From: Flavobacterium lacus
GTDB taxonomy: Bacteria > Bacteroidota > Bacteroidia > Flavobacteriales > Flavobacteriaceae
Length of the DNA stretch: 64,000 bases
NCBI RefSeq assembly: GCF_003268815.1
Contig: NZ_QLSV01000005.1
Location: 62,001-126,000 of the forward strand
Reading direction: 5' to 3'
Under the pieces are notes generated by a model. It had not been told where the DNA came from. It saw nothing but the letters and a program-made list of their open reading frames with translations, and ran no database searches. Below are positions 1 to 64,000 of the stretch, piece after piece (position 1 is the stretch's first letter; each line of letters opens with the position of its first letter). The translations under genes were made by a program, and so were the position numbers.

Positions 1-324
1 AATCATATTCTGATGCTGGGCGATACAGCCGGATTAATCCATCCACTTTGCGGAAACGGAATGGCGATGGCCATTCACAGTGCAAAAATTGCCAGCGGTT
101 GCACAATTGATTTTCTAAATGGAAAAATAAATCGAAAAGAGTTGGAGGTGAATTACATTAATGAATGGAATTTCAATTTTAATTCTAGAATTAAAATAGG
201 TAAACAACTCTCAAAACTGTTACTCAATCCTTTTTTGAGTAATCTGCTGATGAAATGGCTAATTATCTTCCCAAAATTACTACCTTACATCATTCAAAAA
301 ACACACGGAAAGCCAATTCAATAA
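1..324 (+). CDS. FAD-dependent oxidoreductase, C-terminal part (5' truncated by window edge)
   Basis: The reading frame is open from base 1 to the stop at 322-324, so the gene begins upstream of the window. The visible 107 residues carry the conserved third FAD-contact motif of the geranylgeranyl-reductase/aromatic hydroxylase flavoprotein family (GDTAG followed by HPLCGNGMAMA), where the flavin ribityl/phosphate is bound. The C-terminal part is basic and hydrophobic. It is followed at once (TAATG overlap) by a methyltransferase and a type III polyketide synthase, the same set as the alkylresorcinol-modifying srsC/srsB/srsA genes of Streptomyces. I infer it hydroxylates or oxidises the polyketide product. 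A geranylgeranyl-reductase-like role cannot be excluded because the N-terminus is not visible. Confidence 0.8.
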   Translation, partial: NHILMLGDTAGLIHPLCGNGMAMAIHSAKIASGCTIDFLNGKINRKELEVNYINEWNFNFNSRIKIGKQLSKLLLNPFLSNLLMKWLIIFPKLLPYIIQKTHGKPIQ

Positions 325-1031
325 TGCTGATTCAAACTAAATTTCGCACTGAAGCCGAGGAAATCATGGATGATTTTGAACTTCAAGGTTCCGAACTGCT
401 TGAAGCATTAGATAAAATTGCGGCAATCAATCAACTGCTTGGCGGAAATACGCTAACTTTACAAGGCGTTCAAAAATTGCTTCAAAACAATACTACAGAT
501 AAATTTGTTATCGTAGATGTTGGTTGTGGAAACGGCGATATGTTGCGAACACTAGCCAATTTTGCTAATCAAAATAAATTGAATTTTGAACTCATTGGTG
601 TCGATGCCAATTCGTTTACTATTGATTATGCCAAAAAGTTATCCGTAAATTACCCCACAATCAGCTATCAGTGTGAAGATATTTTTGGTGAATCTTTTAG
701 TGAATTAAAATATGATATTATACTGTGCACGTTGACATTACATCATTTTAAAAATAAACAAATAGATTATTTGATAAATTTATTTACAAATCAAAGTCGT
801 CTAGGAATCGTCATCAACGATTTACACCGTTCTAAAATTGCTTATCGATTATTTCAATTGGTTTGCTTCGTTTTTAGATTGAATACTATGTCAAGAAATG
901 ACGGATTAATTTCTATTTTACGTGGATTTAAAAAAGAGGAATTAACCGAATTTTCAAAAAAAATTAATGCTTTAAAACAAACGATTCAATGGAAATGGGC
1001 GTTTCGCTACCAATGGATTATTTGGAAATAA
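324..1031 (+). CDS. SAM-dependent methyltransferase of the type III PKS operon
   Basis: Class I methyltransferase of about 235 residues. The SAM-binding motif I is clear (VDVGCGNGDML), followed by an acidic strand end (LIGVDAN) and a motif IV-like stretch (DIILCTLTLHH). The start at 324 overlaps the upstream stop by one base (TAATG) and keeps the N-terminal segment with MDDF and the INQLLGGN helix that precedes the fold in SrsB-like enzymes; an earlier in-frame ATG at 255 would lie deep inside the upstream gene. By position between the flavoprotein and the type III PKS it probably methylates the phenolic or quinone product, though the acceptor atom cannot be read from sequence. Confidence 0.85.
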   Translation: MLIQTKFRTEAEEIMDDFELQGSELLEALDKIAAINQLLGGNTLTLQGVQKLLQNNTTDKFVIVDVGCGNGDMLRTLANFANQNKLNFELIGVDANSFTIDYAKKLSVNYPTISYQCEDIFGESFSELKYDIILCTLTLHHFKNKQIDYLINLFTNQSRLGIVINDLHRSKIAYRLFQLVCFVFRLNTMSRNDGLISILRGFKKEELTEFSKKINALKQTIQWKWAFRYQWIIWK

Positions 1032-1040
1032 CAAAAAATT

Positions 1041-2093
1041 ATGCCCGTTAAAATAAAAACTGTTGCCAAGCAACTGCCTCAATATTCTCGCGAAACAGCT
1101 GATATTATTCCGTTTTTGGATGTTTGGTTAGCCGGTCAAGATGATCGTTTTATCCGAAAAGTCAAAAAAATTTTTGAAGGAGCCAATGTGGACAAACGGT
1201 ATTCTATTATGCATCCCGAAGAGGTTTTTTCACTTGCTTCTTTTGAAGAGCGAAATGCTATTTATTCCCGTGAAATGATTGTCTTGGGCGAACAAGTTTT
1301 AAAAAAAGCTTTACATCAAGCCAATTGGAAACCCGAAGAACTTGATTATATCATCACCGTGAGTTGCACCGGAATTATGATTCCGTCTCTTGATGCTTAT
1401 TTGATTAACCGATTACATTTAAAACAAGATATTGTCCGACTTCCGGTAACGGAAATGGGTTGCGTTGGCGGGGTTTCCGGGATGATTTACGCTAAAAATT
1501 TTCTCAAAGAAAATCCAAATAAAAAAGCAGCCGTCATTGCTGTTGAAAGCCCAACCGCAACCTTTCAGTTGGATGATTTTTCGATGGCAAACATTGTCAG
1601 TGCTGCTATTTTTGGCGATGGAGCGGCTTGTGTTTTGTTGTCTTCTCATGAAGATGAAATTGGTCCGACCATTGTTGATGAGGCGATGTATCATTTTTAT
1701 GATAAAGAAAACATGATGGGTTTTGAATTGACAAACAACGGATTGAAGATGGTTTTAGACATTGAAGTTCCGGAAACCATTGGCGAGCATTTTCCAGCTA
1801 TAATTCATCCGTTCTTAGAAAAAAACGATATATCTATTGCTGACATCGACCATTTAATTTTTCATCCGGGGGGGAAAAAAATCGTACATTTAGTCGAAGA
1901 TTTGTTTCTAGATTTAGGAAAAAACATCAATGAAACCAAAGAAGTTTTACGTTTATATGGTAATATGTCTAGTGCTACTGTATTGTATGTTTTAGAAGAC
2001 ATCATGAATAAAAATCCCTCGCAAGGCGAAAAAGGACTGATGTTAAGCTTCGGTCCCGGATTCACTGCACAACGAATTTTAGTAGAATGGTAA
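1041..2093 (+). CDS. type III polyketide synthase (chalcone/alkylresorcinol synthase-like)
   Basis: A 350-residue homodimeric-type ketosynthase using CoA- or ACP-linked starters and malonyl-CoA extenders. The full Cys-His-Asn triad of the family is visible: Cys141 in EMGCVGG, His275 in IFHPGG and Asn308 in YGNMSSA. The GFGPG-type loop appears near the C-terminus as SFGPGFT (336-342). Length matches bacterial type III PKSs. The ATG at 1041 lies 9 bases after the methyltransferase stop. Genes for ACP-dependent chain building follow, so the natural starter is likely an acyl chain made by those enzymes, giving an alkylresorcinol or alkylpyrone; product class is inference. Confidence 0.93.
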   Translation: MPVKIKTVAKQLPQYSRETADIIPFLDVWLAGQDDRFIRKVKKIFEGANVDKRYSIMHPEEVFSLASFEERNAIYSREMIVLGEQVLKKALHQANWKPEELDYIITVSCTGIMIPSLDAYLINRLHLKQDIVRLPVTEMGCVGGVSGMIYAKNFLKENPNKKAAVIAVESPTATFQLDDFSMANIVSAAIFGDGAACVLLSSHEDEIGPTIVDEAMYHFYDKENMMGFELTNNGLKMVLDIEVPETIGEHFPAIIHPFLEKNDISIADIDHLIFHPGGKKIVHLVEDLFLDLGKNINETKEVLRLYGNMSSATVLYVLEDIMNKNPSQGEKGLMLSFGPGFTAQRILVEW

Positions 2094-2866
2094 ACGAATT
2101 TGAAAATACTTGGGCAATCATCCTTGGCGGAAGTTCCGGTTTAGGATTGGCTTCTGCTAAAAAGTTAGCCGAGAACGGAATGAATATTTGCATCATTCAC
2201 AGAAATACTCGAATTGAATTACCTGAAATTGAACAAGAATTTGAGGAAATCAAGTCAAAAGGTGTTTCCTTCTTAAGTTTCAATTTGGATGCTTTGCAAC
2301 CTGAAAAACGTCAAGAAATCATCAGTCAGATTAAATCAGAAATAGGTTCTGATAAAGTAAAATGCCTGATTCACAGCATCGCCAAAGGAAGTTTAAAAAG
2401 TATGACAGCTGAAAATTCCTTAACAAACGACGATTTTATATTAACCATTCATGCCATGGCAATTTCGCTACACGATTGGACAAAATCGATTTTTGACGCT
2501 GCGTTGTTTCATCAGGATGCAAGGATTATTTCGTTTACCAGTGAAGGAAGTTTAAAACCCATCCCAAATTATGGTGCCGTGAGTGCTGCCAAAGCAACAT
2601 TAGAGGCGATTTCAAGACAAATTGCCGCTGAATTTGCGTCATTTGGCATCAAAAGTAATTGTATTCAGGCGGGTGTGACTGATACCAAATCGCTTCAATT
2701 GATTCCGAATAGTGAAAAAATTAAAGAAATTGCTATCAAACGAAATCCATTTAAACGCTTAACAACACCAGAAGATGTGGCCAATGTGGTTTATTTACTT
2801 TGTAAAGATGAAGCCAAATGGATTAACGGAACTATTATTAAAGTTGATGGTGGTGAAAGCCTTTAA
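2087..2866 (+). CDS. SDR-family enoyl-ACP reductase-like protein
   Basis: A 259-residue short-chain dehydrogenase/reductase. The NAD(P)-binding glycine motif is GGSSGLG (14-20). The catalytic pair is Tyr162 and Lys169, separated by six residues (Y-x6-K), the spacing typical of FabI/FabL enoyl-ACP reductases rather than the Y-x3-K of FabG ketoreductases. The C-terminus has the usual PEDVANVVYLLCKDEA and VDGG segments. The start codon overlaps the end of the polyketide synthase by 7 bases. It most likely performs the last reduction of each elongation round for the dedicated acyl chain. Assignment as enoyl rather than ketoacyl reductase rests on the Tyr-Lys spacing. Confidence 0.75.
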   Translation: MVNEFENTWAIILGGSSGLGLASAKKLAENGMNICIIHRNTRIELPEIEQEFEEIKSKGVSFLSFNLDALQPEKRQEIISQIKSEIGSDKVKCLIHSIAKGSLKSMTAENSLTNDDFILTIHAMAISLHDWTKSIFDAALFHQDARIISFTSEGSLKPIPNYGAVSAAKATLEAISRQIAAEFASFGIKSNCIQAGVTDTKSLQLIPNSEKIKEIAIKRNPFKRLTTPEDVANVVYLLCKDEAKWINGTIIKVDGGESL

Positions 2867-2878
2867 AACCAAATTGCA

Positions 2879-3307
2879 ATGAAAGAAACCGATTTAATTT
2901 TAAGTAAACTTCCTTATCAAAAACCGTTTCTTTTTGTGGATGAATTGCTTCAAATTGATGAAGATGGAGTAACAGGAACCTTTACATTTGATGAAAAGTT
3001 AGAATTTTATACAGGTCATTTTAAAGATAATCCAATTACGCCGGGTGTAATTTTAATCGAAACGATGGCTCAAATTGGCTTGGTTTGTTTGGGAATTTAC
3101 CTGACATTCGATGAAAATTTTTCCAAAATTGCCTTTTCATCATCCGAAGTAGAATTTTTAAAACCGGTTTATCCAAACGAAAAAGTCACTGTAATTTCGG
3201 AAAAAGTCTATTTCCGTTTTGGAAAATTAAAATGTAAGGTTCGAATGTTGAATAGTCAAAATGAAGAAGTTTGTAATGGAACACTATCCGGAATAATTAT
3301 AAAATAA
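2879..3307 (+). CDS. hotdog-fold 3-hydroxyacyl-ACP dehydratase (FabZ-like)
   Basis: A 142-residue hotdog protein. The FabZ/FabA signature is present: His47 in GHFKDNPITPGV and Glu61 in IETMAQ, giving the catalytic His-Glu pair. The length and single-domain form match FabZ. It lies 12 bases after the enoyl reductase and 1 base before the ketoacyl synthase, so it should dehydrate the 3-hydroxyacyl-ACP in a pathway-specific elongation cycle. Housekeeping FabZ in Bacteroidota is usually fused to LpxC, which supports this copy being dedicated to the cluster. Confidence 0.85.
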   Translation: MKETDLILSKLPYQKPFLFVDELLQIDEDGVTGTFTFDEKLEFYTGHFKDNPITPGVILIETMAQIGLVCLGIYLTFDENFSKIAFSSSEVEFLKPVYPNEKVTVISEKVYFRFGKLKCKVRMLNSQNEEVCNGTLSGIIIK

Positions 3308-3308
3308 A

Positions 3309-4580
3309 ATGAAAAAACGCGTCGTCATCACCGGATTAGGAATTGTTGCACCCAATGGGGTTGGTATTGACAATTTTACAAACGCAATTAAAAATGGAAT
3401 TTCCGGTATTACTCACGATGCAGAATTAGAACGACTACAATTTTCCTGTCAAATTGCCGGAAAACCAACTATTACCGAAGCAATCAAGCAACAGTATTTT
3501 ACTGAGTTAGAACTCAGAAACTTCAATTCAACCGGAATTTTATATGGCGTTATTGCCGGAATGGAAGCTTGGAAAGATGCCGGTTTGCCTTTTGAAATCA
3601 ATGAAAATCCAGATTGGGATAGCGGAACCATCTTTGGTTCAGGCACTTCAGGAATTGAAAAATTCAGAGAAAGCATTTATAAAATCGATGATTTTCAAAC
3701 CCGACGATTAGGCAGTACGGTTGTGGCACAAACGATGAACAGTGGCGTGAGTGCGTATTTAGGAGGTAAATTAGGTCTAGGCAATCAAGTCTCAACCAAT
3801 TCATCGGCTTGCATTACGGGAACAGAAAGTATTTTGATGGGTTACGACCGAATTATTTCCGGTCAAGCTAAACGAATGTTGGTGGGTAGCACCAGCGATA
3901 GCGGTCCGTATATTTGGGCAGGGTTTGATGCGATGAAAGTCTGTACCTTTAAACACAATCATTCGCCGGAAAAAGGGTCACGGCCAATGAGTGCATCAGC
4001 ATCGGGATTTGTGCCGGGAAGCGGGGCTGGAGCCATGATTCTAGAAGAATTAGAGTCGGCTTTAGCCAGAAAAGCGACCATTTATGCAGAAGTGTTAGGC
4101 GGAAATAGCAACTCAGGCGGACAAAGAGGCGAAGGAACAATGACAGCTCCTAATTCGGTTGCAGTGCAAAAATGCATTCAAGACAGTTTGAAATTTACCG
4201 GACTACAATCAAATGAAATTGATTTGATTAATGGTCATTTGACAGCTACATCAAAAGATAGTTTAGAGATAATTAACTGGAGTGCAGCTTTAGGTTTAAG
4301 CAATGAAAAATTTCCTTATATCAATTCATTAAAATCATTGGTTGGACATTGTCTTTCTGCTTCCGGAAGTGTAGAAAGTGTGGCGGCTGTTTTGCAACTT
4401 AAGCACGGATTTATTGCACCAAATATCAATTGCGAAGATCTTCATCCTGAAATTAGTGCAACAATTGATTCTTCAAAAATCCCAAAAAAGTTAATTCACA
4501 AGGAATTAAATATTGTGATCAAAGCCAGTTTTGGATTTGGCGATGTAAATGCCTGTGTTGTTTTCAAAAAGTTCAAATAG
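3309..4580 (+). CDS. beta-ketoacyl-ACP synthase (FabF/KAS II-like)
   Basis: A 423-residue condensing enzyme with the elongating-KAS triad Cys168 (NSSACITG), His310 (NGHLTATSKDS) and His347 (LVGHCLSASG); Lys342 is in SLKSLVGH. It should condense malonyl-ACP with the growing acyl-ACP. The gene starts one base after the dehydratase stop. One oddity is NGHLTATSKDS where FabF usually has an NAHGTST-type motif: His310 sits at the third position of NGH instead of NAH, and the following Gly-Thr is altered, which may reflect an unusual substrate. All three catalytic positions are kept, so it is not a chain-length-factor-like dead enzyme. Confidence 0.9.
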   Translation: MKKRVVITGLGIVAPNGVGIDNFTNAIKNGISGITHDAELERLQFSCQIAGKPTITEAIKQQYFTELELRNFNSTGILYGVIAGMEAWKDAGLPFEINENPDWDSGTIFGSGTSGIEKFRESIYKIDDFQTRRLGSTVVAQTMNSGVSAYLGGKLGLGNQVSTNSSACITGTESILMGYDRIISGQAKRMLVGSTSDSGPYIWAGFDAMKVCTFKHNHSPEKGSRPMSASASGFVPGSGAGAMILEELESALARKATIYAEVLGGNSNSGGQRGEGTMTAPNSVAVQKCIQDSLKFTGLQSNEIDLINGHLTATSKDSLEIINWSAALGLSNEKFPYINSLKSLVGHCLSASGSVESVAAVLQLKHGFIAPNINCEDLHPEISATIDSSKIPKKLIHKELNIVIKASFGFGDVNACVVFKKFK

Positions 4581-4608
4581 GATGCTTATCTTAGTAAAAA
4601 AAATTACA

Positions 4609-4863
4609 ATGAACAAATTAGAAATTATTGATCAACTAAAAACAGTTGTGAAACCTTATATTAAAAATCAAGAAGCTTTTGACAATCTGTCTGAAACTAC
4701 TGATTTCATTAACGATTTAAAGATAAACTCAGCCAATTTAGTTGATGTTATTTTGGATATTGAAGAGGTTTTTGACATTGTGATAGACAATGCATCGATG
4801 GAGAAAATGCTCGATGTGAAATCGACTTTAGCCATCATCGAAACCAAATTAGCCGAAAAATGA
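4609..4863 (+). CDS. acyl carrier protein
   Basis: An 84-residue small acidic helical protein. The phosphopantetheine attachment serine is Ser41 at the start of helix II (INSANLVDVILDIEE), which aligns with the DSL-D/E-V motif of ACPs but has Asn-Ser-Ala in place of Asp-Ser-Leu. I chose the ATG at 4609 because it gives the standard ACP N-terminus; a longer frame from 4549 overlaps the synthase end. The gene overlaps the phosphopantetheinyl transferase by four bases (ATGA), consistent with paired production of the carrier and its activating enzyme. Confidence 0.88.
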   Translation: MNKLEIIDQLKTVVKPYIKNQEAFDNLSETTDFINDLKINSANLVDVILDIEEVFDIVIDNASMEKMLDVKSTLAIIETKLAEK

Positions 4864-5333
4864 TTGGAAATGATGTCATTGATTTAGCATTAGCTCAAAA
4901 AGAGAGTAATTGGCGGCGCAAAGGCTATTTGGATAAAATTTTTACTTCAAACGAACAAAATTTTATTTTTTCTTCTGAAAATCAAACAATTATGGTTTGG
5001 ACTTTATGGAGTAGGAAGGAAGCAGTGTACAAAATCATTCGGCAGCAAAATGGGCTTAGAGGCTTTTATCCTTTAAAAATTGAAAATTGCGACTTTGAAA
5101 ACGGAATTGTTTGTTTTGAAGACGACGTTTTTTACGCAAAAACATCAATAATAGGCGAATGTATTCATACAATTGCATCTCAAAATCATTTGCATAATCA
5201 AATTATTGAAATTTCATCATCAGTTCAGCTATTTAAAAAAAATGAGATTCCTTACATCCTTGAGAATGGGAAGAAAGTTTGTATTTCAAAAAGTTACCAC
5301 GGAAGGTATGAAAAAGTGATAAGAACTATTTAA
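4860..5333 (+). CDS. 4'-phosphopantetheinyl transferase superfamily protein
   Basis: A 157-residue protein with both signature motifs of the Sfp/AcpS superfamily: GNDVIDL at the N-terminus (Asp5, magnesium ligand) and W-S-R-K-E-A with Trp50, Lys53, Glu54 and Lys58. It transfers phosphopantetheine from CoA to the ACP serine, almost certainly that of the gene it overlaps by four bases. It is short, closer in size to AcpS than to two-domain Sfp, and may act as an oligomer. Its stop overlaps the stop of the convergent exonuclease gene by 8 bases, marking the end of the operon. Confidence 0.87.
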   Translation: MIGNDVIDLALAQKESNWRRKGYLDKIFTSNEQNFIFSSENQTIMVWTLWSRKEAVYKIIRQQNGLRGFYPLKIENCDFENGIVCFEDDVFYAKTSIIGECIHTIASQNHLHNQIIEISSSVQLFKKNEIPYILENGKKVCISKSYHGRYEKVIRTI

Positions 5334-5943
5334 TAGCTAACCTTTTCTTCAACTTCAAAAAAACCAAAGCCGTAATAAAAGCATCGCCGGAAGCCGTGTG
5401 ACGGTCACTTTTTTCTACTTTTAGGATTTTACAAAGTTCGTCTAAGCTAGAATGTTGATCTTCCTGTAAACCTTTAAATTTTTGATACATAGCATCCGTA
5501 TCCATGCTGTCATTTTTGAGTTTTCCAACGTTTAATCGTTTGAGCGCTTGGTTAATCATTTCAATATCAAAATTCACGTTATGACCGACTAAGGTAGCAT
5601 TTTTGATGAATTCTAAAAACCGAATGATGGCTTCTGCTTCTACAATTTTTTCTTCTTTTCCTTCTTTTAAAATTCCATGAATAAATGCAACTTCCGGTTT
5701 ATAAAGTTCTTGTTTTAAAAAAAGTTCCAATGAATCATTCACCAATACTGAACTATCTATAACAGCCACTGCACCAATAGATAAAATCACATCTTTGCGA
5801 TGATCTAATCCGGTCGTTTCACAATCAAAAACCACATATCGTTTTTGGTCGGAGACATTGGGTTTGTTTTCGAAAGTTTCGAGGTAATTCTCCCAAAATT
5901 TCGGATAATCTTTGCTCACTTTTTTTAACCAATCAAATACCAT
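5326..5943 (-). CDS. DnaQ-like DEDDh 3'-5' exonuclease
   Basis: A 205-residue exonuclease of the DNA polymerase III epsilon type. The DEDDh metal and catalytic residues are visible: Asp40 and Glu42 in FDCETTG, Asp126 in HNVNFD, and His182 with Asp187 in DRHTASGDA. About 35 residues precede the domain. It lies 3 bases after the CBS/nucleotidyltransferase gene, and the two form an operon. This pairing suggests a nucleotide or nucleic-acid repair or signalling function rather than replicative proofreading. Substrate is not determined. Confidence 0.88.
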   Translation of the reverse strand: MVFDWLKKVSKDYPKFWENYLETFENKPNVSDQKRYVVFDCETTGLDHRKDVILSIGAVAVIDSSVLVNDSLELFLKQELYKPEVAFIHGILKEGKEEKIVEAEAIIRFLEFIKNATLVGHNVNFDIEMINQALKRLNVGKLKNDSMDTDAMYQKFKGLQEDQHSSLDELCKILKVEKSDRHTASGDAFITALVFLKLKKRLAIK

Positions 5944-5946
5944 AAC

Positions 5947-7866
5947 TTAAGTAAAATAAGTGAGTTGAAAACGATTTTTAATAGCATCTTGAATATCGCG
6001 AATAGGTTGAAAAGCGTTTTTAAGCTTTACTTTATCTGATTTCGATAACTCATTTAAATTCAAATACCTACCGCTATTACTGTTTAATAAACCCTCTTCG
6101 GTTCTAAAGAGCGAAAGCGTTGAAAAAGCGTCTGCACAACTTTCAAATAAGTCAACGTTTTGAGGTTCTAATTCGGCTAATTTTTTATAACGTAGGTATG
6201 TATTATTAATCCCTTTTATGTCTTGGCTTAAAACCAACAAACGAGCGGCATCTACCAATGGCATAATTGCCCTACTTTTTATATCGAAGGTATCTTTGTG
6301 TTCACCATCGTCTTCCACCAAAAACTGACGAAAAAAGCCTAATGGAGGTGGGTTTTTCAATGCATCCGTGCCTAAATACGCGAAAAATAATTGGTTATTA
6401 TGTATGTTGGCAAAGATGTTTTCTGTAATCATATCAACTAATTTTTCATCGCCTACAATAAAATCATAATCAAAGAAAATGGAACACATTAAAATTCCTT
6501 TTTCGCCGGGTTTGTTAATCCACGAATTATATTGTTTATTCCAATCTGTAACCGATTTGCACCACATTGGATTGCTGGCCATCATTTCTGCCGGACAAAA
6601 TTCATAACCCACTTTGTTGAGCGTTTTGGTAACTTTCTCGGCTAGTTCAAGGAAGTATTTTTTCACCTCGTCGTAGCGTTCTTCGTCCACATCTTCAAAA
6701 ACTAATGCATTATCTTGGTCAGTCATCAACAATTGTTCTTTTCGACCTTGACTACCAATATTCATCCAAGCAAATCGAGTAGGGGGTTGCTGCTCCATTT
6801 TTTCAATAGCTAATTCTACAGCCCTTTTTGTAATGGCGATATTTATCTCACCAACGATACTTGAAATATGTTGAATAGGAATATTTTTATCTATCGAATT
6901 CTGAATCAAATCATTCAGTTTCTCCCGAACGGCTTTTAACTCTTTAGAGCGAGTTGCCCGTTTGGTTTGTTTAAGCAAAACACCGGGATTATTGGCTTGT
7001 GCTAACACAACATCATGTTCAGAAATGATACCCATAATTTTGGATTTATTCGTTCCGTCAACCGTAACACATAGATGGCCGACGTTATGTTTGAGCATCA
7101 TCATTTGGGTTTCGGCGATTGAGATGTTTTCTGCTACCGTAATAACGGGAGAGGACATGATTTGATCTACCATAATATCAATAGGAAAGAGGCCTGTGGC
7201 AATTTTTGAACGCAAATCTTTGTCGGTTACAATTCCAACCGGAAGATTATTGTCTTGAATAATTACACTGCCTATCTTACTATTTGTCATGGTTTTAGCC
7301 ACTAATTTCACACTGTCTTTTCTGGAAGCAGTAATTGGATTTTTGGTATAGGAAATGGGTTGAAAATATTGAATTTCAGAATTTTGATCGGTATAGATTA
7401 CGTTTTCAGAAATCAATTTTCCTTTGTTTTCTTTATCATAAGGATTTCGCGTATTGGACGCAAAACTTTCTAGCAAAAAGTTTAAAACATCCGCATTTTG
7501 GCTCACATATGGTTTAAAAACATCAATTGGAATGGCGTATAAAAGACTTTCTTCGCGGGCTTTGGCGGTCATTAAATAATTATCTTTGGCAAAAAATGGA
7601 CGAAGACCCAGAATATCGCCTTCATCACATTTATCAATTAAAGCTTCTTCTGCGTCGGATGTAACGGAAAGTCCGATAGCACCTTCCTTAACCACATAAA
7701 AAAAAGGATGCGTTTTATCACCAATTTTGAATAAAATATGATTTTTTTCAACATGAACGACTTGAATTTCTTTTGAAATTCCGACCAATTCAGCGTAGGT
7801 AAGACTAAAAAAAGGAGGAAAATTTTTCAGGAAATCAGCTATTCGTTCAGCAATTGAGTTTTTCAT
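5947..7866 (-). CDS. cNMP-binding / CBS-pair / DUF294 nucleotidyltransferase protein
   Basis: A 639-residue soluble multidomain protein. Residues about 15-135 form a cyclic-nucleotide-binding-like domain, 175-290 a pair of CBS domains that usually sense adenine nucleotides, and 310-480 a DUF294/GlnD-like nucleotidyltransferase with GSQGR (371-375) and the metal pair Asp383 and Asp385 in TDQDNALVF, followed by a DUF294 C-terminal helical domain. The layout matches a widespread but poorly characterised signalling family. It heads an operon with a DEDDh exonuclease. I infer nucleotide-controlled transfer of a nucleotidyl group to an unknown target. Confidence 0.88.
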   Translation of the reverse strand: MKNSIAERIADFLKNFPPFFSLTYAELVGISKEIQVVHVEKNHILFKIGDKTHPFFYVVKEGAIGLSVTSDAEEALIDKCDEGDILGLRPFFAKDNYLMTAKAREESLLYAIPIDVFKPYVSQNADVLNFLLESFASNTRNPYDKENKGKLISENVIYTDQNSEIQYFQPISYTKNPITASRKDSVKLVAKTMTNSKIGSVIIQDNNLPVGIVTDKDLRSKIATGLFPIDIMVDQIMSSPVITVAENISIAETQMMMLKHNVGHLCVTVDGTNKSKIMGIISEHDVVLAQANNPGVLLKQTKRATRSKELKAVREKLNDLIQNSIDKNIPIQHISSIVGEINIAITKRAVELAIEKMEQQPPTRFAWMNIGSQGRKEQLLMTDQDNALVFEDVDEERYDEVKKYFLELAEKVTKTLNKVGYEFCPAEMMASNPMWCKSVTDWNKQYNSWINKPGEKGILMCSIFFDYDFIVGDEKLVDMITENIFANIHNNQLFFAYLGTDALKNPPPLGFFRQFLVEDDGEHKDTFDIKSRAIMPLVDAARLLVLSQDIKGINNTYLRYKKLAELEPQNVDLFESCADAFSTLSLFRTEEGLLNSNSGRYLNLNELSKSDKVKLKNAFQPIRDIQDAIKNRFQLTYFT

Positions 7867-7915
7867 ACCATCATTAATTACAGTTATAAAGTTACATAAA
7901 TTCTAAGCGTAGATT

Positions 7916-7949
7916 CAAATTTACAAACAGATTTATTAACTTTATCAAA
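7916..7949 (-). promoter_or_regulatory. possible promoter for the DUF294/exonuclease operon
   Basis: On the minus strand a TAAATTTG -7 box (7916-7923) fits the Bacteroidetes TAnnTTTG consensus. A TTTG lies upstream (7946-7949), but the spacer is 22 rather than 19 bases, so the -33 match is weak. Confidence 0.3.
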
Positions 7950-7960
7950 AATAGAATAGT

Positions 7961-8563
7961 ATGCAAAATAAAAAATTTATTTTGATTTTAGGATTCCTGT
8001 TAGGATGGTTTTCATTGATTACTCAATTCATAATCATGATTCAAAATAGAGAAGATGGTGTCTTTGATACTATTGTTCGATTTTTTACTTTTTTTACGAT
8101 ATTGTCAAATATTTTAGTGTTGATGTGTTTTACATCAAACTTATTTAATTCTTCTTCCTTTTTTAAATCGTATAAAGTACACACAGCCATTGCGGTTTAC
8201 ATTAGTATTGTAGCCATAATCTATAATATTATTTTACGTTTTATTTGGGATCCAACCGGTTTGCAGCGAATTGTTGATGAATTGTTACATGTTGTAAATC
8301 CGATACTATTTGTACTGTATTGGTTTATGGCTAAAAACAAAATTTCTATCTCGTATAAATTCATTTTTAAAATTTTAATTTTTCCGATACTCTATTTAAT
8401 TACAGTTTTATTGATTGGAAATTATTCAAATCACTATCCATATCCGTTTTTGGATATAAATGCAATAGGTTGTACGCGTGTAGTAATAAACAGTATGGGA
8501 ATAGCGTTGGCATTTCTTCTTGTGTCATTACTAGTTGTATTTATCAGTAATAGAAGGATTTGA
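7961..8563 (+). CDS. Pr6Pr-like integral membrane protein
   Basis: A 200-residue protein with about six predicted membrane helices, starting with a helix at residues 5-25. Conserved features of the Pr6Pr/FAR-17a-like family are visible: Asn-rich FTFFTILSNILVLM in the second helix and the LLHVVNPILFVLYW helix. No enzymatic motif is evident and the function of the family in bacteria is unknown. It is a single gene divergent from the DUF294 operon and followed by a long AT-rich spacer. Confidence 0.7.
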   Translation: MQNKKFILILGFLLGWFSLITQFIIMIQNREDGVFDTIVRFFTFFTILSNILVLMCFTSNLFNSSSFFKSYKVHTAIAVYISIVAIIYNIILRFIWDPTGLQRIVDELLHVVNPILFVLYWFMAKNKISISYKFIFKILIFPILYLITVLLIGNYSNHYPYPFLDINAIGCTRVVINSMGIALAFLLVSLLVVFISNRRI

Positions 8564-9114
8564 GGTCCTTTTACAAAATACTCTATTTTACATAATATAA
8601 ATTATAGTTTAAAATATACTATTAATTTTTATTACTACCTGTCTATTATTAAAACAAAATTGAATACTAAATAACTCATTTTTAAACCTGACATCTACCT
8701 CAAAAAAGTGTTCAAATTTTAGGACGAAAATAGTTAGTGCTTGCAGTAATAAAAGTACAAAAAATGACTAAAAAATTATTCAAATTTTCAAAACAAGAAA
8801 AAATCAAATCTTCAACGTAATCATTTTCTTAAATCGTTGATAACTAGAGCTTCATAATTCTCACAAATTTTGAAAAAAGTGATTCAAAACTTACATAAAA
8901 TTTTAATTATTTATCATCTTAATCTTATATAATTTCACAAAACATGCATTTTATCGATTTTTAAGGTTTTTTATTAACGTATTTCATCGGTAAAAAAGCA
9001 CATTTCATCTATATTTGAACTCATAATACAATGAGCCACAACATTGTATTATACTAATAAAACTAAAACGTTTAATCCGCTAACCCAAATTTAGCACAAA
9101 ACTAACCTACTACT
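8564..9114. other. 551-bp AT-rich intergenic region
   Basis: No credible open reading frame or RNA gene was seen. The left part is very AT-rich with poly-A and poly-T runs. Near the right end are a -7-like box and a short hairpin, described separately, that belong to the downstream secreted-protein gene. Confidence 0.6.
9010..9050 (+). promoter_or_regulatory. candidate promoter and 5' UTR hairpin of the T9SS protein gene
   Basis: TATATTTG at 9010-9017 matches the Bacteroidetes -7 consensus; no good TTTG is found 19 bases upstream. Just after the expected start site is a perfect 9-bp inverted repeat (AATACAATG at 9025-9033, CATTGTATT at 9042-9050). The remaining leader to the ATG at 9115 is about 65 bases. 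The hairpin could stabilise the mRNA or bind a regulator. Confidence 0.4.
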
Positions 9115-10761
9115 ATGAGAAAAGTTTTTACCTTTTTTGGTGCCCTTCTGTTTATTTACGGCGGTGCACAGACAACGACAGTAACCTATACTGCTTCGAG
9201 TGCGAACTTTCCGAATCCTGAACGTGGATTTTATAAGTACAGTGACACACAGTCTTCCTCTACGAATGGTTATAATCTTTTGAATCAATCTTCATTGACA
9301 AACTTTCGTGTAAATCAAAACATTACATTGGTTTTTCGGTATTTTTATTTAAATGATTATGTCAATACTCCCATTCCACAATCTTATTTAGATAATATGC
9401 AAACGGATTTTAATCGCATTCGAAATGCCGGATTAAAAAGTGTGATTCGTTTTGCCTATTCAGACGATTATGGCGATGGTGTTGTTTTAGATGCAACAAA
9501 AGCCAGAATGCTGGAACATATTAATCAAATCAGACCGTTATTGATTGCTAATGCAGACGTTATAGCAGTGATGCAAGCCGGATTTATTGGAGCTTGGGGT
9601 GAATGGTATTATACTGATCAAGCAGAATTTGGTGGTTGGGGTTATAATCAAACCAGTTTAACATCGGCCAATTATGCTCACAGAAAAAATATCACGGATG
9701 CCATTTTAAGTGCTTTACCAAACACAAGAGCAGTTCAAATTCGTTATCCGAAAATGAAACAACAAATGTATAATACACCTACTCCTCTCCCACCAAGTCA
9801 AGCATTTTCAAATTCAAGTTTGGCCAGAATTGGTCATCATAATGATTGCTTTTTATCCAGTAATACTGATGTAGGGACCTATTCAAATGTAAATACAGAA
9901 TATCCTTATTTGGATCAAGAAACGCAATTTGTTCCTATGGGAGGAGAAACATGTGCCGTATTTGAGTCGAGAACAAATTGTGAAACCGCTCAATTTGAAA
10001 TGGCTAAATTCCATTGGTCCTACCTTAATTTAGATTATCATCCAAGTGTCATTAACGGTTGGCAAACAGGCGATTGTTACCAAGAAATTCAAAAAAATCT
10101 TGGGTATCGTTTTCAACTAACCAGTGCTGTTTTGCCTCAAAGTATTGCATTGAATAATCAATTATCTGTTACGTTAAATATAAATAACGTAGGATATGCT
10201 GCCCCTTTTAATGAGCGATATGCCTATATTGTTTTAAAAAACACAGCAACTAATGAAGTTTTCCCAATTATGTTGGATTCTGACCCAAGAAGTTGGCAAG
10301 GTGAAGTTACTATTTCAGAAAATCTGACTTTGCCTGAAGGAATTATTCCGGGTGATTATGATCTGTTTTTGCATTTACCAGATGCCTATGCTTCGTTAGC
10401 AAACAGACCGGAGTATGCCATTCGATTTGCAAATACTAATATGTGGGAATCTTCAACGGGCTACAACCGCCTGGACCATAAAATAGAAATCACTCAAACT
10501 CTTGGTATTGCTGACAATAATCGTTTAAAAGTAGTGTTACATCCTGTACCAGCTGATAGCGAATTAACTGTAGAAATGGATGCTGCTTCTGAATATAATT
10601 TTCAAATCTACAATTCGTTAGGTCAACAAATAAAATTAAATGCAACTCATAACGGAAATAAAGTAAGTTTTGATACGCAAGTTCTATCCAATGGAGTTTA
10701 TATCATTCAGTTTAATAATGGGGAAATCAATGATTCCCGACGATTTATTGTAAAACACTAA
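9115..10761 (+). CDS. secreted DUF4874/DUF4832 protein with T9SS sorting domain
   Basis: A 548-residue exported protein. A signal peptide covers about residues 1-18 and ends before AQTTT. Residues about 30-200 resemble DUF4874 (NPERGFYKY near the start; GFIGAWGEWYYT later), which looks like a TIM-barrel glycoside-hydrolase-related fold, and about 210-450 resembles DUF4832. The last 80 residues form a type A T9SS sorting domain (HPVPADSELTVE, IYNSLGQQI, NGVYIIQF, RRFIVKH), so the protein should cross the outer membrane by type IX secretion and be anchored or released. Acidic and aromatic residues in the GAWGEWY segment could be catalytic. Polysaccharide hydrolysis is a guess from the fold. Confidence 0.8.
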   Translation: MRKVFTFFGALLFIYGGAQTTTVTYTASSANFPNPERGFYKYSDTQSSSTNGYNLLNQSSLTNFRVNQNITLVFRYFYLNDYVNTPIPQSYLDNMQTDFNRIRNAGLKSVIRFAYSDDYGDGVVLDATKARMLEHINQIRPLLIANADVIAVMQAGFIGAWGEWYYTDQAEFGGWGYNQTSLTSANYAHRKNITDAILSALPNTRAVQIRYPKMKQQMYNTPTPLPPSQAFSNSSLARIGHHNDCFLSSNTDVGTYSNVNTEYPYLDQETQFVPMGGETCAVFESRTNCETAQFEMAKFHWSYLNLDYHPSVINGWQTGDCYQEIQKNLGYRFQLTSAVLPQSIALNNQLSVTLNINNVGYAAPFNERYAYIVLKNTATNEVFPIMLDSDPRSWQGEVTISENLTLPEGIIPGDYDLFLHLPDAYASLANRPEYAIRFANTNMWESSTGYNRLDHKIEITQTLGIADNNRLKVVLHPVPADSELTVEMDAASEYNFQIYNSLGQQIKLNATHNGNKVSFDTQVLSNGVYIIQFNNGEINDSRRFIVKH

Positions 10762-10782
10762 AATAAAATTCATGTTTTTTAT

Positions 10783-10822
10783 AAATGATGAAGTACAGAA
10801 AATGTACTTCATCATTTTTTTA
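10783..10822. terminator. bidirectional-type terminator between convergent genes
   Basis: A perfect 15-bp stem (AAATGATGAAGTACA at 10783-10797 and its complement at 10803-10817) closes a 5-base loop and is followed by a T run on the plus strand. It separates the T9SS gene from the convergent Pel-like operon. Plus-strand termination is well supported; the minus-strand T run is weaker. Confidence 0.85.
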
Positions 10823-13800
10823 TCTAGTCCGATTCTTTTCTTTAAAACTATGTTTTAAACCAAATTGTATGGAATTAGAATAGAATTTTTCTTGATTAAA
10901 CACTTCAAAACCAGCGACTAAAGCAGTATAATTAAATAATCGATAGGAAACCGTTCCTGAAAATCGTTGAAAAACCTCTGCATAGTCATCAAAAAAGTAA
11001 GCAGCTTCTAGCTTTGCTTTAAAATCATTTGCCTCCAAACCATAGTTAAAACTTAGTCCTCCTCCACCGAATAAGCGGCCGTCTAGCATCCAATACGGAT
11101 AGCCATCACTTAAATCGGCTGAACCAGTTTGAATGGAATATTCTAAAAACGGTATAAATTTTGATTTTTTAGGTTCTCCATCATCCCATCCAACCCGAAG
11201 CGTTGCAGAGATATCAATATTATTATCGGTTACAAAATCGGTGTTATCCTTACTTTTTGTGTAATAATTCGATTCAATTCCCAATGTAGCGTTAATTTTC
11301 TTCATAAAGTAAACACTTTGGTACAGAACCGATTGAACATGGTAAATTTCTTTAGCATGTCCGGGAGCGGTTTGAACCGGAAATACATTTACTTGTGCCG
11401 AGCTGAAGTTTTTCTTGAATGTTTTGTTTACACCTGCTCCAAACTGAAAATAGGTGTTTTCAAAATTATCCATTTCAAACCTTATTCTAGACCAATATTG
11501 ATATTTTTCGTATGAAAAAGGGTTTTTATATTGGTATTCTACCCCATAAACTCTGGTAAATATATTATCATCCGAAATTATCAATTGTTCATTTTCATTT
11601 CTATTTGCGGGGCGTGGAAAAATTATAATTGTATCAACAGTAGAACGAATTAATGGGAAAAATTCAGAGTACGTCGCAGCAAATCGATGAAGGTTCTTTT
11701 TTGTATCATAAAAATTATAGGAATGTCTTGTTGTTAACAAAGCCATTCGGTCACGATTGGTTTGAATTTCATTTTCAGATTCTATGAAATTACCATATTT
11801 TAATCGGTTGGTTTTGGTAACAGCCAATCTAACATTGTCAAAAAACAATGCTTGATAATTGGCTAATAAATCTTGTTGTAAAAACTCATCTTGATAAACA
11901 ACATCAGCATTTAATGATTTTCTGAGTGATTCTTTTTCTTTTGATTCAGGAAGTTCACTGGCAAGAATCCATGCTTCTTTAAACTTACCCATATCATGGT
12001 AGTAATTTGCCATCAACGCTTTTGTTTTATAATCGTGTAGATTATTTTCAATATAATTTTTATATTCATTAACAAGACTTTCATATTGTTTCAACTGAAA
12101 AAGCCATTCCATTTTGTTGGCAATATCAATTTCATTACTATAAAACGACCAATCATAGGCTTTTTGATAATTTTTTTCATTAGCATAAAGCCAAGTAATA
12201 TTAGTTGCCAATTCACGATACTCCTCGGACGGGTCAATTTTTTCTAATTCTACTAAAGCTGCTTGTGGTTCATACCATAATAAATGTTGCAAATAATTAA
12301 AAAAACTTTGTTTGCCGGTATCAACACTTAAAAGTGCAATTAACGCTTGTTTTATTTTTTCTTTATTTTCGGGTGTGTTAAAATTGGCTACATAATTGTT
12401 TAATAAATCCTTGTCCCTTGGGTTCACCAACAATTGAGCGTTTATCCATTTTTCCATTACTAAATCATTTGGATAGCCAATCAGCTTTTCTAACTCCACC
12501 GAATACATTACATTTTCAATAGTGGGATATTTAGCACAGTGTTGCTCAAGCATTTTCCATACCTCGTCTCCTTTATTATCCCAAGACATATATTCAGCAT
12601 ATTGATTCCAAGTTGGGTAATCAATTATTGATTCTGAGAGCATTCGTTGTTTTAATGCCGCTTTTTCTAACCGAATTTGCTCTTCATAATTTTGATTATT
12701 TTCTTCACCTTTTTCAAATTCTCTTACTTTAGAGGCATACGCATAATAATCATTTTTAACTTTACTGTAGATAAAGTCTAATTCTTTGTCTTTATATTCG
12801 CGGTAATCTTTGATGTTAATGATAGGTTCATTGGTGTAAACAGAGTACAAATAACCATTTAAGTACTTTGTTTTAGAATAGATTACCGCAATTGATTTTA
12901 ACTGAAGTTCAATGTTTTCGGAATTTTCATCAGAACCGTATAAAAACCAATATTGGCTGTTTGAGAGCGAATTTTCCGGGTTTAATTCTTCTACAATGTA
13001 TTTCCCATCATACGTTTTGTGGTTAAATTTTGAGGCTCTCCAATCCAATGCAATAAAACCACCTTCGCCTGCATTTAAAAAACGAGATTGAGGAAAAGCC
13101 ATTGTAAACTCTTTTAGGTATTTATCAAATTGGTTGAATAAACCTCCCGGTTTTCCATTTGTTTTTTTCCAGCCTAATCCTTTTGCATTTCGCAATTCAA
13201 AATCACCGGCACTTTTATTAAATGGACTCGGAATTTGATACACATCATCAGGATGAACAAAATGATTCCAAATTCCGGTATACAAGTACAGCGATTGAAT
13301 GTTGTATTTTGAATTATTATCAATTTCAAAACCGCTGGAAATTCTGGGATAATCAAACATCCCGTGGTGATAGGGATCAAAATCAAATTCACGATTTCCT
13401 CCATCATACGTTTCTCCCAAATACAAACTGCACATAAAACTAATGGAAGGTAGACCTTCTTTGAGCCTTTTTAACCCCATTTGATCAATATAATTGGATG
13501 GTGGAACATACGAAATAGGTAAATCACCGAAGTTACTTACTTTCCATTTTTTTTGAACACCTTCTAATGCTGTCACAATGAATTCCGGTTTTTTCCAATC
13601 TCGTTTAATAAGAGAAACGTGATTATAACCATGAAATCCTAACTCATGTCCGGTTTTAATACAATCCCTCATTAGCCAACTACTAACGGGTTCTACTTTA
13701 CCATCATTGGAAACTTTTTTAGCATCCCATTGACTAAAAAGAAATGGGGGTTCTGTTTTTACATTATAATCAAAAGCCGGAATTGCGGTGTAGCTCATTT

Positions 13801-14743
13801 GGTATTTTTTAGCTAAATCCTTCATGTCTGGCCACCAAACTTTTCTAACGAAATCAGAGATAGAAAGATTCATTTCTGATTTAATAGGTTCCATTTTTGT
13901 ATCATACAAAGGTGAAGGAAAGTCGTCCAAAAAAATAGTGCTAGTGTTTGCGATTGGGTACGGAATGCCTTCTAAACCTATCATAACTCCTGAAAACAGT
14001 AATCCTCTATCCATTTTTTCAAATTCAAAGGTAGAATTCAAATTGATGACCCTCCCCTTTCCAATTTTATTTTCCAAAATGGTGGGAAATGATGCGTTAT
14101 TAATCGCCGTGGCATGAACTTTTATTTTTGACATATCAAAATTTTCACCGCTCATTCCAAAATGAATGATTGATTCTCGGGAAGAAGTTCCTGCTAAAGT
14201 TGGTAAAAAGTTTTCTTTGAAATTAATTCCAAACGAAGTTACATCGGTTAAATAATCTGAATTTATTTTCATTCCAATCATAAAACCAAAACGTTTATCA
14301 TCGCAGGCAAATGGTAGATAAAGTGTTCCACCATCTGAAACGAATTTTAAAATTTTAGCCACCGATTCATCCGTTAGCTTTTTTGTTTCTAATACACACA
14401 AAACACGGGTTGAAGGAGCAATTTCTAAATTTGCATTCCAAGCCTTAATGTTGATGTTCTTAAATGGAATTTTAGTATAATTGGAGACCTTTTTGAGGTG
14501 ATTACTGTATTTCACGCTCATCGGGTTTTCAAAATCTACAATGTATTCAACCAAAGGAGGAAGATTCAAGTCGGTGTCTGAGTAGTGTTTTAATACACCG
14601 TTTTTTCCGGCTTGATCCTTAGAAAATAAATCAATATTATCTGGATTCATTATTGCATCAAAGTCGGCACAGCTTGAAAAAATCAACACAATTGCCAGCA
14701 GGCAGTGTATCAATATTCTATTTAGGATAGCACGGTTTTTCAT
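10820..14743 (-). CDS. Pel-like lipoprotein: DUF2194 deacetylase + helical repeats + outer-membrane barrel
   Basis: A 1307-residue envelope protein, last gene of the Pel-like operon. The N-terminus is a lipoprotein signal ending at Cys25 (IFSSC). Residues about 100-265 look like the Rossmann/amidotransferase-like half of DUF2194. Residues about 265-600 carry polysaccharide-deacetylase motifs: FLDDFPS with Asp273 and Asp274, and HELGFHGYNH with His371 and His375, the metal-binding H-x3-H. Residues about 700-1010 are helical and TPR-like. The last 290 residues have alternating aromatic beta strands, as in an outer-membrane barrel. In Pseudomonas the deacetylase is part of PelA while TPR and barrel are PelB, so this looks like a PelA-PelB fusion lacking the hydrolase, which is the separate gene at 16719. 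It starts 2 bases after the upstream gene. Confidence 0.8.
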   Translation of the reverse strand: MKNRAILNRILIHCLLAIVLIFSSCADFDAIMNPDNIDLFSKDQAGKNGVLKHYSDTDLNLPPLVEYIVDFENPMSVKYSNHLKKVSNYTKIPFKNINIKAWNANLEIAPSTRVLCVLETKKLTDESVAKILKFVSDGGTLYLPFACDDKRFGFMIGMKINSDYLTDVTSFGINFKENFLPTLAGTSSRESIIHFGMSGENFDMSKIKVHATAINNASFPTILENKIGKGRVINLNSTFEFEKMDRGLLFSGVMIGLEGIPYPIANTSTIFLDDFPSPLYDTKMEPIKSEMNLSISDFVRKVWWPDMKDLAKKYQMSYTAIPAFDYNVKTEPPFLFSQWDAKKVSNDGKVEPVSSWLMRDCIKTGHELGFHGYNHVSLIKRDWKKPEFIVTALEGVQKKWKVSNFGDLPISYVPPSNYIDQMGLKRLKEGLPSISFMCSLYLGETYDGGNREFDFDPYHHGMFDYPRISSGFEIDNNSKYNIQSLYLYTGIWNHFVHPDDVYQIPSPFNKSAGDFELRNAKGLGWKKTNGKPGGLFNQFDKYLKEFTMAFPQSRFLNAGEGGFIALDWRASKFNHKTYDGKYIVEELNPENSLSNSQYWFLYGSDENSENIELQLKSIAVIYSKTKYLNGYLYSVYTNEPIINIKDYREYKDKELDFIYSKVKNDYYAYASKVREFEKGEENNQNYEEQIRLEKAALKQRMLSESIIDYPTWNQYAEYMSWDNKGDEVWKMLEQHCAKYPTIENVMYSVELEKLIGYPNDLVMEKWINAQLLVNPRDKDLLNNYVANFNTPENKEKIKQALIALLSVDTGKQSFFNYLQHLLWYEPQAALVELEKIDPSEEYRELATNITWLYANEKNYQKAYDWSFYSNEIDIANKMEWLFQLKQYESLVNEYKNYIENNLHDYKTKALMANYYHDMGKFKEAWILASELPESKEKESLRKSLNADVVYQDEFLQQDLLANYQALFFDNVRLAVTKTNRLKYGNFIESENEIQTNRDRMALLTTRHSYNFYDTKKNLHRFAATYSEFFPLIRSTVDTIIIFPRPANRNENEQLIISDDNIFTRVYGVEYQYKNPFSYEKYQYWSRIRFEMDNFENTYFQFGAGVNKTFKKNFSSAQVNVFPVQTAPGHAKEIYHVQSVLYQSVYFMKKINATLGIESNYYTKSKDNTDFVTDNNIDISATLRVGWDDGEPKKSKFIPFLEYSIQTGSADLSDGYPYWMLDGRLFGGGGLSFNYGLEANDFKAKLEAAYFFDDYAEVFQRFSGTVSYRLFNYTALVAGFEVFNQEKFYSNSIQFGLKHSFKEKNRTR

Positions 14744-14745
14744 AC

Positions 14746-16716
14746 TTAATAGATTAGGTCATCAATCTTACTTGATTTGGGTTCGTTTACAATTTCGTAC
14801 ACGTTAACGTAAGGGCTTTCATAATACAAAGAGACTGTTCTTCCTCTTTTTTCAAGTGTGTTGATGTGTTCTTTTAAAAGGGGTTCTAATTGATTTTGAT
14901 CAGCAAAATGATTTTCGGTTTCCGTATTGTCATGATATACAAAAACTAAAACGCTTTTGGGAATTACATATTGAGGATTTTCAACAAAGAATTTGGGTTT
15001 CTTTCTATTGTGATGATAAATTGAATCACTTTCTAAGTAACTGAATAAAAAATCTTCGTAGTTAATAAAGAAATGTTTATTAATACTCATCGTTTGAGCA
15101 ATATTGTCATTTACAACAGCATAACTATGAGGGAAAAATTCATGTAGGATTTTATCATAAGCATCTAAAACCATTCGAGGTGTTTTGTCTGAGGTCTTTA
15201 TATCGCTTAATGGCTTTATTTGGGAGTAAATTATTCCGCCAAAGGCTAACAATGAAACGGCCACAGCAATTGGCATTTTGAAGCGAATCACTTTTTTATA
15301 GAGCGGAAATAGTATTCGTAACAAAACAGCAGTTGTAATTCCGAAACAAATTGGAATAAAAACTGAAAGTGCTAACCGCAACAAATCGGAATCAATCCAC
15401 TCCACTTTTAGAAAACTTAGTGTAACTAAAAGATTAAAATAAAGCATAAAAACTAGCGATGGTCTCCATTGTTCTTTTTTAAACCAAATTAAAAAAGGTA
15501 AAATGACAATACTGAATAATGAACCATATTGATAGTACTTCAGTAATTCATCAAACGGAATAATCAAATTTGGCATATAGGTAAATGAAGTGACCGAAAT
15601 CAAACTTGATTGCAAGAATATTAAAAAATCATTTTGATAAAATTCACAGATGAAGTAGTAGGTTACCAAAACAGAAGCTGTGCCTGTTAGATAAGCAGCA
15701 AGAGCAATCCACTTATAAGAAAGAAAGTTTTTATTTACAAACACTAATGCAATTACAAAAAATGGAGGAATTAAAATTAATAAGGTAAACAAATCGATTA
15801 ATCCAATGGAAAAAAAACAGATTACTAAACTGCTAAAGAAATTGGTCTTTTTAAAATTAATTACATCTGGTTTCAAAATATAAACCATACAAGGAATAGC
15901 AAAGGTTAACGCCATTAAAACCGGTTCGTTTTGGAGTAAATAATGAATTTCAATTGGTGAAAAGGTATACAAAAAAACATAGGTAAGAAAAGCAATCATC
16001 GGAGCTAAAATTCGGGACGGCGTGATTTTACGTATTGTCCAAAACACAATAAGACTCAATAATATATCTTCTAATATTGCTAAACTTTGCAAACCAACCT
16101 CGGGACTCACGTCAACTAGTTTAGAATATAAATTGCTAATTGCGAGTTCACCTTCTACAGAAACGGTGCCATTGAACCAAATGTCTTCATCAAAAAGCAG
16201 TACTTCATTCAAATTGGCTATCCATAAATCAGAAAGTAGGTAGGTGTCGTAACTGTAAAAGAAATACCTACCAACAAAAGCTGACACAATTAAAACTAAT
16301 GTTGCATAAAAAATAAAGACTCTATCGTCTATTAACTTTTTAGGTTTTTCTAATTGAACGAGATCTCGTAGTGGTTTTTTGTTTTCATTATCTTTTAAAA
16401 ATTCAAAAAAACGAATCTTTGATATTTCTTTGAAAAAGCGTACGGGGTTTTTAAAATTTTTAATTCCAATCACATCAACTACTATGATAAATAACATGAT
16501 TAAAACATAATTAATTAAGCTGTAAACACTACATTGAATCAGTACAAAAATGATGACTAACGATAAGCTACCGTATTTAAACCACTCATTAACAATAAAT
16601 TGCAATAAGTTATGACTGTATTCACGCTTAACCAACTTGTTGTTGCAGTAGTATAAAAACATAAGCAAGAAAACGAGCCGAATGAATCCTATTAATATGG
16701 AGCTGGAAAGTATCAT
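14746..16716 (-). CDS. polytopic membrane protein of the Pel-like operon, function unassigned
   Basis: A 656-residue protein with about 13-14 hydrophobic helices and a C-terminal soluble tail of about 150 residues beginning after the helix that ends near SQIKPLSD. A soluble loop rich in acidic and aromatic residues (YDTYLLSDLW) follows about the fourth helix. I recognise no GGDEF-like PelD domain and no TPRs of PelE, although the gene sits where those would be expected. The topology, with many helices, an early acidic loop and a C-terminal periplasmic-type domain, recalls GT-C-type proteins, but no diagnostic motif is seen. It is packed 2 bases from each neighbour, so it is very likely part of the polysaccharide machine. 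Confidence 0.6.
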   Translation of the reverse strand: MILSSSILIGFIRLVFLLMFLYYCNNKLVKREYSHNLLQFIVNEWFKYGSLSLVIIFVLIQCSVYSLINYVLIMLFIIVVDVIGIKNFKNPVRFFKEISKIRFFEFLKDNENKKPLRDLVQLEKPKKLIDDRVFIFYATLVLIVSAFVGRYFFYSYDTYLLSDLWIANLNEVLLFDEDIWFNGTVSVEGELAISNLYSKLVDVSPEVGLQSLAILEDILLSLIVFWTIRKITPSRILAPMIAFLTYVFLYTFSPIEIHYLLQNEPVLMALTFAIPCMVYILKPDVINFKKTNFFSSLVICFFSIGLIDLFTLLILIPPFFVIALVFVNKNFLSYKWIALAAYLTGTASVLVTYYFICEFYQNDFLIFLQSSLISVTSFTYMPNLIIPFDELLKYYQYGSLFSIVILPFLIWFKKEQWRPSLVFMLYFNLLVTLSFLKVEWIDSDLLRLALSVFIPICFGITTAVLLRILFPLYKKVIRFKMPIAVAVSLLAFGGIIYSQIKPLSDIKTSDKTPRMVLDAYDKILHEFFPHSYAVVNDNIAQTMSINKHFFINYEDFLFSYLESDSIYHHNRKKPKFFVENPQYVIPKSVLVFVYHDNTETENHFADQNQLEPLLKEHINTLEKRGRTVSLYYESPYVNVYEIVNEPKSSKIDDLIY

Positions 16717-16718
16717 GT

Positions 16719-17528
16719 TTATTTTGAGAAATCGGGAATAGCTTGTAAATCTATTTTACCGATAAAATACTCGAAGTTGGTTGAAGATAATCGTTTAATG
16801 ATCTGATCATAAAGCAGCTTGTTGTCTGCATACTCTATAAGTAAAACAGGTATTTTATAGGTAGTGCTTAATTTTTTAATATTCTTTAATCGTTCCAAAA
16901 AATCACTGTTTTCGCGAAGTTTGTACAAGTTATCGATGAAGCTGAAATCTGTTGCTACCGATTCAAACAAGATGGAATCTATAAAGTTCTTGGTATCAGG
17001 AATTAATTCTAAGCCTGAATTTTGAACCAAAGTATGATTAGGATATGTTTTTTTTATTCTCTTGATTAATTCAATCAAATCATTTCGTTGTGAAAATTGA
17101 GGTCCGAAAGAGGAAAAATTATCTATATTGTCTAGAAATAATCCATCAAATCCTTTGTCTAACACTTTTTTTATTAATGACATTAAAACAACGGGTGTTG
17201 ATTTGTCTTTTAAGTTTAAATAATAACTATTCCAATTATTGTTTTTTCCTAATGTTCTGTTTTTTAGTAAATTATAATGGATTGCATTACTATTTACTTC
17301 ACCTAAACTAATGTAGGCTAAAACATTCTTATTATTCTTTTTAAGTAAGGATATTTCTTCTTTCTTAAAGTTTTTTTCTTCTAATATGACGTAATTATAG
17401 CCTTTAATTTTAACGGGGTCTAATTTGCCATAGCACACCAATACAGTGCTCTTGTTTACAGAATTACTGAAAACAGGTGCAGAAAGTAGCGACGGCAAAA
17501 GCCATAAAAACAAATTAAAACGACGCAT
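16719..17528 (-). CDS. periplasmic PelA-type glycoside hydrolase (endo-alpha-1,4-polygalactosaminidase-like)
   Basis: A 269-residue exported protein with a signal peptide over about residues 1-21. The TIM-barrel motifs of the GH114/GH166-type galactosaminidase family are visible: AYISLGE at 71-77, GFDGLFLDNID at 126-136 (Asp133 and Asp136), VQNSG near 169 and ILFES with Glu189. It corresponds to the N-terminal hydrolase domain of Pseudomonas PelA but stands alone here. It would trim or release the polymer in the periplasm. Its start lies inside the PelG coding region (14-base overlap), showing translational coupling. Confidence 0.82.
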   Translation of the reverse strand: MRRFNLFLWLLPSLLSAPVFSNSVNKSTVLVCYGKLDPVKIKGYNYVILEEKNFKKEEISLLKKNNKNVLAYISLGEVNSNAIHYNLLKNRTLGKNNNWNSYYLNLKDKSTPVVLMSLIKKVLDKGFDGLFLDNIDNFSSFGPQFSQRNDLIELIKRIKKTYPNHTLVQNSGLELIPDTKNFIDSILFESVATDFSFIDNLYKLRENSDFLERLKNIKKLSTTYKIPVLLIEYADNKLLYDQIIKRLSSTNFEYFIGKIDLQAIPDFSK

Positions 17529-19128
17529 AATAATGATAATCTAATTTTTTAAAAAAACGAAAAATGTGTTTTAATGTGTAGAACATAAAAAATAGTGCTC
17601 CCGCCAACATGCCCACTACGCTGTATTCAAAACTCACAAACCGACTGAGAATAAAACCAATGGTAAGGTTAATAACCATTGCATAAATAATACCTTTAAG
17701 TGGTTGTTCTGTTTGACCTAAAGTAAACAAATATAATGTATTGAGCATTCCCCAAGCTAAAAAGAAGTAACCTATACCTCCAAAAATAGTGACTTTTACA
17801 CTTAAATCTTCTAGTTCCTCATGAAACTGTCCTTTGTATCCCCAAGAAGCGAACATCAATTGGTAGATAATTACAAAAATAACCGCTGCTGTTATGAGTA
17901 GAATAAGTATATTTTGCCAATATATTTTATGTAATTCTTTATTAAAAAGTTTAGAATTTTCAAATTGAACTAACTTTTGGGTGATATCTAAAAAGCGAGT
18001 GAATGAAGCAATACTAAATTCTAACACACCGGAAAGCAATAAAAAAACCAAAATTGCCATATCCATGCCAAGTTCATAATCTTTTTCAAAATATACCATA
18101 AATGGAAGTTGACCTTCTGCCGTAGTGGACCATGCCAAGATTCTATCGATAAATATAAAAAGGTAAATGCAAATTCCGTATAAAAAATACCGGTGATTTT
18201 GATAAATAAACACGGATGTTTTGATATTTAATTCAGCTTTTGGCGGATGTTTTTTTAATAAATTTCTAAAGAAAAAATACAAATACGTTTTGGCAGAAAT
18301 GATAGCAACACTAATTCCAAACCAATGCGTGTAATAAATCGAAAGCGACGAATATTTGTTTAACAGCACGGTTACCATTGTCCCTAAAATAACAGCAATA
18401 GTTATCATCCATCGTTGTCTGATTGTGTGTAATGGTGCTAAAACTAAAAGCAAAAGACCAATTAAAAAAGCATAAGCAAATATGATAAAAAATACTTTGT
18501 AGGGGTAAATATGAATGAAGGAATTAACAAAAAGTATTACTGCAAAAACTATAAACAGTGTTTTGATTCCTAATTTTAAGAGGTAATCAATTGTTTTTTT
18601 AGTCATCGAATAGTCAAGGTAGTTCCAATAAAATGACGCTTGTCTACCAATAACTTGAACAAAACCGCCAGTGGAAACAATCCCAATAATTACACCCAAT
18701 ACAACTGCTGTGGATTGCAAGTGATTAAAATTTACATGTGTCCACAACGAATAACCAAAAACAACGATAGCTGCAATTTGAAGGAAAACCGGAAGAAGAT
18801 GAAAAATACCCAAAGGATAATACTGTGCAAAGATTTTTGCTTTTACGACCATGTAGTCAGAAAGCTGAATTGTCTCAGGATTAGTCTCCAAGTATTCGCG
18901 TTGTTTGACATTCAAACTTTCTTTATGTTCCAAAGACGTTGTTAGTTGTCTGTAAACATAATTTGCTAAATCTTGAATGTCTGAAACACCATAATCAGTT
19001 TCTGTATCAATATCTCTAATACCAAAAGATTCTATAGTAGCGGCTACAACTCTGCTGCTAACCGGTTTGCCTATTTTATCTTTTACATTATTGATTAATA
19101 CTTTTATATTTTCACTATGCTTTTCCAT
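17515..19128 (-). CDS. pelG: PelG-like exopolysaccharide transporter
   Basis: A 537-residue integral membrane protein with about 12 hydrophobic helices, of the MATE/MOP-flippase-like PelG family. The C-terminus ends LDYHYYASF, a tyrosine-rich tail as in PelG. GGFVQVIGRQ in the early helices and ILVFLLLSGVLEF in the second half also fit. It is longer than Pseudomonas PelG (about 456 residues) because of about 95 soluble residues before the first helix. PelG forms the inner-membrane synthase-transporter with PelF, PelD and PelE in Pseudomonas. The pelF gene lies 72 bases upstream in the same operon. Confidence 0.82.
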   Translation of the reverse strand: MEKHSENIKVLINNVKDKIGKPVSSRVVAATIESFGIRDIDTETDYGVSDIQDLANYVYRQLTTSLEHKESLNVKQREYLETNPETIQLSDYMVVKAKIFAQYYPLGIFHLLPVFLQIAAIVVFGYSLWTHVNFNHLQSTAVVLGVIIGIVSTGGFVQVIGRQASFYWNYLDYSMTKKTIDYLLKLGIKTLFIVFAVILFVNSFIHIYPYKVFFIIFAYAFLIGLLLLVLAPLHTIRQRWMITIAVILGTMVTVLLNKYSSLSIYYTHWFGISVAIISAKTYLYFFFRNLLKKHPPKAELNIKTSVFIYQNHRYFLYGICIYLFIFIDRILAWSTTAEGQLPFMVYFEKDYELGMDMAILVFLLLSGVLEFSIASFTRFLDITQKLVQFENSKLFNKELHKIYWQNILILLITAAVIFVIIYQLMFASWGYKGQFHEELEDLSVKVTIFGGIGYFFLAWGMLNTLYLFTLGQTEQPLKGIIYAMVINLTIGFILSRFVSFEYSVVGMLAGALFFMFYTLKHIFRFFKKLDYHYYASF

Positions 19129-19200
19129 TTTGCATTAGTAGAACACATACATTCTATTTTTTGGTTAGGTTTGGGTTTTGGCGTAAATTTGGGTGGGTTT

Positions 19201-20751
19201 TTAGGAGGCTTTTACTGTTTCTATTTCATTGAAAGATTCAATTAGTATTGGCATTTGTACTTCTTTAACTTCACGAGTAATGACTCTTTCATAGACTTCT
19301 TCATACGCGTTGATAAATTTTCCAATGGTAAAATTGTCTATTACTTTTTTTCTGGCATTAATGCCCATTTGCTCTCTTAATGCTTGGTTTTTAAGAAGCT
19401 CCACTACCCTATTTCCGATATCTTCGGCATCTTTTGGTTTACAAATGTAACCGCAAGAGTTATCTAAAGCTTCTGTCACTCCTCCAACATCCGTTGCAAT
19501 AACAGGAATTCCACAACTCATTGATTCTAATACTGTATAAGGAAAACCTTCAGATATAGAGGTTAGTATTGATATATCTCCTTCACAAAACAATTCACTT
19601 GGATTTTCATGATAACCAGCTAATTTGAAGTTATCTCTCAAATCTAATTCTTCGATCAAACGTTCACATTCTGCAGTATATTCAGGAACAGCATTGTTGT
19701 CTCCATAAACCAGATATTGAATATTCGGAATTTGGCGTTTGGCTACTTCGCACGATTTTATCATCGTAACTATATCTTTCAAATCAAAAATACGAGCAGC
19801 AGCCACCACTGTTGGAATATCTTTTAAATGTTCCGGTTTTGGTGCTGGTTTAAATAGGTTGTGATCTATTCCGTTATATATAATTTCAATTTTTTCAGGG
19901 TCGGCTCCATATAATTTTTCCCACTTAATATTGAATTTATTAACAGACAAGATTCTGTCCGCTTTGTAATAAACCAATTCAGTAACACATTCAGAAAATT
20001 TAATTAACATCTTTTTGAGGAAAAACGAATATTCTGATGAATTGATTGCCAACAAACGCTCACGAATAAAAACACCATGCTCGGTTACAATCATTGGCGT
20101 TCCATATTTATATTTTAAAACCAAAGCAGGAATGACTGGGAAACCTGACAATGTTAGATGAGAAACGTCAACTCTTGGCACATCAACAGATAATGGAATC
20201 AGAAAACGGTAAATCCATCGCATACCTGAAGTTAAATCATACAAAAATACTTTTTCATTTTCTTGCTCTGAATTCAAATCAGAAACCATGTAACAAAATG
20301 TCCGCCAAACAGGCTCGCTTTTCATCGTTTTTTTGTAATCGTGCTTTTGAAAATAACGCCACATTTTTTGGATGGTTCCGTCAAAAGCCCGAACATCTCT
20401 ATTATCGGAGAAAATATGTCTGAGTAAATCTTGAAAAATAGGAATAAAAACCTGATTGATTTTATCTATATCGTTTTTCTCTTTTTGAGAAATAATTTTA
20501 TAGTATTTTTTGCCATAATCAATCATCTCTTGTGGTTCCATTGGTGACCATAATGGAACTTGAATAAGGCTTTTAACGTTTTCGCTTAATTTGTATTTAG
20601 ATTTGGACTCAAATTCAGCGTTAATAGAATAAAGCGTAAAATTTGAATTTTTCACTTCATTACAAAGCATGTGTGCCCAAGTAGAAACGCCACCGCCGTT
20701 GAAAGGATAAGTCCCTTCTAAAATCAACATTACATCGTGCTTTTTGTTCAT
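19201..20751 (-). CDS. pelF: PelF-like GT4 family glycosyltransferase
   Basis: A 516-residue cytoplasmic GT-B glycosyltransferase, close in size to Pseudomonas PelF (507). The N-terminal acceptor domain opens with EGTYPFNGGGVSTWAHML, a PelF hallmark. The donor site has YNGIDHNLFKP (292-302) and the E-x7-E pair Glu401 and Glu409 in SEGFPYTVLES. PelF polymerises UDP-linked GalNAc/GlcNAc into Pel. It is the first gene of the operon and follows a long leader with a near-ideal promoter. Family assignment is strong; the sugar used here is inferred. Confidence 0.88.
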   Translation of the reverse strand: MNKKHDVMLILEGTYPFNGGGVSTWAHMLCNEVKNSNFTLYSINAEFESKSKYKLSENVKSLIQVPLWSPMEPQEMIDYGKKYYKIISQKEKNDIDKINQVFIPIFQDLLRHIFSDNRDVRAFDGTIQKMWRYFQKHDYKKTMKSEPVWRTFCYMVSDLNSEQENEKVFLYDLTSGMRWIYRFLIPLSVDVPRVDVSHLTLSGFPVIPALVLKYKYGTPMIVTEHGVFIRERLLAINSSEYSFFLKKMLIKFSECVTELVYYKADRILSVNKFNIKWEKLYGADPEKIEIIYNGIDHNLFKPAPKPEHLKDIPTVVAAARIFDLKDIVTMIKSCEVAKRQIPNIQYLVYGDNNAVPEYTAECERLIEELDLRDNFKLAGYHENPSELFCEGDISILTSISEGFPYTVLESMSCGIPVIATDVGGVTEALDNSCGYICKPKDAEDIGNRVVELLKNQALREQMGINARKKVIDNFTIGKFINAYEEVYERVITREVKEVQMPILIESFNEIETVKAS

Positions 20752-21134
20752 AACATTTAGATAATAAGATTCCTCTCGTCAATGAATCTGCCTTTGCAGA
20801 ACCAGACAATTTGGTGCACTTTAACAATCTTAGGGTGGTTCTGTGGTATTTTTTGGAATGCCGGCTTTTGGAGACGACTTCAAAAAAGTTTTTTAACTTT
20901 TTGTAAAGTATATTAACAAATAATTAATAGACTTTACGTGGTTAAAATACTATTCAAAGGTAGAATTAAATCTAAATAGCACAAAATAAATACGTTGAAA
21001 TCTGTTGAAAACACTGATTTTGTCGACGAAATGCATAGTGCTCTAGATGAGTAACTTATATTGCCGATTAACGGCAAAATAAATTTACTTCTAAATAAAA
21101 TTAAGAAAGAATTTAACAAGTAAAAAAGTAAGAA
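20752..21134. other. 383-bp spacer: leader of the Pel-like operon and 3' flank of the helicase
   Basis: No gene is seen. The minus strand from about 20948 down to 20752 forms a leader of about 197 nt for pelF. It contains three inverted repeats: AAAAAGTT/AACTTTTT with a 4-base loop (20883-20902), CAGAACCA/TGGTTCTG (20797-20804 and 20836-20843), and AGATTC/GAATCT (20767-20772 and 20784-20789). No known riboswitch class was recognised. The part right of 20990 is featureless. Confidence 0.55.
20955..20985 (-). promoter_or_regulatory. promoter of the Pel-like operon
   Basis: Read on the minus strand, TTTG (20982-20985), a 19-base spacer and TACCTTTG (20955-20962) match the Bacteroidetes sigma-A consensus TTTG-N19-TAnnTTTG at every fixed position. 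Transcription should start near 20948, about 200 bases before the pelF ATG. Confidence 0.75.
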
Positions 21135-22673
21135 TTATTCTTCAGAAAAGAGTTTTTCTCTAAATTTTCGACCAATTGCAACTGAAAGTCGTGTTTTGTA
21201 ATCTTCAATTAACCATTCTTTATAGTTTTTTGTAGAGTGGCTCAAACAATTGGCAAAATGTCTTACTCTACTTTCAATATCATCGGCTAATTCTTTGGCT
21301 AAAAGCTTAGCTTCAACCAACGTTTCTGTATTATCAACACACATGGAAGCATGGTGGTTAATTGATTTTTCAACCACTACTTTTGGACGTAAATTATTAG
21401 CCAAAGCAATTCGATATTCTGACTCTACATCAAAGTCAATATCCGCCGTTTTGCTAAATTTAGCTCTGAGCTCAGCCGGCATATTATAAAAGAAATTTAA
21501 TTCAATTTCTGCATCACCTTTTAGATTGTGAATGTATTGTTCCGGGTATTTAAAAATATGCTGCCAATCCAGTTTATCAGTCCATAGTCCAAATCGGGCA
21601 GCATTGTTTCCCAAATCGATGATTGTAAAATCATCTTTATTGGGCAGTTTTCGCGAACCTCGACCGATCATCTGAAAATACAATGTGAGCGATTTTGTAG
21701 CACGATTAAGAATAATTGATTCAACGGTAGGTTCATCAAAACCTGTCGTTAGAATTCCAACGGAGGTTAAAATTGCATTGGGTGTTTCTTTAAACCATTT
21801 TAAAATATCTTTTCGTTCCTCGTTTGAATTCGTATTATCCAAATGTTTGATGTTCTTGAATCCTGCTTCTTTAAAAACATCTAAAACACCCAATGAAGTG
21901 ATAATTCCATTATTAAAAATTAGCGTTTTTTTACCAAGACAATGAGCGGTGTAGGCATGAATCAATTTCTCCTGCATCGCCATATTGGTATAGAGTTCGT
22001 CTGATGATTTTACCGTATAATCACCATTTATACCGATCTTTAGTGAAGTTAAACCAACGTCATAACTATAGGTTGTTGCTTTGGCTAGGTAACCCTTGTC
22101 AATTAATGAACCAATACTATTTCCAACAATAAGTTCCTGATAATTTTCATTCATCGGAAGCTTAATATTTGAACTTAAGGGCGTGGCCGTCACACCAAGA
22201 AAAAACGTATTTTTAAATGCGTGAAATAGTTTTCGAAAGGAATTAAAATGAGCTTCATCGATAATTAATAACCCAACATTATCAATAAGTAATTTTTCAT
22301 CATTCAAACGATTCTTGAGTGTTTCAACCATCGCTACAAAACACGAGTATTCACTTTGATCGGGTAATTCTTTAACAATACTGTTGATGATTTTATTTTT
22401 GACATCAAAGCCTTTCAGCATTTTAGAGGTTTGTTTGCACAATTCAATTCGATGCGTTAAAACCACAACTTTTTTATCATATTTTTCAAGATAGCGTCTG
22501 GTTATTTCAGAAAATATAACGGTTTTTCCTCCTCCTGTGGGCAATTGATAAAGCAAATGATAGTTGTGAGGAGCAGTTTCAATTTTATCAAAAATCAAAT
22601 CTATATCACCTAATTGATAGCTATAAAGCTTTTTTTTCTCCTCAATTTCAAGTAGTATATCTTTTTTTGACAT
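21135..22673 (-). CDS. DEAD/DEAH-box helicase (superfamily 2)
   Basis: A 512-residue helicase with the SF2 motifs in order: Q-like segment YSYQLGDID near residue 20, Walker A LPTGGGKT with Lys50, the DEAH box LLIIDEAH, GVTATPL (motif III), and QMIGRGSR (motif VI), followed by a helical tail of about 130 residues. It resembles the RAD25/SSL2-like and type III restriction Res-subunit helicases. No methylase or endonuclease partner adjoins it, so a role in repair or general nucleic-acid handling is more likely than restriction. Confidence 0.85.
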   Translation of the reverse strand: MSKKDILLEIEEKKKLYSYQLGDIDLIFDKIETAPHNYHLLYQLPTGGGKTVIFSEITRRYLEKYDKKVVVLTHRIELCKQTSKMLKGFDVKNKIINSIVKELPDQSEYSCFVAMVETLKNRLNDEKLLIDNVGLLIIDEAHFNSFRKLFHAFKNTFFLGVTATPLSSNIKLPMNENYQELIVGNSIGSLIDKGYLAKATTYSYDVGLTSLKIGINGDYTVKSSDELYTNMAMQEKLIHAYTAHCLGKKTLIFNNGIITSLGVLDVFKEAGFKNIKHLDNTNSNEERKDILKWFKETPNAILTSVGILTTGFDEPTVESIILNRATKSLTLYFQMIGRGSRKLPNKDDFTIIDLGNNAARFGLWTDKLDWQHIFKYPEQYIHNLKGDAEIELNFFYNMPAELRAKFSKTADIDFDVESEYRIALANNLRPKVVVEKSINHHASMCVDNTETLVEAKLLAKELADDIESRVRHFANCLSHSTKNYKEWLIEDYKTRLSVAIGRKFREKLFSEE

Positions 22674-22700
22674 TTCTAAAATTTAAATAATCAATTTTTG

Positions 22701-22708
22701 CAAAAATA
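22701..22708 (-). promoter_or_regulatory. possible -7 element for the helicase gene
   Basis: TATTTTTG on the minus strand fits TAnnTTTG and lies 28 bases upstream of the start codon, but no TTTG is found at the correct upstream distance. Confidence 0.3.
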
Positions 22709-22882
22709 AGCAGATAAAGTCCCACTATTCCATTTAAGGCAGATTAATTTTAAAAAACTTAATAAATTAAAGTCTAAAGGTTAAATTTTACACAAAATTA
22801 AGTAATAATAATTGTCAGGAGATTCCAATTCAATGAATATTCTTAATTTTACACTCCTTTTCAGAAAGCCTTTAGAAAGAAT

Positions 22883-24244
22883 ATGAAGTATAAAATAAAA
22901 ATCACTCCTATTGATAGATGGGTTATTGATCCGGTAAATCGTTTTATTGGAAAATCAACTACAGGAGGAATAGTTTTATTTCTGTCCGCCGTTATTGCTT
23001 TAATATTAGCAAATTCTCCATGGAAAGATGCTTATCACAACATTTGGGAACATAAAATAAGTTTTGGTATTGATAGTAATTTTATGTTAGACAAAACACT
23101 ACACCATTGGATAAATGACGGATTGATGGCTGTTTTTTTCTTTGTAGTGGGTTTGGAATTGAAACGTGAAATTATTGGTGGTGAATTATCTAATCCCAGG
23201 AAAGCTATATTACCAATAGTCGCTGGCTTTGGTGGTATGTTTTTTCCTGCCGTCATTTACCTATTATTTAATCCAACCGGTGAAGCTCACAGTGGCTGGG
23301 GAATTCCCATGGCAACTGATATTGCTTTTGCTTTGGGTGTTTTATTTTTATTAGGCAAAAGAGTTCCGGTCTCGTTGAAAGTCTTTTTAACGGTGTTAGC
23401 CATAGCTGATGATTTAGGAGCAGTTCTTGTAATTGCGTTTTTTTACACATCTGACATTTCATTCTCAAGTTTGATCGTAGGTTCAGTTTTTATGCTTTTG
23501 CTTATCGCCTCAAATTTATTAGGAGTTCGAAATACATTTTACTATGGTATCTTGGGTGTTGCTGGAGTTTGGCTGGCGTTTTTGATGTCTGGAGTACATG
23601 CTACAATTGCGGGAGTTCTCGCTGCATTTACTATACCGGCAAACGTTAAAGTAGATGAAATTGGATTTATAGCAAAAATGAAAGATTATTTAAATAAGTT
23701 CAAGCATGCGGATCCAAATGGAGTTCCAACTGTTACACCGGAACAACTGCATATTTTAGAAGACATGCGAACATTATCTAAACAAGCAATGACTCCGCTA
23801 CAACGTTTAGAACACGGAATGCACCCTTTTGTTACCTACGTAGTTATGCCTATTTTTGCCTTAGCAAATGCTGGAGTCACGATTACCTCCGATTCTACAA
23901 GTTCAGGAATGAGTTTTGTAGCATTAGGTGTGATTTTTGGTTTATTAGTTGGTAAATTTATTGGTATTGTAGGGGTTTCATCTCTATTAATTAAGTTAAA
24001 CATCGCTCCACTTCCTGAAGGAATGACTATCAAACATTTAATTGGTGTTGGTTTTTTAGCCTCCATTGGATTTACTATGTCATTGTTTATAGCCAATTTG
24101 GCATTTAAAAACCAAATGTTAATTCAACAAGCAAAAATGGGAATTTTAATAGCGTCATTAATTGGCGGTTTATTAGGATTTTTCTTTTTGTATTTCAGCA
24201 CAAAAAAATCTGCAGTAAAAATCACAGAAGCAAATATACATTAA
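22883..24244 (+). CDS. nhaA: Na+/H+ antiporter NhaA
   Basis: A 453-residue inner-membrane sodium/proton antiporter. The sodium-binding aspartates are visible: Asp176 and Asp177 in AIADDLGAV, corresponding to the Asp pair of E. coli NhaA, plus Asp146 in ATDIAFALG. It is about 65 residues longer than the E. coli protein (388), mainly because of a soluble insert of about 45 residues (around 250-300) with HADPNGVPTVTPEQL and a helix. It starts an operon with two small membrane-protein genes spaced by 2 and 1 bases. Role: sodium extrusion and pH control. Confidence 0.95.
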   Translation: MKYKIKITPIDRWVIDPVNRFIGKSTTGGIVLFLSAVIALILANSPWKDAYHNIWEHKISFGIDSNFMLDKTLHHWINDGLMAVFFFVVGLELKREIIGGELSNPRKAILPIVAGFGGMFFPAVIYLLFNPTGEAHSGWGIPMATDIAFALGVLFLLGKRVPVSLKVFLTVLAIADDLGAVLVIAFFYTSDISFSSLIVGSVFMLLLIASNLLGVRNTFYYGILGVAGVWLAFLMSGVHATIAGVLAAFTIPANVKVDEIGFIAKMKDYLNKFKHADPNGVPTVTPEQLHILEDMRTLSKQAMTPLQRLEHGMHPFVTYVVMPIFALANAGVTITSDSTSSGMSFVALGVIFGLLVGKFIGIVGVSSLLIKLNIAPLPEGMTIKHLIGVGFLASIGFTMSLFIANLAFKNQMLIQQAKMGILIASLIGGLLGFFFLYFSTKKSAVKITEANIH

Positions 24245-24246
24245 CC

Positions 24247-24858
24247 ATGCAACGCGAGAAAATTAAAAAAAACAGATGGAAGCAACTTCACATGTATTAT
24301 ACCTATACCGGTTTTTACAAATTTATTCGTGATGGATTAAAAAGTGCTTTTCTGCCTACTGCTCTAATTGTTGGGGCATTATTCTATGTGCATTATTATG
24401 TAATAAATATCAACGATGCTCTAACATTGTTGACACAACGCTATAGTGATTTAACAATCTTCTCTGTATTTTTTGCTTCAGAATCAATTCTGGGTTTACT
24501 TCCACCGGACATTTGGATTGCTTGGACAAAAAATACCGACTACCCTATTCTTTACCTAGCTCTTTTAGCAATTTTGTCCTATTTAGGTGGTGTTGTATCC
24601 TATTTATTGGGTAAAGCAATGTTAATAATTCCTGCAGTTAATAATTTTATGTTTAATAAAATGAGTAAACACATTGCCAACATGCGAAAATGGGGAGGTT
24701 TGTTAATTGCCGTTGGTGCTCTTTTGCCACTTCCTTTTGCAATGGCTGCCATGGCGGCAGGGATGATAAAATTTAATTTTAAGAATTTCTTGTTGTTTGC
24801 ACTTTTAAGATTGATGCGTTTTGTTGTTTATGGATTTGCAATTTATCAAATGTTATAA
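24247..24858 (+). CDS. VTT/DedA-like small membrane protein
   Basis: A 203-residue protein with about five hydrophobic helices. The core resembles the VTT (SNARE-associated, DedA/YqaA) domain: FASESILGLLPPD resembles the re-entrant F-x3-E motif and GALLPLPFAMAAMAAGM resembles the G-x5-P-x3-A segment. It starts 2 bases after nhaA. Such proteins move phospholipids or support ion homeostasis, and co-transcription with an antiporter fits a stress role. The exact function is not known. Confidence 0.65.
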   Translation: MQREKIKKNRWKQLHMYYTYTGFYKFIRDGLKSAFLPTALIVGALFYVHYYVININDALTLLTQRYSDLTIFSVFFASESILGLLPPDIWIAWTKNTDYPILYLALLAILSYLGGVVSYLLGKAMLIIPAVNNFMFNKMSKHIANMRKWGGLLIAVGALLPLPFAMAAMAAGMIKFNFKNFLLFALLRLMRFVVYGFAIYQML

Positions 24859-24859
24859 T

Positions 24860-25135
24860 ATGCTAGAATTCTTTAAAAAAATAGCCCTTTTAGAAGGTAT
24901 CTCGCTTTTGGCACTTTTGTTTTTTGCTATGCCAATGAAGTACATTTTTGACCAAGAAATTTATGTAAAAACCATCGGAATGGCACATGGCATATTATTT
25001 ATAGCATACATAGTGCTGGCCATATTACTAAAATTTTCTTTAAATTGGAGTTACAAATTATTTACAATAATTAGTATTGCTTCCATTATTCCATTTGGTA
25101 CATTTTATGTAGAACGAAAATACTTGGTCAGATAA
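24860..25135 (+). CDS. DUF3817-like membrane protein
   Basis: A 91-residue protein with three hydrophobic helices. The segment ALLEGISLLALLFFAMPMKY and the central GMAHGILFIAY are typical of the DUF3817 family. I chose the ATG at 24860, one base after the upstream stop, because the longer frame from 24821 overlaps the previous gene and adds non-homologous residues. It is the third gene of the nhaA operon. The family has no known function. Confidence 0.75.
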   Translation: MLEFFKKIALLEGISLLALLFFAMPMKYIFDQEIYVKTIGMAHGILFIAYIVLAILLKFSLNWSYKLFTIISIASIIPFGTFYVERKYLVR

Positions 25136-25139
25136 TTCA

Positions 25140-25529
25140 CTATCTTTCAAGTCGATCTTTAATATATTCAATTTGTGTTTTGCCATGTGCTAGTGGTTTT
25201 CCGTCTTCACTCAGGTTGACCATCGTTATCGTGTCAACAGAAATAATAGTCTCTCGTGTCATTATATTTCGCACTTCACACGACAGTGTTATTGATGTAT
25301 TTCCAAATTTTACTACATCGATACCGATTTCTACAATATCACCAGGCTTTGCTGAACTTTTAAAGTTTATTTCAGACATGTGTTTAGTAACAACTTTAGC
25401 GTTTTCCAGCTGAATGATTGAATATAAAGCTACTTCTTCATCAATCCAAGCTAATAGCCTACCGCCAAATAAGGTTCCATTTGGATTCAAATCTTCGGGT
25501 TTTACCCATTTTCTAGTGTGAAATCTCAT
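25140..25529 (-). CDS. acyl-CoA thioesterase, hotdog fold
   Basis: A 129-residue single-hotdog protein of the YciA/acyl-CoA hydrolase type. Visible features are LNPNGTLFGGRLLAWIDE, with Asn16 and the acidic Asp30-Glu31 of the thioesterase motif, and a central EINFKSSAKPGDIVEIG strand pair. It hydrolyses acyl-CoA to free acid and CoA; chain-length preference cannot be read. It is a single gene convergent with the nhaA operon, 4 bases away. Confidence 0.85.
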   Translation of the reverse strand: MRFHTRKWVKPEDLNPNGTLFGGRLLAWIDEEVALYSIIQLENAKVVTKHMSEINFKSSAKPGDIVEIGIDVVKFGNTSITLSCEVRNIMTRETIISVDTITMVNLSEDGKPLAHGKTQIEYIKDRLER

Positions 25530-25552
25530 AAAATATGAACAATAATTAATTA

Positions 25553-25560
25553 CAAATTTA
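25553..25560 (-). promoter_or_regulatory. possible -7 element for the thioesterase gene
   Basis: TAAATTTG on the minus strand fits TAnnTTTG 24 bases upstream of the ATG. The -33 region is poor. Confidence 0.35.
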
Positions 25561-25719
25561 AGATTAATTGAAACATCAATCTCAATTTTAATTTACATTT
25601 AGCGAAAAGGTTTTCGTAATTTAATTATTTCATTTAGACCTTGCTACACCTTAAAATAGAATAGCTTTTATAGCTAACTTCTTTGATATTAAGATATTAT
25701 TTTTTACATTTTTTAACAA

Positions 25720-25754
25720 AAAAGTTGACTTTATCAACTTTTAGTCTATCTTTG
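25720..25754 (+). promoter_or_regulatory. promoter of the OmpA-like gene with overlapping inverted repeat
   Basis: GTTG (25724-25727), a 19-base spacer and TATCTTTG (25747-25754) match the Bacteroidetes promoter, with one change in the -33 box. A perfect 9-bp inverted repeat (AAAAGTTGA at 25720-25728, TCAACTTTT at 25734-25742) covers the -33 box and most of the spacer and could be an operator. Confidence 0.7.
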
Positions 25755-25797
25755 CAACCGATGAAAAAATTGAATTTTCAATAAAATTAAAACCAAA

Positions 25798-27099
25798 ATG
25801 AAGAAAAACCTACTTATTTTTTCCCTTTCAATCTTTACATGTGCAATTACTTTTGCGCAAGATTCTACAGAAGTTTCAAAAGTTGACGAATACAATAAAT
25901 GGTCTATTGAACTAGGAGCTGGTCAAAGTAAAGGTATCAAACCTTACTCTCCGGGATACTATGCAAGTAATCCTGACAAAGTATTAGGAAGTTTTACTTT
26001 CAATCACTTTAATTTAGGAGTACGCTATATGTTTAGCCCAAAATTTGGTTTAAAATTAGATGGTGCTTTTGACAACTTACAAAATTTAAGTGATGAAAGC
26101 TTAGAATTTGAAATGCGTCAAATTAGAATTGGACTTCAAGGTGTTATTAATGCCGCTCGCTTGTTTGATATTCAAGAAAGTTTAGGTCGATTTGGCATGT
26201 TGTTTCATGGTGGTGTTCAAGTTGCTCAAATGACTCCTCAAATGGGAATCAATGAGGGTCGTAACGAGTGGAACGGTGGAATCATGGTTGGTTTTACACC
26301 AGAATTTAGAGTTACTAAAAATTTAGCTTTAACAGCTGATTTTACGTTAATATCAAATGTTAGACAACACTTTAATTGGGATGGTTCTTACTCAGATGGA
26401 AATAACAACCTAGCCGGAAGTATGTATACAACTTCGTTAGGTCTTTCTTATTCATTTGGGTCACACAAAATTCATGGCGATTTTGCAACCATCACAACCA
26501 AACAACAAGAGGAGATTAATGCTCTTGAAAAACGCGTAGGTCAAATTGAAAATGACATGAGCGATAGTGATCAAGACGGTGTGCCGGATTATTTGGATGC
26601 TGAACCAAACTCTATTGCAGGTGTAGCTGTTGATACAAAAGGTAGAATGGTTGACATCAACCAAAATGGTGTTCCGGATGAGTTAGAAAAGTACTTAAAT
26701 AATACCTATGTAACGAATCAAACGTACAACGCAGACGAAAAAACATCTGAAATGATGAAGAAATTCATTAATGATGGTTATGTTGCTACGTATTTCGACT
26801 TTAACAAAAGACAACCAACTAATGTATCTACAGAAGGTATTGATTTTATCAGAACTTATTTGTTGAACAATCCTTCCGCTTCTGTTGATATTATTGGGTT
26901 TGCTGATGAAATTGGAAATACACCATACAACAATAAGTTGGCCAATGATAGAGCTACCAACGTAAAAAACATCTTAATGAAAGCAGGAATTACTGCAGAA
27001 AGATTAAATGTAATTTCGAAAGGTGAAGACACATCGGTGGATAAAGATTCTGCTGGAGCAAGAAAATTGGTAAGAAGAGTAACTTTCAAAGTGAAATAA
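25798..27099 (+). CDS. OmpA-family outer-membrane protein with TSP type-3-like repeats
   Basis: A 433-residue outer-membrane protein. The signal peptide ends after ITFAQ (residue 21). An N-terminal beta barrel spans about 35-225, followed by a short coiled segment (QQEEINALEKRVGQIE), then calcium-binding thrombospondin type-3-like sequence (SDSDQDGVPDYLDAEP and DINQNGVPDE). Residues about 320-433 are the OmpA peptidoglycan-binding domain (YFDFNKRQP, IIGFADEIGNTPYNNKLANDRA). It links the outer membrane to the cell wall and is probably abundant, given the strong promoter and the terminator directly after it. Confidence 0.92.
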   Translation: MKKNLLIFSLSIFTCAITFAQDSTEVSKVDEYNKWSIELGAGQSKGIKPYSPGYYASNPDKVLGSFTFNHFNLGVRYMFSPKFGLKLDGAFDNLQNLSDESLEFEMRQIRIGLQGVINAARLFDIQESLGRFGMLFHGGVQVAQMTPQMGINEGRNEWNGGIMVGFTPEFRVTKNLALTADFTLISNVRQHFNWDGSYSDGNNNLAGSMYTTSLGLSYSFGSHKIHGDFATITTKQQEEINALEKRVGQIENDMSDSDQDGVPDYLDAEPNSIAGVAVDTKGRMVDINQNGVPDELEKYLNNTYVTNQTYNADEKTSEMMKKFINDGYVATYFDFNKRQPTNVSTEGIDFIRTYLLNNPSASVDIIGFADEIGNTPYNNKLANDRATNVKNILMKAGITAERLNVISKGEDTSVDKDSAGARKLVRRVTFKVK

Positions 27100-27129
27100 T
27101 TAACAATCGATTCTTAATAACTATAAATC

Positions 27130-27158
27130 AACCTCTGTTTTACGACAGAGGTTTTTTT
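27130..27158 (+). terminator. rho-independent terminator of the OmpA-like gene
   Basis: The stem AACCTCTG/CAGAGGTT (27130-27137 and 27146-27153) with an 8-base loop is followed by a run of T. It lies about 30 bases after the stop codon. Confidence 0.9.
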
Positions 27159-27178
27159 ATAACTTTCCAATAAAAAAC

Positions 27179-27583
27179 ATGACTACAAGAGATCGTTATA
27201 TTATCGAAAACAGAGGTGAAGCTCTGGGTGTAGTAACCGAACAATCTTCAAGCGAAGAGAAGTTTCAGAACGTAACCCTCCGCCCTATACTCAAACTTCA
27301 AAATGATTTGTTTGTTGATGTTTTTAAAAATTATATTTCAAAACATAAGAACGATTTTTATTCGTATTCCAATGAAAAGAAATTACAGTTTATTGACAAT
27401 TCCATCCAAAAAGACATCAAATTTAGAAACTCTTTAAAAGGAATGGTGATTGGATTATTCACTATTAATGAATACCAAGACTACATCAAAAATTCATCAA
27501 AGCTTAATAAAAGAATGATGAACATGTTGATTGAACGATTAAAAAGTAATATTCTGCTTTTTGATACACAGCAAGCCTCTTAA
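27179..27583 (+). CDS. conserved hypothetical protein
   Basis: A 134-residue soluble, charged, mostly helical protein without signal peptide or membrane helix. It contains a central QNVTLRPILKLQNDLFVDVFKNYI-like region and a second conserved-looking stretch, KDIKFRNSLKGMVIGLFT. I have seen similar flavobacterial proteins named glyoxalase, but no glyoxalase metal-ligand pattern is visible here. Its end overlaps the end of the convergent META-domain gene by 4 bases. Confidence 0.65.
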   Translation: MTTRDRYIIENRGEALGVVTEQSSSEEKFQNVTLRPILKLQNDLFVDVFKNYISKHKNDFYSYSNEKKLQFIDNSIQKDIKFRNSLKGMVIGLFTINEYQDYIKNSSKLNKRMMNMLIERLKSNILLFDTQQAS

Positions 27584-28350
27584 TCAATTTTTTTGAAAAC
27601 AACAATTACACCGTCTGCATTTATTAAATGCAAACGATTATTTTTGATTTTATACCCTGTTGAGCTTTGCAAAGCTTTTAGAAATATATTTTCCATATTT
27701 GTCTCACTACATGACATTCTGGTGGAAACAATACTTGAAAATCGTAATAATTCTCTTTCCTGAAAAATTGTTCCGGAAATACGATTACAACCAGCATATC
27801 CGGAAAATTTCTTTGCAGAAGAATTAATTTCTAACATTGGAATTTCATTTGAAAAATTAGCTAGCGTAACTTTTTTACCTTCTAATTCTTCCAAAAGCCA
27901 TACATCAAATAATCGATAATCAGCCATATAATTTCCACATCCGGAATAATTTATCGCTTCTTTTTGATTATCTCTTTTCAAACTAATATCAACCTGATAA
28001 TCATGTTTTAAGTCAGACATCCCATCAGAACAATTTTGCCTATTAATCGAAACTTCCATTTCACCACCTTCTGTTTTTACTCGATATAATTTCACATTTG
28101 TATCCGAGGAGCCAATAGGTTCTTTGTGTGGTGATATATATTCATTTTCAGCTTCTATTCCTTGAAAACGAATCTTTTCTTCAGAAATTTCTAAACTCCA
28201 AAACGGTTCTGTGCCTATGGCTTTAAAATAACCTTCTGCTTTTGATTTCAACAAAGGGGCTTCAGGAATAAGACTTTTATTTTCAATAGTTGTGGTGGTG
28301 GAACATCCCGCAAAAAAAATAATTACAGTTATAAATAGTATATTTTTCAT
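27580..28350 (-). CDS. lipoprotein with COG3650-like and META (HslJ-like) domains
   Basis: A 256-residue lipoprotein with its lipobox at FFAGCSTTT (Cys15). Residues about 40-150 contain the GTEPFWSLEI segment of the COG3650 family, followed by a conserved Cys-containing NRQNCSDGMSD. Residues about 155-256 are a META domain (LEELEGKKVTL, FSGYAGCNRISG, STRMSC). Such proteins sit in the periplasm or on the outer membrane and are linked to stress and heat resistance; no enzymatic role is known. The gene is single and convergent with the preceding hypothetical. Confidence 0.8.
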   Translation of the reverse strand: MKNILFITVIIFFAGCSTTTTIENKSLIPEAPLLKSKAEGYFKAIGTEPFWSLEISEEKIRFQGIEAENEYISPHKEPIGSSDTNVKLYRVKTEGGEMEVSINRQNCSDGMSDLKHDYQVDISLKRDNQKEAINYSGCGNYMADYRLFDVWLLEELEGKKVTLANFSNEIPMLEINSSAKKFSGYAGCNRISGTIFQERELLRFSSIVSTRMSCSETNMENIFLKALQSSTGYKIKNNRLHLINADGVIVVFKKID

Positions 28351-28655
28351 TACAAATGACTTTAATTTTAACTATAAATTTACGCTTTTTAACTAAGAAT
28401 TTTAATTTTTTTGATTGAAATCTAACCCCATACCAACTGATTCTGTATGCTTTTAAATACAATACACCATAATCCTATACATAAAGTTGACATTTTTTTT
28501 GCAAATACTTAAATCGAACCCTCAAAATCAAGTCTTTTTTTGAGCTTTTTACACCCTTTTTAAATTGTTAAAGACTATATCATAAAAATAATCAAAACAG
28601 ATTTTTTTGTCTTTACTTCTAATATTTTTTCATTATTATTGTTAAAACGAATGAT
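28351..28655. other. 305-bp AT-rich intergenic region
   Basis: This is the divergent spacer between the META lipoprotein and the esterase that opens the amidoligase island. It is rich in T runs. No clear -33/-7 pair or RNA gene was found. Confidence 0.5.
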
Positions 28656-29369
28656 ATGAGAGAAGAATATTTCAAATGGCACTCCCCTAACTTGGGCAGA
28701 GAAATTCAAATGTTGGTTTTTGGTCATGCCGGATATCCTGTTATATTGTTTCCAACTTCTATGGGAAGTTATCACGAAAATAGAGACCAAGGCCTCATTG
28801 CTTCCGCTAAATGGTACATCGAACAAGGATTAATTCAAATTTTTTGTCCGGAAAGTATTGACAAAGACAGCTTCTACAATAAAAAAATTCATCCTACTCA
28901 TCGTATTCAAAACCATGTTTGGTATGATAAAATGATTTGCCATGAAATTGTGGAAAAAGTAAAAAATAATACCTATGCGGGAAAAGTGGCCGTGGCTGGT
29001 TGCAGTTTTGGTGGTTACCATGCTGCCAATTTTGCCTTTCGTCATCCCGGCTATGTTAGTCACATTTTTTCAATGGGCGGAGCATTTAATATCAAAAATT
29101 TTATGGATGGTCATCATGATGACAATGTCTTTTATAACAGTCCGGAAGACTATTTACACGGACTAAACGATCGCGAGTTGTGGAACATGGACATTGTTTT
29201 AGGAACTTCTAATTGGGATATTTGTTTTGATGCTAATTTAAAACTCAGCCGTGTCCTTGCCCATCGCGATGTGTCGCATTGGTTAGATGTTCGTCAAGAT
29301 CGTGAACACGATTGGCCGGTGTGGAAAGAAATGTTTCCGCACTATTTATCAAGAATTAAATTTTTTTAA
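28656..29369 (+). CDS. alpha/beta-hydrolase-fold esterase
   Basis: A 237-residue cytoplasmic esterase of the esterase-D/putative esterase family. The nucleophile elbow is GCSFGG with Ser117; the C-terminal His may be in DREHDWPVW. No signal peptide is seen. It opens the plus-strand arm of the amidoligase island, 19 bases before an ATP-grasp gene, and a second esterase closes the other arm at 38035. Its substrate is unknown; hydrolysis or transfer of an ester in the island's product is a reasonable inference. Confidence 0.8.
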   Translation: MREEYFKWHSPNLGREIQMLVFGHAGYPVILFPTSMGSYHENRDQGLIASAKWYIEQGLIQIFCPESIDKDSFYNKKIHPTHRIQNHVWYDKMICHEIVEKVKNNTYAGKVAVAGCSFGGYHAANFAFRHPGYVSHIFSMGGAFNIKNFMDGHHDDNVFYNSPEDYLHGLNDRELWNMDIVLGTSNWDICFDANLKLSRVLAHRDVSHWLDVRQDREHDWPVWKEMFPHYLSRIKFF

Positions 29370-29388
29370 ACAACATAACGTACTTACT

Positions 29389-30345
29389 ATGAAAAAGATT
29401 GGAATTTTATTTGGAATGGAAGATACCTTCCCACAAGCATTTATAGACCGTGTAAATTCTAAAAACGAAAAAGGAATTGTAGCCGAAGCCGTTTCTATCG
29501 ACCAGGTCGTGCAAAACAAAGCCTCAGGATATGCGGTAATTATTGACCGAATTTCGCAAGACGTACCATTTTATAGAGCTTATTTAAAAAATGCCGCGTT
29601 AACCGGTACTGCCGTTATCAATAATCCATTTTGGTGGAGTGCCGATGATAAGTTTTTCAATAACTGTCTAGCAGATGTCTTAGGTGTTCCGTTGCCAAAT
29701 ACCGTAATTTTGCCTTCTGCCGAACACCCAACCGATACAACGAGCAAATCATTCAGAAATTTAGCCTATCCAATGAATTGGGAAGCTATTTTTGATTATG
29801 TAAAGTTTCCTGCCTATATGAAACCCTATGCCGGTGGCGGATGGAAAAATGTGTACCGACTAGAAAACCGTGATGAATTCTGGGAAGTTCATCGTGAAAC
29901 CGGACAATTAGTTATGCTCTTGCAAGAAGAAATTGTGTTTGATCAATATTTTCGTGTCTATTGTTTAGGGGGAAAAGCGGTTAAAATTATGCCTTATGAA
30001 CCTCGTAATCCGCATCATTTGCGTTATGTGGTGGATGGACCACCGGCAGACAAAAAATTATTGGCTACTGTAAAAGATTATACGCTTCGACTTTGCAAAG
30101 GATTAGGGTATGATTTTAATACGGTTGAATTTGCCGTGCGAGATGGGATTCCGTATGCCATCGATTTTGGAAATCCAGCTCCGGATGCTGAATTGACTTC
30201 CGTAGGAAAAGAGAATTTTGAATGGGTGGTCGAAGAAGCCGCAAAGATGGCCATTGAATACGCTAAAAAACACAAAGAAGGTCAAATGAACCTAACTTGG
30301 GGAACTTTTATGAAAGGTTCTGTAAACGACGCCAAACGATTTTAA
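29389..30345 (+). CDS. ATP-grasp ligase-like protein
   Basis: A 318-residue protein with an ATP-grasp fold: a pre-grasp domain, then the nucleotide-binding lysine and glycine-rich loop (PAYMKPYAGGGWKNVY), then the metal- and ATP-binding strand (FNTVEFAVRDGIPYAIDFGNP), where Glu and Asp/Asn are the usual magnesium ligands. The ATG at 29389 starts the protein with the beta strand KKIGILFGMED; an earlier start lies in the esterase gene. ATP-grasp enzymes activate a carboxylate as acyl-phosphate and join it to an amine or thiol. Substrates are unknown. Confidence 0.8.
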   Translation: MKKIGILFGMEDTFPQAFIDRVNSKNEKGIVAEAVSIDQVVQNKASGYAVIIDRISQDVPFYRAYLKNAALTGTAVINNPFWWSADDKFFNNCLADVLGVPLPNTVILPSAEHPTDTTSKSFRNLAYPMNWEAIFDYVKFPAYMKPYAGGGWKNVYRLENRDEFWEVHRETGQLVMLLQEEIVFDQYFRVYCLGGKAVKIMPYEPRNPHHLRYVVDGPPADKKLLATVKDYTLRLCKGLGYDFNTVEFAVRDGIPYAIDFGNPAPDAELTSVGKENFEWVVEEAAKMAIEYAKKHKEGQMNLTWGTFMKGSVNDAKRF

Positions 30346-30375
30346 TAATTTTCAATTAACTAATTGAATAACCGA

Positions 30376-31491
30376 ATGATTATAAAGAAAGAATTACCCG
30401 TTTTCACACTCGGTGTAGAGGAAGAATACTTGATTATTGATCCCGTAACAAGAGACTTGCGTTCGCACATGTCAAAAATTGTTGATGGTGCCAAAATCAT
30501 TCTTCAAGAGCAAGTAAAAGCCGAAATGCACCAATCCGTTGTAGAAGTTGGTACAAACATTTGTAAAAATGTAAAAGAAGCCCGCGAGGAAATTACTTTC
30601 TTACGCAAAAAAATAGTTGAATTAGCTGCCAATCAAGGTTTGGTTGTGGGGGCTGCCGGAACGCATCCATTTTCTAAATGGCAAGATCAACCCATCACTG
30701 ATGATCCTCGTTACCACATGATTGTGAACGAATTACAAGATGCTGCTCGTTCCAATTTGATATTCGGAATGCATTGCCACGTGGGTATCGAAAGCCGTGA
30801 GGTTGGCTTACAATTAATCAACCAAGCGTGTTATTTTTTACCGCATATTTTTTCGCTTTCCACCAATTCACCTTTCTGGGAAGGAAGAAATACAGGATAC
30901 AAATCGTTTAGAACCAAGGTTTTTGATAAATTTCCCCGTACCGGTTTACCGGAATATTTTGATTCGGTTCAGTCCTATGATAACTTCTTAGAAACATTAG
31001 TCAAAACGAATTGTATCGATAATCCGAAAAAAATTTGGTGGGATTTACGTTTGCATCCATTTTACAACACAATTGAATTCCGTATTTGTGATATGAGTTT
31101 AACGGTGGATGAAACGATTTGTATTGTCGCCATTATCCAAGCTATTGTTGCAAAGTTGTATAAACTAAACATGTCCAACACCAGTTTTAATGTGTACCGA
31201 TTGGCGTTGATTAAAGAAAATAAATTCCGAGCCGCTCGTTATGGTGTGCAAGGAAATATGATTGATTTTGGTTTGCAAAAAGAAGTGCCTACCAAAGATT
31301 TAATTCTCGAACTACTTGAATTTATTGATGATGTAGTGGATGAATTAGGAAGCCGTGACGAAATTAATTACGTGCATACCATCCTTCGCGAAGGAACCGG
31401 AGCCGCTAAACAATTAGCCGTTTTTGAACAAACACAGGATTTAACCAAAGTAGTGGATTTCATCACCAGCGAGTTTACGAAAGGAATTTAA
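30376..31491 (+). CDS. carboxylate-amine ligase, GCS2 (glutamate-cysteine ligase-like) family
   Basis: A 371-residue enzyme of the COG2170/YbdK type. The N-terminal metal-binding motif is TLGVEEEYLIID. Further family segments are the FGMHCHVGI region and the WWDLRLHPFYNTIEFRICDM region, which carries Arg and Glu ligands. These enzymes form a gamma-glutamyl-type amide from glutamate and an amine using ATP. I chose the ATG at 30376 rather than a TTG four codons upstream. It follows the ATP-grasp gene by 30 bases, so two amide-forming ligases lie in tandem. Confidence 0.88.
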   Translation: MIIKKELPVFTLGVEEEYLIIDPVTRDLRSHMSKIVDGAKIILQEQVKAEMHQSVVEVGTNICKNVKEAREEITFLRKKIVELAANQGLVVGAAGTHPFSKWQDQPITDDPRYHMIVNELQDAARSNLIFGMHCHVGIESREVGLQLINQACYFLPHIFSLSTNSPFWEGRNTGYKSFRTKVFDKFPRTGLPEYFDSVQSYDNFLETLVKTNCIDNPKKIWWDLRLHPFYNTIEFRICDMSLTVDETICIVAIIQAIVAKLYKLNMSNTSFNVYRLALIKENKFRAARYGVQGNMIDFGLQKEVPTKDLILELLEFIDDVVDELGSRDEINYVHTILREGTGAAKQLAVFEQTQDLTKVVDFITSEFTKGI

Positions 31492-31499
31492 CAACACTT

Positions 31500-31590
31500 T
31501 TGTCATTCTGAAAGCTGGCGAAGTCGAAAGACGACACGAGCGAAAGCGAACTGGCAAAGCAATCTCTTGCAAAGCAAGAAAATGTGTTAA
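31500..31590 (+). repeat. degenerate intergenic repeat element
   Basis: The sequence between the GCS2 ligase and the amidotransferase starts TGTCATTCTGAAAGC and continues with CGAAGTCGAAAGACGAC and CAATCTCTTGCAAAGCAAG. It is of a kind that I know as scattered non-coding repeats in flavobacterial genomes. It is more GC-rich than its surroundings, and CTTGC-AAA-GCAAG forms a small hairpin. Assignment to a repeat family is from memory, not from a search. Confidence 0.45.
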
Positions 31591-31643
31591 TATGTTTGTT
31601 ACAAACCAAAAAGTTGCAAATAACCTATTCTTTTTAAATAAGT

Positions 31644-31651
31644 TATCTTTG
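31644..31651 (+). promoter_or_regulatory. -7 element of the glutamine amidotransferase gene
   Basis: TATCTTTG, followed by CATC, matches the Bacteroidetes -7 box exactly and lies 21 bases before the ATG. The -33 box is not clear. It implies that the amidotransferase has its own promoter inside the island. Confidence 0.55.
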
Positions 31652-31671
31652 CATCATAAAATAGTTACCAA

Positions 31672-32499
31672 ATGAACACACAAATCAAAATAGCGGTTTT
31701 AGATATGTATGACGGCGAACCTAACCAAGGTATGCGATGTATCATCGATATCATTAACCGATTCAATCAAATGATTTCATTTCAAATCTTTGATGTGCGG
31801 GGAAAAAATGAACTTCCGGAGCTCAGTAGATTTGATATTTATATTTCAACCGGTGGTCCGGGCAATCCTTTGGAAGGTGATGGTGTATGGGATGTAAACT
31901 ATTATAATTTAATCGATTCGATTTGGAAATGGAATAAGGAAAACGAAATGAAAAAACATGTGTTGTTCATTTGTCATTCCTTTCAGATGGCTTGCAAACA
32001 CTTTGGTTTAGCCGAAATTAATAAACGAAAAGATACTTCTTTTGGGGTGATGACAACGCACAAAGTGAATCATGGTTTGACCGATCCGTTGTTTGAAGGC
32101 TTAAACAATCCATTCTATTCTATTGATAGTCGCGATTACCAAGTAGTACAACCCCATTTAAAACTTTTCAAGAAAATGGGTGCCGAAATTATCGCCTTAG
32201 AAAAAATTAGAGACCATGTTCAATACGAACGAGCTATTATGGGTATTCGATTTTCTAATGAAATCGTCGGATTACAATTTCATCCCGAAGCTGATCCCAT
32301 CAGTTTTTTAGCTCACATGAAAAACAGAGCTTTTCGCGAAAAAATTATTGCGATGAAAGGTCGGGTTAAATTCTTGAAAATGTTGGAATATTTAGTGGAA
32401 GAAGATAAAATTTACTTGACCAATGAAACAATTATTCCAAACTTTCTTCGCATCGCCATCAACGATTTGTTAAAACATAAAAAAATACTCTCTAACTAA
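31672..32499 (+). CDS. class I glutamine amidotransferase (GMP synthase-like)
   Basis: A 275-residue GATase. The Cys-His-Glu triad is present: Cys101 in FICHSFQM, His204 and Glu206 in LQFHPEAD. The nucleophile elbow reads Cys-His-Ser-Phe-Gln, differing from the usual Cys-x-Gly-x-Gln at the glycine. About 60 extra residues follow the triad. It should release ammonia from glutamine, or hydrolyse a gamma-glutamyl compound, for a partner such as the adjacent ligases. A terminator follows, so it may form its own transcription unit. Confidence 0.83.
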   Translation: MNTQIKIAVLDMYDGEPNQGMRCIIDIINRFNQMISFQIFDVRGKNELPELSRFDIYISTGGPGNPLEGDGVWDVNYYNLIDSIWKWNKENEMKKHVLFICHSFQMACKHFGLAEINKRKDTSFGVMTTHKVNHGLTDPLFEGLNNPFYSIDSRDYQVVQPHLKLFKKMGAEIIALEKIRDHVQYERAIMGIRFSNEIVGLQFHPEADPISFLAHMKNRAFREKIIAMKGRVKFLKMLEYLVEEDKIYLTNETIIPNFLRIAINDLLKHKKILSN

Positions 32500-32522
32500 G
32501 TTTTATAATTTTAAATTTCAAT

Positions 32523-32557
32523 AAAGGCACACTAGTATTTTCTTTTGTGCCTTTTTT
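32523..32557 (+). terminator. rho-independent terminator after the glutamine amidotransferase
   Basis: The stem AAAGGCACA/TGTGCCTTT (32523-32531 and 32546-32554) with a 14-base loop is followed by T residues. Confidence 0.8.
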
Positions 32558-32572
32558 AAAAATATTTTTGAT

Positions 32573-33763
32573 ATGAATACAGCGTACAGAAAACAATTCA
32601 ACGAACAATTTACCACCGAAAAATACGATCAATTAATCGATTCGATAACAACTGATTTTAATTATAGACCTACTTTCAGAATTGGTGAAACGCCTTTTTT
32701 CATTTCCGATGAACTTAAAAATCAATTGTTAGAAGGCTGTAATGAAGTGATAGCTTTTATTCAACAAGACAACTTTAAAGAATTAACAAACAAAGCATTA
32801 GAATTAAACAGAAAAGTTCCAAACGAAGACAATCACACCACTTTTTTAGCCATCGATTTTGGTATTTGTGAAGAAGATGGAAAAGTTATTCCGAAGCTTA
32901 TTGAAGTACAAGGATTTCCTTCGTTGTTTAATTTTCAGAATCACTTGTCTCAAAAATTTGCTGACCTCTACCCTTTTCTGAATGAATTGACTCCTTATTT
33001 AAATGGTTTGGATAACGAATCGTATTTGAAAATAATCGAAGAAGTGATTTGCAACAATTACCCGAAAGAAAATGTAATTCTCCTGGAAATTGAACCTGAA
33101 AAGCAAAATACTAAAATTGATTTCTACTATTGCAAACGCGACATCGGAATTCCGGTAGTTTGTGTGACGGAATTAATTCAAAAAGGAAAAAAACTATTTT
33201 ATACCAATAATAAAGGTGTTGAAATTGAAGTAAAACGAATCTACAACCGTGTCATTTTTGACGAATTGGATTTACGAACCGATTTGCAACTCAACTTTGA
33301 TTTTTCTGCCGATTTAGAAGTAGAATGGGCCGGCCATCCAAATTGGTTTTTCCGAATCAGTAAATTTATTTTGCCTTATTTAAAAGGAAAATACTTCATC
33401 GAAACCACCTTATTAAGCGATTTAAAAGAAATTCCGACCGATTTAGAAAACTATGTGCTTAAACCTTTGTTTTCCTTCTCCGGAAGCGGCGTAATCTTCC
33501 ACGTCAAAAAAGAAGACATCGAAGCCGTCACAGAAAAAGACTTATACATTCTCCAGAAAAAAGTAAACTATCTTCCCATCATTCAATCACCGGATGGCAA
33601 AGTAAAAGCCGAAGTTCGTTTATTAGCCGTTTGGAAAAAAGATGCTCCCTCGCCTACTTTAGTCACCAATTTAGTCCGACTCAGCCGTGGCGAAATGATT
33701 GGTGTGAAATTCAATAAAGATAAAGATTGGGTTGGTGGAACGGTTGGGATGTTTGAGAGATAA
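32573..33763 (+). CDS. ATP-grasp-like protein
   Basis: A 396-residue protein whose C-terminal half looks like an ATP-grasp domain: YVLKPLFSFSGSGVIF supplies the lysine and glycine/serine-rich loop, KAEVRLLAVW a conserved Glu-Arg strand, and LVRLSRGEMIGVKFN the loop near the C-terminus. The N-terminal half has a long helix and FLAIDFGICEEDGKVIPKLIEVQGFPS, an acidic strand seen in carboxylate-amine ligases. No closer relative is recognised. It is the last plus-strand gene of the island, after a terminator, so it may be expressed separately. Confidence 0.65.
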   Translation: MNTAYRKQFNEQFTTEKYDQLIDSITTDFNYRPTFRIGETPFFISDELKNQLLEGCNEVIAFIQQDNFKELTNKALELNRKVPNEDNHTTFLAIDFGICEEDGKVIPKLIEVQGFPSLFNFQNHLSQKFADLYPFLNELTPYLNGLDNESYLKIIEEVICNNYPKENVILLEIEPEKQNTKIDFYYCKRDIGIPVVCVTELIQKGKKLFYTNNKGVEIEVKRIYNRVIFDELDLRTDLQLNFDFSADLEVEWAGHPNWFFRISKFILPYLKGKYFIETTLLSDLKEIPTDLENYVLKPLFSFSGSGVIFHVKKEDIEAVTEKDLYILQKKVNYLPIIQSPDGKVKAEVRLLAVWKKDAPSPTLVTNLVRLSRGEMIGVKFNKDKDWVGGTVGMFER

Positions 33764-33764
33764 A

Positions 33765-34172
33765 TTAATTATGTTGTAGTGAGTTTTTTATATTATTTCT
33801 TTCAAGCGAAAAATGATTTGATTTACTTTCTGTAAATAATATTAATTCCATAATCCTTTCCTTAAGATTTATGTTGGATTTTAATTTTTGTATAATTAAA
33901 TCATCCTTTTCAGAATAGATTACGTTGTAAAAACTAAAAATTATTTTGTCTAGCACATACAAATCAACTAACTCAAGTTTCTTTTCTAAATCAACTATTG
34001 TATTCTCTGAAACAGCAATAATAGAAAAACCATAATTCTTTTTTAATAGATGATCTAACTCGATTAATTCAATTGAGACTGATTTACGTTTCTTTCTAAA
34101 TAATGATTCAATAATTTCATTTAACTTTAGAATCATCAACATAATAGCATCTAGTCCGGCTCTTGAAAACAT
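33765..34172 (-). CDS. hypothetical protein
   Basis: A 135-residue charged, mostly helical protein with many Lys, Glu and Ile residues and no signal peptide. It is not recognised. Its stop lies one base from the stop of the ATP-grasp gene on the other strand. Composition is more AT-rich than the flanking enzymes, suggesting a more recent arrival between the two arms. Confidence 0.5.
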   Translation of the reverse strand: MFSRAGLDAIMLMILKLNEIIESLFRKKRKSVSIELIELDHLLKKNYGFSIIAVSENTIVDLEKKLELVDLYVLDKIIFSFYNVIYSEKDDLIIQKLKSNINLKERIMELILFTESKSNHFSLERNNIKNSLQHN

Positions 34173-34266
34173 TTTAAATAGTTGTATTAAATTTCATTTT
34201 TTCAAAAAATAATAAATTCTTATTCATAACTTGATTATAATTATTGAAGCTTTTCAAATATATTAA

Positions 34267-34809
34267 TTATTTATTATAATTCCTCCTCACCTCTCCAAAA
34301 CTCATCCCATCATAAATCATTCTCGTCACAATTTCTTTTCTTAAAATACCCAAATCCTCATACTCCAAATACTTCGCCCAATCTTCTTCATTTAAAATTT
34401 GTTTGATAGTTTTAATCGTTTTGGCAGTTTCAGAAGCATTTCGTAACGCTGCTTTTCCATCATAAAACGGCATATCTTTATGAAAAAAATCAATGGTTTT
34501 CTGTTCAAAATCCACTTGAATAAAGAACAAGTTGGCGGTTTCGTCATTGGGGAAAAAATCAGTCCAGCGAGCAAAACCTATTTTGGTGTGTTGGTTTTTA
34601 TAGTCGGTTAATGGTAGCAATCGCCAACGACAATTAGCAGCTCTTCCCCAATGATTGGAGCTGCGGTAAACACCATCCTCAGTAAAAAAATATTCACTTC
34701 CTGACTTACTTTTGAAATGCGATTTTTGCAACTCAAAATCTGTTTGAGAAACTTCTTTCCAAAGGCAAAAAGTGTGTTTATGGAAGTTTTTGGAGTGGTA
34801 GGTTTTCAA
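34267..34809 (-). CDS. hypothetical protein
   Basis: A 180-residue soluble protein rich in aromatic residues (GVYRSSNHWGRAANCRW and FARWTDFFPND). It is not recognised. It overlaps the upstream lipoprotein gene by four bases (ATGA), so the two are translationally coupled. No link to the amide-ligase genes is visible apart from position. Confidence 0.6.
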   Translation of the reverse strand: MKTYHSKNFHKHTFCLWKEVSQTDFELQKSHFKSKSGSEYFFTEDGVYRSSNHWGRAANCRWRLLPLTDYKNQHTKIGFARWTDFFPNDETANLFFIQVDFEQKTIDFFHKDMPFYDGKAALRNASETAKTIKTIKQILNEEDWAKYLEYEDLGILRKEIVTRMIYDGMSFGEVRRNYNK

Positions 34810-35189
34810 TGTTTGAGATTTATTCTTTTTGTGTTTTTTATGTAATATGGAACTTTTTCCTTTTTTAAATAATTAAATAACAAATCATTATCAATTATTC
34901 CTTTATGAGCAATGAAATAATCGTTGGAATCTTTTTTATTGATATAAACTACAATCGGTTGATTTTCATTTGTTATAAAATCTCCTTCAAAATATTTTTT
35001 GGACAATGTTAATGTTGAATCCATAAGTACTTTATAGTGAATATGGTATTCTTTAATCCTGAACGCTTTATATACTATTTTAGTTTCTGTAACTAAACCC
35101 TGCTTTTTATCATAATCAGCTTCATTGAAAACTTTTTCGTTTTTACATCCAAATAGCAAGAATAAAAAAATAAGGCAAATTAGTTTCAT
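34806..35189 (-). CDS. small lipoprotein, hypothetical
   Basis: A 127-residue protein with a lipoprotein signal ending at Cys15 (LLFGCKN). The rest is a small mixed alpha/beta domain with many lysines. It is coupled to the hypothetical gene at 34267 and probably anchored in the envelope. No family is recognised. Confidence 0.6.
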   Translation of the reverse strand: MKLICLIFLFLLFGCKNEKVFNEADYDKKQGLVTETKIVYKAFRIKEYHIHYKVLMDSTLTLSKKYFEGDFITNENQPIVVYINKKDSNDYFIAHKGIIDNDLLFNYLKKEKVPYYIKNTKRINLKH

Positions 35190-35217
35190 TACTAAAAAAT
35201 TGTTTTCTATTAGTTAA

Positions 35218-35254
35218 TTACACCTGACAGGTTTTTGAAACCTGTCAGGTGTAA
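35218..35254. repeat. perfect 17-bp inverted repeat (palindromic element)
   Basis: TTACACCTGACAGGTTT (35218-35234) is followed by a TTG loop and its exact complement (35238-35254). There is no T run, so it is not a standard terminator. Similar ACCTGACAGGT palindromes are, from general knowledge, scattered in Bacteroidota genomes and behave like REP elements. Confidence 0.75.
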
Positions 35255-35305
35255 TGAATATAAATTTCAAAGTCAAAATCTATTTTTGTAGAAGTTTTAT
35301 CTTTT

Positions 35306-35383
35306 GCCACGAATCACACGAATTTCCACTAATTTTTAAAAAAAGCAATCCAAATAATTCGTGAAATTAGTGTAATTCGTGGC
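35306..35383. repeat. imperfect inverted repeat, CCACGAAT-type element
   Basis: The left arm begins GCCACGAATCACACGAATTT and the right arm ends AAATTAGTGTAATTCGTGGC at 35383. They pair with a few mismatches around an AT-rich centre. It lies 51 bases from the first palindrome and before the stop of the third ATP-grasp gene. Confidence 0.65.
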
Positions 35384-35393
35384 TAAAAAATAT

Positions 35394-36611
35394 TTAATGC
35401 AACTTTTTAACCGCTTGTTGTTGAGCCACAGTTGCAAAATCCTTCACCAATCGCTCTGCATAATCATCCAATAATTCTCGAACTCGTTCGTGTTTATCAC
35501 ACTTGACAATCAATCCCGCGTGGTATTCCAACGGCACACGGAAACATACTTCGCTATCATTAAATCCACTTAAATCAGGCTGTTCAAATTTAGATAACGT
35601 CAACACAATTCCTGCAAATTGTTTCTTTTGCGAAGGAACCTTATATTCTTTTCCTCTTACCAACGCGTCTTCAATTTTTGCCCATTCTCCCCATAAATTA
35701 ATGCCGGATGCAGCTTCCACCATTTCGGCTAAGTGAGCTCCACCCACTCGCGAAGAAGTTTCTAAAAAGTAAATTTTTCCGTCTTCATTGCATTTGATAA
35801 ACTCGGTGTGCGTAGCTCCGTGCTTCATACCAAAGGCTTTCATCACTTGTTCATTCACTTTTTTAATGGCTTTGTCATCGGCAGAATTATACGGAATATT
35901 GGCACTTCTAAAAATACCGCCACCTTGCGAAATCTCCATCGGTGTTGCCAAATATTGCGAAGTTAAACTGAACAAAACTTTACTGTTAAAATTCAATCCG
36001 TCACAATGATAAACCGCTCCAGGCTTGAATTGTTCCACTAAATATTTAATACGATTATCACCCAATTCATGGATTTTCTCCCATAATTCCTCTTTCGTAT
36101 GCACTTTCATAATTCCGGATGCAGAAGCTTCTGAACGTGGTTTTAACACCCAAGGAGGCGAAACTGTATCTGCAAAATGATTGATGTATTCATCATTAAA
36201 CAACGCACTAAAAGCCGGAACCGGGACTCCTTCGGCCTGAGCTTTGACACGCATGGCCAATTTGTCACGAAAATACCTACCGGTGGTTTGCCCCATTCCG
36301 TCTACACGCAAATTTTCACGCAAAAAGGTTGCTTTTTCTACATCAAAATCGTCTAAAGCCACAATAGCATCCACTTTTTCTGTCCGCATTAATCCGGCGA
36401 CACCATGCAAAAGCATATCCAAATCCCAATCTACATCTTGACCGGGCATATAAAAAATCTCATCAATCGAATCAAAAGCCCAAGGTTTGTCACGCAGTTT
36501 TTCGGAAGTAATCAGAAAAACTTTGTTTCCTAATTTCTTCAAATTAATTAAAAAATCATTTCCTTTAAAATAATTGGAAATACAGATGAAGGTTTTGGTA
36601 TTTTTTTCCAT
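35394..36611 (-). CDS. ATP-grasp domain protein (carbamoyl-phosphate-synthase-like)
   Basis: A 405-residue ATP-grasp protein. The pre-grasp domain opens with a Rossmann-like strand (FICISNYFKGNDF). The nucleotide-binding part contains WVLKPRSEASASGIMKV, with lysine and a small-residue loop. The magnesium-site strand is KIYFLETSSRVGGAHLAEMVEAASG, close to the biotin carboxylase and CPSase type. It probably makes an amide or peptide bond. It is coupled to the leucyl aminopeptidase gene, which ends 3 bases upstream of its start. Confidence 0.82.
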   Translation of the reverse strand: MEKNTKTFICISNYFKGNDFLINLKKLGNKVFLITSEKLRDKPWAFDSIDEIFYMPGQDVDWDLDMLLHGVAGLMRTEKVDAIVALDDFDVEKATFLRENLRVDGMGQTTGRYFRDKLAMRVKAQAEGVPVPAFSALFNDEYINHFADTVSPPWVLKPRSEASASGIMKVHTKEELWEKIHELGDNRIKYLVEQFKPGAVYHCDGLNFNSKVLFSLTSQYLATPMEISQGGGIFRSANIPYNSADDKAIKKVNEQVMKAFGMKHGATHTEFIKCNEDGKIYFLETSSRVGGAHLAEMVEAASGINLWGEWAKIEDALVRGKEYKVPSQKKQFAGIVLTLSKFEQPDLSGFNDSEVCFRVPLEYHAGLIVKCDKHERVRELLDDYAERLVKDFATVAQQQAVKKLH

Positions 36612-36614
36612 AAA

Positions 36615-38027
36615 TTATTGGTTTTCAATAAAATTAGTAATTAAATGCACGCCAAAAGCCGTAGCGTGTTTGGTTTTGGCAAATTCATCATCCACGAAAG
36701 TGACACCGGCAATATCTAGATGTGCCCAAGAACTATGATTCTCGGTAAAGAATTCTAAAAATTTGGCAGCAGAAATTGCTCCGGCCACCAGTTTACCTGA
36801 ATAATTTTTTACATCGGCAATTTCACTTTCAATATCCGATTTGTAGGCATCCCACAACGGTAATGGCCACAAACGCTCTCCTATTCCATCGCCAGCTTGT
36901 TGTAATTGTTTTGACAAAGATTCATTATTTGTAAACAAAGCTCCACATTCATTTCCAAAAGTCGCCACGCTGCTTCCGGTTAACGTAGCTAAATCAATAA
37001 CCGTTTCCGGATTGAAATTTTTGATTAAATAGGATAAACCGTCGGCTAAAATCAATCTTCCTTCAGCATCCGTATCAATAATTTCGATGGAATGGCCGCT
37101 GTAGCTTCCAATTACATCACTCGGCAAAAATGAATTGGCATCCACCGAATTTTCACAAGCCGGAACAATCGCCGTCACTCGGTAAGGAAGTTGTAAATCG
37201 GCAATCAATTGCATCGCTCCCAAAACCGCTGCAGCACCCGCCATATCACATTTCATATGAACCATTCCGGCCGTTTTTATATTGAGTCCGCCGGTGTCGA
37301 ACGTGATGCCTTTTCCAACCAAACCGATGTGCTTTTTAGCATTTTTGGGTTGATAATCCATGATGATGAATTGGGATTCATTGGCACTTCCTTTTCCTAC
37401 GGAAACAAAGGCATCTAATCCTATTTCTTTGGCTTTTTGCTGACCGAAAACTTCAACTGCAAACCCAAATTTATTTCCAGTATCAATCGCCCAATTCGCT
37501 AAATGTTTCGGGGTAATTTTATTTGGCGGTAAATCAACTAAATTAAAAGTTTCTACTTGAGCGTTGGCAATTTTTAAACCACGCTCTACGGCGTTTTCTT
37601 TAGTCTGGGTTGATATAACATTCAGTACACAATCTGCATTCAATAATGGATGAACTACATTTTCTTTTTTATAGTGGCCTAATCGATACGTACCCAAAAC
37701 CAGACCATTGATGACTGCTGATGTCCAATCATCGTTAAAAAAATCGGGGATAAACAATGATGTTTCGCTTTTAAAAAAAGCATCCTTTTGATGGCTGACT
37801 CTTCTAAAAATCTTTTTTAGACTACTAAAATCAGGGGTTTTTCCCAAGCCAATAAAAAGGTAAATTACACCTACCTTTTCCACGATATAAGTGGTATCTT
37901 TTTTTCCTGAAAAAACAGCGTTTGAAACGGCTATTGATAAAAACTGAACCGTTTCATCCGTTTCTAAAACGGGAACAAGAACTAAATTTTCTGTTGAAGT
38001 AACTTTTTGTAAATAATTTATTTTCAT
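36615..38027 (-). CDS. M17 leucyl aminopeptidase family protein
   Basis: A 470-residue metallopeptidase. M17 signatures are clear: VGKGITFDTGGLNIK (zinc and catalytic lysine region), HMKCDMAGAAAVLG and the family signature in DTDAEGRLILADGL. No signal peptide is seen, so it is cytoplasmic, probably hexameric. It releases N-terminal residues from peptides. Placed between an ATP-grasp ligase and an esterase, it may process or degrade the island's peptide product rather than act in general turnover. Confidence 0.92.
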   Translation of the reverse strand: MKINYLQKVTSTENLVLVPVLETDETVQFLSIAVSNAVFSGKKDTTYIVEKVGVIYLFIGLGKTPDFSSLKKIFRRVSHQKDAFFKSETSLFIPDFFNDDWTSAVINGLVLGTYRLGHYKKENVVHPLLNADCVLNVISTQTKENAVERGLKIANAQVETFNLVDLPPNKITPKHLANWAIDTGNKFGFAVEVFGQQKAKEIGLDAFVSVGKGSANESQFIIMDYQPKNAKKHIGLVGKGITFDTGGLNIKTAGMVHMKCDMAGAAAVLGAMQLIADLQLPYRVTAIVPACENSVDANSFLPSDVIGSYSGHSIEIIDTDAEGRLILADGLSYLIKNFNPETVIDLATLTGSSVATFGNECGALFTNNESLSKQLQQAGDGIGERLWPLPLWDAYKSDIESEIADVKNYSGKLVAGAISAAKFLEFFTENHSSWAHLDIAGVTFVDDEFAKTKHATAFGVHLITNFIENQ

Positions 38028-38034
38028 AGTTTTA

Positions 38035-39174
38035 TTATTCTTCTTTAGTGCTAAAATATAGCCATTCTATCGCTTTTGGAAATTCATCACTCCAATAGAC
38101 TTCGTTGTGTTTTCCTAGTTGGTTGATGCTTAATCGGATTTTCATTTTATCGTTCAACGCATCTTTTTTGAGCAAGCGTTTTTTAAAATTCTTGACATGG
38201 TCAAGCATAGTAGCACTTTCATCGCCACCGGCATACAAATAAATTCGTGTATCTTGTGGCTCATCCATATCTAAGAAAGACAATTTAATTTTGGGAACCA
38301 CCCACAGCGATGGTGAAAAAATCATCAGTTTTCCAAAGACTTCCGGATACATAATTCCACTAAAAATACTAACTAATCCACCCATTGAACTACCGCCAAT
38401 TCCGGTGTATTCCCGCTCGGGTTTTGTTCTGAAATTATCATCAATAAATGGTTTTAACGTATCGGTTAAAAAACGAATGTACTTTTTTCCTTGACCAGAT
38501 CCTAAAACCGTATTGCCCACATTATATTCTATTATACGCTCATTATCTGCATGTTCCACAGCAACAACGATAATGTTTCCAATATTGTATTCTGCCATTA
38601 CGGCTAATTTTTTATCAATTTCCCAATTACCATACTGAGCTTTTTCGTTGAATAAATTCTGAGCATCTTGCAAATACATCACCGGATAATGTACGGTTGA
38701 TGTTTCATAATCATGTGGCAATAGGGCCCAAACTTTTCGTTTTTTATTCAATTGCGGAATTTCAAATTCTTCTGAAACTAAATGCACTTTGGGCAAAAAA
38801 TTGGTTTTAAAAGGCAACCAATTGTGTCGCCATTTTGCTACGTGTTCCTTTTTAACGCCGCTATGTTGTTTACAAGAACGATTTTCTGTCCGATTTCCAT
38901 ATTTATCAATTTCAACTTCGCTCCAATCGCCGCGAGTAAATTTGTACAAAAGTTCGTCGGGATACTTAAAATCAAATGGAAATTTATAGTGATAAAGGCC
39001 TTTTCCGACCTTTTCCATTAAAAAATGTTTGTCTTGCGTAATCCAATTGTTAAAATTTCCGGATATATAAACTGGCCGATCGTCATCTTCATCGGTGGTT
39101 AAAAGCAAATTAAGTTGGGGTTCAATAATTTCTTTTTCAGGCCGTTGTGGTAGTATATTTTCTGCTGGCTTCAT
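38035..39174 (-). CDS. esterase with N-terminal glycogen-binding (CBM48/AMPK-like) domain
   Basis: A 379-residue protein. Residues about 20-115 resemble the AMPK/CBM48 Ig-like module (PVYISGNFNNW, YHYKFPFDF). Residues about 130-375 are a putative-esterase/enterochelin-esterase-type alpha/beta hydrolase with Ser263 in GIGGSSMGG. No signal peptide is seen. It is the first gene of the minus-strand arm, 7 bases before the M17 gene. It pairs with the plus-strand esterase at 28656. Its substrate is unknown. Confidence 0.85.
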   Translation of the reverse strand: MKPAENILPQRPEKEIIEPQLNLLLTTDEDDDRPVYISGNFNNWITQDKHFLMEKVGKGLYHYKFPFDFKYPDELLYKFTRGDWSEVEIDKYGNRTENRSCKQHSGVKKEHVAKWRHNWLPFKTNFLPKVHLVSEEFEIPQLNKKRKVWALLPHDYETSTVHYPVMYLQDAQNLFNEKAQYGNWEIDKKLAVMAEYNIGNIIVVAVEHADNERIIEYNVGNTVLGSGQGKKYIRFLTDTLKPFIDDNFRTKPEREYTGIGGSSMGGLVSIFSGIMYPEVFGKLMIFSPSLWVVPKIKLSFLDMDEPQDTRIYLYAGGDESATMLDHVKNFKKRLLKKDALNDKMKIRLSINQLGKHNEVYWSDEFPKAIEWLYFSTKEE

Positions 39175-39390
39175 GCAATCTTTTTAATCGTAATCGTAAC
39201 TATTTATAAAAAGTAAATATAGGTTTTTGAGTTGTGATTAAAAATATTTTTTAACAGAATTTTGAAAAATGCAAGAATAATGAGTAATCGAATTAAATAG
39301 TAACAATTAAATAAATTTGAGTATTAATTTCATTCAAAAATCGTATTATTTTTAATAAATTAGCCACTTCAATTTTTACACAACAAACTA

Positions 39391-40473
39391 ATGAAAAATA
39401 CAGCATTAACGCACATTCACGAAAGTCTAGGAGCTAAATTAGTACCATTTGCCGGCTATAACATGCCGGTTCAATATGAAGGAGTAACCGTTGAACACGA
39501 AACCGTGCGTAATGGCGTAGGTGTTTTTGACGTGTCGCACATGGGTGAGTTTTTACTTACCGGTCCGAATGCTTTGGCTTTGATTCAAAAAGTAACTTCC
39601 AACGATGCTTCTACTTTAACTATCGGTAAAGCTCAATACTCTTGCTTACCTAATAATCAAGGTGGTATTGTGGATGATTTAATTGTTTATAAAATAAAAG
39701 AAGAGCAATATTTATTGGTTGTCAATGCATCTAATATTGACAAAGATTGGGATTGGATTTCCTCGCACAATGATTTAGGTGTAGAAATGAATAACATTTC
39801 AGAAGATTATTCTTTACTGGCCATTCAAGGTCCAAAAGCGGTGGAAGCAATGCAATCGTTGACATCTATCGATTTATCTGAAATTAAATATTACCATTTT
39901 GAAGTCGCTGATTTTGCCGGAATTGAAAATGTAATCATTTCTGCAACTGGGTACACGGGTTCAGGCGGATTTGAAATTTATTGTAAAAATTCGGAAGTAG
40001 AACAAATTTGGAACAAAGTATTTGAAGCCGGTGCATCGTTCGGAATCAAGCCAATCGGATTGGCAGCCAGAGATACGTTACGTTTAGAAATGGGCTTTTG
40101 TTTGTATGGAAACGACATCAATGACACCACTTCACCATTAGAAGCCGGTTTGGGATGGATTACCAAATTCACAAAAGAATTTACCAATTCTGAAAATTTG
40201 AAAAAGCAAAAAGAAGAAGGTGTAACCAAAAAATTAGTTGGTTTCGAATTGTTGGAACGAGGAATTCCACGTCACGACTACGAAATTGTGGATGCTGACG
40301 GAAATAATATCGGAATCGTAACTTCAGGAACCATGGCTCCAACCGTTGGAAAAGGAATCGGAATGGGTTATGTGAAAACAGCATTTTCAAGCCCTGATTC
40401 TGAAATCTACATTCAAATCAGAAATAATAAAGTAAAAGCCAAGGTAGTGAAAATGCCGTTTTATAAAAAGTAA
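39391..40473 (+). CDS. gcvT: aminomethyltransferase (glycine cleavage T protein)
   Basis: A 360-residue protein matching full-length GcvT. Conserved features are [14 protein letters not shown] at the N-terminus, [10 protein letters not shown], and the folate-binding region with [13 protein letters not shown] and [11 protein letters not shown]. It takes the aminomethyl group from lipoylated GcvH, releasing ammonia and forming 5,10-methylene-THF. It is a single gene here; the other glycine-cleavage genes are not in the window. Confidence 0.96.
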
Positions 40474-40478
40474 AAGAT

Positions 40479-40508
40479 TTTGAAATAACGGTTTAAGTAT
40501 TATTTTTG
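40479..40508 (+). promoter_or_regulatory. promoter of the YebC-family gene
   Basis: TTTG (40479-40482), an 18-base spacer and TATTTTTG (40501-40508) match the Bacteroidetes promoter, one base short in spacing. It starts 5 bases after the gcvT stop. Confidence 0.65.
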
Positions 40509-40560
40509 TATCACAATTTTAAACTGATCAACGAAAAACAGAATATTGAAATAAAAAGCA

Positions 40561-41271
40561 ATGGGAAGAGCATTTGAATTTAGAAAAGCACGAAAAATGA
40601 AACGTTGGTCAGCGATGGCTAAAACGTTCACCAGAATAGGAAAAGACATTGTAATGGCTGTGAAAGAAGGTGGTCCGAATGCGGAAACCAACTCTCGTTT
40701 ACGTGCGGTTATTCAGAATGCTAAGGCTGCCAACATGCCGAAAGACAATGTGGAACGAGCAATTAAAAAAGCGTCAGACAAAGACACAGCCAACTTTAAA
40801 GAAGTTTTGTTCGAAGGGTATGCACCGCATGGAATTGCTATTTTGATTGAAACAGCCACAGACAATAACAATAGAACGGTAGCCAACATCCGCAGTTATT
40901 TCAACAAATGTAACGGAACGATGGGCACACAAGGTTCTGTTGAATTTATGTTTGATCATACATGTAACTTCAGAATTCCTGCTGAAGGGCAAAATGTAGA
41001 CGATTTAGAATTAGAAATGATTGATTTTGGTGTAGAAGAAATTTTTGCAGATGAAGACGGAATTCTAATGTATGCACCTTTTGAAAGCTTTGGAGCCATC
41101 CAAAAAGAATTGGAAAATAGAAATATAGAAATCTTATCATCGGGATTTGAAAGAATTCCACAAATCACCAAAGAAGTGACTGCTGAACAAATGGCTGACG
41201 TAGAAAAACTTTTAGAAAAAATTGAAGAAGATGACGATGTGATGAATGTGTATCACACGATGCAGGAATAA
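40561..41271 (+). CDS. YebC/PmpR family regulatory protein
   Basis: A 236-residue protein with the family's N-terminal GRAFEFRKARKMKRW segment and the Gly-Thr-rich KCNGTMGTQGSVEFMF region. The family includes transcriptional regulators and, as shown for related proteins, factors that help ribosomes through proline-rich stretches. It is flanked by its own promoter and terminator, so it is a single-gene unit. Confidence 0.93.
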   Translation: MGRAFEFRKARKMKRWSAMAKTFTRIGKDIVMAVKEGGPNAETNSRLRAVIQNAKAANMPKDNVERAIKKASDKDTANFKEVLFEGYAPHGIAILIETATDNNNRTVANIRSYFNKCNGTMGTQGSVEFMFDHTCNFRIPAEGQNVDDLELEMIDFGVEEIFADEDGILMYAPFESFGAIQKELENRNIEILSSGFERIPQITKEVTAEQMADVEKLLEKIEEDDDVMNVYHTMQE

Positions 41272-41291
41272 TACAGATTAAAATACATTTT

Positions 41292-41317
41292 AAAACTCTC
41301 TATCAGGAGAGTTTTTT
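41292..41317 (+). terminator. rho-independent terminator of the YebC-family gene
   Basis: The stem AAAACTCTC/GAGAGTTTT (41292-41300 and 41307-41315) with a 6-base loop is followed by T residues, 20 bases after the stop. Confidence 0.9.
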
Positions 41318-41393
41318 AGTTTTTAATTGGCTGGAATTTATATAATGTTCATTCACCTAATTACTTTAAAATTATTTACTTTGCATAAAAATA

Positions 41394-43178
41394 ATGGCTC
41401 GATTTAAAGAAAACGATTTACCCAAAGCAAAAATAACTGCCTCATCACTAAGCAAAGCATTGCTACTATTTAAGTATGCCGATACCCATCGATGGAAATT
41501 TTTTATCGGTTTAATTTTTCTTTTATTAACCGGCGGTACTGCCCTAGCCTTCCCTAAATTAATGGGAATGCTTGTCGATTGTGTTAAAGACAAAGATATA
41601 AATGCAGCTAATAACGTTGCCTTAGGTCTCATTGGAATACTATTTTTACAATCCTTTTTTTCATTTTTCAGGGTATATTTATTTGTGAATTTTACCGAAA
41701 ACACGTTAGCCAATTTACGTTTTGCCTTGTATTCCAATTTAATAAAACTTCCGATGAACTTTTTCTCCCAAAAACGAGTGGGTGAATTAAACAGTCGCAT
41801 CAGTTCGGATATTAATCAAATTCAAGATACATTAACAACTACTATAGCCGAATTTTTAAGACAGTTTATTCTGATTATTGGTGGTGTCATCCTATTAGCG
41901 AGTGAAAGTATTAAATTGACCTTGATGATGTTGGCTGTTGTCCCTTTGGTAGCTGCCGCTGCAGTCATATTCGGTCGTTTCATCCGCAAATACTCTAAGA
42001 AAGTTCAAGACCAAGTCGCCGAAAGTCAGGTGATTGTTGAAGAAACATTACAAGGCATTAGCAATGTCAAAGCTTTTGCGAACGAATGGTATGAAATTGC
42101 TCGTTATCGAGGTAAAATAAATGAAATTGTATCAATTGCAATCAAAGGTGGTCAGTATCGTGGCTATTTTGCTTCCTTCATTATTTTTTGTTTGTTTGGT
42201 GCTATTGTCGCTGTTGTGTGGTTTGGTGTTACTTTAAGTATTAATGGAGAAATGTCTGTTGGACAATTAATTACATTCGTATTATATTCCACTTTTGTAG
42301 GAGCCTCTTTTGGTGGAATTGCCGAGTTGTATGCTCAAATTCAAAAGGCTGTTGGTGCAACCGAGAGGGTTTTTGAATTATTGGACGAACAACCGGAAAA
42401 CATCAATGGCAAGCAACCTATTGTTTCTGAAAAAATTAAAGGAAATGTAACTTTTAAAAATGTGAGTTTTAGTTATCCCTCTCGTAAAGAAATTAAGGTT
42501 TTAAAAGATGTTTCATTTACTGCAAAATTTGGTCAAAAAATTGCACTGGTTGGACCTAGTGGTGCTGGTAAGTCTACAATTTCGGCCTTACTGCTTCGTT
42601 TTTATGATTTAAACTCTGGAGAAATTTTAATTGATGATAAAGACATCTACTCCTACGATTTGGAGCAACTGCGAGGAAATATGAGTATTGTTCCGCAAGA
42701 TGTCATCCTTTTTGGTGGAAGCATCAAAGAAAATATTGCCTATGGAAAACCAGATGCTACCTTTGAAGAAATAAAAATAGCAGCTCAACAAGCCAATGCG
42801 TTAGATTTCATTACCGGTTTTCCCGAACAATTTGAAACCTTAGTGGGCGAACGAGGAATTAAATTATCGGGTGGTCAACGGCAACGAATTGCTATTGCTC
42901 GGGCATTACTAAAAAATCCGAGTATCTTAATTTTAGATGAAGCAACCTCGTCTTTAGATAGTGAAAGTGAAAAACTGGTTCAGGAAGCGTTAGAAACCTT
43001 AATGAAAGGTAGAACGAGTATCATTATTGCTCATCGGTTAGCGACCATTAGAAGTGCGGATACAATTTTTGTGCTTAATAATGGAGTGATTGCTGAGCAA
43101 GGCACGCACAAAGAACTTTTAGAAATTGAAAGTGGTATTTATAAAAATCTGAGTAGCCTTCAGTTTTCGGAGTACTAA
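41394..43178 (+). CDS. ABC transporter, fused permease/ATPase (MsbA-like)
   Basis: A 594-residue half-transporter. Six membrane helices occupy about residues 35-330; the ATPase domain follows, with Walker A GPSGAGKST at 387-395, the LSGGQ signature at 491-495 and Walker B ILILDEATSSLD. This layout fits an inner-membrane homodimeric exporter of lipids, drugs or peptides. It is a single gene, so the cargo cannot be inferred from context. Confidence 0.9.
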   Translation: MARFKENDLPKAKITASSLSKALLLFKYADTHRWKFFIGLIFLLLTGGTALAFPKLMGMLVDCVKDKDINAANNVALGLIGILFLQSFFSFFRVYLFVNFTENTLANLRFALYSNLIKLPMNFFSQKRVGELNSRISSDINQIQDTLTTTIAEFLRQFILIIGGVILLASESIKLTLMMLAVVPLVAAAAVIFGRFIRKYSKKVQDQVAESQVIVEETLQGISNVKAFANEWYEIARYRGKINEIVSIAIKGGQYRGYFASFIIFCLFGAIVAVVWFGVTLSINGEMSVGQLITFVLYSTFVGASFGGIAELYAQIQKAVGATERVFELLDEQPENINGKQPIVSEKIKGNVTFKNVSFSYPSRKEIKVLKDVSFTAKFGQKIALVGPSGAGKSTISALLLRFYDLNSGEILIDDKDIYSYDLEQLRGNMSIVPQDVILFGGSIKENIAYGKPDATFEEIKIAAQQANALDFITGFPEQFETLVGERGIKLSGGQRQRIAIARALLKNPSILILDEATSSLDSESEKLVQEALETLMKGRTSIIIAHRLATIRSADTIFVLNNGVIAEQGTHKELLEIESGIYKNLSSLQFSEY

Positions 43179-43237
43179 ATCATCTTTTCAATAAAAAGAA
43201 CTCGTTCTTTATTTAAATCCTCAGGTAATTTTCAGGT

Positions 43238-43591
43238 TTATTTTGATTTGTTAATTGATGTTTTGAACCTATCAACTAGCATTTCAGCTTCTCTTCTATC
43301 AACTTTAAAAAGTAGTATTTCAATCGTAGAATTCTTTGTCTGAATGATTAATTTATCTTTTTCTTTGTAATTACTGAAACTACTAAAATCAAAAATTAAA
43401 TCAATAATCAGACTAAAAATTGAAATAAACCAGTTGGTTTTGCCTCTTACTATTTCAACAGAAATAATCGAATTAAATGTCAACAAGCTATTGTTTGAGG
43501 GATTATCATTGTCAATTAAACGAAAATCATTTTCATTCAATGTAAATTCTAACAGCGGTTTCTTTCTTAATTGATAAATTTTTGTACTCAT
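43238..43591 (-). CDS. hypothetical protein with one membrane segment
   Basis: A 117-residue protein with a central hydrophobic stretch (NWFISIFSLIIDLIFDFSSF) between two beta-rich parts, possibly a small membrane-associated PH-like fold. It is not recognised. Its start lies 3 bases downstream of the RNA methyltransferase stop, so the two are probably co-transcribed. Confidence 0.55.
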   Translation of the reverse strand: MSTKIYQLRKKPLLEFTLNENDFRLIDNDNPSNNSLLTFNSIISVEIVRGKTNWFISIFSLIIDLIFDFSSFSNYKEKDKLIIQTKNSTIEILLFKVDRREAEMLVDRFKTSINKSK

Positions 43592-43594
43592 AAA

Positions 43595-44764
43595 CTACTC
43601 CTCTTCTCTACTCTGAAATTTCGTTCGTTTACTACCTTCGTAAATATCATATTTCAACAACCTTGCTTCTAATTTTCCGTTGAATAATTTGATTTTTCGG
43701 GAAGGTTTTAATCCCACGAATTTCAGAGCTTCTAGATTAGCCGTGATAAACCAAGCTTGTGTATTTGGGTAACCTTGTTTAAAAGTATCGCCAATTTCTC
43801 TGTAAAAACGTTCCATATCGATATCCAAACGTTCACCGTACGGTGGATTAAAAACCATATGAAGTGGTCCTTCGGTTTGTTTTTCCGTTTCAAAAAAGTC
43901 TTTCTGTTCAATCGTAACATAATCATCCAAATTGGCATTTTGAATATTGTCTTGTGCTTTTCTAACAGCACTTGGAGCTTTATCAAAACCTTTAATCGTA
44001 TAATGAAATTCACGCGTTTTTTTCATCAAACTATCAATAATTTGGTCAAATAAATCATTGTCCCAATCATTCCATTTTTCAAAAGCGAATTCTTTTCGGT
44101 TGATATTGGCCGGAATATTGCACGCAATCATAGCTGCTTCGGCTAAAATGGTTCCGCTTCCGCACATTGGATCGAGAAAATGAGAAGTTCCATCCCAACC
44201 CGAAAGAATCAACATTCCTGCTGCTAAAACTTCATTTATCGGAGCGATATTCGTAGCTGAACGATAACCTCTTTGGTGCAACGATTCACCGGAGGTATCC
44301 AATGAAACTGTACATTGATCACGGTCTAAGTGAATGTGAATTCGCAAATCCGGAAAATCTTTATCAATACTCGGACGAACGCCGGTTTTTTCGCGAAATT
44401 GATCCACAATGGCATCTTTAGTCTTTAAAGCTACAAACTGAGAGTTGTTAAACGCTTCAGAATACAGCGTTACATCCACCACAAAAGTTTGTTTTTCATT
44501 CATGAATTGACTCCAATCGATACTTGCAATTCCATCATATAAACTCTTGTCATTAAATACTTTAAACCATTTAATAGGTTTCAAAATTTTCAGAGCTGTT
44601 CGCAACGATAAATTAGCTTTGTACATAAAACCTTTATCGCCGGAAAAAGTAACAACTCGCGTTCCGGTTTGCACATCTTGTCCGCCTAATTGCTGTACTT
44701 CTTTAGCTAAAATCTCTTCAAAACCAAAAAAGGTTTTGGCTACCATCTTAAAATTCTTTTCCAT
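43595..44764 (-). CDS. THUMP-domain class I RNA methyltransferase (RlmL-like)
   Basis: A 389-residue protein. An N-terminal THUMP domain (about 1-160) binds RNA, and a Rossmann methyltransferase domain follows with DPMCGSGT (motif I region) and NPPYGERL (motif IV of N6/N2 base methyltransferases). It corresponds to the N-terminal half of the large E. coli RlmKL protein and methylates rRNA guanine N2 in that family; the target base here is inferred. Confidence 0.88.
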   Translation of the reverse strand: MEKNFKMVAKTFFGFEEILAKEVQQLGGQDVQTGTRVVTFSGDKGFMYKANLSLRTALKILKPIKWFKVFNDKSLYDGIASIDWSQFMNEKQTFVVDVTLYSEAFNNSQFVALKTKDAIVDQFREKTGVRPSIDKDFPDLRIHIHLDRDQCTVSLDTSGESLHQRGYRSATNIAPINEVLAAGMLILSGWDGTSHFLDPMCGSGTILAEAAMIACNIPANINRKEFAFEKWNDWDNDLFDQIIDSLMKKTREFHYTIKGFDKAPSAVRKAQDNIQNANLDDYVTIEQKDFFETEKQTEGPLHMVFNPPYGERLDIDMERFYREIGDTFKQGYPNTQAWFITANLEALKFVGLKPSRKIKLFNGKLEARLLKYDIYEGSKRTKFQSREEE

Positions 44765-44800
44765 GTCTGTTTAAATCTGTAAAACTTGGCAAAAATACAC

Positions 44801-44808
44801 TAAATTTG
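44801..44808 (+). promoter_or_regulatory. possible -7 element before the methyltransferase/ZIP pair
   Basis: TAAATTTG fits TAnnTTTG and lies 28 bases before the ATG at 44836. No TTTG is seen at the right spacing. Confidence 0.4.
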
Positions 44809-44835
44809 CACGTTCTTAAAGCATCAAACCAATTA

Positions 44836-45600
44836 ATGTCAGAATCTAAACCACCTATCACCCATCAACCATCACCAATTACCGATAATTGGTACGCTTC
44901 CTGGTTTGACACACCTTATTATCATATTCTTTATAAAGATCGAGATTATGAAGAAGCTCAAGTGTTTATGGATAATTTAACCGAATATTTGAATTTACCT
45001 GAAGAAGCCAATATTTTAGATTTAGCTTGTGGAAAGGGTCGTCATTCCATCTATTTAAATCAATTGGGTTATGAGGTAACCGGAGCTGATTTGTCTGAAA
45101 ACAGTATTAATGAAGCATCGAAATCAGCCAATGATAAATTGCATTTTGAGGTACACGATATGCGGATTTCGTTTGAAGAAAAGTTTGATGCCATTTTCAA
45201 TTTATTCACTAGTTTTGGTTATTTTGAAGATGATGCGGATAATTTAACGACGCTAAAGGCCATTCGCGACAGCTTAACCGAATACGGTTTTGCCGTGATT
45301 GATTTTATGAATGTTGATCATGTGATAGAAAATTTAATTCCGGAAGAAACAAAAACCGTGGATGGTATCGATTTTCATATTAAACGATATGAAAAAGACA
45401 ATCATATTTACAAAGAAATTTCGTTTTCGGATAAAGGAAAAGAGTTTCATTTTACTGAAAAAGTGCAAGCCCTCCGATTAGCCGATTTTGAGAAAATGAT
45501 GGAGGAAGCCGGAATTTATTTATTGGATGTTTTTGGTGACTATAAACTTCGAAAATTCTACAAAGCACAATCTGAACGTTTAATTATGATTTTCAAATAA
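44836..45600 (+). CDS. class I SAM-dependent methyltransferase
   Basis: A 254-residue soluble enzyme with motif I LDLACGKGRHSIYL and VTGADLSENS (post-I acidic loop), then FDAIFNLFTSFGYF (motif IV). The start at 44836 is an ATG and gives the usual N-terminus; an upstream TTG at 44806 would overlap the promoter. Substrate is unknown. Its stop overlaps the ATG of the ZIP transporter (TAATG). Confidence 0.82.
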   Translation: MSESKPPITHQPSPITDNWYASWFDTPYYHILYKDRDYEEAQVFMDNLTEYLNLPEEANILDLACGKGRHSIYLNQLGYEVTGADLSENSINEASKSANDKLHFEVHDMRISFEEKFDAIFNLFTSFGYFEDDADNLTTLKAIRDSLTEYGFAVIDFMNVDHVIENLIPEETKTVDGIDFHIKRYEKDNHIYKEISFSDKGKEFHFTEKVQALRLADFEKMMEEAGIYLLDVFGDYKLRKFYKAQSERLIMIFK

Positions 45601-46331
45601 TGCAGTACATTATCACTTTTTCGGCTGTTATTTTAGGTTTTTTGATTGCTTTATTTTTAAAACCTCAAAAGAAAAAAAACATCAAATTATTACTGGCTTT
45701 TAGTGGAGCTTTTTTGCTTTCACTAACGGTTTTGCATTTACTTCCTGAATTATTTGAAGATTCTCATCATGTTCATGAAGGCGAACATGTGCATTCGAGC
45801 ATTCCCGTAGGCGTATTTATTATGATTGGAATCTTGTTCCAAATTATCTTAGAATTTTTCTCCAAAGGTGCTGAACACGGTCACGTTCACGTGCATACGG
45901 ATGAAAATAATGAAGTGCATCACATTCCGTGGTTATTGTTTATTAGTTTGTGTATTCACGCCTTACTAGAAGGATTTCCAATTCACGAAAACACCAACTT
46001 GGCTTATGGAATTGCAGTACACCACTTCCCTATCGCCATTATTTTGACACTGTTTTTTGTAAATGCGAAAATGAATAAATGGATGGTTTTTGCCTTTATG
46101 TTTTCGTTTGCTTTGATGACGCCAATCGGAACTTTATTAGCGGAACATTTGCATTTTGCTCAACATTATTCCAAAGAAATTTCAGCCATTGTAGTTGGTA
46201 TTTTATTTCACATTTCTTCTACCATTATTTTTGAAAGTAACGAAGGTCACAAATTCAATTTAGCAAAAATTTCGATGATTGTATTGGGGTTTTTGTTGGC
46301 TTATGTGATGGAAATGGGGCATTCGCATTAA
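45600..46331 (+). CDS. ZIP-family metal transporter
   Basis: A 243-residue membrane protein with eight predicted helices and two His-rich loops (SHHVHEGEHVH; EHGHVHVHTDENNEVHH). Transmembrane segments IHALLEGFPIHE and AVHHFPIAIILTLF carry the metal-coordinating His, Glu and Asn/Pro pattern of ZIP proteins. It imports zinc or another divalent metal. It is coupled by one base to the methyltransferase. Confidence 0.87.
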   Translation: MQYIITFSAVILGFLIALFLKPQKKKNIKLLLAFSGAFLLSLTVLHLLPELFEDSHHVHEGEHVHSSIPVGVFIMIGILFQIILEFFSKGAEHGHVHVHTDENNEVHHIPWLLFISLCIHALLEGFPIHENTNLAYGIAVHHFPIAIILTLFFVNAKMNKWMVFAFMFSFALMTPIGTLLAEHLHFAQHYSKEISAIVVGILFHISSTIIFESNEGHKFNLAKISMIVLGFLLAYVMEMGHSH

Positions 46332-46402
46332 TATTTCAGTTGTCGGTTGTCGGTTTTCTGATTTGGGGTGAAGTTATATTTCGTCATTGTAATCAAAATA
46401 TA

Positions 46403-46434
46403 CTCAGCTTCTCAGTAACTCAGCAACTCAGCAA
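46403..46434. repeat. tandem octamer array, four units (CTCAGCAA type)
   Basis: The units are CTCAGCTT, CTCAGTAA, CTCAGCAA and CTCAGCAA, in the spacer between the ZIP gene and the murQ promoter. The array is 22 bases upstream of the murQ -33 box. Two more octamer arrays of a different sequence lie elsewhere in the window (56867 and 63883). Confidence 0.75.
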
Positions 46435-46455
46435 CTTTTTTTTACTATTTTCAAC

Positions 46456-46486
46456 TTTGGGAACATTCAAAATTCACTTATCTTTG
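46456..46486 (+). promoter_or_regulatory. promoter of murQ
   Basis: TTTG (46456-46459), a 19-base spacer and TATCTTTG (46479-46486) match the Bacteroidetes consensus exactly. Transcription should start near 46493, supporting the ATG at 46503 over an upstream GTG. Confidence 0.82.
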
Positions 46487-46502
46487 AGTGAAAATTAAAA
46501 GT

Positions 46503-47315
46503 ATGTCTTTTACCAAAACTACCGAACAATCCTCCAACTACGAACATCTGGAAAAGATGTCAGTTTCCGAATTATTACAAAACATTAATAATGAAGATAA
46601 AACCGTTCCATTAGCAGTTGAAAAAGCGTTGCTACAAATTGAAAAAACCGTTCAAAAAGTGGTTAGTCAATTGAAAAATGGCGGGAGACTTTTTTATATC
46701 GGAGCCGGAACATCAGGAAGACTGGGTGTTGTAGATGCTTCGGAATGTCCGCCCACTTTTGGAGTTTCATTTGATTTGGTTGTGGGAATCATTGCCGGTG
46801 GAGACAAAGCCATCCGAAAGGCGGTAGAATTTGCCGAAGATGATACTGAACAAGCTTGGAAAGATTTATCAGCATTCAACATCAATCAAAATGATTTTGT
46901 GATTGGCATTGCTGCTTCCGGAACTACGCCGTATGTGATTGGCGGTTTGGAAAAATGCAATCAAAATAACATTCCAACAGGTTGTATTACTTGCAACGAA
47001 GGGAGTCCGCTTTCAAAAGTTTCGCAATTTCCTATTGAAGTTGTGGTTGGACCCGAATTTGTAACCGGAAGTTCACGTATGAAAGCAGGAACTGCACAAA
47101 AGTTGGTTTTGAATATGATTTCAACCGCTACGATGATTCAACTCGGGAAAGTGAAAGGCAACAAAATGGTGGATATGCAATTGAGTAACAATAAATTAGT
47201 AGATCGTGGCATTCGAATGATTATGAGTGAAATTCCGGTGAATTATGAAAAGGCTGGCGTTTTGTTGGAGCAATATGGCAGTGTTCGAAAAGCGGTGGAA
47301 AACTTCACAAAATAG
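46503..47315 (+). CDS. murQ: N-acetylmuramic acid 6-phosphate etherase
   Basis: A 270-residue SIS-domain lyase. The sugar-phosphate site is visible: FYIGAGTSGRLGVVDASECPP, and GIAASGTTPYV plus GSSRMKAGTAQKLVLNM later. It cleaves the lactyl ether of MurNAc-6-phosphate to GlcNAc-6-phosphate in cell-wall recycling. It is slightly shorter than E. coli MurQ (298) at the N-terminus. The start at 46503 is set by the promoter just upstream; the alternative GTG at 46488 lies before the expected transcript start. Confidence 0.95.
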   Translation: MSFTKTTEQSSNYEHLEKMSVSELLQNINNEDKTVPLAVEKALLQIEKTVQKVVSQLKNGGRLFYIGAGTSGRLGVVDASECPPTFGVSFDLVVGIIAGGDKAIRKAVEFAEDDTEQAWKDLSAFNINQNDFVIGIAASGTTPYVIGGLEKCNQNNIPTGCITCNEGSPLSKVSQFPIEVVVGPEFVTGSSRMKAGTAQKLVLNMISTATMIQLGKVKGNKMVDMQLSNNKLVDRGIRMIMSEIPVNYEKAGVLLEQYGSVRKAVENFTK

Positions 47316-47342
47316 TTATTAAATCAATTAAACTTTTAACAA

Positions 47343-47807
47343 ATGAAAAATCTTTTTTGTCTGACGTTTCTATTTTTATCTACTCTTACCTTTTCTCAAC
47401 AGCTGGTTTATAAAGGGAACGGAAAAATTTCAGACTCAAATGGCATTAAACTAAGCCCGGACGAGGTACGAAATATTATTTCTACTAATCCTTCACTTTT
47501 GAATTTATACAATGAAGGAAGAGAAAAGAAAACCATTGGAAATGTTATGTTGATTGGAGGTGCCACTCTAGTTGTAGCTGATATAGCTATTGGTGCTACA
47601 GCTGATGTTAAATATCCTACTGCACTAACGTATATAGGAGTTGGTTCGCTGCTACTTTCAATTCCGGTTAAAGTGGGTTTTTCCAATAAAATTAAAAAAA
47701 CGGTTCACGAACATAATAAACGTTTAGTTTATACTAAAGCTATTGAAATACAAGATTTTTCGTTCATTACCAACCAGAACGGAATAGGCTTCCAAATCAC
47801 TTTCTAA
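47343..47807 (+). CDS. exported hypothetical protein
   Basis: A 154-residue protein with a signal peptide (about 1-18, ending LTFSQ) and two hydrophobic segments (VMLIGGATLVVADIAIG and LTYIGVGSLLLSIPVKVG) in its middle. It is not recognised. It may be a small outer- or inner-membrane protein. It lies 27 bases after murQ and 1 base before the DUF6095 gene. Confidence 0.55.
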   Translation: MKNLFCLTFLFLSTLTFSQQLVYKGNGKISDSNGIKLSPDEVRNIISTNPSLLNLYNEGREKKTIGNVMLIGGATLVVADIAIGATADVKYPTALTYIGVGSLLLSIPVKVGFSNKIKKTVHEHNKRLVYTKAIEIQDFSFITNQNGIGFQITF

Positions 47808-47808
47808 T

Positions 47809-48039
47809 ATGTCTGATTCAAAAGAACTCCTTTTTAAAGGAATAAAATATGCCGTCGGTTCCATTCCATTGATGTTTTTGGGACCAATTCTCATTCATAA
47901 TGCTTTTATGAACAAACATACTTGGGTGCATTACATTGTTTTGGGTGTTGGCATTTTTGTCTGTATCACTGCTGCCTCATTTATGTTTAAAGGCATAAAA
48001 ATTATGATGAAAAGTTTATTTGATGATAATCAAAATTAA
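47809..48039 (+). CDS. DUF6095-like small membrane protein
   Basis: A 76-residue protein with two hydrophobic helices (SIPLMFLGPILIHNAF and YIVLGVGIFVCITAASFMF). It resembles the flavobacterial DUF6095 family, of unknown function. It sits 1 base from each neighbour in a murQ-led cluster. Confidence 0.65.
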   Translation: MSDSKELLFKGIKYAVGSIPLMFLGPILIHNAFMNKHTWVHYIVLGVGIFVCITAASFMFKGIKIMMKSLFDDNQN

Positions 48040-48040
48040 T

Positions 48041-48406
48041 ATGAAAAAAATACTTCCAATCTTATCTTTACTATTTATTTCCTGCTACCAACAAGAACGC
48101 AATTGCACCGATTTTAAAACCGGAAAATTTGAGTTTGAACAAGAAATTGATGGCAAAATAGAAATTTCTCTTTTTGAACGAAATGATACGTTACAAATAG
48201 AAACCTTTCGCGGTAAAACAGATACCTCCTCCGTTCGATGGTTAAATGATTGCGAATTTGTCTTGCAAAAGCTTCATCCGAAAGGCATGAAGGAAAAAAA
48301 AGCAATTCACATGAAAATTCTAACCACAACCGAAAAAAATTATACATTTGAATATTCTTTTGTAGGCGAAGGTGCCAAACAAAAAGGAGTGGTTACCAAA
48401 CGATAA
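48041..48406 (+). CDS. small lipoprotein, hypothetical
   Basis: A 121-residue protein starting MKKILPILS with a lipoprotein signal ending at Cys15 (LLFISCYQQ), followed by a small beta-rich domain. The ATG at 48041 was chosen because the upstream in-frame start lies inside the DUF6095 gene and would spoil the signal peptide. No family is recognised. Confidence 0.65.
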   Translation: MKKILPILSLLFISCYQQERNCTDFKTGKFEFEQEIDGKIEISLFERNDTLQIETFRGKTDTSSVRWLNDCEFVLQKLHPKGMKEKKAIHMKILTTTEKNYTFEYSFVGEGAKQKGVVTKR

Positions 48407-48443
48407 CAAGCACTTTTTTATATTCAATTTTAGTTTTAATTTT

Positions 48444-49223
48444 ATGGAAATATTTTTAAATCCAGATACCTGGATTGCCTTATTGACATTGACATTCTTA
48501 GAGGTAATTCTAGGAATAGACAATATTATTTTTATTTCAATTGTAGCAGGAAAACTTCCGGAAGAGCAACGTAAAAAAGCCATCCGAGTTGGATTATTTT
48601 TAGCTATGTTCATGCGAATCGCACTTTTATTTGGAATTACAGTTCTAATTGCAATGAAAGAACCCTTTTTTCATATTGATTGGTCGTGGTTTGATGTAGA
48701 TGTCACCGGTCAGAGTATTATACTTTTTCTCGGTGGTTTGTTTTTAATTTACAAAAGCACTAAAGAAATTCGTGAAAAAGTTGAACATTCCGGTGAAGAG
48801 GCACTTAGCTTGAAAAAAGCCGCTGTAAAATCATTTGGTAATGTTATTTTTCAAATTCTTTTAATCGATTTGGTTTTTTCTGTCGATAGTATTTTAACTG
48901 CAGTTGGAATGACCAATGGCGTTCCGGGTGCCTTAACAATTATGATAATTGCTGTTGTTGTTGCTGTTTCTATTATGATGTTTTTTGCCGTTCCGGTTGG
49001 TAATTTTGTAAACAATCACCCATCCATTCAAGTCCTAGGGTTAGCTTTTCTGATTCTCATCGGATTTATGTTAATCACAGAAAGTGCTCACTTGGCTCAT
49101 GCAAAAGTATTTGACCAAGAAGTTGGTGCGGTACCTAAAGGTTATCTTTATTTTGCCATTGCCTTTTCGTTAGGTGTTGAATTTATTAATATGAAAATGA
49201 GAAAGAAAAATATCTCTACTTAA
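48444..49223 (+). CDS. TerC family membrane protein
   Basis: A 259-residue protein with about seven helices. The family's acidic membrane motifs are visible: LEVILGIDNIIFIS in the first helix pair and LVFSVDSILTAVGM in the middle; both hold Asp residues. TerC/Alx proteins export metals such as manganese, protecting secreted enzymes. The ATG at 48444 gives the normal N-terminus; the longer frame from 48372 overlaps the lipoprotein gene. Confidence 0.88.
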   Translation: MEIFLNPDTWIALLTLTFLEVILGIDNIIFISIVAGKLPEEQRKKAIRVGLFLAMFMRIALLFGITVLIAMKEPFFHIDWSWFDVDVTGQSIILFLGGLFLIYKSTKEIREKVEHSGEEALSLKKAAVKSFGNVIFQILLIDLVFSVDSILTAVGMTNGVPGALTIMIIAVVVAVSIMMFFAVPVGNFVNNHPSIQVLGLAFLILIGFMLITESAHLAHAKVFDQEVGAVPKGYLYFAIAFSLGVEFINMKMRKKNIST

Positions 49224-49295
49224 AAAAAAGAATAAAAAGATGTAACAATTTTCATCGTGATGAATCAAAAGAAAAACTTTTAAAAATCACAACTT

Positions 49296-50132
49296 ATGAA
49301 AACTGTTACATTTTTTATTTTATCACTTGTAAGTTCATTAGTAACTTCAATGTATGCTCAAAAATCATTTGACGTAACTGTCAAAGGAAAAGGAGATGCT
49401 GTTTTTTTATTTCCAGGTTTTGGATGTACGGGCGAACTTTGGAACGACACTGTTTTCGAACTTTCCAAAACCCACGAATGCCACATTTTTACATTTGCCG
49501 GTTTTGGTGATGTTGCTCCAATTGAAATGCCTTGGTTTTCAACTATCAAAGAAGAAATTATTGTTTACACCAAATCAAACAAAATCAGTAAACCTACTTT
49601 AATTGGACATAGTTTGGGTGGAACATTGAGTTATTGGTTGGCATCTTCTGAACCCGATTTATTTAAAAAAGTGATTGCCGTTGATGCACTTCCCTGCTCC
49701 GCTGCATTGATGATTCCAAATTACAATGGTGAAAAAATCCCCTATGACAATCCACAAAGCAAAATGATGTTGCAAATGGATGATGCAACTTTTAAAGGAA
49801 TGAATGCTCAACAAGTTCAGTTTATGTGTAAAAATCAAGAAAAGCAAAAAGTGATTCTTGAAATGATAAACAAAGCCGATCGAAAAACGTATGTGAATGG
49901 CTATATGGATATGCTGAATTTAGATTTAAGAGAAGAAATTTCAAAAATAAAAATTCCGGTGATTATCTTAGCTGCTACTTTTCCGGATAGAGCTACGGTT
50001 GAAAAAACCTATCAAGCACAATTTGAAAAATTACCGGCTGTAAAAATAAATTACGCCGAAAATGCCGCTCATTTTGTAATGTATGATCAACCGGAATGGT
50101 TTATGAAGAATCTAATCGAAAATTTGAACTAA
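49296..50132 (+). CDS. exported alpha/beta hydrolase
   Basis: A 278-residue protein with a signal peptide (about 1-21, ending MYAQ) and an alpha/beta-hydrolase fold. The nucleophile elbow is GHSLGG with Ser106, the oxyanion region FPGFGCTGELW, and the C-terminal His in NAAHFVMYDQPEWF. It acts in the periplasm. It lies 1 base before an ECF sigma factor gene, suggesting that the sigma factor's operon includes it. Substrate unknown. Confidence 0.83.
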   Translation: MKTVTFFILSLVSSLVTSMYAQKSFDVTVKGKGDAVFLFPGFGCTGELWNDTVFELSKTHECHIFTFAGFGDVAPIEMPWFSTIKEEIIVYTKSNKISKPTLIGHSLGGTLSYWLASSEPDLFKKVIAVDALPCSAALMIPNYNGEKIPYDNPQSKMMLQMDDATFKGMNAQQVQFMCKNQEKQKVILEMINKADRKTYVNGYMDMLNLDLREEISKIKIPVIILAATFPDRATVEKTYQAQFEKLPAVKINYAENAAHFVMYDQPEWFMKNLIENLN

Positions 50133-50133
50133 C

Positions 50134-50619
50134 TTGGAAAAGCAAGCCAAATTTAACGAACTATTCAACACACATTATCCCAAGGTTTTGCGATTGTGCA
50201 AAGGCTATTTCAATGGTGATGTTGATTTCGCCGCCGATGCTTCCCAAGAAGTTTTTATTAAAGTTTGGGAGAATTTAGATTCTTTTAGAAATGAATCTAG
50301 TATTAGTACGTGGATTTTCAGAATCGCTGTAAACACTTGTTTGGTGTATTTACGAAAGAAATCAACTAAAAAAGAAATCCGTTCTGAACAATTTCCAAAC
50401 CTTATAACCGAAAATTATTCGCCTGAAATCGAAGAAAAATTAAGCAAAATGTATGCTTGTATTCAAAAATTGGATGAAATGGGAAAAATGATTATTCTGA
50501 TGGTTTTAGAAGGAATGGAATACAACGAAATTGCTCAAGTGGTGGGTTTGACCGAAGAAACACTTCGTGTTCGAATTCATCGCATTAAAAAAAGTTTAAC
50601 CCAATGTGTACAAAAATGA
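50134..50619 (+). CDS. ECF-family RNA polymerase sigma factor
   Basis: A 161-residue sigma factor with region 2 (ADASQEVFIKVWENL and STWIFRIAVNTCLVYLR) and region 4 (LEGMEYNEIAQVVGLTEETLRVRIHRIKKSL, a helix-turn-helix). The start is a TTG at 50134; no ATG precedes region 2 in frame, and TTG comes 1 base after the hydrolase stop. It directs transcription of a small stress regulon. A membrane protein overlapping its end is probably its anti-sigma partner. Confidence 0.88.
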   Translation: MEKQAKFNELFNTHYPKVLRLCKGYFNGDVDFAADASQEVFIKVWENLDSFRNESSISTWIFRIAVNTCLVYLRKKSTKKEIRSEQFPNLITENYSPEIEEKLSKMYACIQKLDEMGKMIILMVLEGMEYNEIAQVVGLTEETLRVRIHRIKKSLTQCVQK

Positions 50620-51185
50620 CAGAATTTAATAACATACAAGAAATCTGGAATTCGCAACCGGAGGCCAAACCAAACACCACTGCTTCAGCATTAATTGCTA
50701 AAGCGAAGGAACATACCAAAACCTTAAAACAAAATCATTATTGGACAATCGGAATTATTTCTGTGACCGTTTTGATTTTATTGTTTTACTTTTTTTGGAC
50801 GAATTCGCATCAATTTAATTCGCTCACCATTGGTTTGAGTGTAATGATTGGTATGTTGATTTTTAGAATTATATTGGAAATCAACAGTTCTACAAAATTA
50901 AAGAGCATAAAACCGGATTTATCATTAATAGACTATACTCAAAAAGTAAAAACATTTTATGAATGGCGAAAAAAGATTCATCTAATTCTAACACCAATCA
51001 TTTACATCAGTTATTTTATAGGTTTTACAATGCTTTTACCGACTTTTAAAGCGATTTTCAGTAACGGATTTTATATTTATTGTTTGGTAAGTGGTTATGG
51101 TTTTTTCTTTGTCTTTGGCTATTTTTTAATCAAACAAATTAGAAAAGAATTGAAACTAATTGAAATTTTAAACGAGGTAAAATAA
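50616..51185 (+). CDS. two-to-four-helix membrane protein, probable anti-sigma partner
   Basis: An 189-residue protein with a short N-terminal cytoplasmic part (about 1-45, NIQEIWNSQPE), then membrane helices at roughly 47-65, 70-90, 125-145 and 150-170. Its ATG overlaps the sigma factor stop (ATGA), the usual arrangement for sigma and anti-sigma genes. No zinc-binding anti-sigma motif is seen, so the anti-sigma role is inferred from position. Confidence 0.65.
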   Translation: MTEFNNIQEIWNSQPEAKPNTTASALIAKAKEHTKTLKQNHYWTIGIISVTVLILLFYFFWTNSHQFNSLTIGLSVMIGMLIFRIILEINSSTKLKSIKPDLSLIDYTQKVKTFYEWRKKIHLILTPIIYISYFIGFTMLLPTFKAIFSNGFYIYCLVSGYGFFFVFGYFLIKQIRKELKLIEILNEVK

Positions 51186-51227
51186 TAAACAAGATTATTG
51201 AAGAATGATAGAAGAAAGCAGATTTAC

Positions 51228-52898
51228 TTAAGACAAGCCGGAAATAACACCATTATTATCAATGTCTATTTGTTCTGCATTTGGTACTGATGGCAATCCG
51301 GGCATTCGCATCACATCACCTAAAAGTGGAATGATGAATTGTGCTCCGCTGGCAATTTCAAATTCTCGGACAGTTATTTTAAAATCTGATGGCCTTCCAA
51401 TCAATTTTTCATTTTCCGAAAAGCTTGCCGGTGTTTTTGCCATACATATTGCGAAATTATTAAATCCAAATTCTATAATCTCTTTTAATTGCATTTTGGC
51501 TGTTGAAGAATATTCTACAGAACTGGCACCATAAATTTCTTTTGCGATGGTATTTATTTTGTTTTCGATACTATCTGAAGGTTGATAAAGCGGTTTATAA
51601 TTGCTGTTTTCATTATTTATTTCATCTACAACTACTTGAGCCAAATCAATTGAACCTTTTCCACCGTGGGCAAAAGCAGTACTAACAACAGCAGTTACTC
51701 CTTTTAAAGCACATAATGCGATTAGTTTATTGTATTCATTTTGTGAATCGTCAGGAAAAGCATTAATACACACGATTGGATTGATTCCAAATTTTTGAAT
51801 ATTTTCAATATGTTTTTCTAGATTAGCGAAACCTTTTTCGATTGCCGCAACGTTTTCTGTTTTAAATTCAGCTGCCGTCAATCCACCATGGTGTTTTATG
51901 GCTCTTAATGTTGCCACTAAAACAACAGCATCCGGTTTTAACCCCGTTTGTTGACACTTGATGTGAAAAAATTTTTCAGCACCTAAATCGGCTCCAAAAC
52001 CTGCTTCTGTGACTACATAATCTCCTAATGACAAACCTATTTTTGTAGCTATTGCAGAATTCGTTCCTTGAGCGATACTGGCAAACGGCCCTCCATGTAA
52101 AATGGCCGGATTTTTTTCAATGGTTTGAACGAGATTCGGTTTAATCGCATCTTTTAATAAGACAGCCATCGCTCCAACTGCTTTTAAATCTTTAGCAAAC
52201 ACTGGTTTTCCATCTTTGTTTTTTCCGATCAAGATATTTCCTAAACGAAATTTTAAATCTTCAAAATCTTTTGATAAGCAAAGTATGGCCATTACTTCTG
52301 ATGCCGGAGTAATATTAAAACCATCTTCACGAAGGGTTCCGTTTTTTTCACCAATCCCAATAATGATTTTTCGTAGCGAACGATCATTCATATCCATCAC
52401 ACGTTTCCAAGCAATGGTTTTTGGATCAAGTTCTAAAGAATATTTCTTATTTTGTAGGTTATTATCAATCAAGGCTGACAATAGGTTATTTGCTTTTTCA
52501 ATTGCAGAAAAATCTCCGGTAAAATGCAAGTTTATGTCTTCCATCGGAAGTACTTGTGCGTATCCTCCACCTGCAGCTCCTCCTTTTAAACCAAAAACCG
52601 GACCTAATGACGGTTCGCGTAAAACTGCAATCGCGTTTTTTTCAGTACAATTCAAGCCGTCTGTTAATCCAATTGCCATGGTAGTTTTCCCTTCACCATA
52701 TTTTGTAGGAGACATAGCTGTAACTAAAATTAATTTCCCTGTTGGATTACTTGATTGTAATTCTAAAGGCAGTTTAGCTTTGTATTTACCGTAATATTCT
52801 AATGATTCCTCAGGTATATTTATTTTTTCTGCAATTTCTTTGATGTGAAGCATTTTTGTATTTTGAGCAATTGCAATGTCAGAAGGAAAATTATCCAT
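51228..52898 (-). CDS. fhs: formate--tetrahydrofolate ligase
   Basis: A 556-residue enzyme with the N-terminal ATP-binding loop TAMSPTKYGEGKTTMAIGL and the conserved AVLREPSLGPVFGLKGGAAGGGYAQV region, both hallmarks of Fhs. It makes 10-formyl-THF from formate, ATP and THF. Length matches the family (about 555-560). It is a single gene in the opposite direction to the ECF operon, separated from parC by a terminator. Confidence 0.97.
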   Translation of the reverse strand: MDNFPSDIAIAQNTKMLHIKEIAEKINIPEESLEYYGKYKAKLPLELQSSNPTGKLILVTAMSPTKYGEGKTTMAIGLTDGLNCTEKNAIAVLREPSLGPVFGLKGGAAGGGYAQVLPMEDINLHFTGDFSAIEKANNLLSALIDNNLQNKKYSLELDPKTIAWKRVMDMNDRSLRKIIIGIGEKNGTLREDGFNITPASEVMAILCLSKDFEDLKFRLGNILIGKNKDGKPVFAKDLKAVGAMAVLLKDAIKPNLVQTIEKNPAILHGGPFASIAQGTNSAIATKIGLSLGDYVVTEAGFGADLGAEKFFHIKCQQTGLKPDAVVLVATLRAIKHHGGLTAAEFKTENVAAIEKGFANLEKHIENIQKFGINPIVCINAFPDDSQNEYNKLIALCALKGVTAVVSTAFAHGGKGSIDLAQVVVDEINNENSNYKPLYQPSDSIENKINTIAKEIYGASSVEYSSTAKMQLKEIIEFGFNNFAICMAKTPASFSENEKLIGRPSDFKITVREFEIASGAQFIIPLLGDVMRMPGLPSVPNAEQIDIDNNGVISGLS

Positions 52899-52976
52899 TG
52901 TAGTTTATCGTGTTAAATTTAAACGAATTTATAAATAAGTTATGGCTCAAAATAGGATAAAAATCATGTTTTAAAA

Positions 52977-53007
52977 AAACCTGTAAGTTTTATATTCTTA
53001 CAGGTTT
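52977..53007 (-). terminator. rho-independent terminator of the topoisomerase IV operon
   Basis: A perfect 11-bp stem (AAACCTGTAAG at 52977-52987 and its complement at 52997-53007) with a 9-base loop, followed on the minus strand by a T run. It lies just after the parC stop at 53013. Confidence 0.88.
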
Positions 53008-53012
53008 CATAT

Positions 53013-55712
53013 TTAATCTAAACTTAGTGTTATCTGTCCGTCATCATCTAATTCCGTATGAATATCATCAGAGACATTATCTTCACCGGAAACTTCCATC
53101 TCCTCTGGAGCTTGTTCTTCCGGTTCTTCATAAGGAAGCGATTCTAACAAACTTACTTGTTTAATTTTATCTGTAGTTAATTGATTGCCGAGGGCTTTAA
53201 TTCCTTTTATAGCAATAAACTGCTCAAAATCAACTGTTTGATTTTCTTTTTGAACACCTTTCACTTTGGCATAAACGACCTCAGCAACCGGACGCCAATC
53301 AGTGGAAACAATTTCTAACTGCGATTTTTCGTGTTCCGAAATGAAGATTTCTTCTTTATTTTCATTCTCAACCAAGAAACGTTTCACATAGTAGCGGTCT
53401 TTTTCACCATCGTAATAGATGGCAGAAATCGGCTTTTTCGGATGCCATTTTTCCAAAACAATCATGTCTTCATCAAAATGCGTTGTGAGCTCAGGGATAA
53501 TGGTTTTTAATTTCCCGGATTGATTCACCACCAAAATTCGGTCATTCGGACGGAATTCACCCAACAACTCACCTCTTCCATCTACATTCAGACGTTGCAC
53601 AGTATCGTCAAACCAAATTTTTCTTGGTCGTAAGGTGGATATTCCTTTTTCCTTTAATTCTATTTTTTTAATCGGATATTTTGTGACAGTATTTCCGCGA
53701 GAAGCTCGACCTTTAATAGCGATATCGGCAAAATCTAAATCCCATTTCAATTTTTTAATGCTTCCAACCTGACGTAATAAAATAGTAATTACCTCTGCTT
53801 CTCCATTTGGATTGGCTGAAAAATATAAGGTCTGAGATCCCGGTTTTTCCTGAGTCAAATCGTAAAATTTATCTCTAGTCACACCCGCAACATTAAATCG
53901 TTTGATGAAAGTAGAACCATTTTTTCCATCGCGATAAATCATATTATAAATGGTTCGCTTATCGTTTTTATCAAAAATGGCGATGTGAATAATGTCTTTT
54001 CCGATGAATTTTTTATCATCTACTTTCGTCACCATCATTTTTCCGTCACGGAGAAAAACAATCACATCATCAATATCGGAACAATCGGCCACATACTCGT
54101 CTTTTTTGAGTCCGGTTCCAAGGAAACCTTCTTCTTTATTGACATATAATTTGGTATTTCGCAACACCACTTTGGTGGCTTCAATGGTATCAAAACTTCG
54201 CAATTCGGTTTGACGTTCTTTGCCTTTTCCGTATTTGTCTTTTAATTTCAAAAAGAAATCAATCGCAAAATCAATGATATTATTCAAATGATGTTTCACT
54301 TGTTCCATTTCCGCTTCCAACTTCGCAATGGCGTCATCGGCTTTATCCGAATCGAAACGTGTGATACGAATCATCGGAATTTGCGTCAACTTCTGCAAAT
54401 CATCATCATTAATTTCTCTAACAAATGATTTTAAGAATGGCTTAAATCGATCATACATGTAAACATATAAAGCCTCCCTATCCGAATACAATTTGAAATC
54501 AATGTACATTTCTTCGCGAATGAATATTTTTTCTAAGGTAGAAAAATGCCATTTGTTTTCAAGTTCATCCAACTGAATTTCCAATTCCCGTTTCAGCAAA
54601 TCCATCGTTCGATGGGTCGAAATTTTCAACATATCCGAAACGCCGATAAACAACGGTTTATGATTTTCAATCACACAACCTAACGGAGCAACCGAAGTTT
54701 CGCAAGCCGTGAATGCATATAACGCATCAATGGTTTTATCCGGAGAAACGCCAGGCGGAAGATGAATTAGAATTTCAACTTCGGCAGCGGTATTATCTTC
54801 AATTTTTTTGACCTTAATTTTACCTTTTTCGTTGGCTTTCAGAATACTGTCAATCAACGTTCCAGTATTGGTAGAAAACGGAATTTGTGTAATCACCAAC
54901 GTTTGCTTGTCCAATTGCGAAATCTTGGCACGCACACGTACACGACCACCACGCAATCCATCATTATAATTGGAAACATCGGCAATTCCGGCGGTTGGAA
55001 AGTCGGGAAATAAAGTAAAAGGTTTGTTTTTTAATATTTTAACCGAACAATCAATCAATTCAATGAAATTGTGTGGTAGCACTTTCGTGGATAAACCAAC
55101 GGCAATTCCTTCGGCACCCTGAGCCAACAGCAGCGGAAATTTTACCGGAAGATTGACAGGTTCCGCACGACGACCATCATAGGACATTCCCCATTCGGTA
55201 ATTTTTGGAGAATATAAAATATCGTGACCCAATTTTGAAATTCGGGCTTCGATGTAACGGGAAGCTGCCGCACTGTCTCCGGTTAAGATATTTCCCCAGT
55301 TTCCTTGCATATCAATCAGTAAATCTTTCTGACCAATTTGCACCATTGCATCACCAATACTCGCATCTCCGTGCGGGTGATACTGCATCGTGTGACCAAC
55401 GATATTCGCCACTTTGTTGTAACGACCATCATCGAGTTCTTTCATCGAATGCATAATTCGGCGTTGAACCGGTTTAAAACCATCTTCAATAGCCGGAACC
55501 GCACGCTCCAAAATTACATAGGAAGCATAATCGAGAAACCAATCCTTGTACATTCCCGTCACTTTAGTGATGGTATCTTCGGGGTTTTCGTCGTTTTCGT
55601 AAAAATGTTTGTTACTAAAAACTTTCACGTCGTCAAAACCTTTTTCTTGGGTTGACTCGTTGAGTTCTTCGTTTTCATCGTCTGGGATGATTTTTTCTTC
55701 GTCTTCGTTCAT
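53013..55712 (-). CDS. parC: topoisomerase IV / gyrase subunit A
   Basis: An 899-residue type IIA topoisomerase A subunit. The breakage-reunion domain contains the catalytic Tyr153 (SAAASRYIEARIS), with MQYHPHGDASIGDA upstream. A C-terminal beta-propeller and an acidic tail follow (GEDNVSDDIHTELDDDG). Pairing with parE 1.2 kb upstream supports topoisomerase IV rather than gyrase; it relaxes and decatenates the chromosome. A YhcG-type gene separates the two subunits. Confidence 0.88.
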   Translation of the reverse strand: MNEDEEKIIPDDENEELNESTQEKGFDDVKVFSNKHFYENDENPEDTITKVTGMYKDWFLDYASYVILERAVPAIEDGFKPVQRRIMHSMKELDDGRYNKVANIVGHTMQYHPHGDASIGDAMVQIGQKDLLIDMQGNWGNILTGDSAAASRYIEARISKLGHDILYSPKITEWGMSYDGRRAEPVNLPVKFPLLLAQGAEGIAVGLSTKVLPHNFIELIDCSVKILKNKPFTLFPDFPTAGIADVSNYNDGLRGGRVRVRAKISQLDKQTLVITQIPFSTNTGTLIDSILKANEKGKIKVKKIEDNTAAEVEILIHLPPGVSPDKTIDALYAFTACETSVAPLGCVIENHKPLFIGVSDMLKISTHRTMDLLKRELEIQLDELENKWHFSTLEKIFIREEMYIDFKLYSDREALYVYMYDRFKPFLKSFVREINDDDLQKLTQIPMIRITRFDSDKADDAIAKLEAEMEQVKHHLNNIIDFAIDFFLKLKDKYGKGKERQTELRSFDTIEATKVVLRNTKLYVNKEEGFLGTGLKKDEYVADCSDIDDVIVFLRDGKMMVTKVDDKKFIGKDIIHIAIFDKNDKRTIYNMIYRDGKNGSTFIKRFNVAGVTRDKFYDLTQEKPGSQTLYFSANPNGEAEVITILLRQVGSIKKLKWDLDFADIAIKGRASRGNTVTKYPIKKIELKEKGISTLRPRKIWFDDTVQRLNVDGRGELLGEFRPNDRILVVNQSGKLKTIIPELTTHFDEDMIVLEKWHPKKPISAIYYDGEKDRYYVKRFLVENENKEEIFISEHEKSQLEIVSTDWRPVAEVVYAKVKGVQKENQTVDFEQFIAIKGIKALGNQLTTDKIKQVSLLESLPYEEPEEQAPEEMEVSGEDNVSDDIHTELDDDGQITLSLD

Positions 55713-55762
55713 TTATGCTGAATTTACTTGCTCTGAATTTATTTCAGAATTTCAGTATCTTA

Positions 55763-56863
55763 TTAACCTTCAATCAATCGTTTAAAATCTTCTTTGCTTG
55801 GTAAAATGGTTTTGTATTTACTGGCAAAAATTTGTTCGTTTCCTTCTGGTAAAGTATATTTTACCAACAAGTTGCTTTTGTTTTGACACAATACAATTCC
55901 GATGGTTTTATTTTCACCTTTTAATCGCATTTCTCTGTCATAATAATTCACATACATTTGCATCTGACCTAAATCTTGATGCTTGAGTTCGCCAATTTTT
56001 AAATCAATTAATACAAAACTTCGCAACACTCGGTTATAAAAAACCAAATCTATTCTGAAATGCTTATCATCAAACGAAATTCTTTGTTGACGAGACACGA
56101 ATGCAAATCCTTGTCCTAATTCCAACAGAAAATGTTCTAATTTATTGATGATTTCTTGTTCTAATTCTGATTCAGAATACTGATGCAATTCGGGTAAACC
56201 AAGAAATTCTAAAATGTATGGATCTTTAATGATGTCTTTTGGTTTTTCAATTAGTTGACCTTCTTGAGACAATTTTAAAACACCTTCTTTATCTCTACTC
56301 AAAGCTAATCTTGTGTATAGAGCGGAATCGTATTGTCGTTTGAGTTCGCGAACACTCCAATTGTTTTTTATTGATTCAATTTCATAAAAACTTCGTTCAT
56401 TTTCATCATCAATTCTCATTAAAAAAACATAATGTGTCCAAGTTAATTTAAAAAACGAAAACAGTGTCTGCGATTTTTGTGTTTCAAATTCCCCAGTCAC
56501 TGACTGGTTTTTCTCATTATCAGAATTCGTCATCAGTGACGACGAATTTACTATTTCTAATACTCTCGTCAGTGATGACGAAATTGAATAAGTTCTATAA
56601 AACATTCTCATTCTGTCAAGATTTTCAACAGAAAACCCTTTCCCAAACTCCTTAGTCAATTCCTTTGAAAGTTCTTTTAAAACTTGTTTGCCGTACGCTG
56701 CTCTTTCTTTTCCATTTTGTTCTTCTTCAACAATCATTCTTCCTATTTCAAAATAGGTATAAACCATTGTTGAGTTAATTGCACGAATAACTTGTTGTTG
56801 AGCATTTTTTACTAATGCAACAACCTGATGAAACAATACTTTATTTTGAATTTCTCCTAACAA
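55763..56863 (-). CDS. PDDEXK nuclease of the YhcG/DUF1016 family
   Basis: A 366-residue protein. The N-terminal DUF1016 helical domain spans about 8-170 (YTYFEIGRMIVEEEQ and RMFYRTYSISSS). The nuclease domain is 240-366 with DLVFYNRVLRSFVLIDLK, where Asp, Asp-Leu-Lys form the PDDEXK core, and GQMQMYVNYYD after it. The start appears to be TTG at 56861-56863: no ATG precedes the domain in frame and an upstream stop follows soon. A variable linker near 95-130 holds palindromic repeats. The gene sits between parE and parC. Biological role unknown. Confidence 0.83.
   Translation of the reverse strand: MLGEIQNKVLFHQVVALVKNAQQQVIRAINSTMVYTYFEIGRMIVEEEQNGKERAAYGKQVLKELSKELTKEFGKGFSVENLDRMRMFYRTYSISSSLTRVLEIVNSSSLMTNSDNEKNQSVTGEFETQKSQTLFSFFKLTWTHYVFLMRIDDENERSFYEIESIKNNWSVRELKRQYDSALYTRLALSRDKEGVLKLSQEGQLIEKPKDIIKDPYILEFLGLPELHQYSESELEQEIINKLEHFLLELGQGFAFVSRQQRISFDDKHFRIDLVFYNRVLRSFVLIDLKIGELKHQDLGQMQMYVNYYDREMRLKGENKTIGIVLCQNKSNLLVKYTLPEGNEQIFASKYKTILPSKEDFKRLIEG
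56493..56580. repeat. cluster of small palindromes in the YhcG linker
   Basis: Three palindromic units lie within coding sequence: CCAGTCA-C-TGACTGG (56493-56507), AATTCGTC/GACGAATT (56524-56531 and 56541-56548), and CGTC/GACG (56567-56570 and 56577-56580). The second and third units are near inverted copies of each other (TCGTCATCAGTGACGA vs TCGTCATCACTGACGA). They encode Ser-Ser-Ser-Leu repeats. Confidence 0.7.
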
Positions 56864-56866
56864 TTT

Positions 56867-56946
56867 TAAACTCTTAAACTCTTAAACTCCTAACCTCTTA
56901 AACTTTTAAACTCTTAAACCTTTAAACTCTTAAACCTTTAAACTTT
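56867..56946. repeat. ten-unit tandem octamer array (TAAACTCT type)
   Basis: Ten consecutive 8-bp units fill the spacer between parE and the yhcG-like gene: TAAACTCT is the most common form, with variants such as TAAACTTT and TAAACCTT. The array begins 4 bases upstream of the TTG start codon and runs to the parE stop. Changes in unit number would change the spacing in the 5' UTR. Confidence 0.88.
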
Positions 56947-58801
56947 AATTCTTCTCAATCGTATCCAGCTCCACCTTCAAGTTATTAATAATAAATTCTT
57001 GTCGGTCCGGGGTATTTTTACCCATATAAAATTCCAACAAGGTTTCGATGGAAGTGGCTTTATCCAACATCACCGGATCTAATCGAATGCTTTCGCCAAT
57101 AAAATTCTTGAATTCATCGGGAGAAATTTCCCCTAATCCTTTGAATCGGGTGATTTCCGGTTTTGGTTTTAATTTTTCAATGGCATCTACTCGTTCTTGC
57201 TCGCTATAACAATAAATCGTTTCTTTTTTATTTCGAACTCGGAATAACGGGGTTTGCAAAATATACAAATGGCCGTCTTTAATTAATTCAGGAAAAAACT
57301 GCAAGAAAAATGTAATCAATAACAAACGAATGTGCATACCATCCACATCGGCATCGGTAGCAATGACGATGTTGTTGTAGCGCAAATCTTCCATTGATTC
57401 TTCAATATTTAAAGCCGCTTGTAGTAAGTTGAATTCTTCGTTTTCGTAAACAATTTTCTTACTCATTCCATACGAATTCAATGGCTTTCCTCGTAAACTA
57501 AACACGGCTTGCGTGTTTACATCACGACTTTTAGTAATTGAACCCGAAGCCGAATCTCCTTCCGTGATGAAAAGCGTACTTTCTAACGTTCTAGGATTTT
57601 TCGCATCGGTTAAATGCACACGACAATCACGTAATTTTTTATTATGCAAGCTCGCTTTTTTAGCTCGGTCTTTTGCTAATTTTCGTATTCCTGAAAGTTC
57701 TTTACGTTCTCTTTCGGCTTGAAGGATTTTACGCAAAAGTAAATCGGCTACTTCCGGATTTTTATGTAAAAAATTATCAAGTTTTTTGGATATGAAATCG
57801 TTAATGAATGTACGAACCGTAGGTCCTTTCGGACCAATATCAGTTGAACCTAATTTGGTTTTAGTCTGACTTTCAAAAACCGGTTCTTCTACTTTCACTG
57901 CAATAGCCGAAACAATTGATTTTCTGATGTCTGAAGGATCAAAATCTTTTTTATAAAACTCACGAATCGTTTTCACGATTGATTCACGAAAAGCAGTCAA
58001 ATGTGTTCCACCTTGTGTTGTATTTTGTCCGTTTACAAACGAATGGTATTCTTCGGAATATTGCGATTTGCTGTGTGTGATGGCCAATTCAATGTCTTCT
58101 CCTAAAAGATGAATAATTGGATAAATCATATCTTCCTCTGCAATATTTTCTTCCAACAAATCTTTTAAACCATTCTCAGAATAATACTTTTCACCATTGT
58201 AATAAATTGTTAATCCCGTATTGAGATAACAATAATTTTTGAGCATTTTGATAATATACTCGTTACGGTATTTGTAATTCTTGAAAATCGTTTCATCGGC
58301 AATAAACGCTACTTTGGTTCCGCGACGTTTGGTTGATTCTTGAATGTCTTCCTCCAAGGTTAAATTTCCGGCAGAGAATTCAGCTGCTTTTTGTTGGTTA
58401 TCTCGAACCGATTCTACACGAAAATAATTGGACAATGCATTAACGGCTTTTGTTCCAACTCCATTTAAACCAACTGATTTTTTGAAGGCTTTAGAATCGT
58501 ATTTACCTCCGGTATTCATTTTGGAAACTACATCTACTACTTTCCCTAGCGGAATTCCACGACCGTAATCACGAACCGTTACGAGTTTATCTTTGATAGT
58601 CACTTCAATGGTTTTTCCGGCACCCATCACGTATTCATCGATACAGTTATCTAAGGTTTCTTTCAACAATATATAGATACCATCATCGGGTGATGAACCA
58701 TCGCCCAGTTTTCCGATATACATACCGGGTCGCATTCGGATGTGTTCTTTCCAATCGAGGGAACGAATATTGTCTTCGGTGTATTGATTTTGCTCTGACA
58801 T
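56945..58801 (-). CDS. parE: topoisomerase IV / gyrase subunit B
   Basis: A 618-residue ATPase subunit. GHKL ATPase motifs are present ([39 protein letters not shown]), as are the TOPRIM residues [11 protein letters not shown] and [10 protein letters not shown]. The length (618) suits ParE. It forms topoisomerase IV with the parC product downstream. Start at 58801 begins [10 protein letters not shown]. Confidence 0.9.
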
Positions 58802-58930
58802 AGCGGAATTATGGATTTTGTGCTAATATAGCGGATAAAGCAAAATTTTGAAAGGATTATGGTTTAAAGTTATTAAGAAACATATTGACAGGGTCACTGT
58901 TGTCTGTTGTTTGTTATCTGATACTTGTTT

Positions 58931-59617
58931 TTATCGATAATGATAAAAAATTCCTTTGTCTGCCGGAGTCCAAAAAGCGGCTTTCATACCGGCTTTTTTT
59001 AGGGCTTGGTTTGCCCACGTATTACAAGTATAAAACAAGTTGTAGGTTCGATGTGCTTCATAAAAACTGTCATTTTTCCCATAGGTTGTGGCTTCGATAA
59101 AAATGGGATTTCCATTGGTATCATATTGAAAACTAGCTTCGATGAAAGTAATTAATTTTTGATATTGTTCTTTCGAAATTTCAATTTTTACACAATTTTT
59201 GTTTTCCTGAATTTGTTTGTAAAAAGTGGTATGCATAGCCGAAGTTCCGAGGTTAAAGGCTGCGTTGAAAGCTGTGCTAAATTTTAAATCAGACCATTCC
59301 GGTGTGTCGAGATAAAAACCTTTGTCACCCCAACCGAAAGCTAGAAATTGATGAGTTGAATCTTTGGATTGAATGTTTTCAAATTTTATTTTCTCAGACC
59401 AATCTTTTAAATCGGTTTTGACAGGAAAAACCAAATCAGCGTGCACGCCGTTTGATTTGATGTATATGGTGTATTCTTTTGTTTGCTCCGATTGATTTTT
59501 GTTAACCGGAATAACGGAAAAAACAACTGCTGCAATTCCGTAAATCAGCAACAATAAGATGATTGATAAAACAAATTTCAGCAGTAATTTGAAAGTTAAT
59601 TTAACAATTTTCATCAA
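58931..59617 (-). CDS. DUF2459 family protein (TIGR02117-like)
   Basis: A 228-residue protein with an N-terminal membrane anchor (about 7-32) and a periplasmic domain containing SNGVHADLVFPV, FGWGDKGFYLDTPEW, and the Cys in FYTCNTWANQAL. This matches the DUF2459 family, in which a Cys-His papain-like fold has been suggested. Its start at 59617 lies immediately after the transglutaminase gene, so the two are co-transcribed. Confidence 0.8.
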   Translation of the reverse strand: MMKIVKLTFKLLLKFVLSIILLLLIYGIAAVVFSVIPVNKNQSEQTKEYTIYIKSNGVHADLVFPVKTDLKDWSEKIKFENIQSKDSTHQFLAFGWGDKGFYLDTPEWSDLKFSTAFNAAFNLGTSAMHTTFYKQIQENKNCVKIEISKEQYQKLITFIEASFQYDTNGNPIFIEATTYGKNDSFYEAHRTYNLFYTCNTWANQALKKAGMKAAFWTPADKGIFYHYR

Positions 59618-60586
59618 CTATTTTTTAGTAGGTAGGACTTTAAAAGTGACAAAGGTTATATTCTCCAAATATATAGTAATAAATCTTCCGTATTGCTTTT
59701 TGTAGATAATTTCAAATTCAACTACGTTATCTTCTAAAATTGTATGCTTAAATGGTATAATCTGATTTGGCTTTCCTTCAAAAAGTATGTTCTCTGTTTG
59801 CGTTAAGTTTTTTAATTTAAAAGTCAGTTTTTGTCCATCCACTGCTTGAAGAACGCCTTTGTTGTCCAACAATTCGATCCCTTTTTCGGGAAAAGGGAAA
59901 TAATGTAACGGAAGATTTTCAAACCAATCACGGTTTAATGTTTTGTCGAGCCACTTTCCATCTTCGGGAAAATGTTTCATAAAAAAGAGTTGCTCAGGTG
60001 TGTCAAAGTAGAAATCACTATATCTTTTGCTGAATTTAGATGAGCTGGATTCGGCAAAACCTGAACCCCAAGTGGCATCGAGTAAAATCCAACGATTATC
60101 CGCAAAAACGGCATTCCACGTATGATTTAACGGTTTGGAGGAAACTCCGATTTGATTTGGAGAAACACGACCAAATCCTGAAATGGATTGCATTTTTAAA
60201 CCAACTCTTTCGGCAATTTCGTGGTATAATTCGGTGAAATGTTGACAAACTCCTTTTCGGCTTCGGAAAGCTTGATTGATTCTTTTTTGTTTTAATTCTT
60301 CCACTTTTTGATCAAATTGTTCTTTTGATTCATATTTGATGACATCGGTGGTTGGATATTGTGCCAGTTTCATGTCATAGGTTACCGAATTGGCAATCCA
60401 AACATAAACAGCTCTGGCTTTATCGTAGTCGGTGGTGAAATCGGATTGGATTTTGTCGGCCAACTTATCGATGGATGAAAAGGATTTTGGATAGTCGAGT
60501 ACTTTTTTATCGACTGGATGAATTTCTTGTGCAGTAATTGAGCTAAAAATAATTAGGAATAGAATAGTTATGTTTTTGATAATCAT
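59618..60586 (-). CDS. exported transglutaminase-like protein
   Basis: A 322-residue protein with a signal peptide (1-20, ending ITAQ). The transglutaminase triad is Cys114 (RKGVCQHF), His155 (LNHTWNAV) and Asp170 (WILLDATWGSG). A C-terminal beta-rich domain of about 100 residues follows. Such proteins act as periplasmic peptidases or amidases rather than cross-linkers. Its stop abuts the DUF2459 start. No clear promoter was found upstream. Confidence 0.85.
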   Translation of the reverse strand: MIIKNITILFLIIFSSITAQEIHPVDKKVLDYPKSFSSIDKLADKIQSDFTTDYDKARAVYVWIANSVTYDMKLAQYPTTDVIKYESKEQFDQKVEELKQKRINQAFRSRKGVCQHFTELYHEIAERVGLKMQSISGFGRVSPNQIGVSSKPLNHTWNAVFADNRWILLDATWGSGFAESSSSKFSKRYSDFYFDTPEQLFFMKHFPEDGKWLDKTLNRDWFENLPLHYFPFPEKGIELLDNKGVLQAVDGQKLTFKLKNLTQTENILFEGKPNQIIPFKHTILEDNVVEFEIIYKKQYGRFITIYLENITFVTFKVLPTKK

Positions 60587-60696
60587 AGGACAGTTATACT
60601 GAATTTGATTACTAAATTATCAATTAATGTACCGCAAAAAGTTAGGTTCTTGTTAAATGTTAAGAGTCAATGTCATTAATTTTATTTTTCATTTTA

Positions 60697-60750
60697 TCGC
60701 AAAGTTGCAAAGACGCCAAGTAAAACCTTTGCGACTCTGCGACTTTGCGA
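60697..60750. repeat. imperfect inverted repeat, TCGCAAAG type
   Basis: TCGCAAAGTTGCAAAGACGC (60697-60716) pairs imperfectly with GCGACTCTGCGACTTTGCGA (60731-60750), three mismatches in 20, and is followed by a T run. Similar sequences occur, from general knowledge, as dispersed repeats in flavobacterial genomes; it may also terminate transcription. Confidence 0.6.
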
Positions 60751-60779
60751 GAGTTTTTTTACTGAGAAAACCATTAACT

Positions 60780-60960
60780 TACTGAGATTGTTGCTGGTTG
60801 ATGTTTTATGAAAAACTTTGATTGCACAGAGTCTGCCCCCGACCTGCCTACCGGCAGGCAGGTTGAAACGGAAAGCATTTTGCAGGCTTGTTGGACATTT
60901 TCTTGCCGAAAAAGAGCGACCTTGTGAAGCTCCTTTTTTGGCATAGAAAATGCCAACAAG
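60780..60960. repeat. candidate dispersed repeat around a near-perfect 20-bp palindrome
   Basis: At 60843-60862 the sequence CCTGCCTACCGGCAGGCAGG pairs with itself except at one base pair. The flanks (TTGCACAGAGTCTGCC and GGAAAGCATTTTGCAGGCTTGTTGG) and the downstream AAAGAGCGACCTTGTGAAGC are more GC-rich than the genome and give only a short spurious reading frame. I recall similar blocks in other flavobacteria, but this is not verified. Confidence 0.5.
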
Positions 60961-61060
60961 ACAAAAAATCTTGGAGTGGAAAGCGGGAAATGGCAGCTTG
61001 ATAGTTGGCAGTGGTCAGTTTTTAGTGTTCAGTCGCAGTTTTCAGTTTTTGGGAAATAAA

Positions 61061-61088
61061 AAAACTGCTGAATTTCTTCAACAGTTTT
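61061..61088 (-). terminator. rho-independent terminator of ychF
   Basis: AAAACTGCTGAA (61061-61072) pairs with TTCAACAGTTTT (61077-61088) around TTTC, one mismatch, and the minus strand continues into a T run. It lies 33 bases downstream of the ychF stop. Confidence 0.8.
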
Positions 61089-61120
61089 GTCTATTTTCTT
61101 TTCTCTATTCTCTATTTTCT

Positions 61121-62215
61121 TTACACATTAAAACGGAAATGCATCACATCGCCATCTTTTACTATGTATTCTTTTCCTTCAACTCTTAGTTTTCCGGCTT
61201 CTTTTACTTTGGCTTCTGAACCGAAAGTGGAGTAATCTTCGAAGGCAATTACTTCGGCACGGATGAATCCTTTTTCAAAATCGGTGTGAATCACTCCGGC
61301 TGCTTTTGGAGCGGTATCGCCAATGTTGATGGTCCATGCACGCACTTCTTTTACTCCGGCGGTGAAATAGGTTTGAAGTTTTAATAATTTATATGCGGCA
61401 CGAATTAACACGGCAGAACCCGGCTCGGTTAATCCCATATCTTCAAGGAAAACCTGACGTTCTTCGTAGCTTTCTAATTCGGTGATATCGGCCTCTGCTC
61501 CTACTGAAAGTACGATTACTTCGGCTTGTTCATCTTTTACTAATTCGCGAACTTGGTCAACGTATTTGTTTCCGTTTACGGCTGATGCTTCGTCCACATT
61601 ACACACATATAAAACCGGCTTCGTTGTAATTAATTGAAAATCTTCCAACAAATCAATTTCATCTTGATTTTGAGGAATAACTGTTCGAGCGGATTTTGCT
61701 TGTAATAACGCTCCGCGAATTCGGTCTAATAACGCTTTTTCAACTTGAGCTTCTTTATTTCCTGTTTTGGCGGCACGATTGGTTTTTTCTAAACGCTTTT
61801 CAACCGTTTCTAAATCTTTTAGTTGTAATTCGATATCGATTGTTTCTTTATCACGAATTGGGTTTACGTTTCCGTCAACGTGAACGATGTTATCGTTATC
61901 AAAACAACGTAACACGTGAATAATGGCGTTACATTCTCTGATGTTTCCTAAAAACTGATTTCCCAAACCTTCGCCTTTGCTAGCTCCTTTTACCAATCCG
62001 GCAATGTCAACAATATCAACAGTTGCCATTTGAACGCGTTCGGGTTTTACCAATTCTTCCAAACGGGCAATTCGCGGATCGGGAACGTTTACCACTCCAA
62101 TATTAGGTTCGATGGTACAGAATGGAAAGTTGGCACTCTGTGCTTTTGCATTTGATAAACAATTAAAAAGGGTTGATTTTCCAACATTTGGTAATCCTAC
62201 AATTCCTGCTTTCAT
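61121..62215 (-). CDS. ychF: redox-regulated ATPase YchF
   Basis: A 364-residue Obg-family protein. The G-domain has P-loop GLPNVGKST (7-15) and the DIAGLVKGASKGEGLGNQFL region, and the C-terminal TGS domain with TAGVKEVRAWTI. The length (364) is typical. It binds ATP rather than GTP and is linked to ribosomes and stress. It is a single-gene unit. Confidence 0.96.
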   Translation of the reverse strand: MKAGIVGLPNVGKSTLFNCLSNAKAQSANFPFCTIEPNIGVVNVPDPRIARLEELVKPERVQMATVDIVDIAGLVKGASKGEGLGNQFLGNIRECNAIIHVLRCFDNDNIVHVDGNVNPIRDKETIDIELQLKDLETVEKRLEKTNRAAKTGNKEAQVEKALLDRIRGALLQAKSARTVIPQNQDEIDLLEDFQLITTKPVLYVCNVDEASAVNGNKYVDQVRELVKDEQAEVIVLSVGAEADITELESYEERQVFLEDMGLTEPGSAVLIRAAYKLLKLQTYFTAGVKEVRAWTINIGDTAPKAAGVIHTDFEKGFIRAEVIAFEDYSTFGSEAKVKEAGKLRVEGKEYIVKDGDVMHFRFNV

Positions 62216-62266
62216 CTTTTAGGTAATGGGTTATTGGTAATGGGTAAAAGGTTTTTTAAACGGGTG

Positions 62267-62274
62267 CAAATATA
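62267..62274 (-). promoter_or_regulatory. -7 element of ychF
   Basis: TATATTTG on the minus strand fits TAnnTTTG, 52 bases upstream of the ATG. At the expected -33 distance the sequence reads TTTA rather than TTTG. Confidence 0.45.
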
Positions 62275-62408
62275 GTTTATAATATTGAAAGATTAAAACT
62301 TATCAATCGGACGAGTGTGAATTATGTAAACCTTAAGTAAAAATGTATAATGACTTGCGATATCTGAGCTTGTATCTTTACATAACTAACCAATTAAATA
62401 GTTTAACC

Positions 62409-62945
62409 ATGAAATTAGCAGCATTAATAGTATTTGTTTTTACATTTTCATTGAGCCACGCACAGAATAAGAATGTGGTTGATGAAACAAAAAAAACCGT
62501 AATAACCGTAAATGATGGCGAAAAAGAAACGAAAACGGTTAAAAATGAGAACACTAGAGAAGTTCAAATGATTGAATTAGATGGTCAAAAAGATGCAACG
62601 GTTAATCGAGATGTAAAAACTTCTCCAACAATTGTTGAACAATCTACAGAAATTATTAATCCGGACGGAAGCATTAGAATTGTAGATGTGGATCGTACAA
62701 ATTACTATACGTTAAACGGGCAAAAATATAAAGTAGAACTTGATGCTCAAGGTTATTCGTTACTTTCGGAAAACAATAAAAACATTGGAAAAATCAGAAA
62801 AACGACTACCAACAGTTTCATATTTGCAGGAAAAAATAAAACGGCAATTGCCTATTTTGATACCAATGGAAACTTAGTATTAGAATCGTATGATCCAAAA
62901 ACAGATACGGTTACTTTTGAGACTTATACAGTTTTAAAAAAGTAA
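62409..62945 (+). CDS. exported hypothetical protein
   Basis: A 178-residue protein with a signal peptide (about 1-18, ending SHAQ), a charged region with many Lys, Thr and Glu (KKTVITVNDGEKETKTVKNE) and a C-terminal beta-rich part. The ATG at 62409 was chosen because it gives the signal peptide; the frame is open further upstream (62343). Function unknown. A terminator follows. Confidence 0.65.
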   Translation: MKLAALIVFVFTFSLSHAQNKNVVDETKKTVITVNDGEKETKTVKNENTREVQMIELDGQKDATVNRDVKTSPTIVEQSTEIINPDGSIRIVDVDRTNYYTLNGQKYKVELDAQGYSLLSENNKNIGKIRKTTTNSFIFAGKNKTAIAYFDTNGNLVLESYDPKTDTVTFETYTVLKK

Positions 62946-62968
62946 ATTTAACCCTAAGTTCCTATTAG

Positions 62969-62997
62969 AATCCTGAGTTTCGGCTCAGGATTTTTTA
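62969..62997 (+). terminator. rho-independent terminator of the exported hypothetical gene
   Basis: The stem AATCCTGAG/CTCAGGATT (62969-62977 and 62984-62992) with a 6-base loop TTTCGG, followed by T residues. It lies between convergent genes. Confidence 0.9.
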
Positions 62998-63007
62998 TTT
63001 GAGTTTA

Positions 63008-63481
63008 TTATTTAAATCTTTCATTTTTAAATAAAGGATGTGGCTTTCGTTTTGTTCGTTTATTTACTTGAAGAATCGAAAAGATATATGGTAATGTAAA
63101 AATAAACACAAACACGACAATCATTTCGTTGGAAGTGAACCAAAAATGTGTTACCGTTGCCAAATATACTTGAGTGTTATTTTCGTTTAGAAGAATTTTA
63201 ACTTTATCATTGACATAAAAGCCGTTAGAAAATGCCCAAGAATGATTAGTTATTTCAAATTTTTGATTTTTGTGATAATATTCTACTGTTGGAATCATTA
63301 CAGATTTGAAACTTGTGGGATAATGCGTCCCATTTTGTCCCTTTTTATAGTTTGCAAGGATTTCTTTTTTTACAGAAATTACCGTCGCTTCCACCTTTTT
63401 GTGTGAAAGATAAATGATTGATTTGTATGAAAAGAACAAAATCAATACTACAGACATCGTAAGTAAAAATATTCTGAGCAT
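63008..63481 (-). CDS. DUF3592-like membrane protein
   Basis: A 157-residue protein with helices at about 2-22 and 120-138 and a central beta domain (VEATVISVKKEI, VEYYHKNQKFE, VKILLNENNTQVYLA), which matches the DUF3592 family. It lies 42 bases downstream of the ferredoxin gene and is separated from it by a terminator. Function unknown. Confidence 0.65.
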   Translation of the reverse strand: MLRIFLLTMSVVLILFFSYKSIIYLSHKKVEATVISVKKEILANYKKGQNGTHYPTSFKSVMIPTVEYYHKNQKFEITNHSWAFSNGFYVNDKVKILLNENNTQVYLATVTHFWFTSNEMIVVFVFIFTLPYIFSILQVNKRTKRKPHPLFKNERFK

Positions 63482-63490
63482 AGTAAAAAA

Positions 63491-63512
63491 AACCTCAAGA
63501 ATTCTTGAGGTT
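63491..63512 (-). terminator. rho-independent terminator of the ferredoxin gene
   Basis: AACCTCAAGAATTCTTGAGGTT (63491-63512), a perfect palindrome, is followed on the minus strand by eight T residues. It lies 11 bases downstream of the ferredoxin stop. Confidence 0.88.
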
Positions 63513-63522
63513 AAAATGTGTT

Positions 63523-63873
63523 TTATTCGTTATGTAAAAATGCTTGCCTATTCAAAAGTGTTTCTTCACTTTCCACATGATTATCGTCGGGCACACAGCA
63601 GTCAACCGGACAAACGGCCGCACATTGTGGTTCTTCGTGAAAACCTTTACATTCGGTACATTTTCCGGGAACGATATAATAGATATCATCCGATATTGGC
63701 GTTTGAGCTGCCTCTGAATCAACTTCGGTCCCATCCGGTAAAATAACTTTACCTTTGAGTTTAGTTCCATCTTTATATCGCCAATCGTCTGCACCTTCAT
63801 AAATTGCTGTATTTGGACATTCCGGCTCACAAGCTCCGCAGTTAATACATTCGTCTGTTATTATGATTGCCAT
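63523..63873 (-). CDS. 2[4Fe-4S] ferredoxin
   Basis: A 116-residue electron carrier with two cluster motifs. The first is Cys9, Cys12, Cys15, Cys19 (C-x2-C-x2-C-x3-CP); the second is Cys72, Cys75, Cys84, Cys88 (C-x2-C-x8-C-x3-CP). About 35 residues separate the first motif from the second half, a longer form than clostridial ferredoxins. It is followed by a terminator, so it is a single-gene unit. Confidence 0.93.
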   Translation of the reverse strand: MAIIITDECINCGACEPECPNTAIYEGADDWRYKDGTKLKGKVILPDGTEVDSEAAQTPISDDIYYIVPGKCTECKGFHEEPQCAAVCPVDCCVPDDNHVESEETLLNRQAFLHNE

Positions 63874-63882
63874 TTTAGTATG

Positions 63883-63914
63883 TTTAAAAGTTTAAGTGTT
63901 TAAGCGTTTAAAAG
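63883..63914. repeat. tandem octamer array, four units (TTTAARNG type)
   Basis: Four 8-bp units, TTTAAAAG, TTTAAGTG, TTTAAGCG and TTTAAAAG, lie directly upstream of the ferredoxin gene. On the opposite strand they read CTTTTAAA and related forms, the same family as the ten-unit array at 56867. Confidence 0.75.
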
Positions 63915-64000
63915 TTCATCGTCAAAAAGTGGTTAATTCAAAATCTACTCCAATCTTTTCAACTATTGGCTGTTGCCAACTTTCTATTTCTTATTTTTGT
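63915..64000. other. spacer at the end of the window
   Basis: No gene or RNA seen before the edge. It is AT-rich with a TTGGCTGTTGCCAA palindrome at 63966-63979. Confidence 0.4.

Follow-up and report, generated by a model that had tools for sequence, protein, structure and literature searches.

The closest described relatives of the locus reported here are the Pel exopolysaccharide systems of Bacillus cereus and Pseudomonas aeruginosa. According to the accessible text of PMC13254593 and PMC7112168, the B. cereus operon pelDEADAFG has adjoining PelF and PelG, a hydrolase made as a separate protein, and PelADA, a 610-residue single-pass membrane protein without repeats or a barrel, whose domains are named CBM114 and CE26 (PMC13254593). 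In P. aeruginosa, PelA, which carries CE21 and GH166 domains, docks on PelB, a protein of 1193 residues believed to extend as far as the inner membrane; the system also has a ring of PelC (PMC12022489, PMC12141448); PelA binds repeats 9-14 of PelB, and PelB raises deacetylation (PMC12022489). A precedent for fusing a periplasmic enzyme that modifies the polymer to an export porin is the BcsZ-BcsC fusion of cellulose operons, for which Zymomonas is given as the example and in which the enzyme is a hydrolase, not a deacetylase (PMC7112194).

Our study describes a five-gene operon of Flavobacterium lacus, lying in a window of 64,000 nucleotides (the whole stretch analysed), which is probably a Bacteroidota form of the Pel-type exopolysaccharide machine with deacetylation hard-wired to export in a single protein. 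With the B. cereus operon it shares adjoining PelF and PelG-like proteins, a free hydrolase and, by sequence, the domain pair and active-site residues of PelADA (PMC13254593, PMC7112168); whereas that operon has PelD, PelE and c-di-GMP control, the Bacteroidota locus has a fused repeat-barrel region and a GT-C-like membrane protein. With P. aeruginosa PelA, PelB and PelC it shares a homologous hydrolase and a deacetylase that adjoins periplasmic TPRs and an export barrel (PMC12022489, PMC12141448), although one fusion stands here in place of two docking proteins. In the accessible text of the open-licence literature searched, we found no description of a Bacteroidota Pel locus or of a PelA-PelB fusion.

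The five-gene locus and its flanks

The first-pass annotation had placed five closely packed genes at 10820-20751, and the coordinates, sizes and tight packing that it gave hold. All five are on the minus strand and encode proteins of 516, 537, 269, 656 and 1307 residues, with intergenic gaps of 72, -14, 2 and 2 bases. The features of the locus are:

19201..20751, minus strand: pelF, 516 aa; GT4 glycosyltransferase, predicted polymerase (NCBIfam PelF equivalog, DUF3492 and Glycos_transf_1)
17515..19128, minus strand: pelG-like, 537 aa; inner-membrane exporter with an extra N-terminal part of ~110 residues
16719..17528, minus strand: PelA-type glycoside hydrolase, 269 aa; GH114 in Pfam, signal-peptide-like start
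14746..16716, minus strand: multi-pass membrane protein, 656 aa; GT-C-like fold in a low-confidence model
10820..14743, minus strand: fusion gene, 1307 aa; deacetylase, helical repeats and outer-membrane-type barrel
14669..14743, minus strand: possible lipoprotein-like signal of the fusion, Cys at residue 25 (sequence)
13958..14566, minus strand: N-terminal domain of the fusion, counterpart of the carbohydrate-binding CBM114 of B. cereus PelADA, residues ~60-262, boundaries approximate (phmmer alignment to 9ZAU)
12884..13957, minus strand: CE26-type deacetylase domain of the fusion, residues ~263-620 (9ZAU match, active-site residues)
11768..12778, minus strand: predicted TPR-like helical repeats of the fusion, residues 656-992 (AlphaFold2 model)
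10844..11743, minus strand: predicted C-terminal outer-membrane-type beta-barrel of the fusion, residues 1001-1300 (AlphaFold2 model, VIA-align)
10783..10817, no strand: terminator-like hairpin between the operon and its convergent neighbour
9115..10761, plus strand: convergent neighbour, DUF4874/DUF4832 protein with a type 9 secretion tail (family matches)

The gene order, from PelF through the PelG-like protein, hydrolase and membrane protein to the fusion, is kept across loci, some of which have an extra gene. A second, shorter PelF-type frame occurs in 21 of 34 loci, Pfam confirming DUF3492 in L042 only. The DUF4874/DUF4832 neighbour occupies the same position in all six loci of one search that reach that far (L001-L006) and is possibly an accessory to the operon. 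We rejected a candidate promoter before pelF, at 20955-20985: it carries no weight, as the window holds 10 matches to TTTG/TAnnTTTG, which we take to be the Bacteroidota promoter consensus, against 6.6 expected.

PelF and PelG had both been called recognisable. This stands for PelF, which scores 174.9 bits against a cut-off of 100 for the NCBIfam equivalog and gives the genome's single match to DUF3492; for PelG it was generous. Residues 113-534 of the 537-residue protein align colinearly with the Pfam PelG family, at 12 bits against a gathering cut-off of 29, and among nine members tested singly, including this one, only the L040 relative passed that cut-off (29.9 bits). PelG was matched at E <= 0.1 by six of 16 relatives, NCBIfam gave no match for the 16 members, and a Bacillota PelG with a Pfam score of 442 bits is not recovered by the family profile at E <= 10. 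The assignment to PelG is weak, and we call the protein PelG-like rather than PelG. The free 269-residue protein proposed as the PelA-type hydrolase does match the PelA hydrolase structure 5TCB (phmmer E 3.2e-15), its closest relative in the PDB being PelA; this family is named GH114 in Pfam and GH166 in the PelA papers. Asp133 is present in 35 of 35 aligned copies and Glu189, which aligns with the PelA glutamate mutated to alanine in 5TSY, in 32 of 35.

The predicted deacetylase-porin fusion

In the N-terminal half of the 1307-residue frame, Pfam finds DUF2194 at residues 75-582 (E 6.6e-63, above the cut-off), and this domain is found in 22/22 aligned relatives. Residues 60-502 give a full-domain match to the BcPelADA structure 9ZAU (phmmer E 5.3e-38; E 1e-64 with the family profile), the sole PDB sequence matched by phmmer up to E 10; PelA was not matched. 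The residues D273, D274, H371, H375, P414/P415, R467, H497 and D500 are invariant in the 22 sequences aligned, out of 33 full-length fusions, and map to BcPelADA D262, D263, H350, H354, P405, R458, H488 and D491. This mapping was made by hand from the phmmer alignment, using the numbering offset that follows from construct 27-610, and the counterpart of P405 is P414 or P415, both invariant. In PelADA the described roles comprise the base, the metal triad, a base-coordinating arginine and a catalytic acid with its aspartate (PMC13254593). The active site was compared by sequence, the fusion model starting at residue 250 and its deacetylase blocks having mostly pLDDT 24-68; on this comparison its metal site is that of PelADA.

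We therefore assign the domain, with predicted activity, to the type found in the Pel systems of Gram-positives, PelADA/CE26. A CE21 identity was rejected: motif 1 of Pseudomonas PelA is His-x-Asp-x-Asp (H526, D528, D530) (PMC12022489), whereas this motif is absent from the fusion, which has an adjacent Asp-Asp (FLDDFP) and 9ZAU as its closest match. Since the deacetylase is of CE26 type, whereas PelA of Pseudomonas has a CE21 domain, the earlier description of a split PelA is too simple. The proposal that the protein is a lipoprotein is plausible: Cys25 follows a hydrophobic stretch and a loose lipobox is matched by 14/22 aligned sequences, but the FSSC of the window's protein is atypical.

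The first reading also had the deacetylase continue into helical repeats and an outer-membrane-type barrel, and the AlphaFold2 model (residues 250-1307, alignment of nine rows) is in agreement, predicting helices at residues 656-992 and, in the region where the barrel had been proposed, 15 long strands at residues 1001-1300. The model is weak overall: pLDDT is 81-92 for residues 800-919, 50-83 for most strands and 29-55 for the last five, and with a mean pLDDT of 58 and pTM of 0.32 the domain arrangement is not fixed. The best VIA-align row is 4y25, 'bacterial polysaccharide outer membrane secretin' (Z 13.3, 3.1 A, 218 residues), and the third is PelB of the PelBC complex (9h80_M; Z 11.4, 4.0 A, 231 residues), to which the predicted barrel fold is thus similar; an ordinary porin scores Z 11.3, so that the specificity of these barrel matches is modest. 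PNAG export, from which the best barrel match 4y25 comes, likewise has a TPR-barrel porin, PgaA, that works with a deacetylase, PgaB; there the two are separate proteins, and the synthase and polymer are different. Foldseek gave no match at E <= 0.001, and 9ZAU was absent among the matches listed by Foldseek and VIA-align for this model starting at residue 250. By sequence, the repeat-barrel half matches PelB 9h80 at E 0.079 over 41 residues, all in the repeats and none in the barrel; TPR_19 and TPR_14 are found in 5/22 and 4/22 aligned sequences and in neither case in the window's protein, and PgaA_barrel is matched in 1/22 (E 0.0064). We predict, with low to moderate confidence in the model, that the C-terminal half consists of helical repeats and a barrel of the exopolysaccharide-export type.

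A search for the same architecture across Bacteroidota, as the first-pass annotation had suggested, shows that the fused frame recurs. Strong deacetylase matches were found in 40 distinct genomes of two samples, and in 39 of these, including the window's, they lie in frames of 1268-1364 residues, the sole exception being cut by a contig end; as 3-4 candidates were scored per genome, separate copies could be missed. The frame is fused in 27/27 strong matches, spread over five families (f1, f8, f13, f24 and f31), from 395 phylum genomes, and in 16/17 from 397 genomes of f1 only. With the repeat-barrel half as query, 23 of 296 genomes gave a strong match, all in frames of 1269-1349 residues. In 199 Bacillota genomes none of six strong deacetylase matches was fused (frames of 612-645 residues). 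The locus is patchy, being present in 27/395 Bacteroidota genomes, and 1/24 genomes of the same genus has a strong match. Since the domain is fused wherever it is found in Bacteroidota, the term 'rearranged' is misleading; this is no one-off rearrangement. A deacetylase tree of 39 rows splits 33 fused and 5 single rows by one branch with support of 100/100; L007, cut by a contig end, is in the tree but belongs to neither group. Left out were L008 for its shortness, L066 as a duplicate of L009, and L010-L039 as weak hits or shorter stretches with genes already included. The tree and the conserved fusion fit a single fusion event.

The membrane protein and a model for modification and export

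The 656-residue membrane protein, which had no place in the earlier reading, is present in 34/34 loci and has no family in Pfam. Its predicted model is poor (pLDDT 57). The best ten VIA-align rows are DPY19, AftA, AglB and OST chains (Z 7.8-10.3), which we take to be GT-C enzymes; the top row aligns 285 residues at 7.3 A, and its Z of 10.3 is to be read against the Z of 13 that helical folds can reach by arrangement alone. The best Foldseek match is AftA (E 0.17). In GT-C enzymes a catalytic acidic residue is expected in the first external loop; positions 148-206 hold no invariant acidic residue, the best being 206 (20/22) and 168 (17/22). On this poor model, the protein may have a GT-C-like fold. 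The accessible text of PMC7112168, PMC13254593, PMC12022489 and PMC12141448 describes no GT-C-like protein in the characterised Pel systems.

Neither Pfam nor NCBIfam names PelC, PelD or PelE in the five-gene operon. Searching 198 genomes of the phylum for the PelD family gave 0 matches, but the controls were silent as well, so that this has no bearing on absence elsewhere. GGDEF gave 0 matches in the 99.84% complete genome, with 8/14 controls detected; because of this, c-di-GMP control of the locus is unlikely.

We propose a model in which PelF would polymerise an amino-sugar chain, by analogy most likely of GalNAc, and the PelG-like protein, possibly helped by the GT-C-like one, would move it into the periplasm. 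There the fusion, set in the outer membrane, would take over: its N-terminal part, with a sugar-binding domain and a metal-dependent deacetylase of CE26 type, would partly deacetylate the chain, the helical repeats would hold and steer it and the C-terminal barrel would release it, while the separate PelA-type hydrolase may trim stray polymer. The domains of the fusion in this model come from homology and prediction, and from these we infer the path of the polymer. With predicted deacetylase, repeats and barrel in one chain, the fusion would, as first suggested, tie modification to export; it would do permanently what docking of PelA on the PelB repeats does in Pseudomonas, keeping the deacetylase at the pore entrance. 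A bolder version, which we offer tentatively, is a c-di-GMP-independent Pel machine of a distinct type in Bacteroidota, making a new deacetylated polymer, with the GT-C-fold protein replacing PelD and PelE and the deacetylase-porin replacing PelA, PelB and PelC; the GT-C-fold protein would then be part of an inner-membrane conduit or a transferase that takes sugar from a lipid carrier and adds it to the chain.

A machine of this layout and logic could instead serve another polymer, with PelF and the GT-C-like protein building a chain other than alpha-1,4-GalNAc and the specificities of deacetylase and hydrolase having shifted accordingly. The great divergence of PelG, the constant membrane protein without a counterpart in the Pel operons of the papers cited and the second PelF-type frame in many loci favour this; we nevertheless hold it to be doubtful, as PelF scores above its equivalog cut-off, the hydrolase has PelA as its nearest PDB relative and retains the glutamate altered in 5TSY, and none of the CE26 active-site residues has been lost. 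The poorly conserved stretch of variable length between deacetylase and repeats would suit a protein made as one chain and then cut in the envelope, deacetylase and porin acting as two proteins, but this is improbable given that the frame is kept in 39/40 genomes. A read-through by chance or an assembly artefact confined to this genome has practically no standing, being refuted by the 39 complete, like-length frames in 40 genomes and five families, and by relatives at 19-90% identity that align end to end.

Implications for Pel-type systems

How deacetylation is coupled to export is a standing question for Pel and PNAG, for which two proteins supply the enzyme and the porin. As the two are joined in the probable Bacteroidota Pel-type machine described here, a single polypeptide offers a way to study this coupling, and purifying it could give the structure of a complete modification-export unit. 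GGDEF proteins make the signal under which Pel is controlled in Pseudomonas and Bacillus; the locus also places a Pel-like system in a bacterium in which none was detected. Our assignment would carry the CE26-type deacetylases beyond Gram-positives into a large phylum of Gram-negatives, and it would supply a likely function for Bacteroidota proteins with DUF2194.

The fusion protein and its two halves

The operon is compact and is parted from a convergent gene by a terminator-like hairpin:

20751 to 10820, minus strand: five genes with gaps of 72, -14, 2 and 2 bases, encoding in order a 516-residue GT4 transferase, a 537-residue membrane protein, a 269-residue hydrolase, a 656-residue membrane protein and the 1307-residue fusion protein
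10783-10817: terminator-like hairpin
9115-10761, convergent to the operon: DUF4874/DUF4832 protein with a type 9 secretion tail

Pfam places DUF2194 at residues 75-582 of the fusion protein, and in a phmmer search of the PDB its only match up to E 10 is 9ZAU (5e-38), the Bacillus cereus Pel deacetylase PelADA, which founded CE26 and CBM114 (PMC13254593). The PelADA site given there comprises the base D262, the metal ligands D263, H350 and H354, P405, R458, the acid H488 and D491; mapped by hand from the phmmer alignment, the counterparts in the fusion protein are D273, D274, H371, H375, P414 or P415, R467, H497 and D500, each invariant in all 22 aligned sequences (22 of the 33 of full length). 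They differ from the CE21 first motif of Pseudomonas PelA, reported as H526-x-D528-x-D530 (PMC12022489). Both the deacetylase family and an intact active site are shown at the level of sequence.

The AlphaFold2 model of residues 250-1307, built from nine sequences, has a mean pLDDT of 58 and a pTM of 0.32; pLDDT is 81-92 at residues 800-919, inside the helical part, and 15 long strands cross residues 1001-1300, most at pLDDT 50-83 and the last five at 29-55. In VIA-align the top row is 4y25, the barrel of PgaA, with Z 13.3 (3.1 Å over 218 residues); the PelB chain of 9h80 comes third with Z 11.4 (4.0 Å over 231 residues), and an ordinary porin scores Z 11.3. Single scans of the 22 aligned sequences found TPR_19 in five, TPR_14 in four and PgaA_barrel in one (E 0.0064), with no match to any of the three in the window's own protein. 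Because a profile of the repeat-barrel half matches PelB over 41 residues within the repeats (E 0.079), the predicted polysaccharide-export-type barrel is backed by fold and not by sequence.

Conservation and distribution of the fusion

Open frames across two genome samples establish that the predicted fusion is conserved. DUF2194 matched 46 of 395 Bacteroidota genomes at E <= 0.001, 28 of them over cut-off and 27 strongly (E <= 4e-57); every strong match sits in a frame of 1268-1349 residues, and the 28th genome has a partial match (30.8 bits, frame of 696). In the window's family, 62 of 397 genomes matched, 20 over cut-off and 17 strongly (E <= 1e-43); 16 of the 17 lie in frames of 1312-1364 and one in a frame of 843, where the match starts 836 bases from a contig end. 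The other three that exceed the cut-off match in part, at 30-33 bits. Taken together, with four genomes in common, the samples hold the long frame in 39 of 40 distinct genomes, the 40th being cut; the barrel half was confirmed by repeat-barrel search or full-length profile in the 27 phylum-sample genomes, while in the 13 unique to the family sample the fusion was judged by frame length alone. As these searches score three to four candidates per genome, a separate copy could escape them.

Used as a query on 296 Bacteroidota genomes, the repeat-barrel half matches strongly in 23 (E <= 1e-107), in each case within the same long fusion frames, and weakly in nine more, in the repeat region only. 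DUF2194 matches 14 of 199 Bacillota, and all six over cut-off lie in frames of 612-645. A 39-row deacetylase tree divides 33 fused from five single sequences by one branch (100/100), which fits a single fusion event but, in an unrooted tree with long branches, is not proof of one. The locus is patchy: the window's own genome (3.5 Mb, 99.84% complete) is the only one with a strong match among 24 same-genus genomes of the phylum sample. Among named relatives, the closest to the fusion protein is in Flavobacterium sp. UBA2787, at 90% identity.

Partner proteins and neighbourhoods

The 516-residue GT4 protein scores as PelF (174.9 bits against the NCBIfam cut-off of 100). The 537-residue protein is colinear with Pfam PelG over 113-534, yet scores 12 bits against a cut-off of 29, and the profile of its family misses a Bacillota PelG that itself reaches 442 bits in Pfam; we therefore call it PelG-like, despite a relative in the locus L040 at 29.9 bits, and consider the PelG assignment weak. 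Outside the Pfam-aligned stretch, residues 1-110 (window 18799-19128) form a conserved N-terminal extension, VVAATIESLGIRD...DYGF, for which no family was found. For the 269-residue protein the match is 5TCB, a structure of the Pseudomonas PelA hydrolase (E 3e-15), and the Glu replaced in entry 5TSY is retained. In 35 aligned copies, frames below 250 residues being excluded, D133 is always kept and E189 is kept in 32; the other three, all second copies lying upstream, have a gap there.

The 656-residue membrane protein has no Pfam family, and DUF6541 matches one of 22 members of its own family (E 4e-6). Although the model has low confidence (pLDDT 57), its ten top-ranked VIA rows are all chains of GT-C enzymes, namely DPY19, AftA, AglB and OST (Z 7.8-10.3), and the first Foldseek row is AftA (E 0.17). 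Since positions 148-206, the presumed first external loop, hold no invariant acidic residue, the protein may be an enzyme that uses unusual residues, or else a degenerate enzyme. It is the least understood part of the operon, and perhaps the most novel.

This family is present in all 34 loci compared (L001-L008 and L040-L065), and in 33 of them it immediately precedes the fusion. The exception is L040, the most divergent locus, where two regulatory-type genes intervene (3950-7535): one encodes a GAF/SpoIIE-type protein, the other a GAF/HD protein that has a GYP motif. PelF and PelG-like genes lie upstream wherever the stretch reaches far enough (L005 starts inside PelG, and L040 includes only an end of PelF). 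The stretch taken for L040 holds no hydrolase, and L008 and L062 have theirs in two frames. Families f24 and f13 account for 21 loci, all with an additional gene between the PelG-like and hydrolase genes; in L042 two further genes were identified upstream of pelF:

L042 5394-7022: HD-domain protein (Pfam, run on L042 only); same place in L043-L046, L048-L052, L054-L058 and L060-L065
L042 19-996 and 996-2180, immediately before pelF: response regulator, and another DUF3492 glycosyltransferase, shorter than PelF

By pattern, the additional protein has the HD pair in 21/21 loci, HHEW in 18/21 and GYP in none of the 21; it looks like an HD-GYP domain lacking the GYP motif, and could possibly substitute for PelD in these operons. 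In all 21 loci pelF is preceded by another PelF-type frame, shorter and similar in size to that of L042, which may signify a two-sugar polymer.

Just upstream of pelF in L041 (12897-15461), Pfam identifies three proteins, namely another GH114 member, a ZIP-type zinc transporter and a repressor of the iron-dependent type, and L047 and L053 carry frames similar in size and order; such operons are possibly metal-supplied or metal-regulated, serving the metal-dependent deacetylase. L007 is a Flavobacterium-type operon whose contig is assigned to a metagenome bin of Bifidobacterium breve, probably through mis-binning. The DUF4874/DUF4832 neighbour recurs in L001-L006, all six loci from the search for relatives of the fusion that reach that far, and no relative was found in the stretches L040-L065 (0/26). 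Some Gram-positive pel operons are accompanied by DUF4832 genes (PMC7112168), so this protein may work extracellularly on the polymer.

Regulation and a model for export

GGDEF has no match in the window's genome, against eight of 14 control genomes, and PelD is not in the five-gene operon; this organism therefore probably lacks the switch through which c-di-GMP controls other Pel systems. The component families were known already, and the literature searched holds no description of their combination. A survey of pel operons describes fission of pelB and rearrangement of pelA, as well as a BcsZ-BcsC fusion in cellulose operons, and its main text has no occurrence of 'Bacteroid' (PMC7112194). 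Two of the papers searched name DUF2194; in one, a Fusobacterium expression table lists it alongside pelF and pelG (PMC9848294).

The gene set, the repeats and the barrel are shown by sequence matches or structure prediction, and suggest a model for the system. The polymer would be GalNAc-based, and its chain would pass from the deacetylase along the repeats into the barrel, with the hydrolase removing stray chains. In Pseudomonas, PelA docks on the PelB repeats and deacetylation is raised by PelB (PMC12022489); the fusion protein would render such docking permanent.
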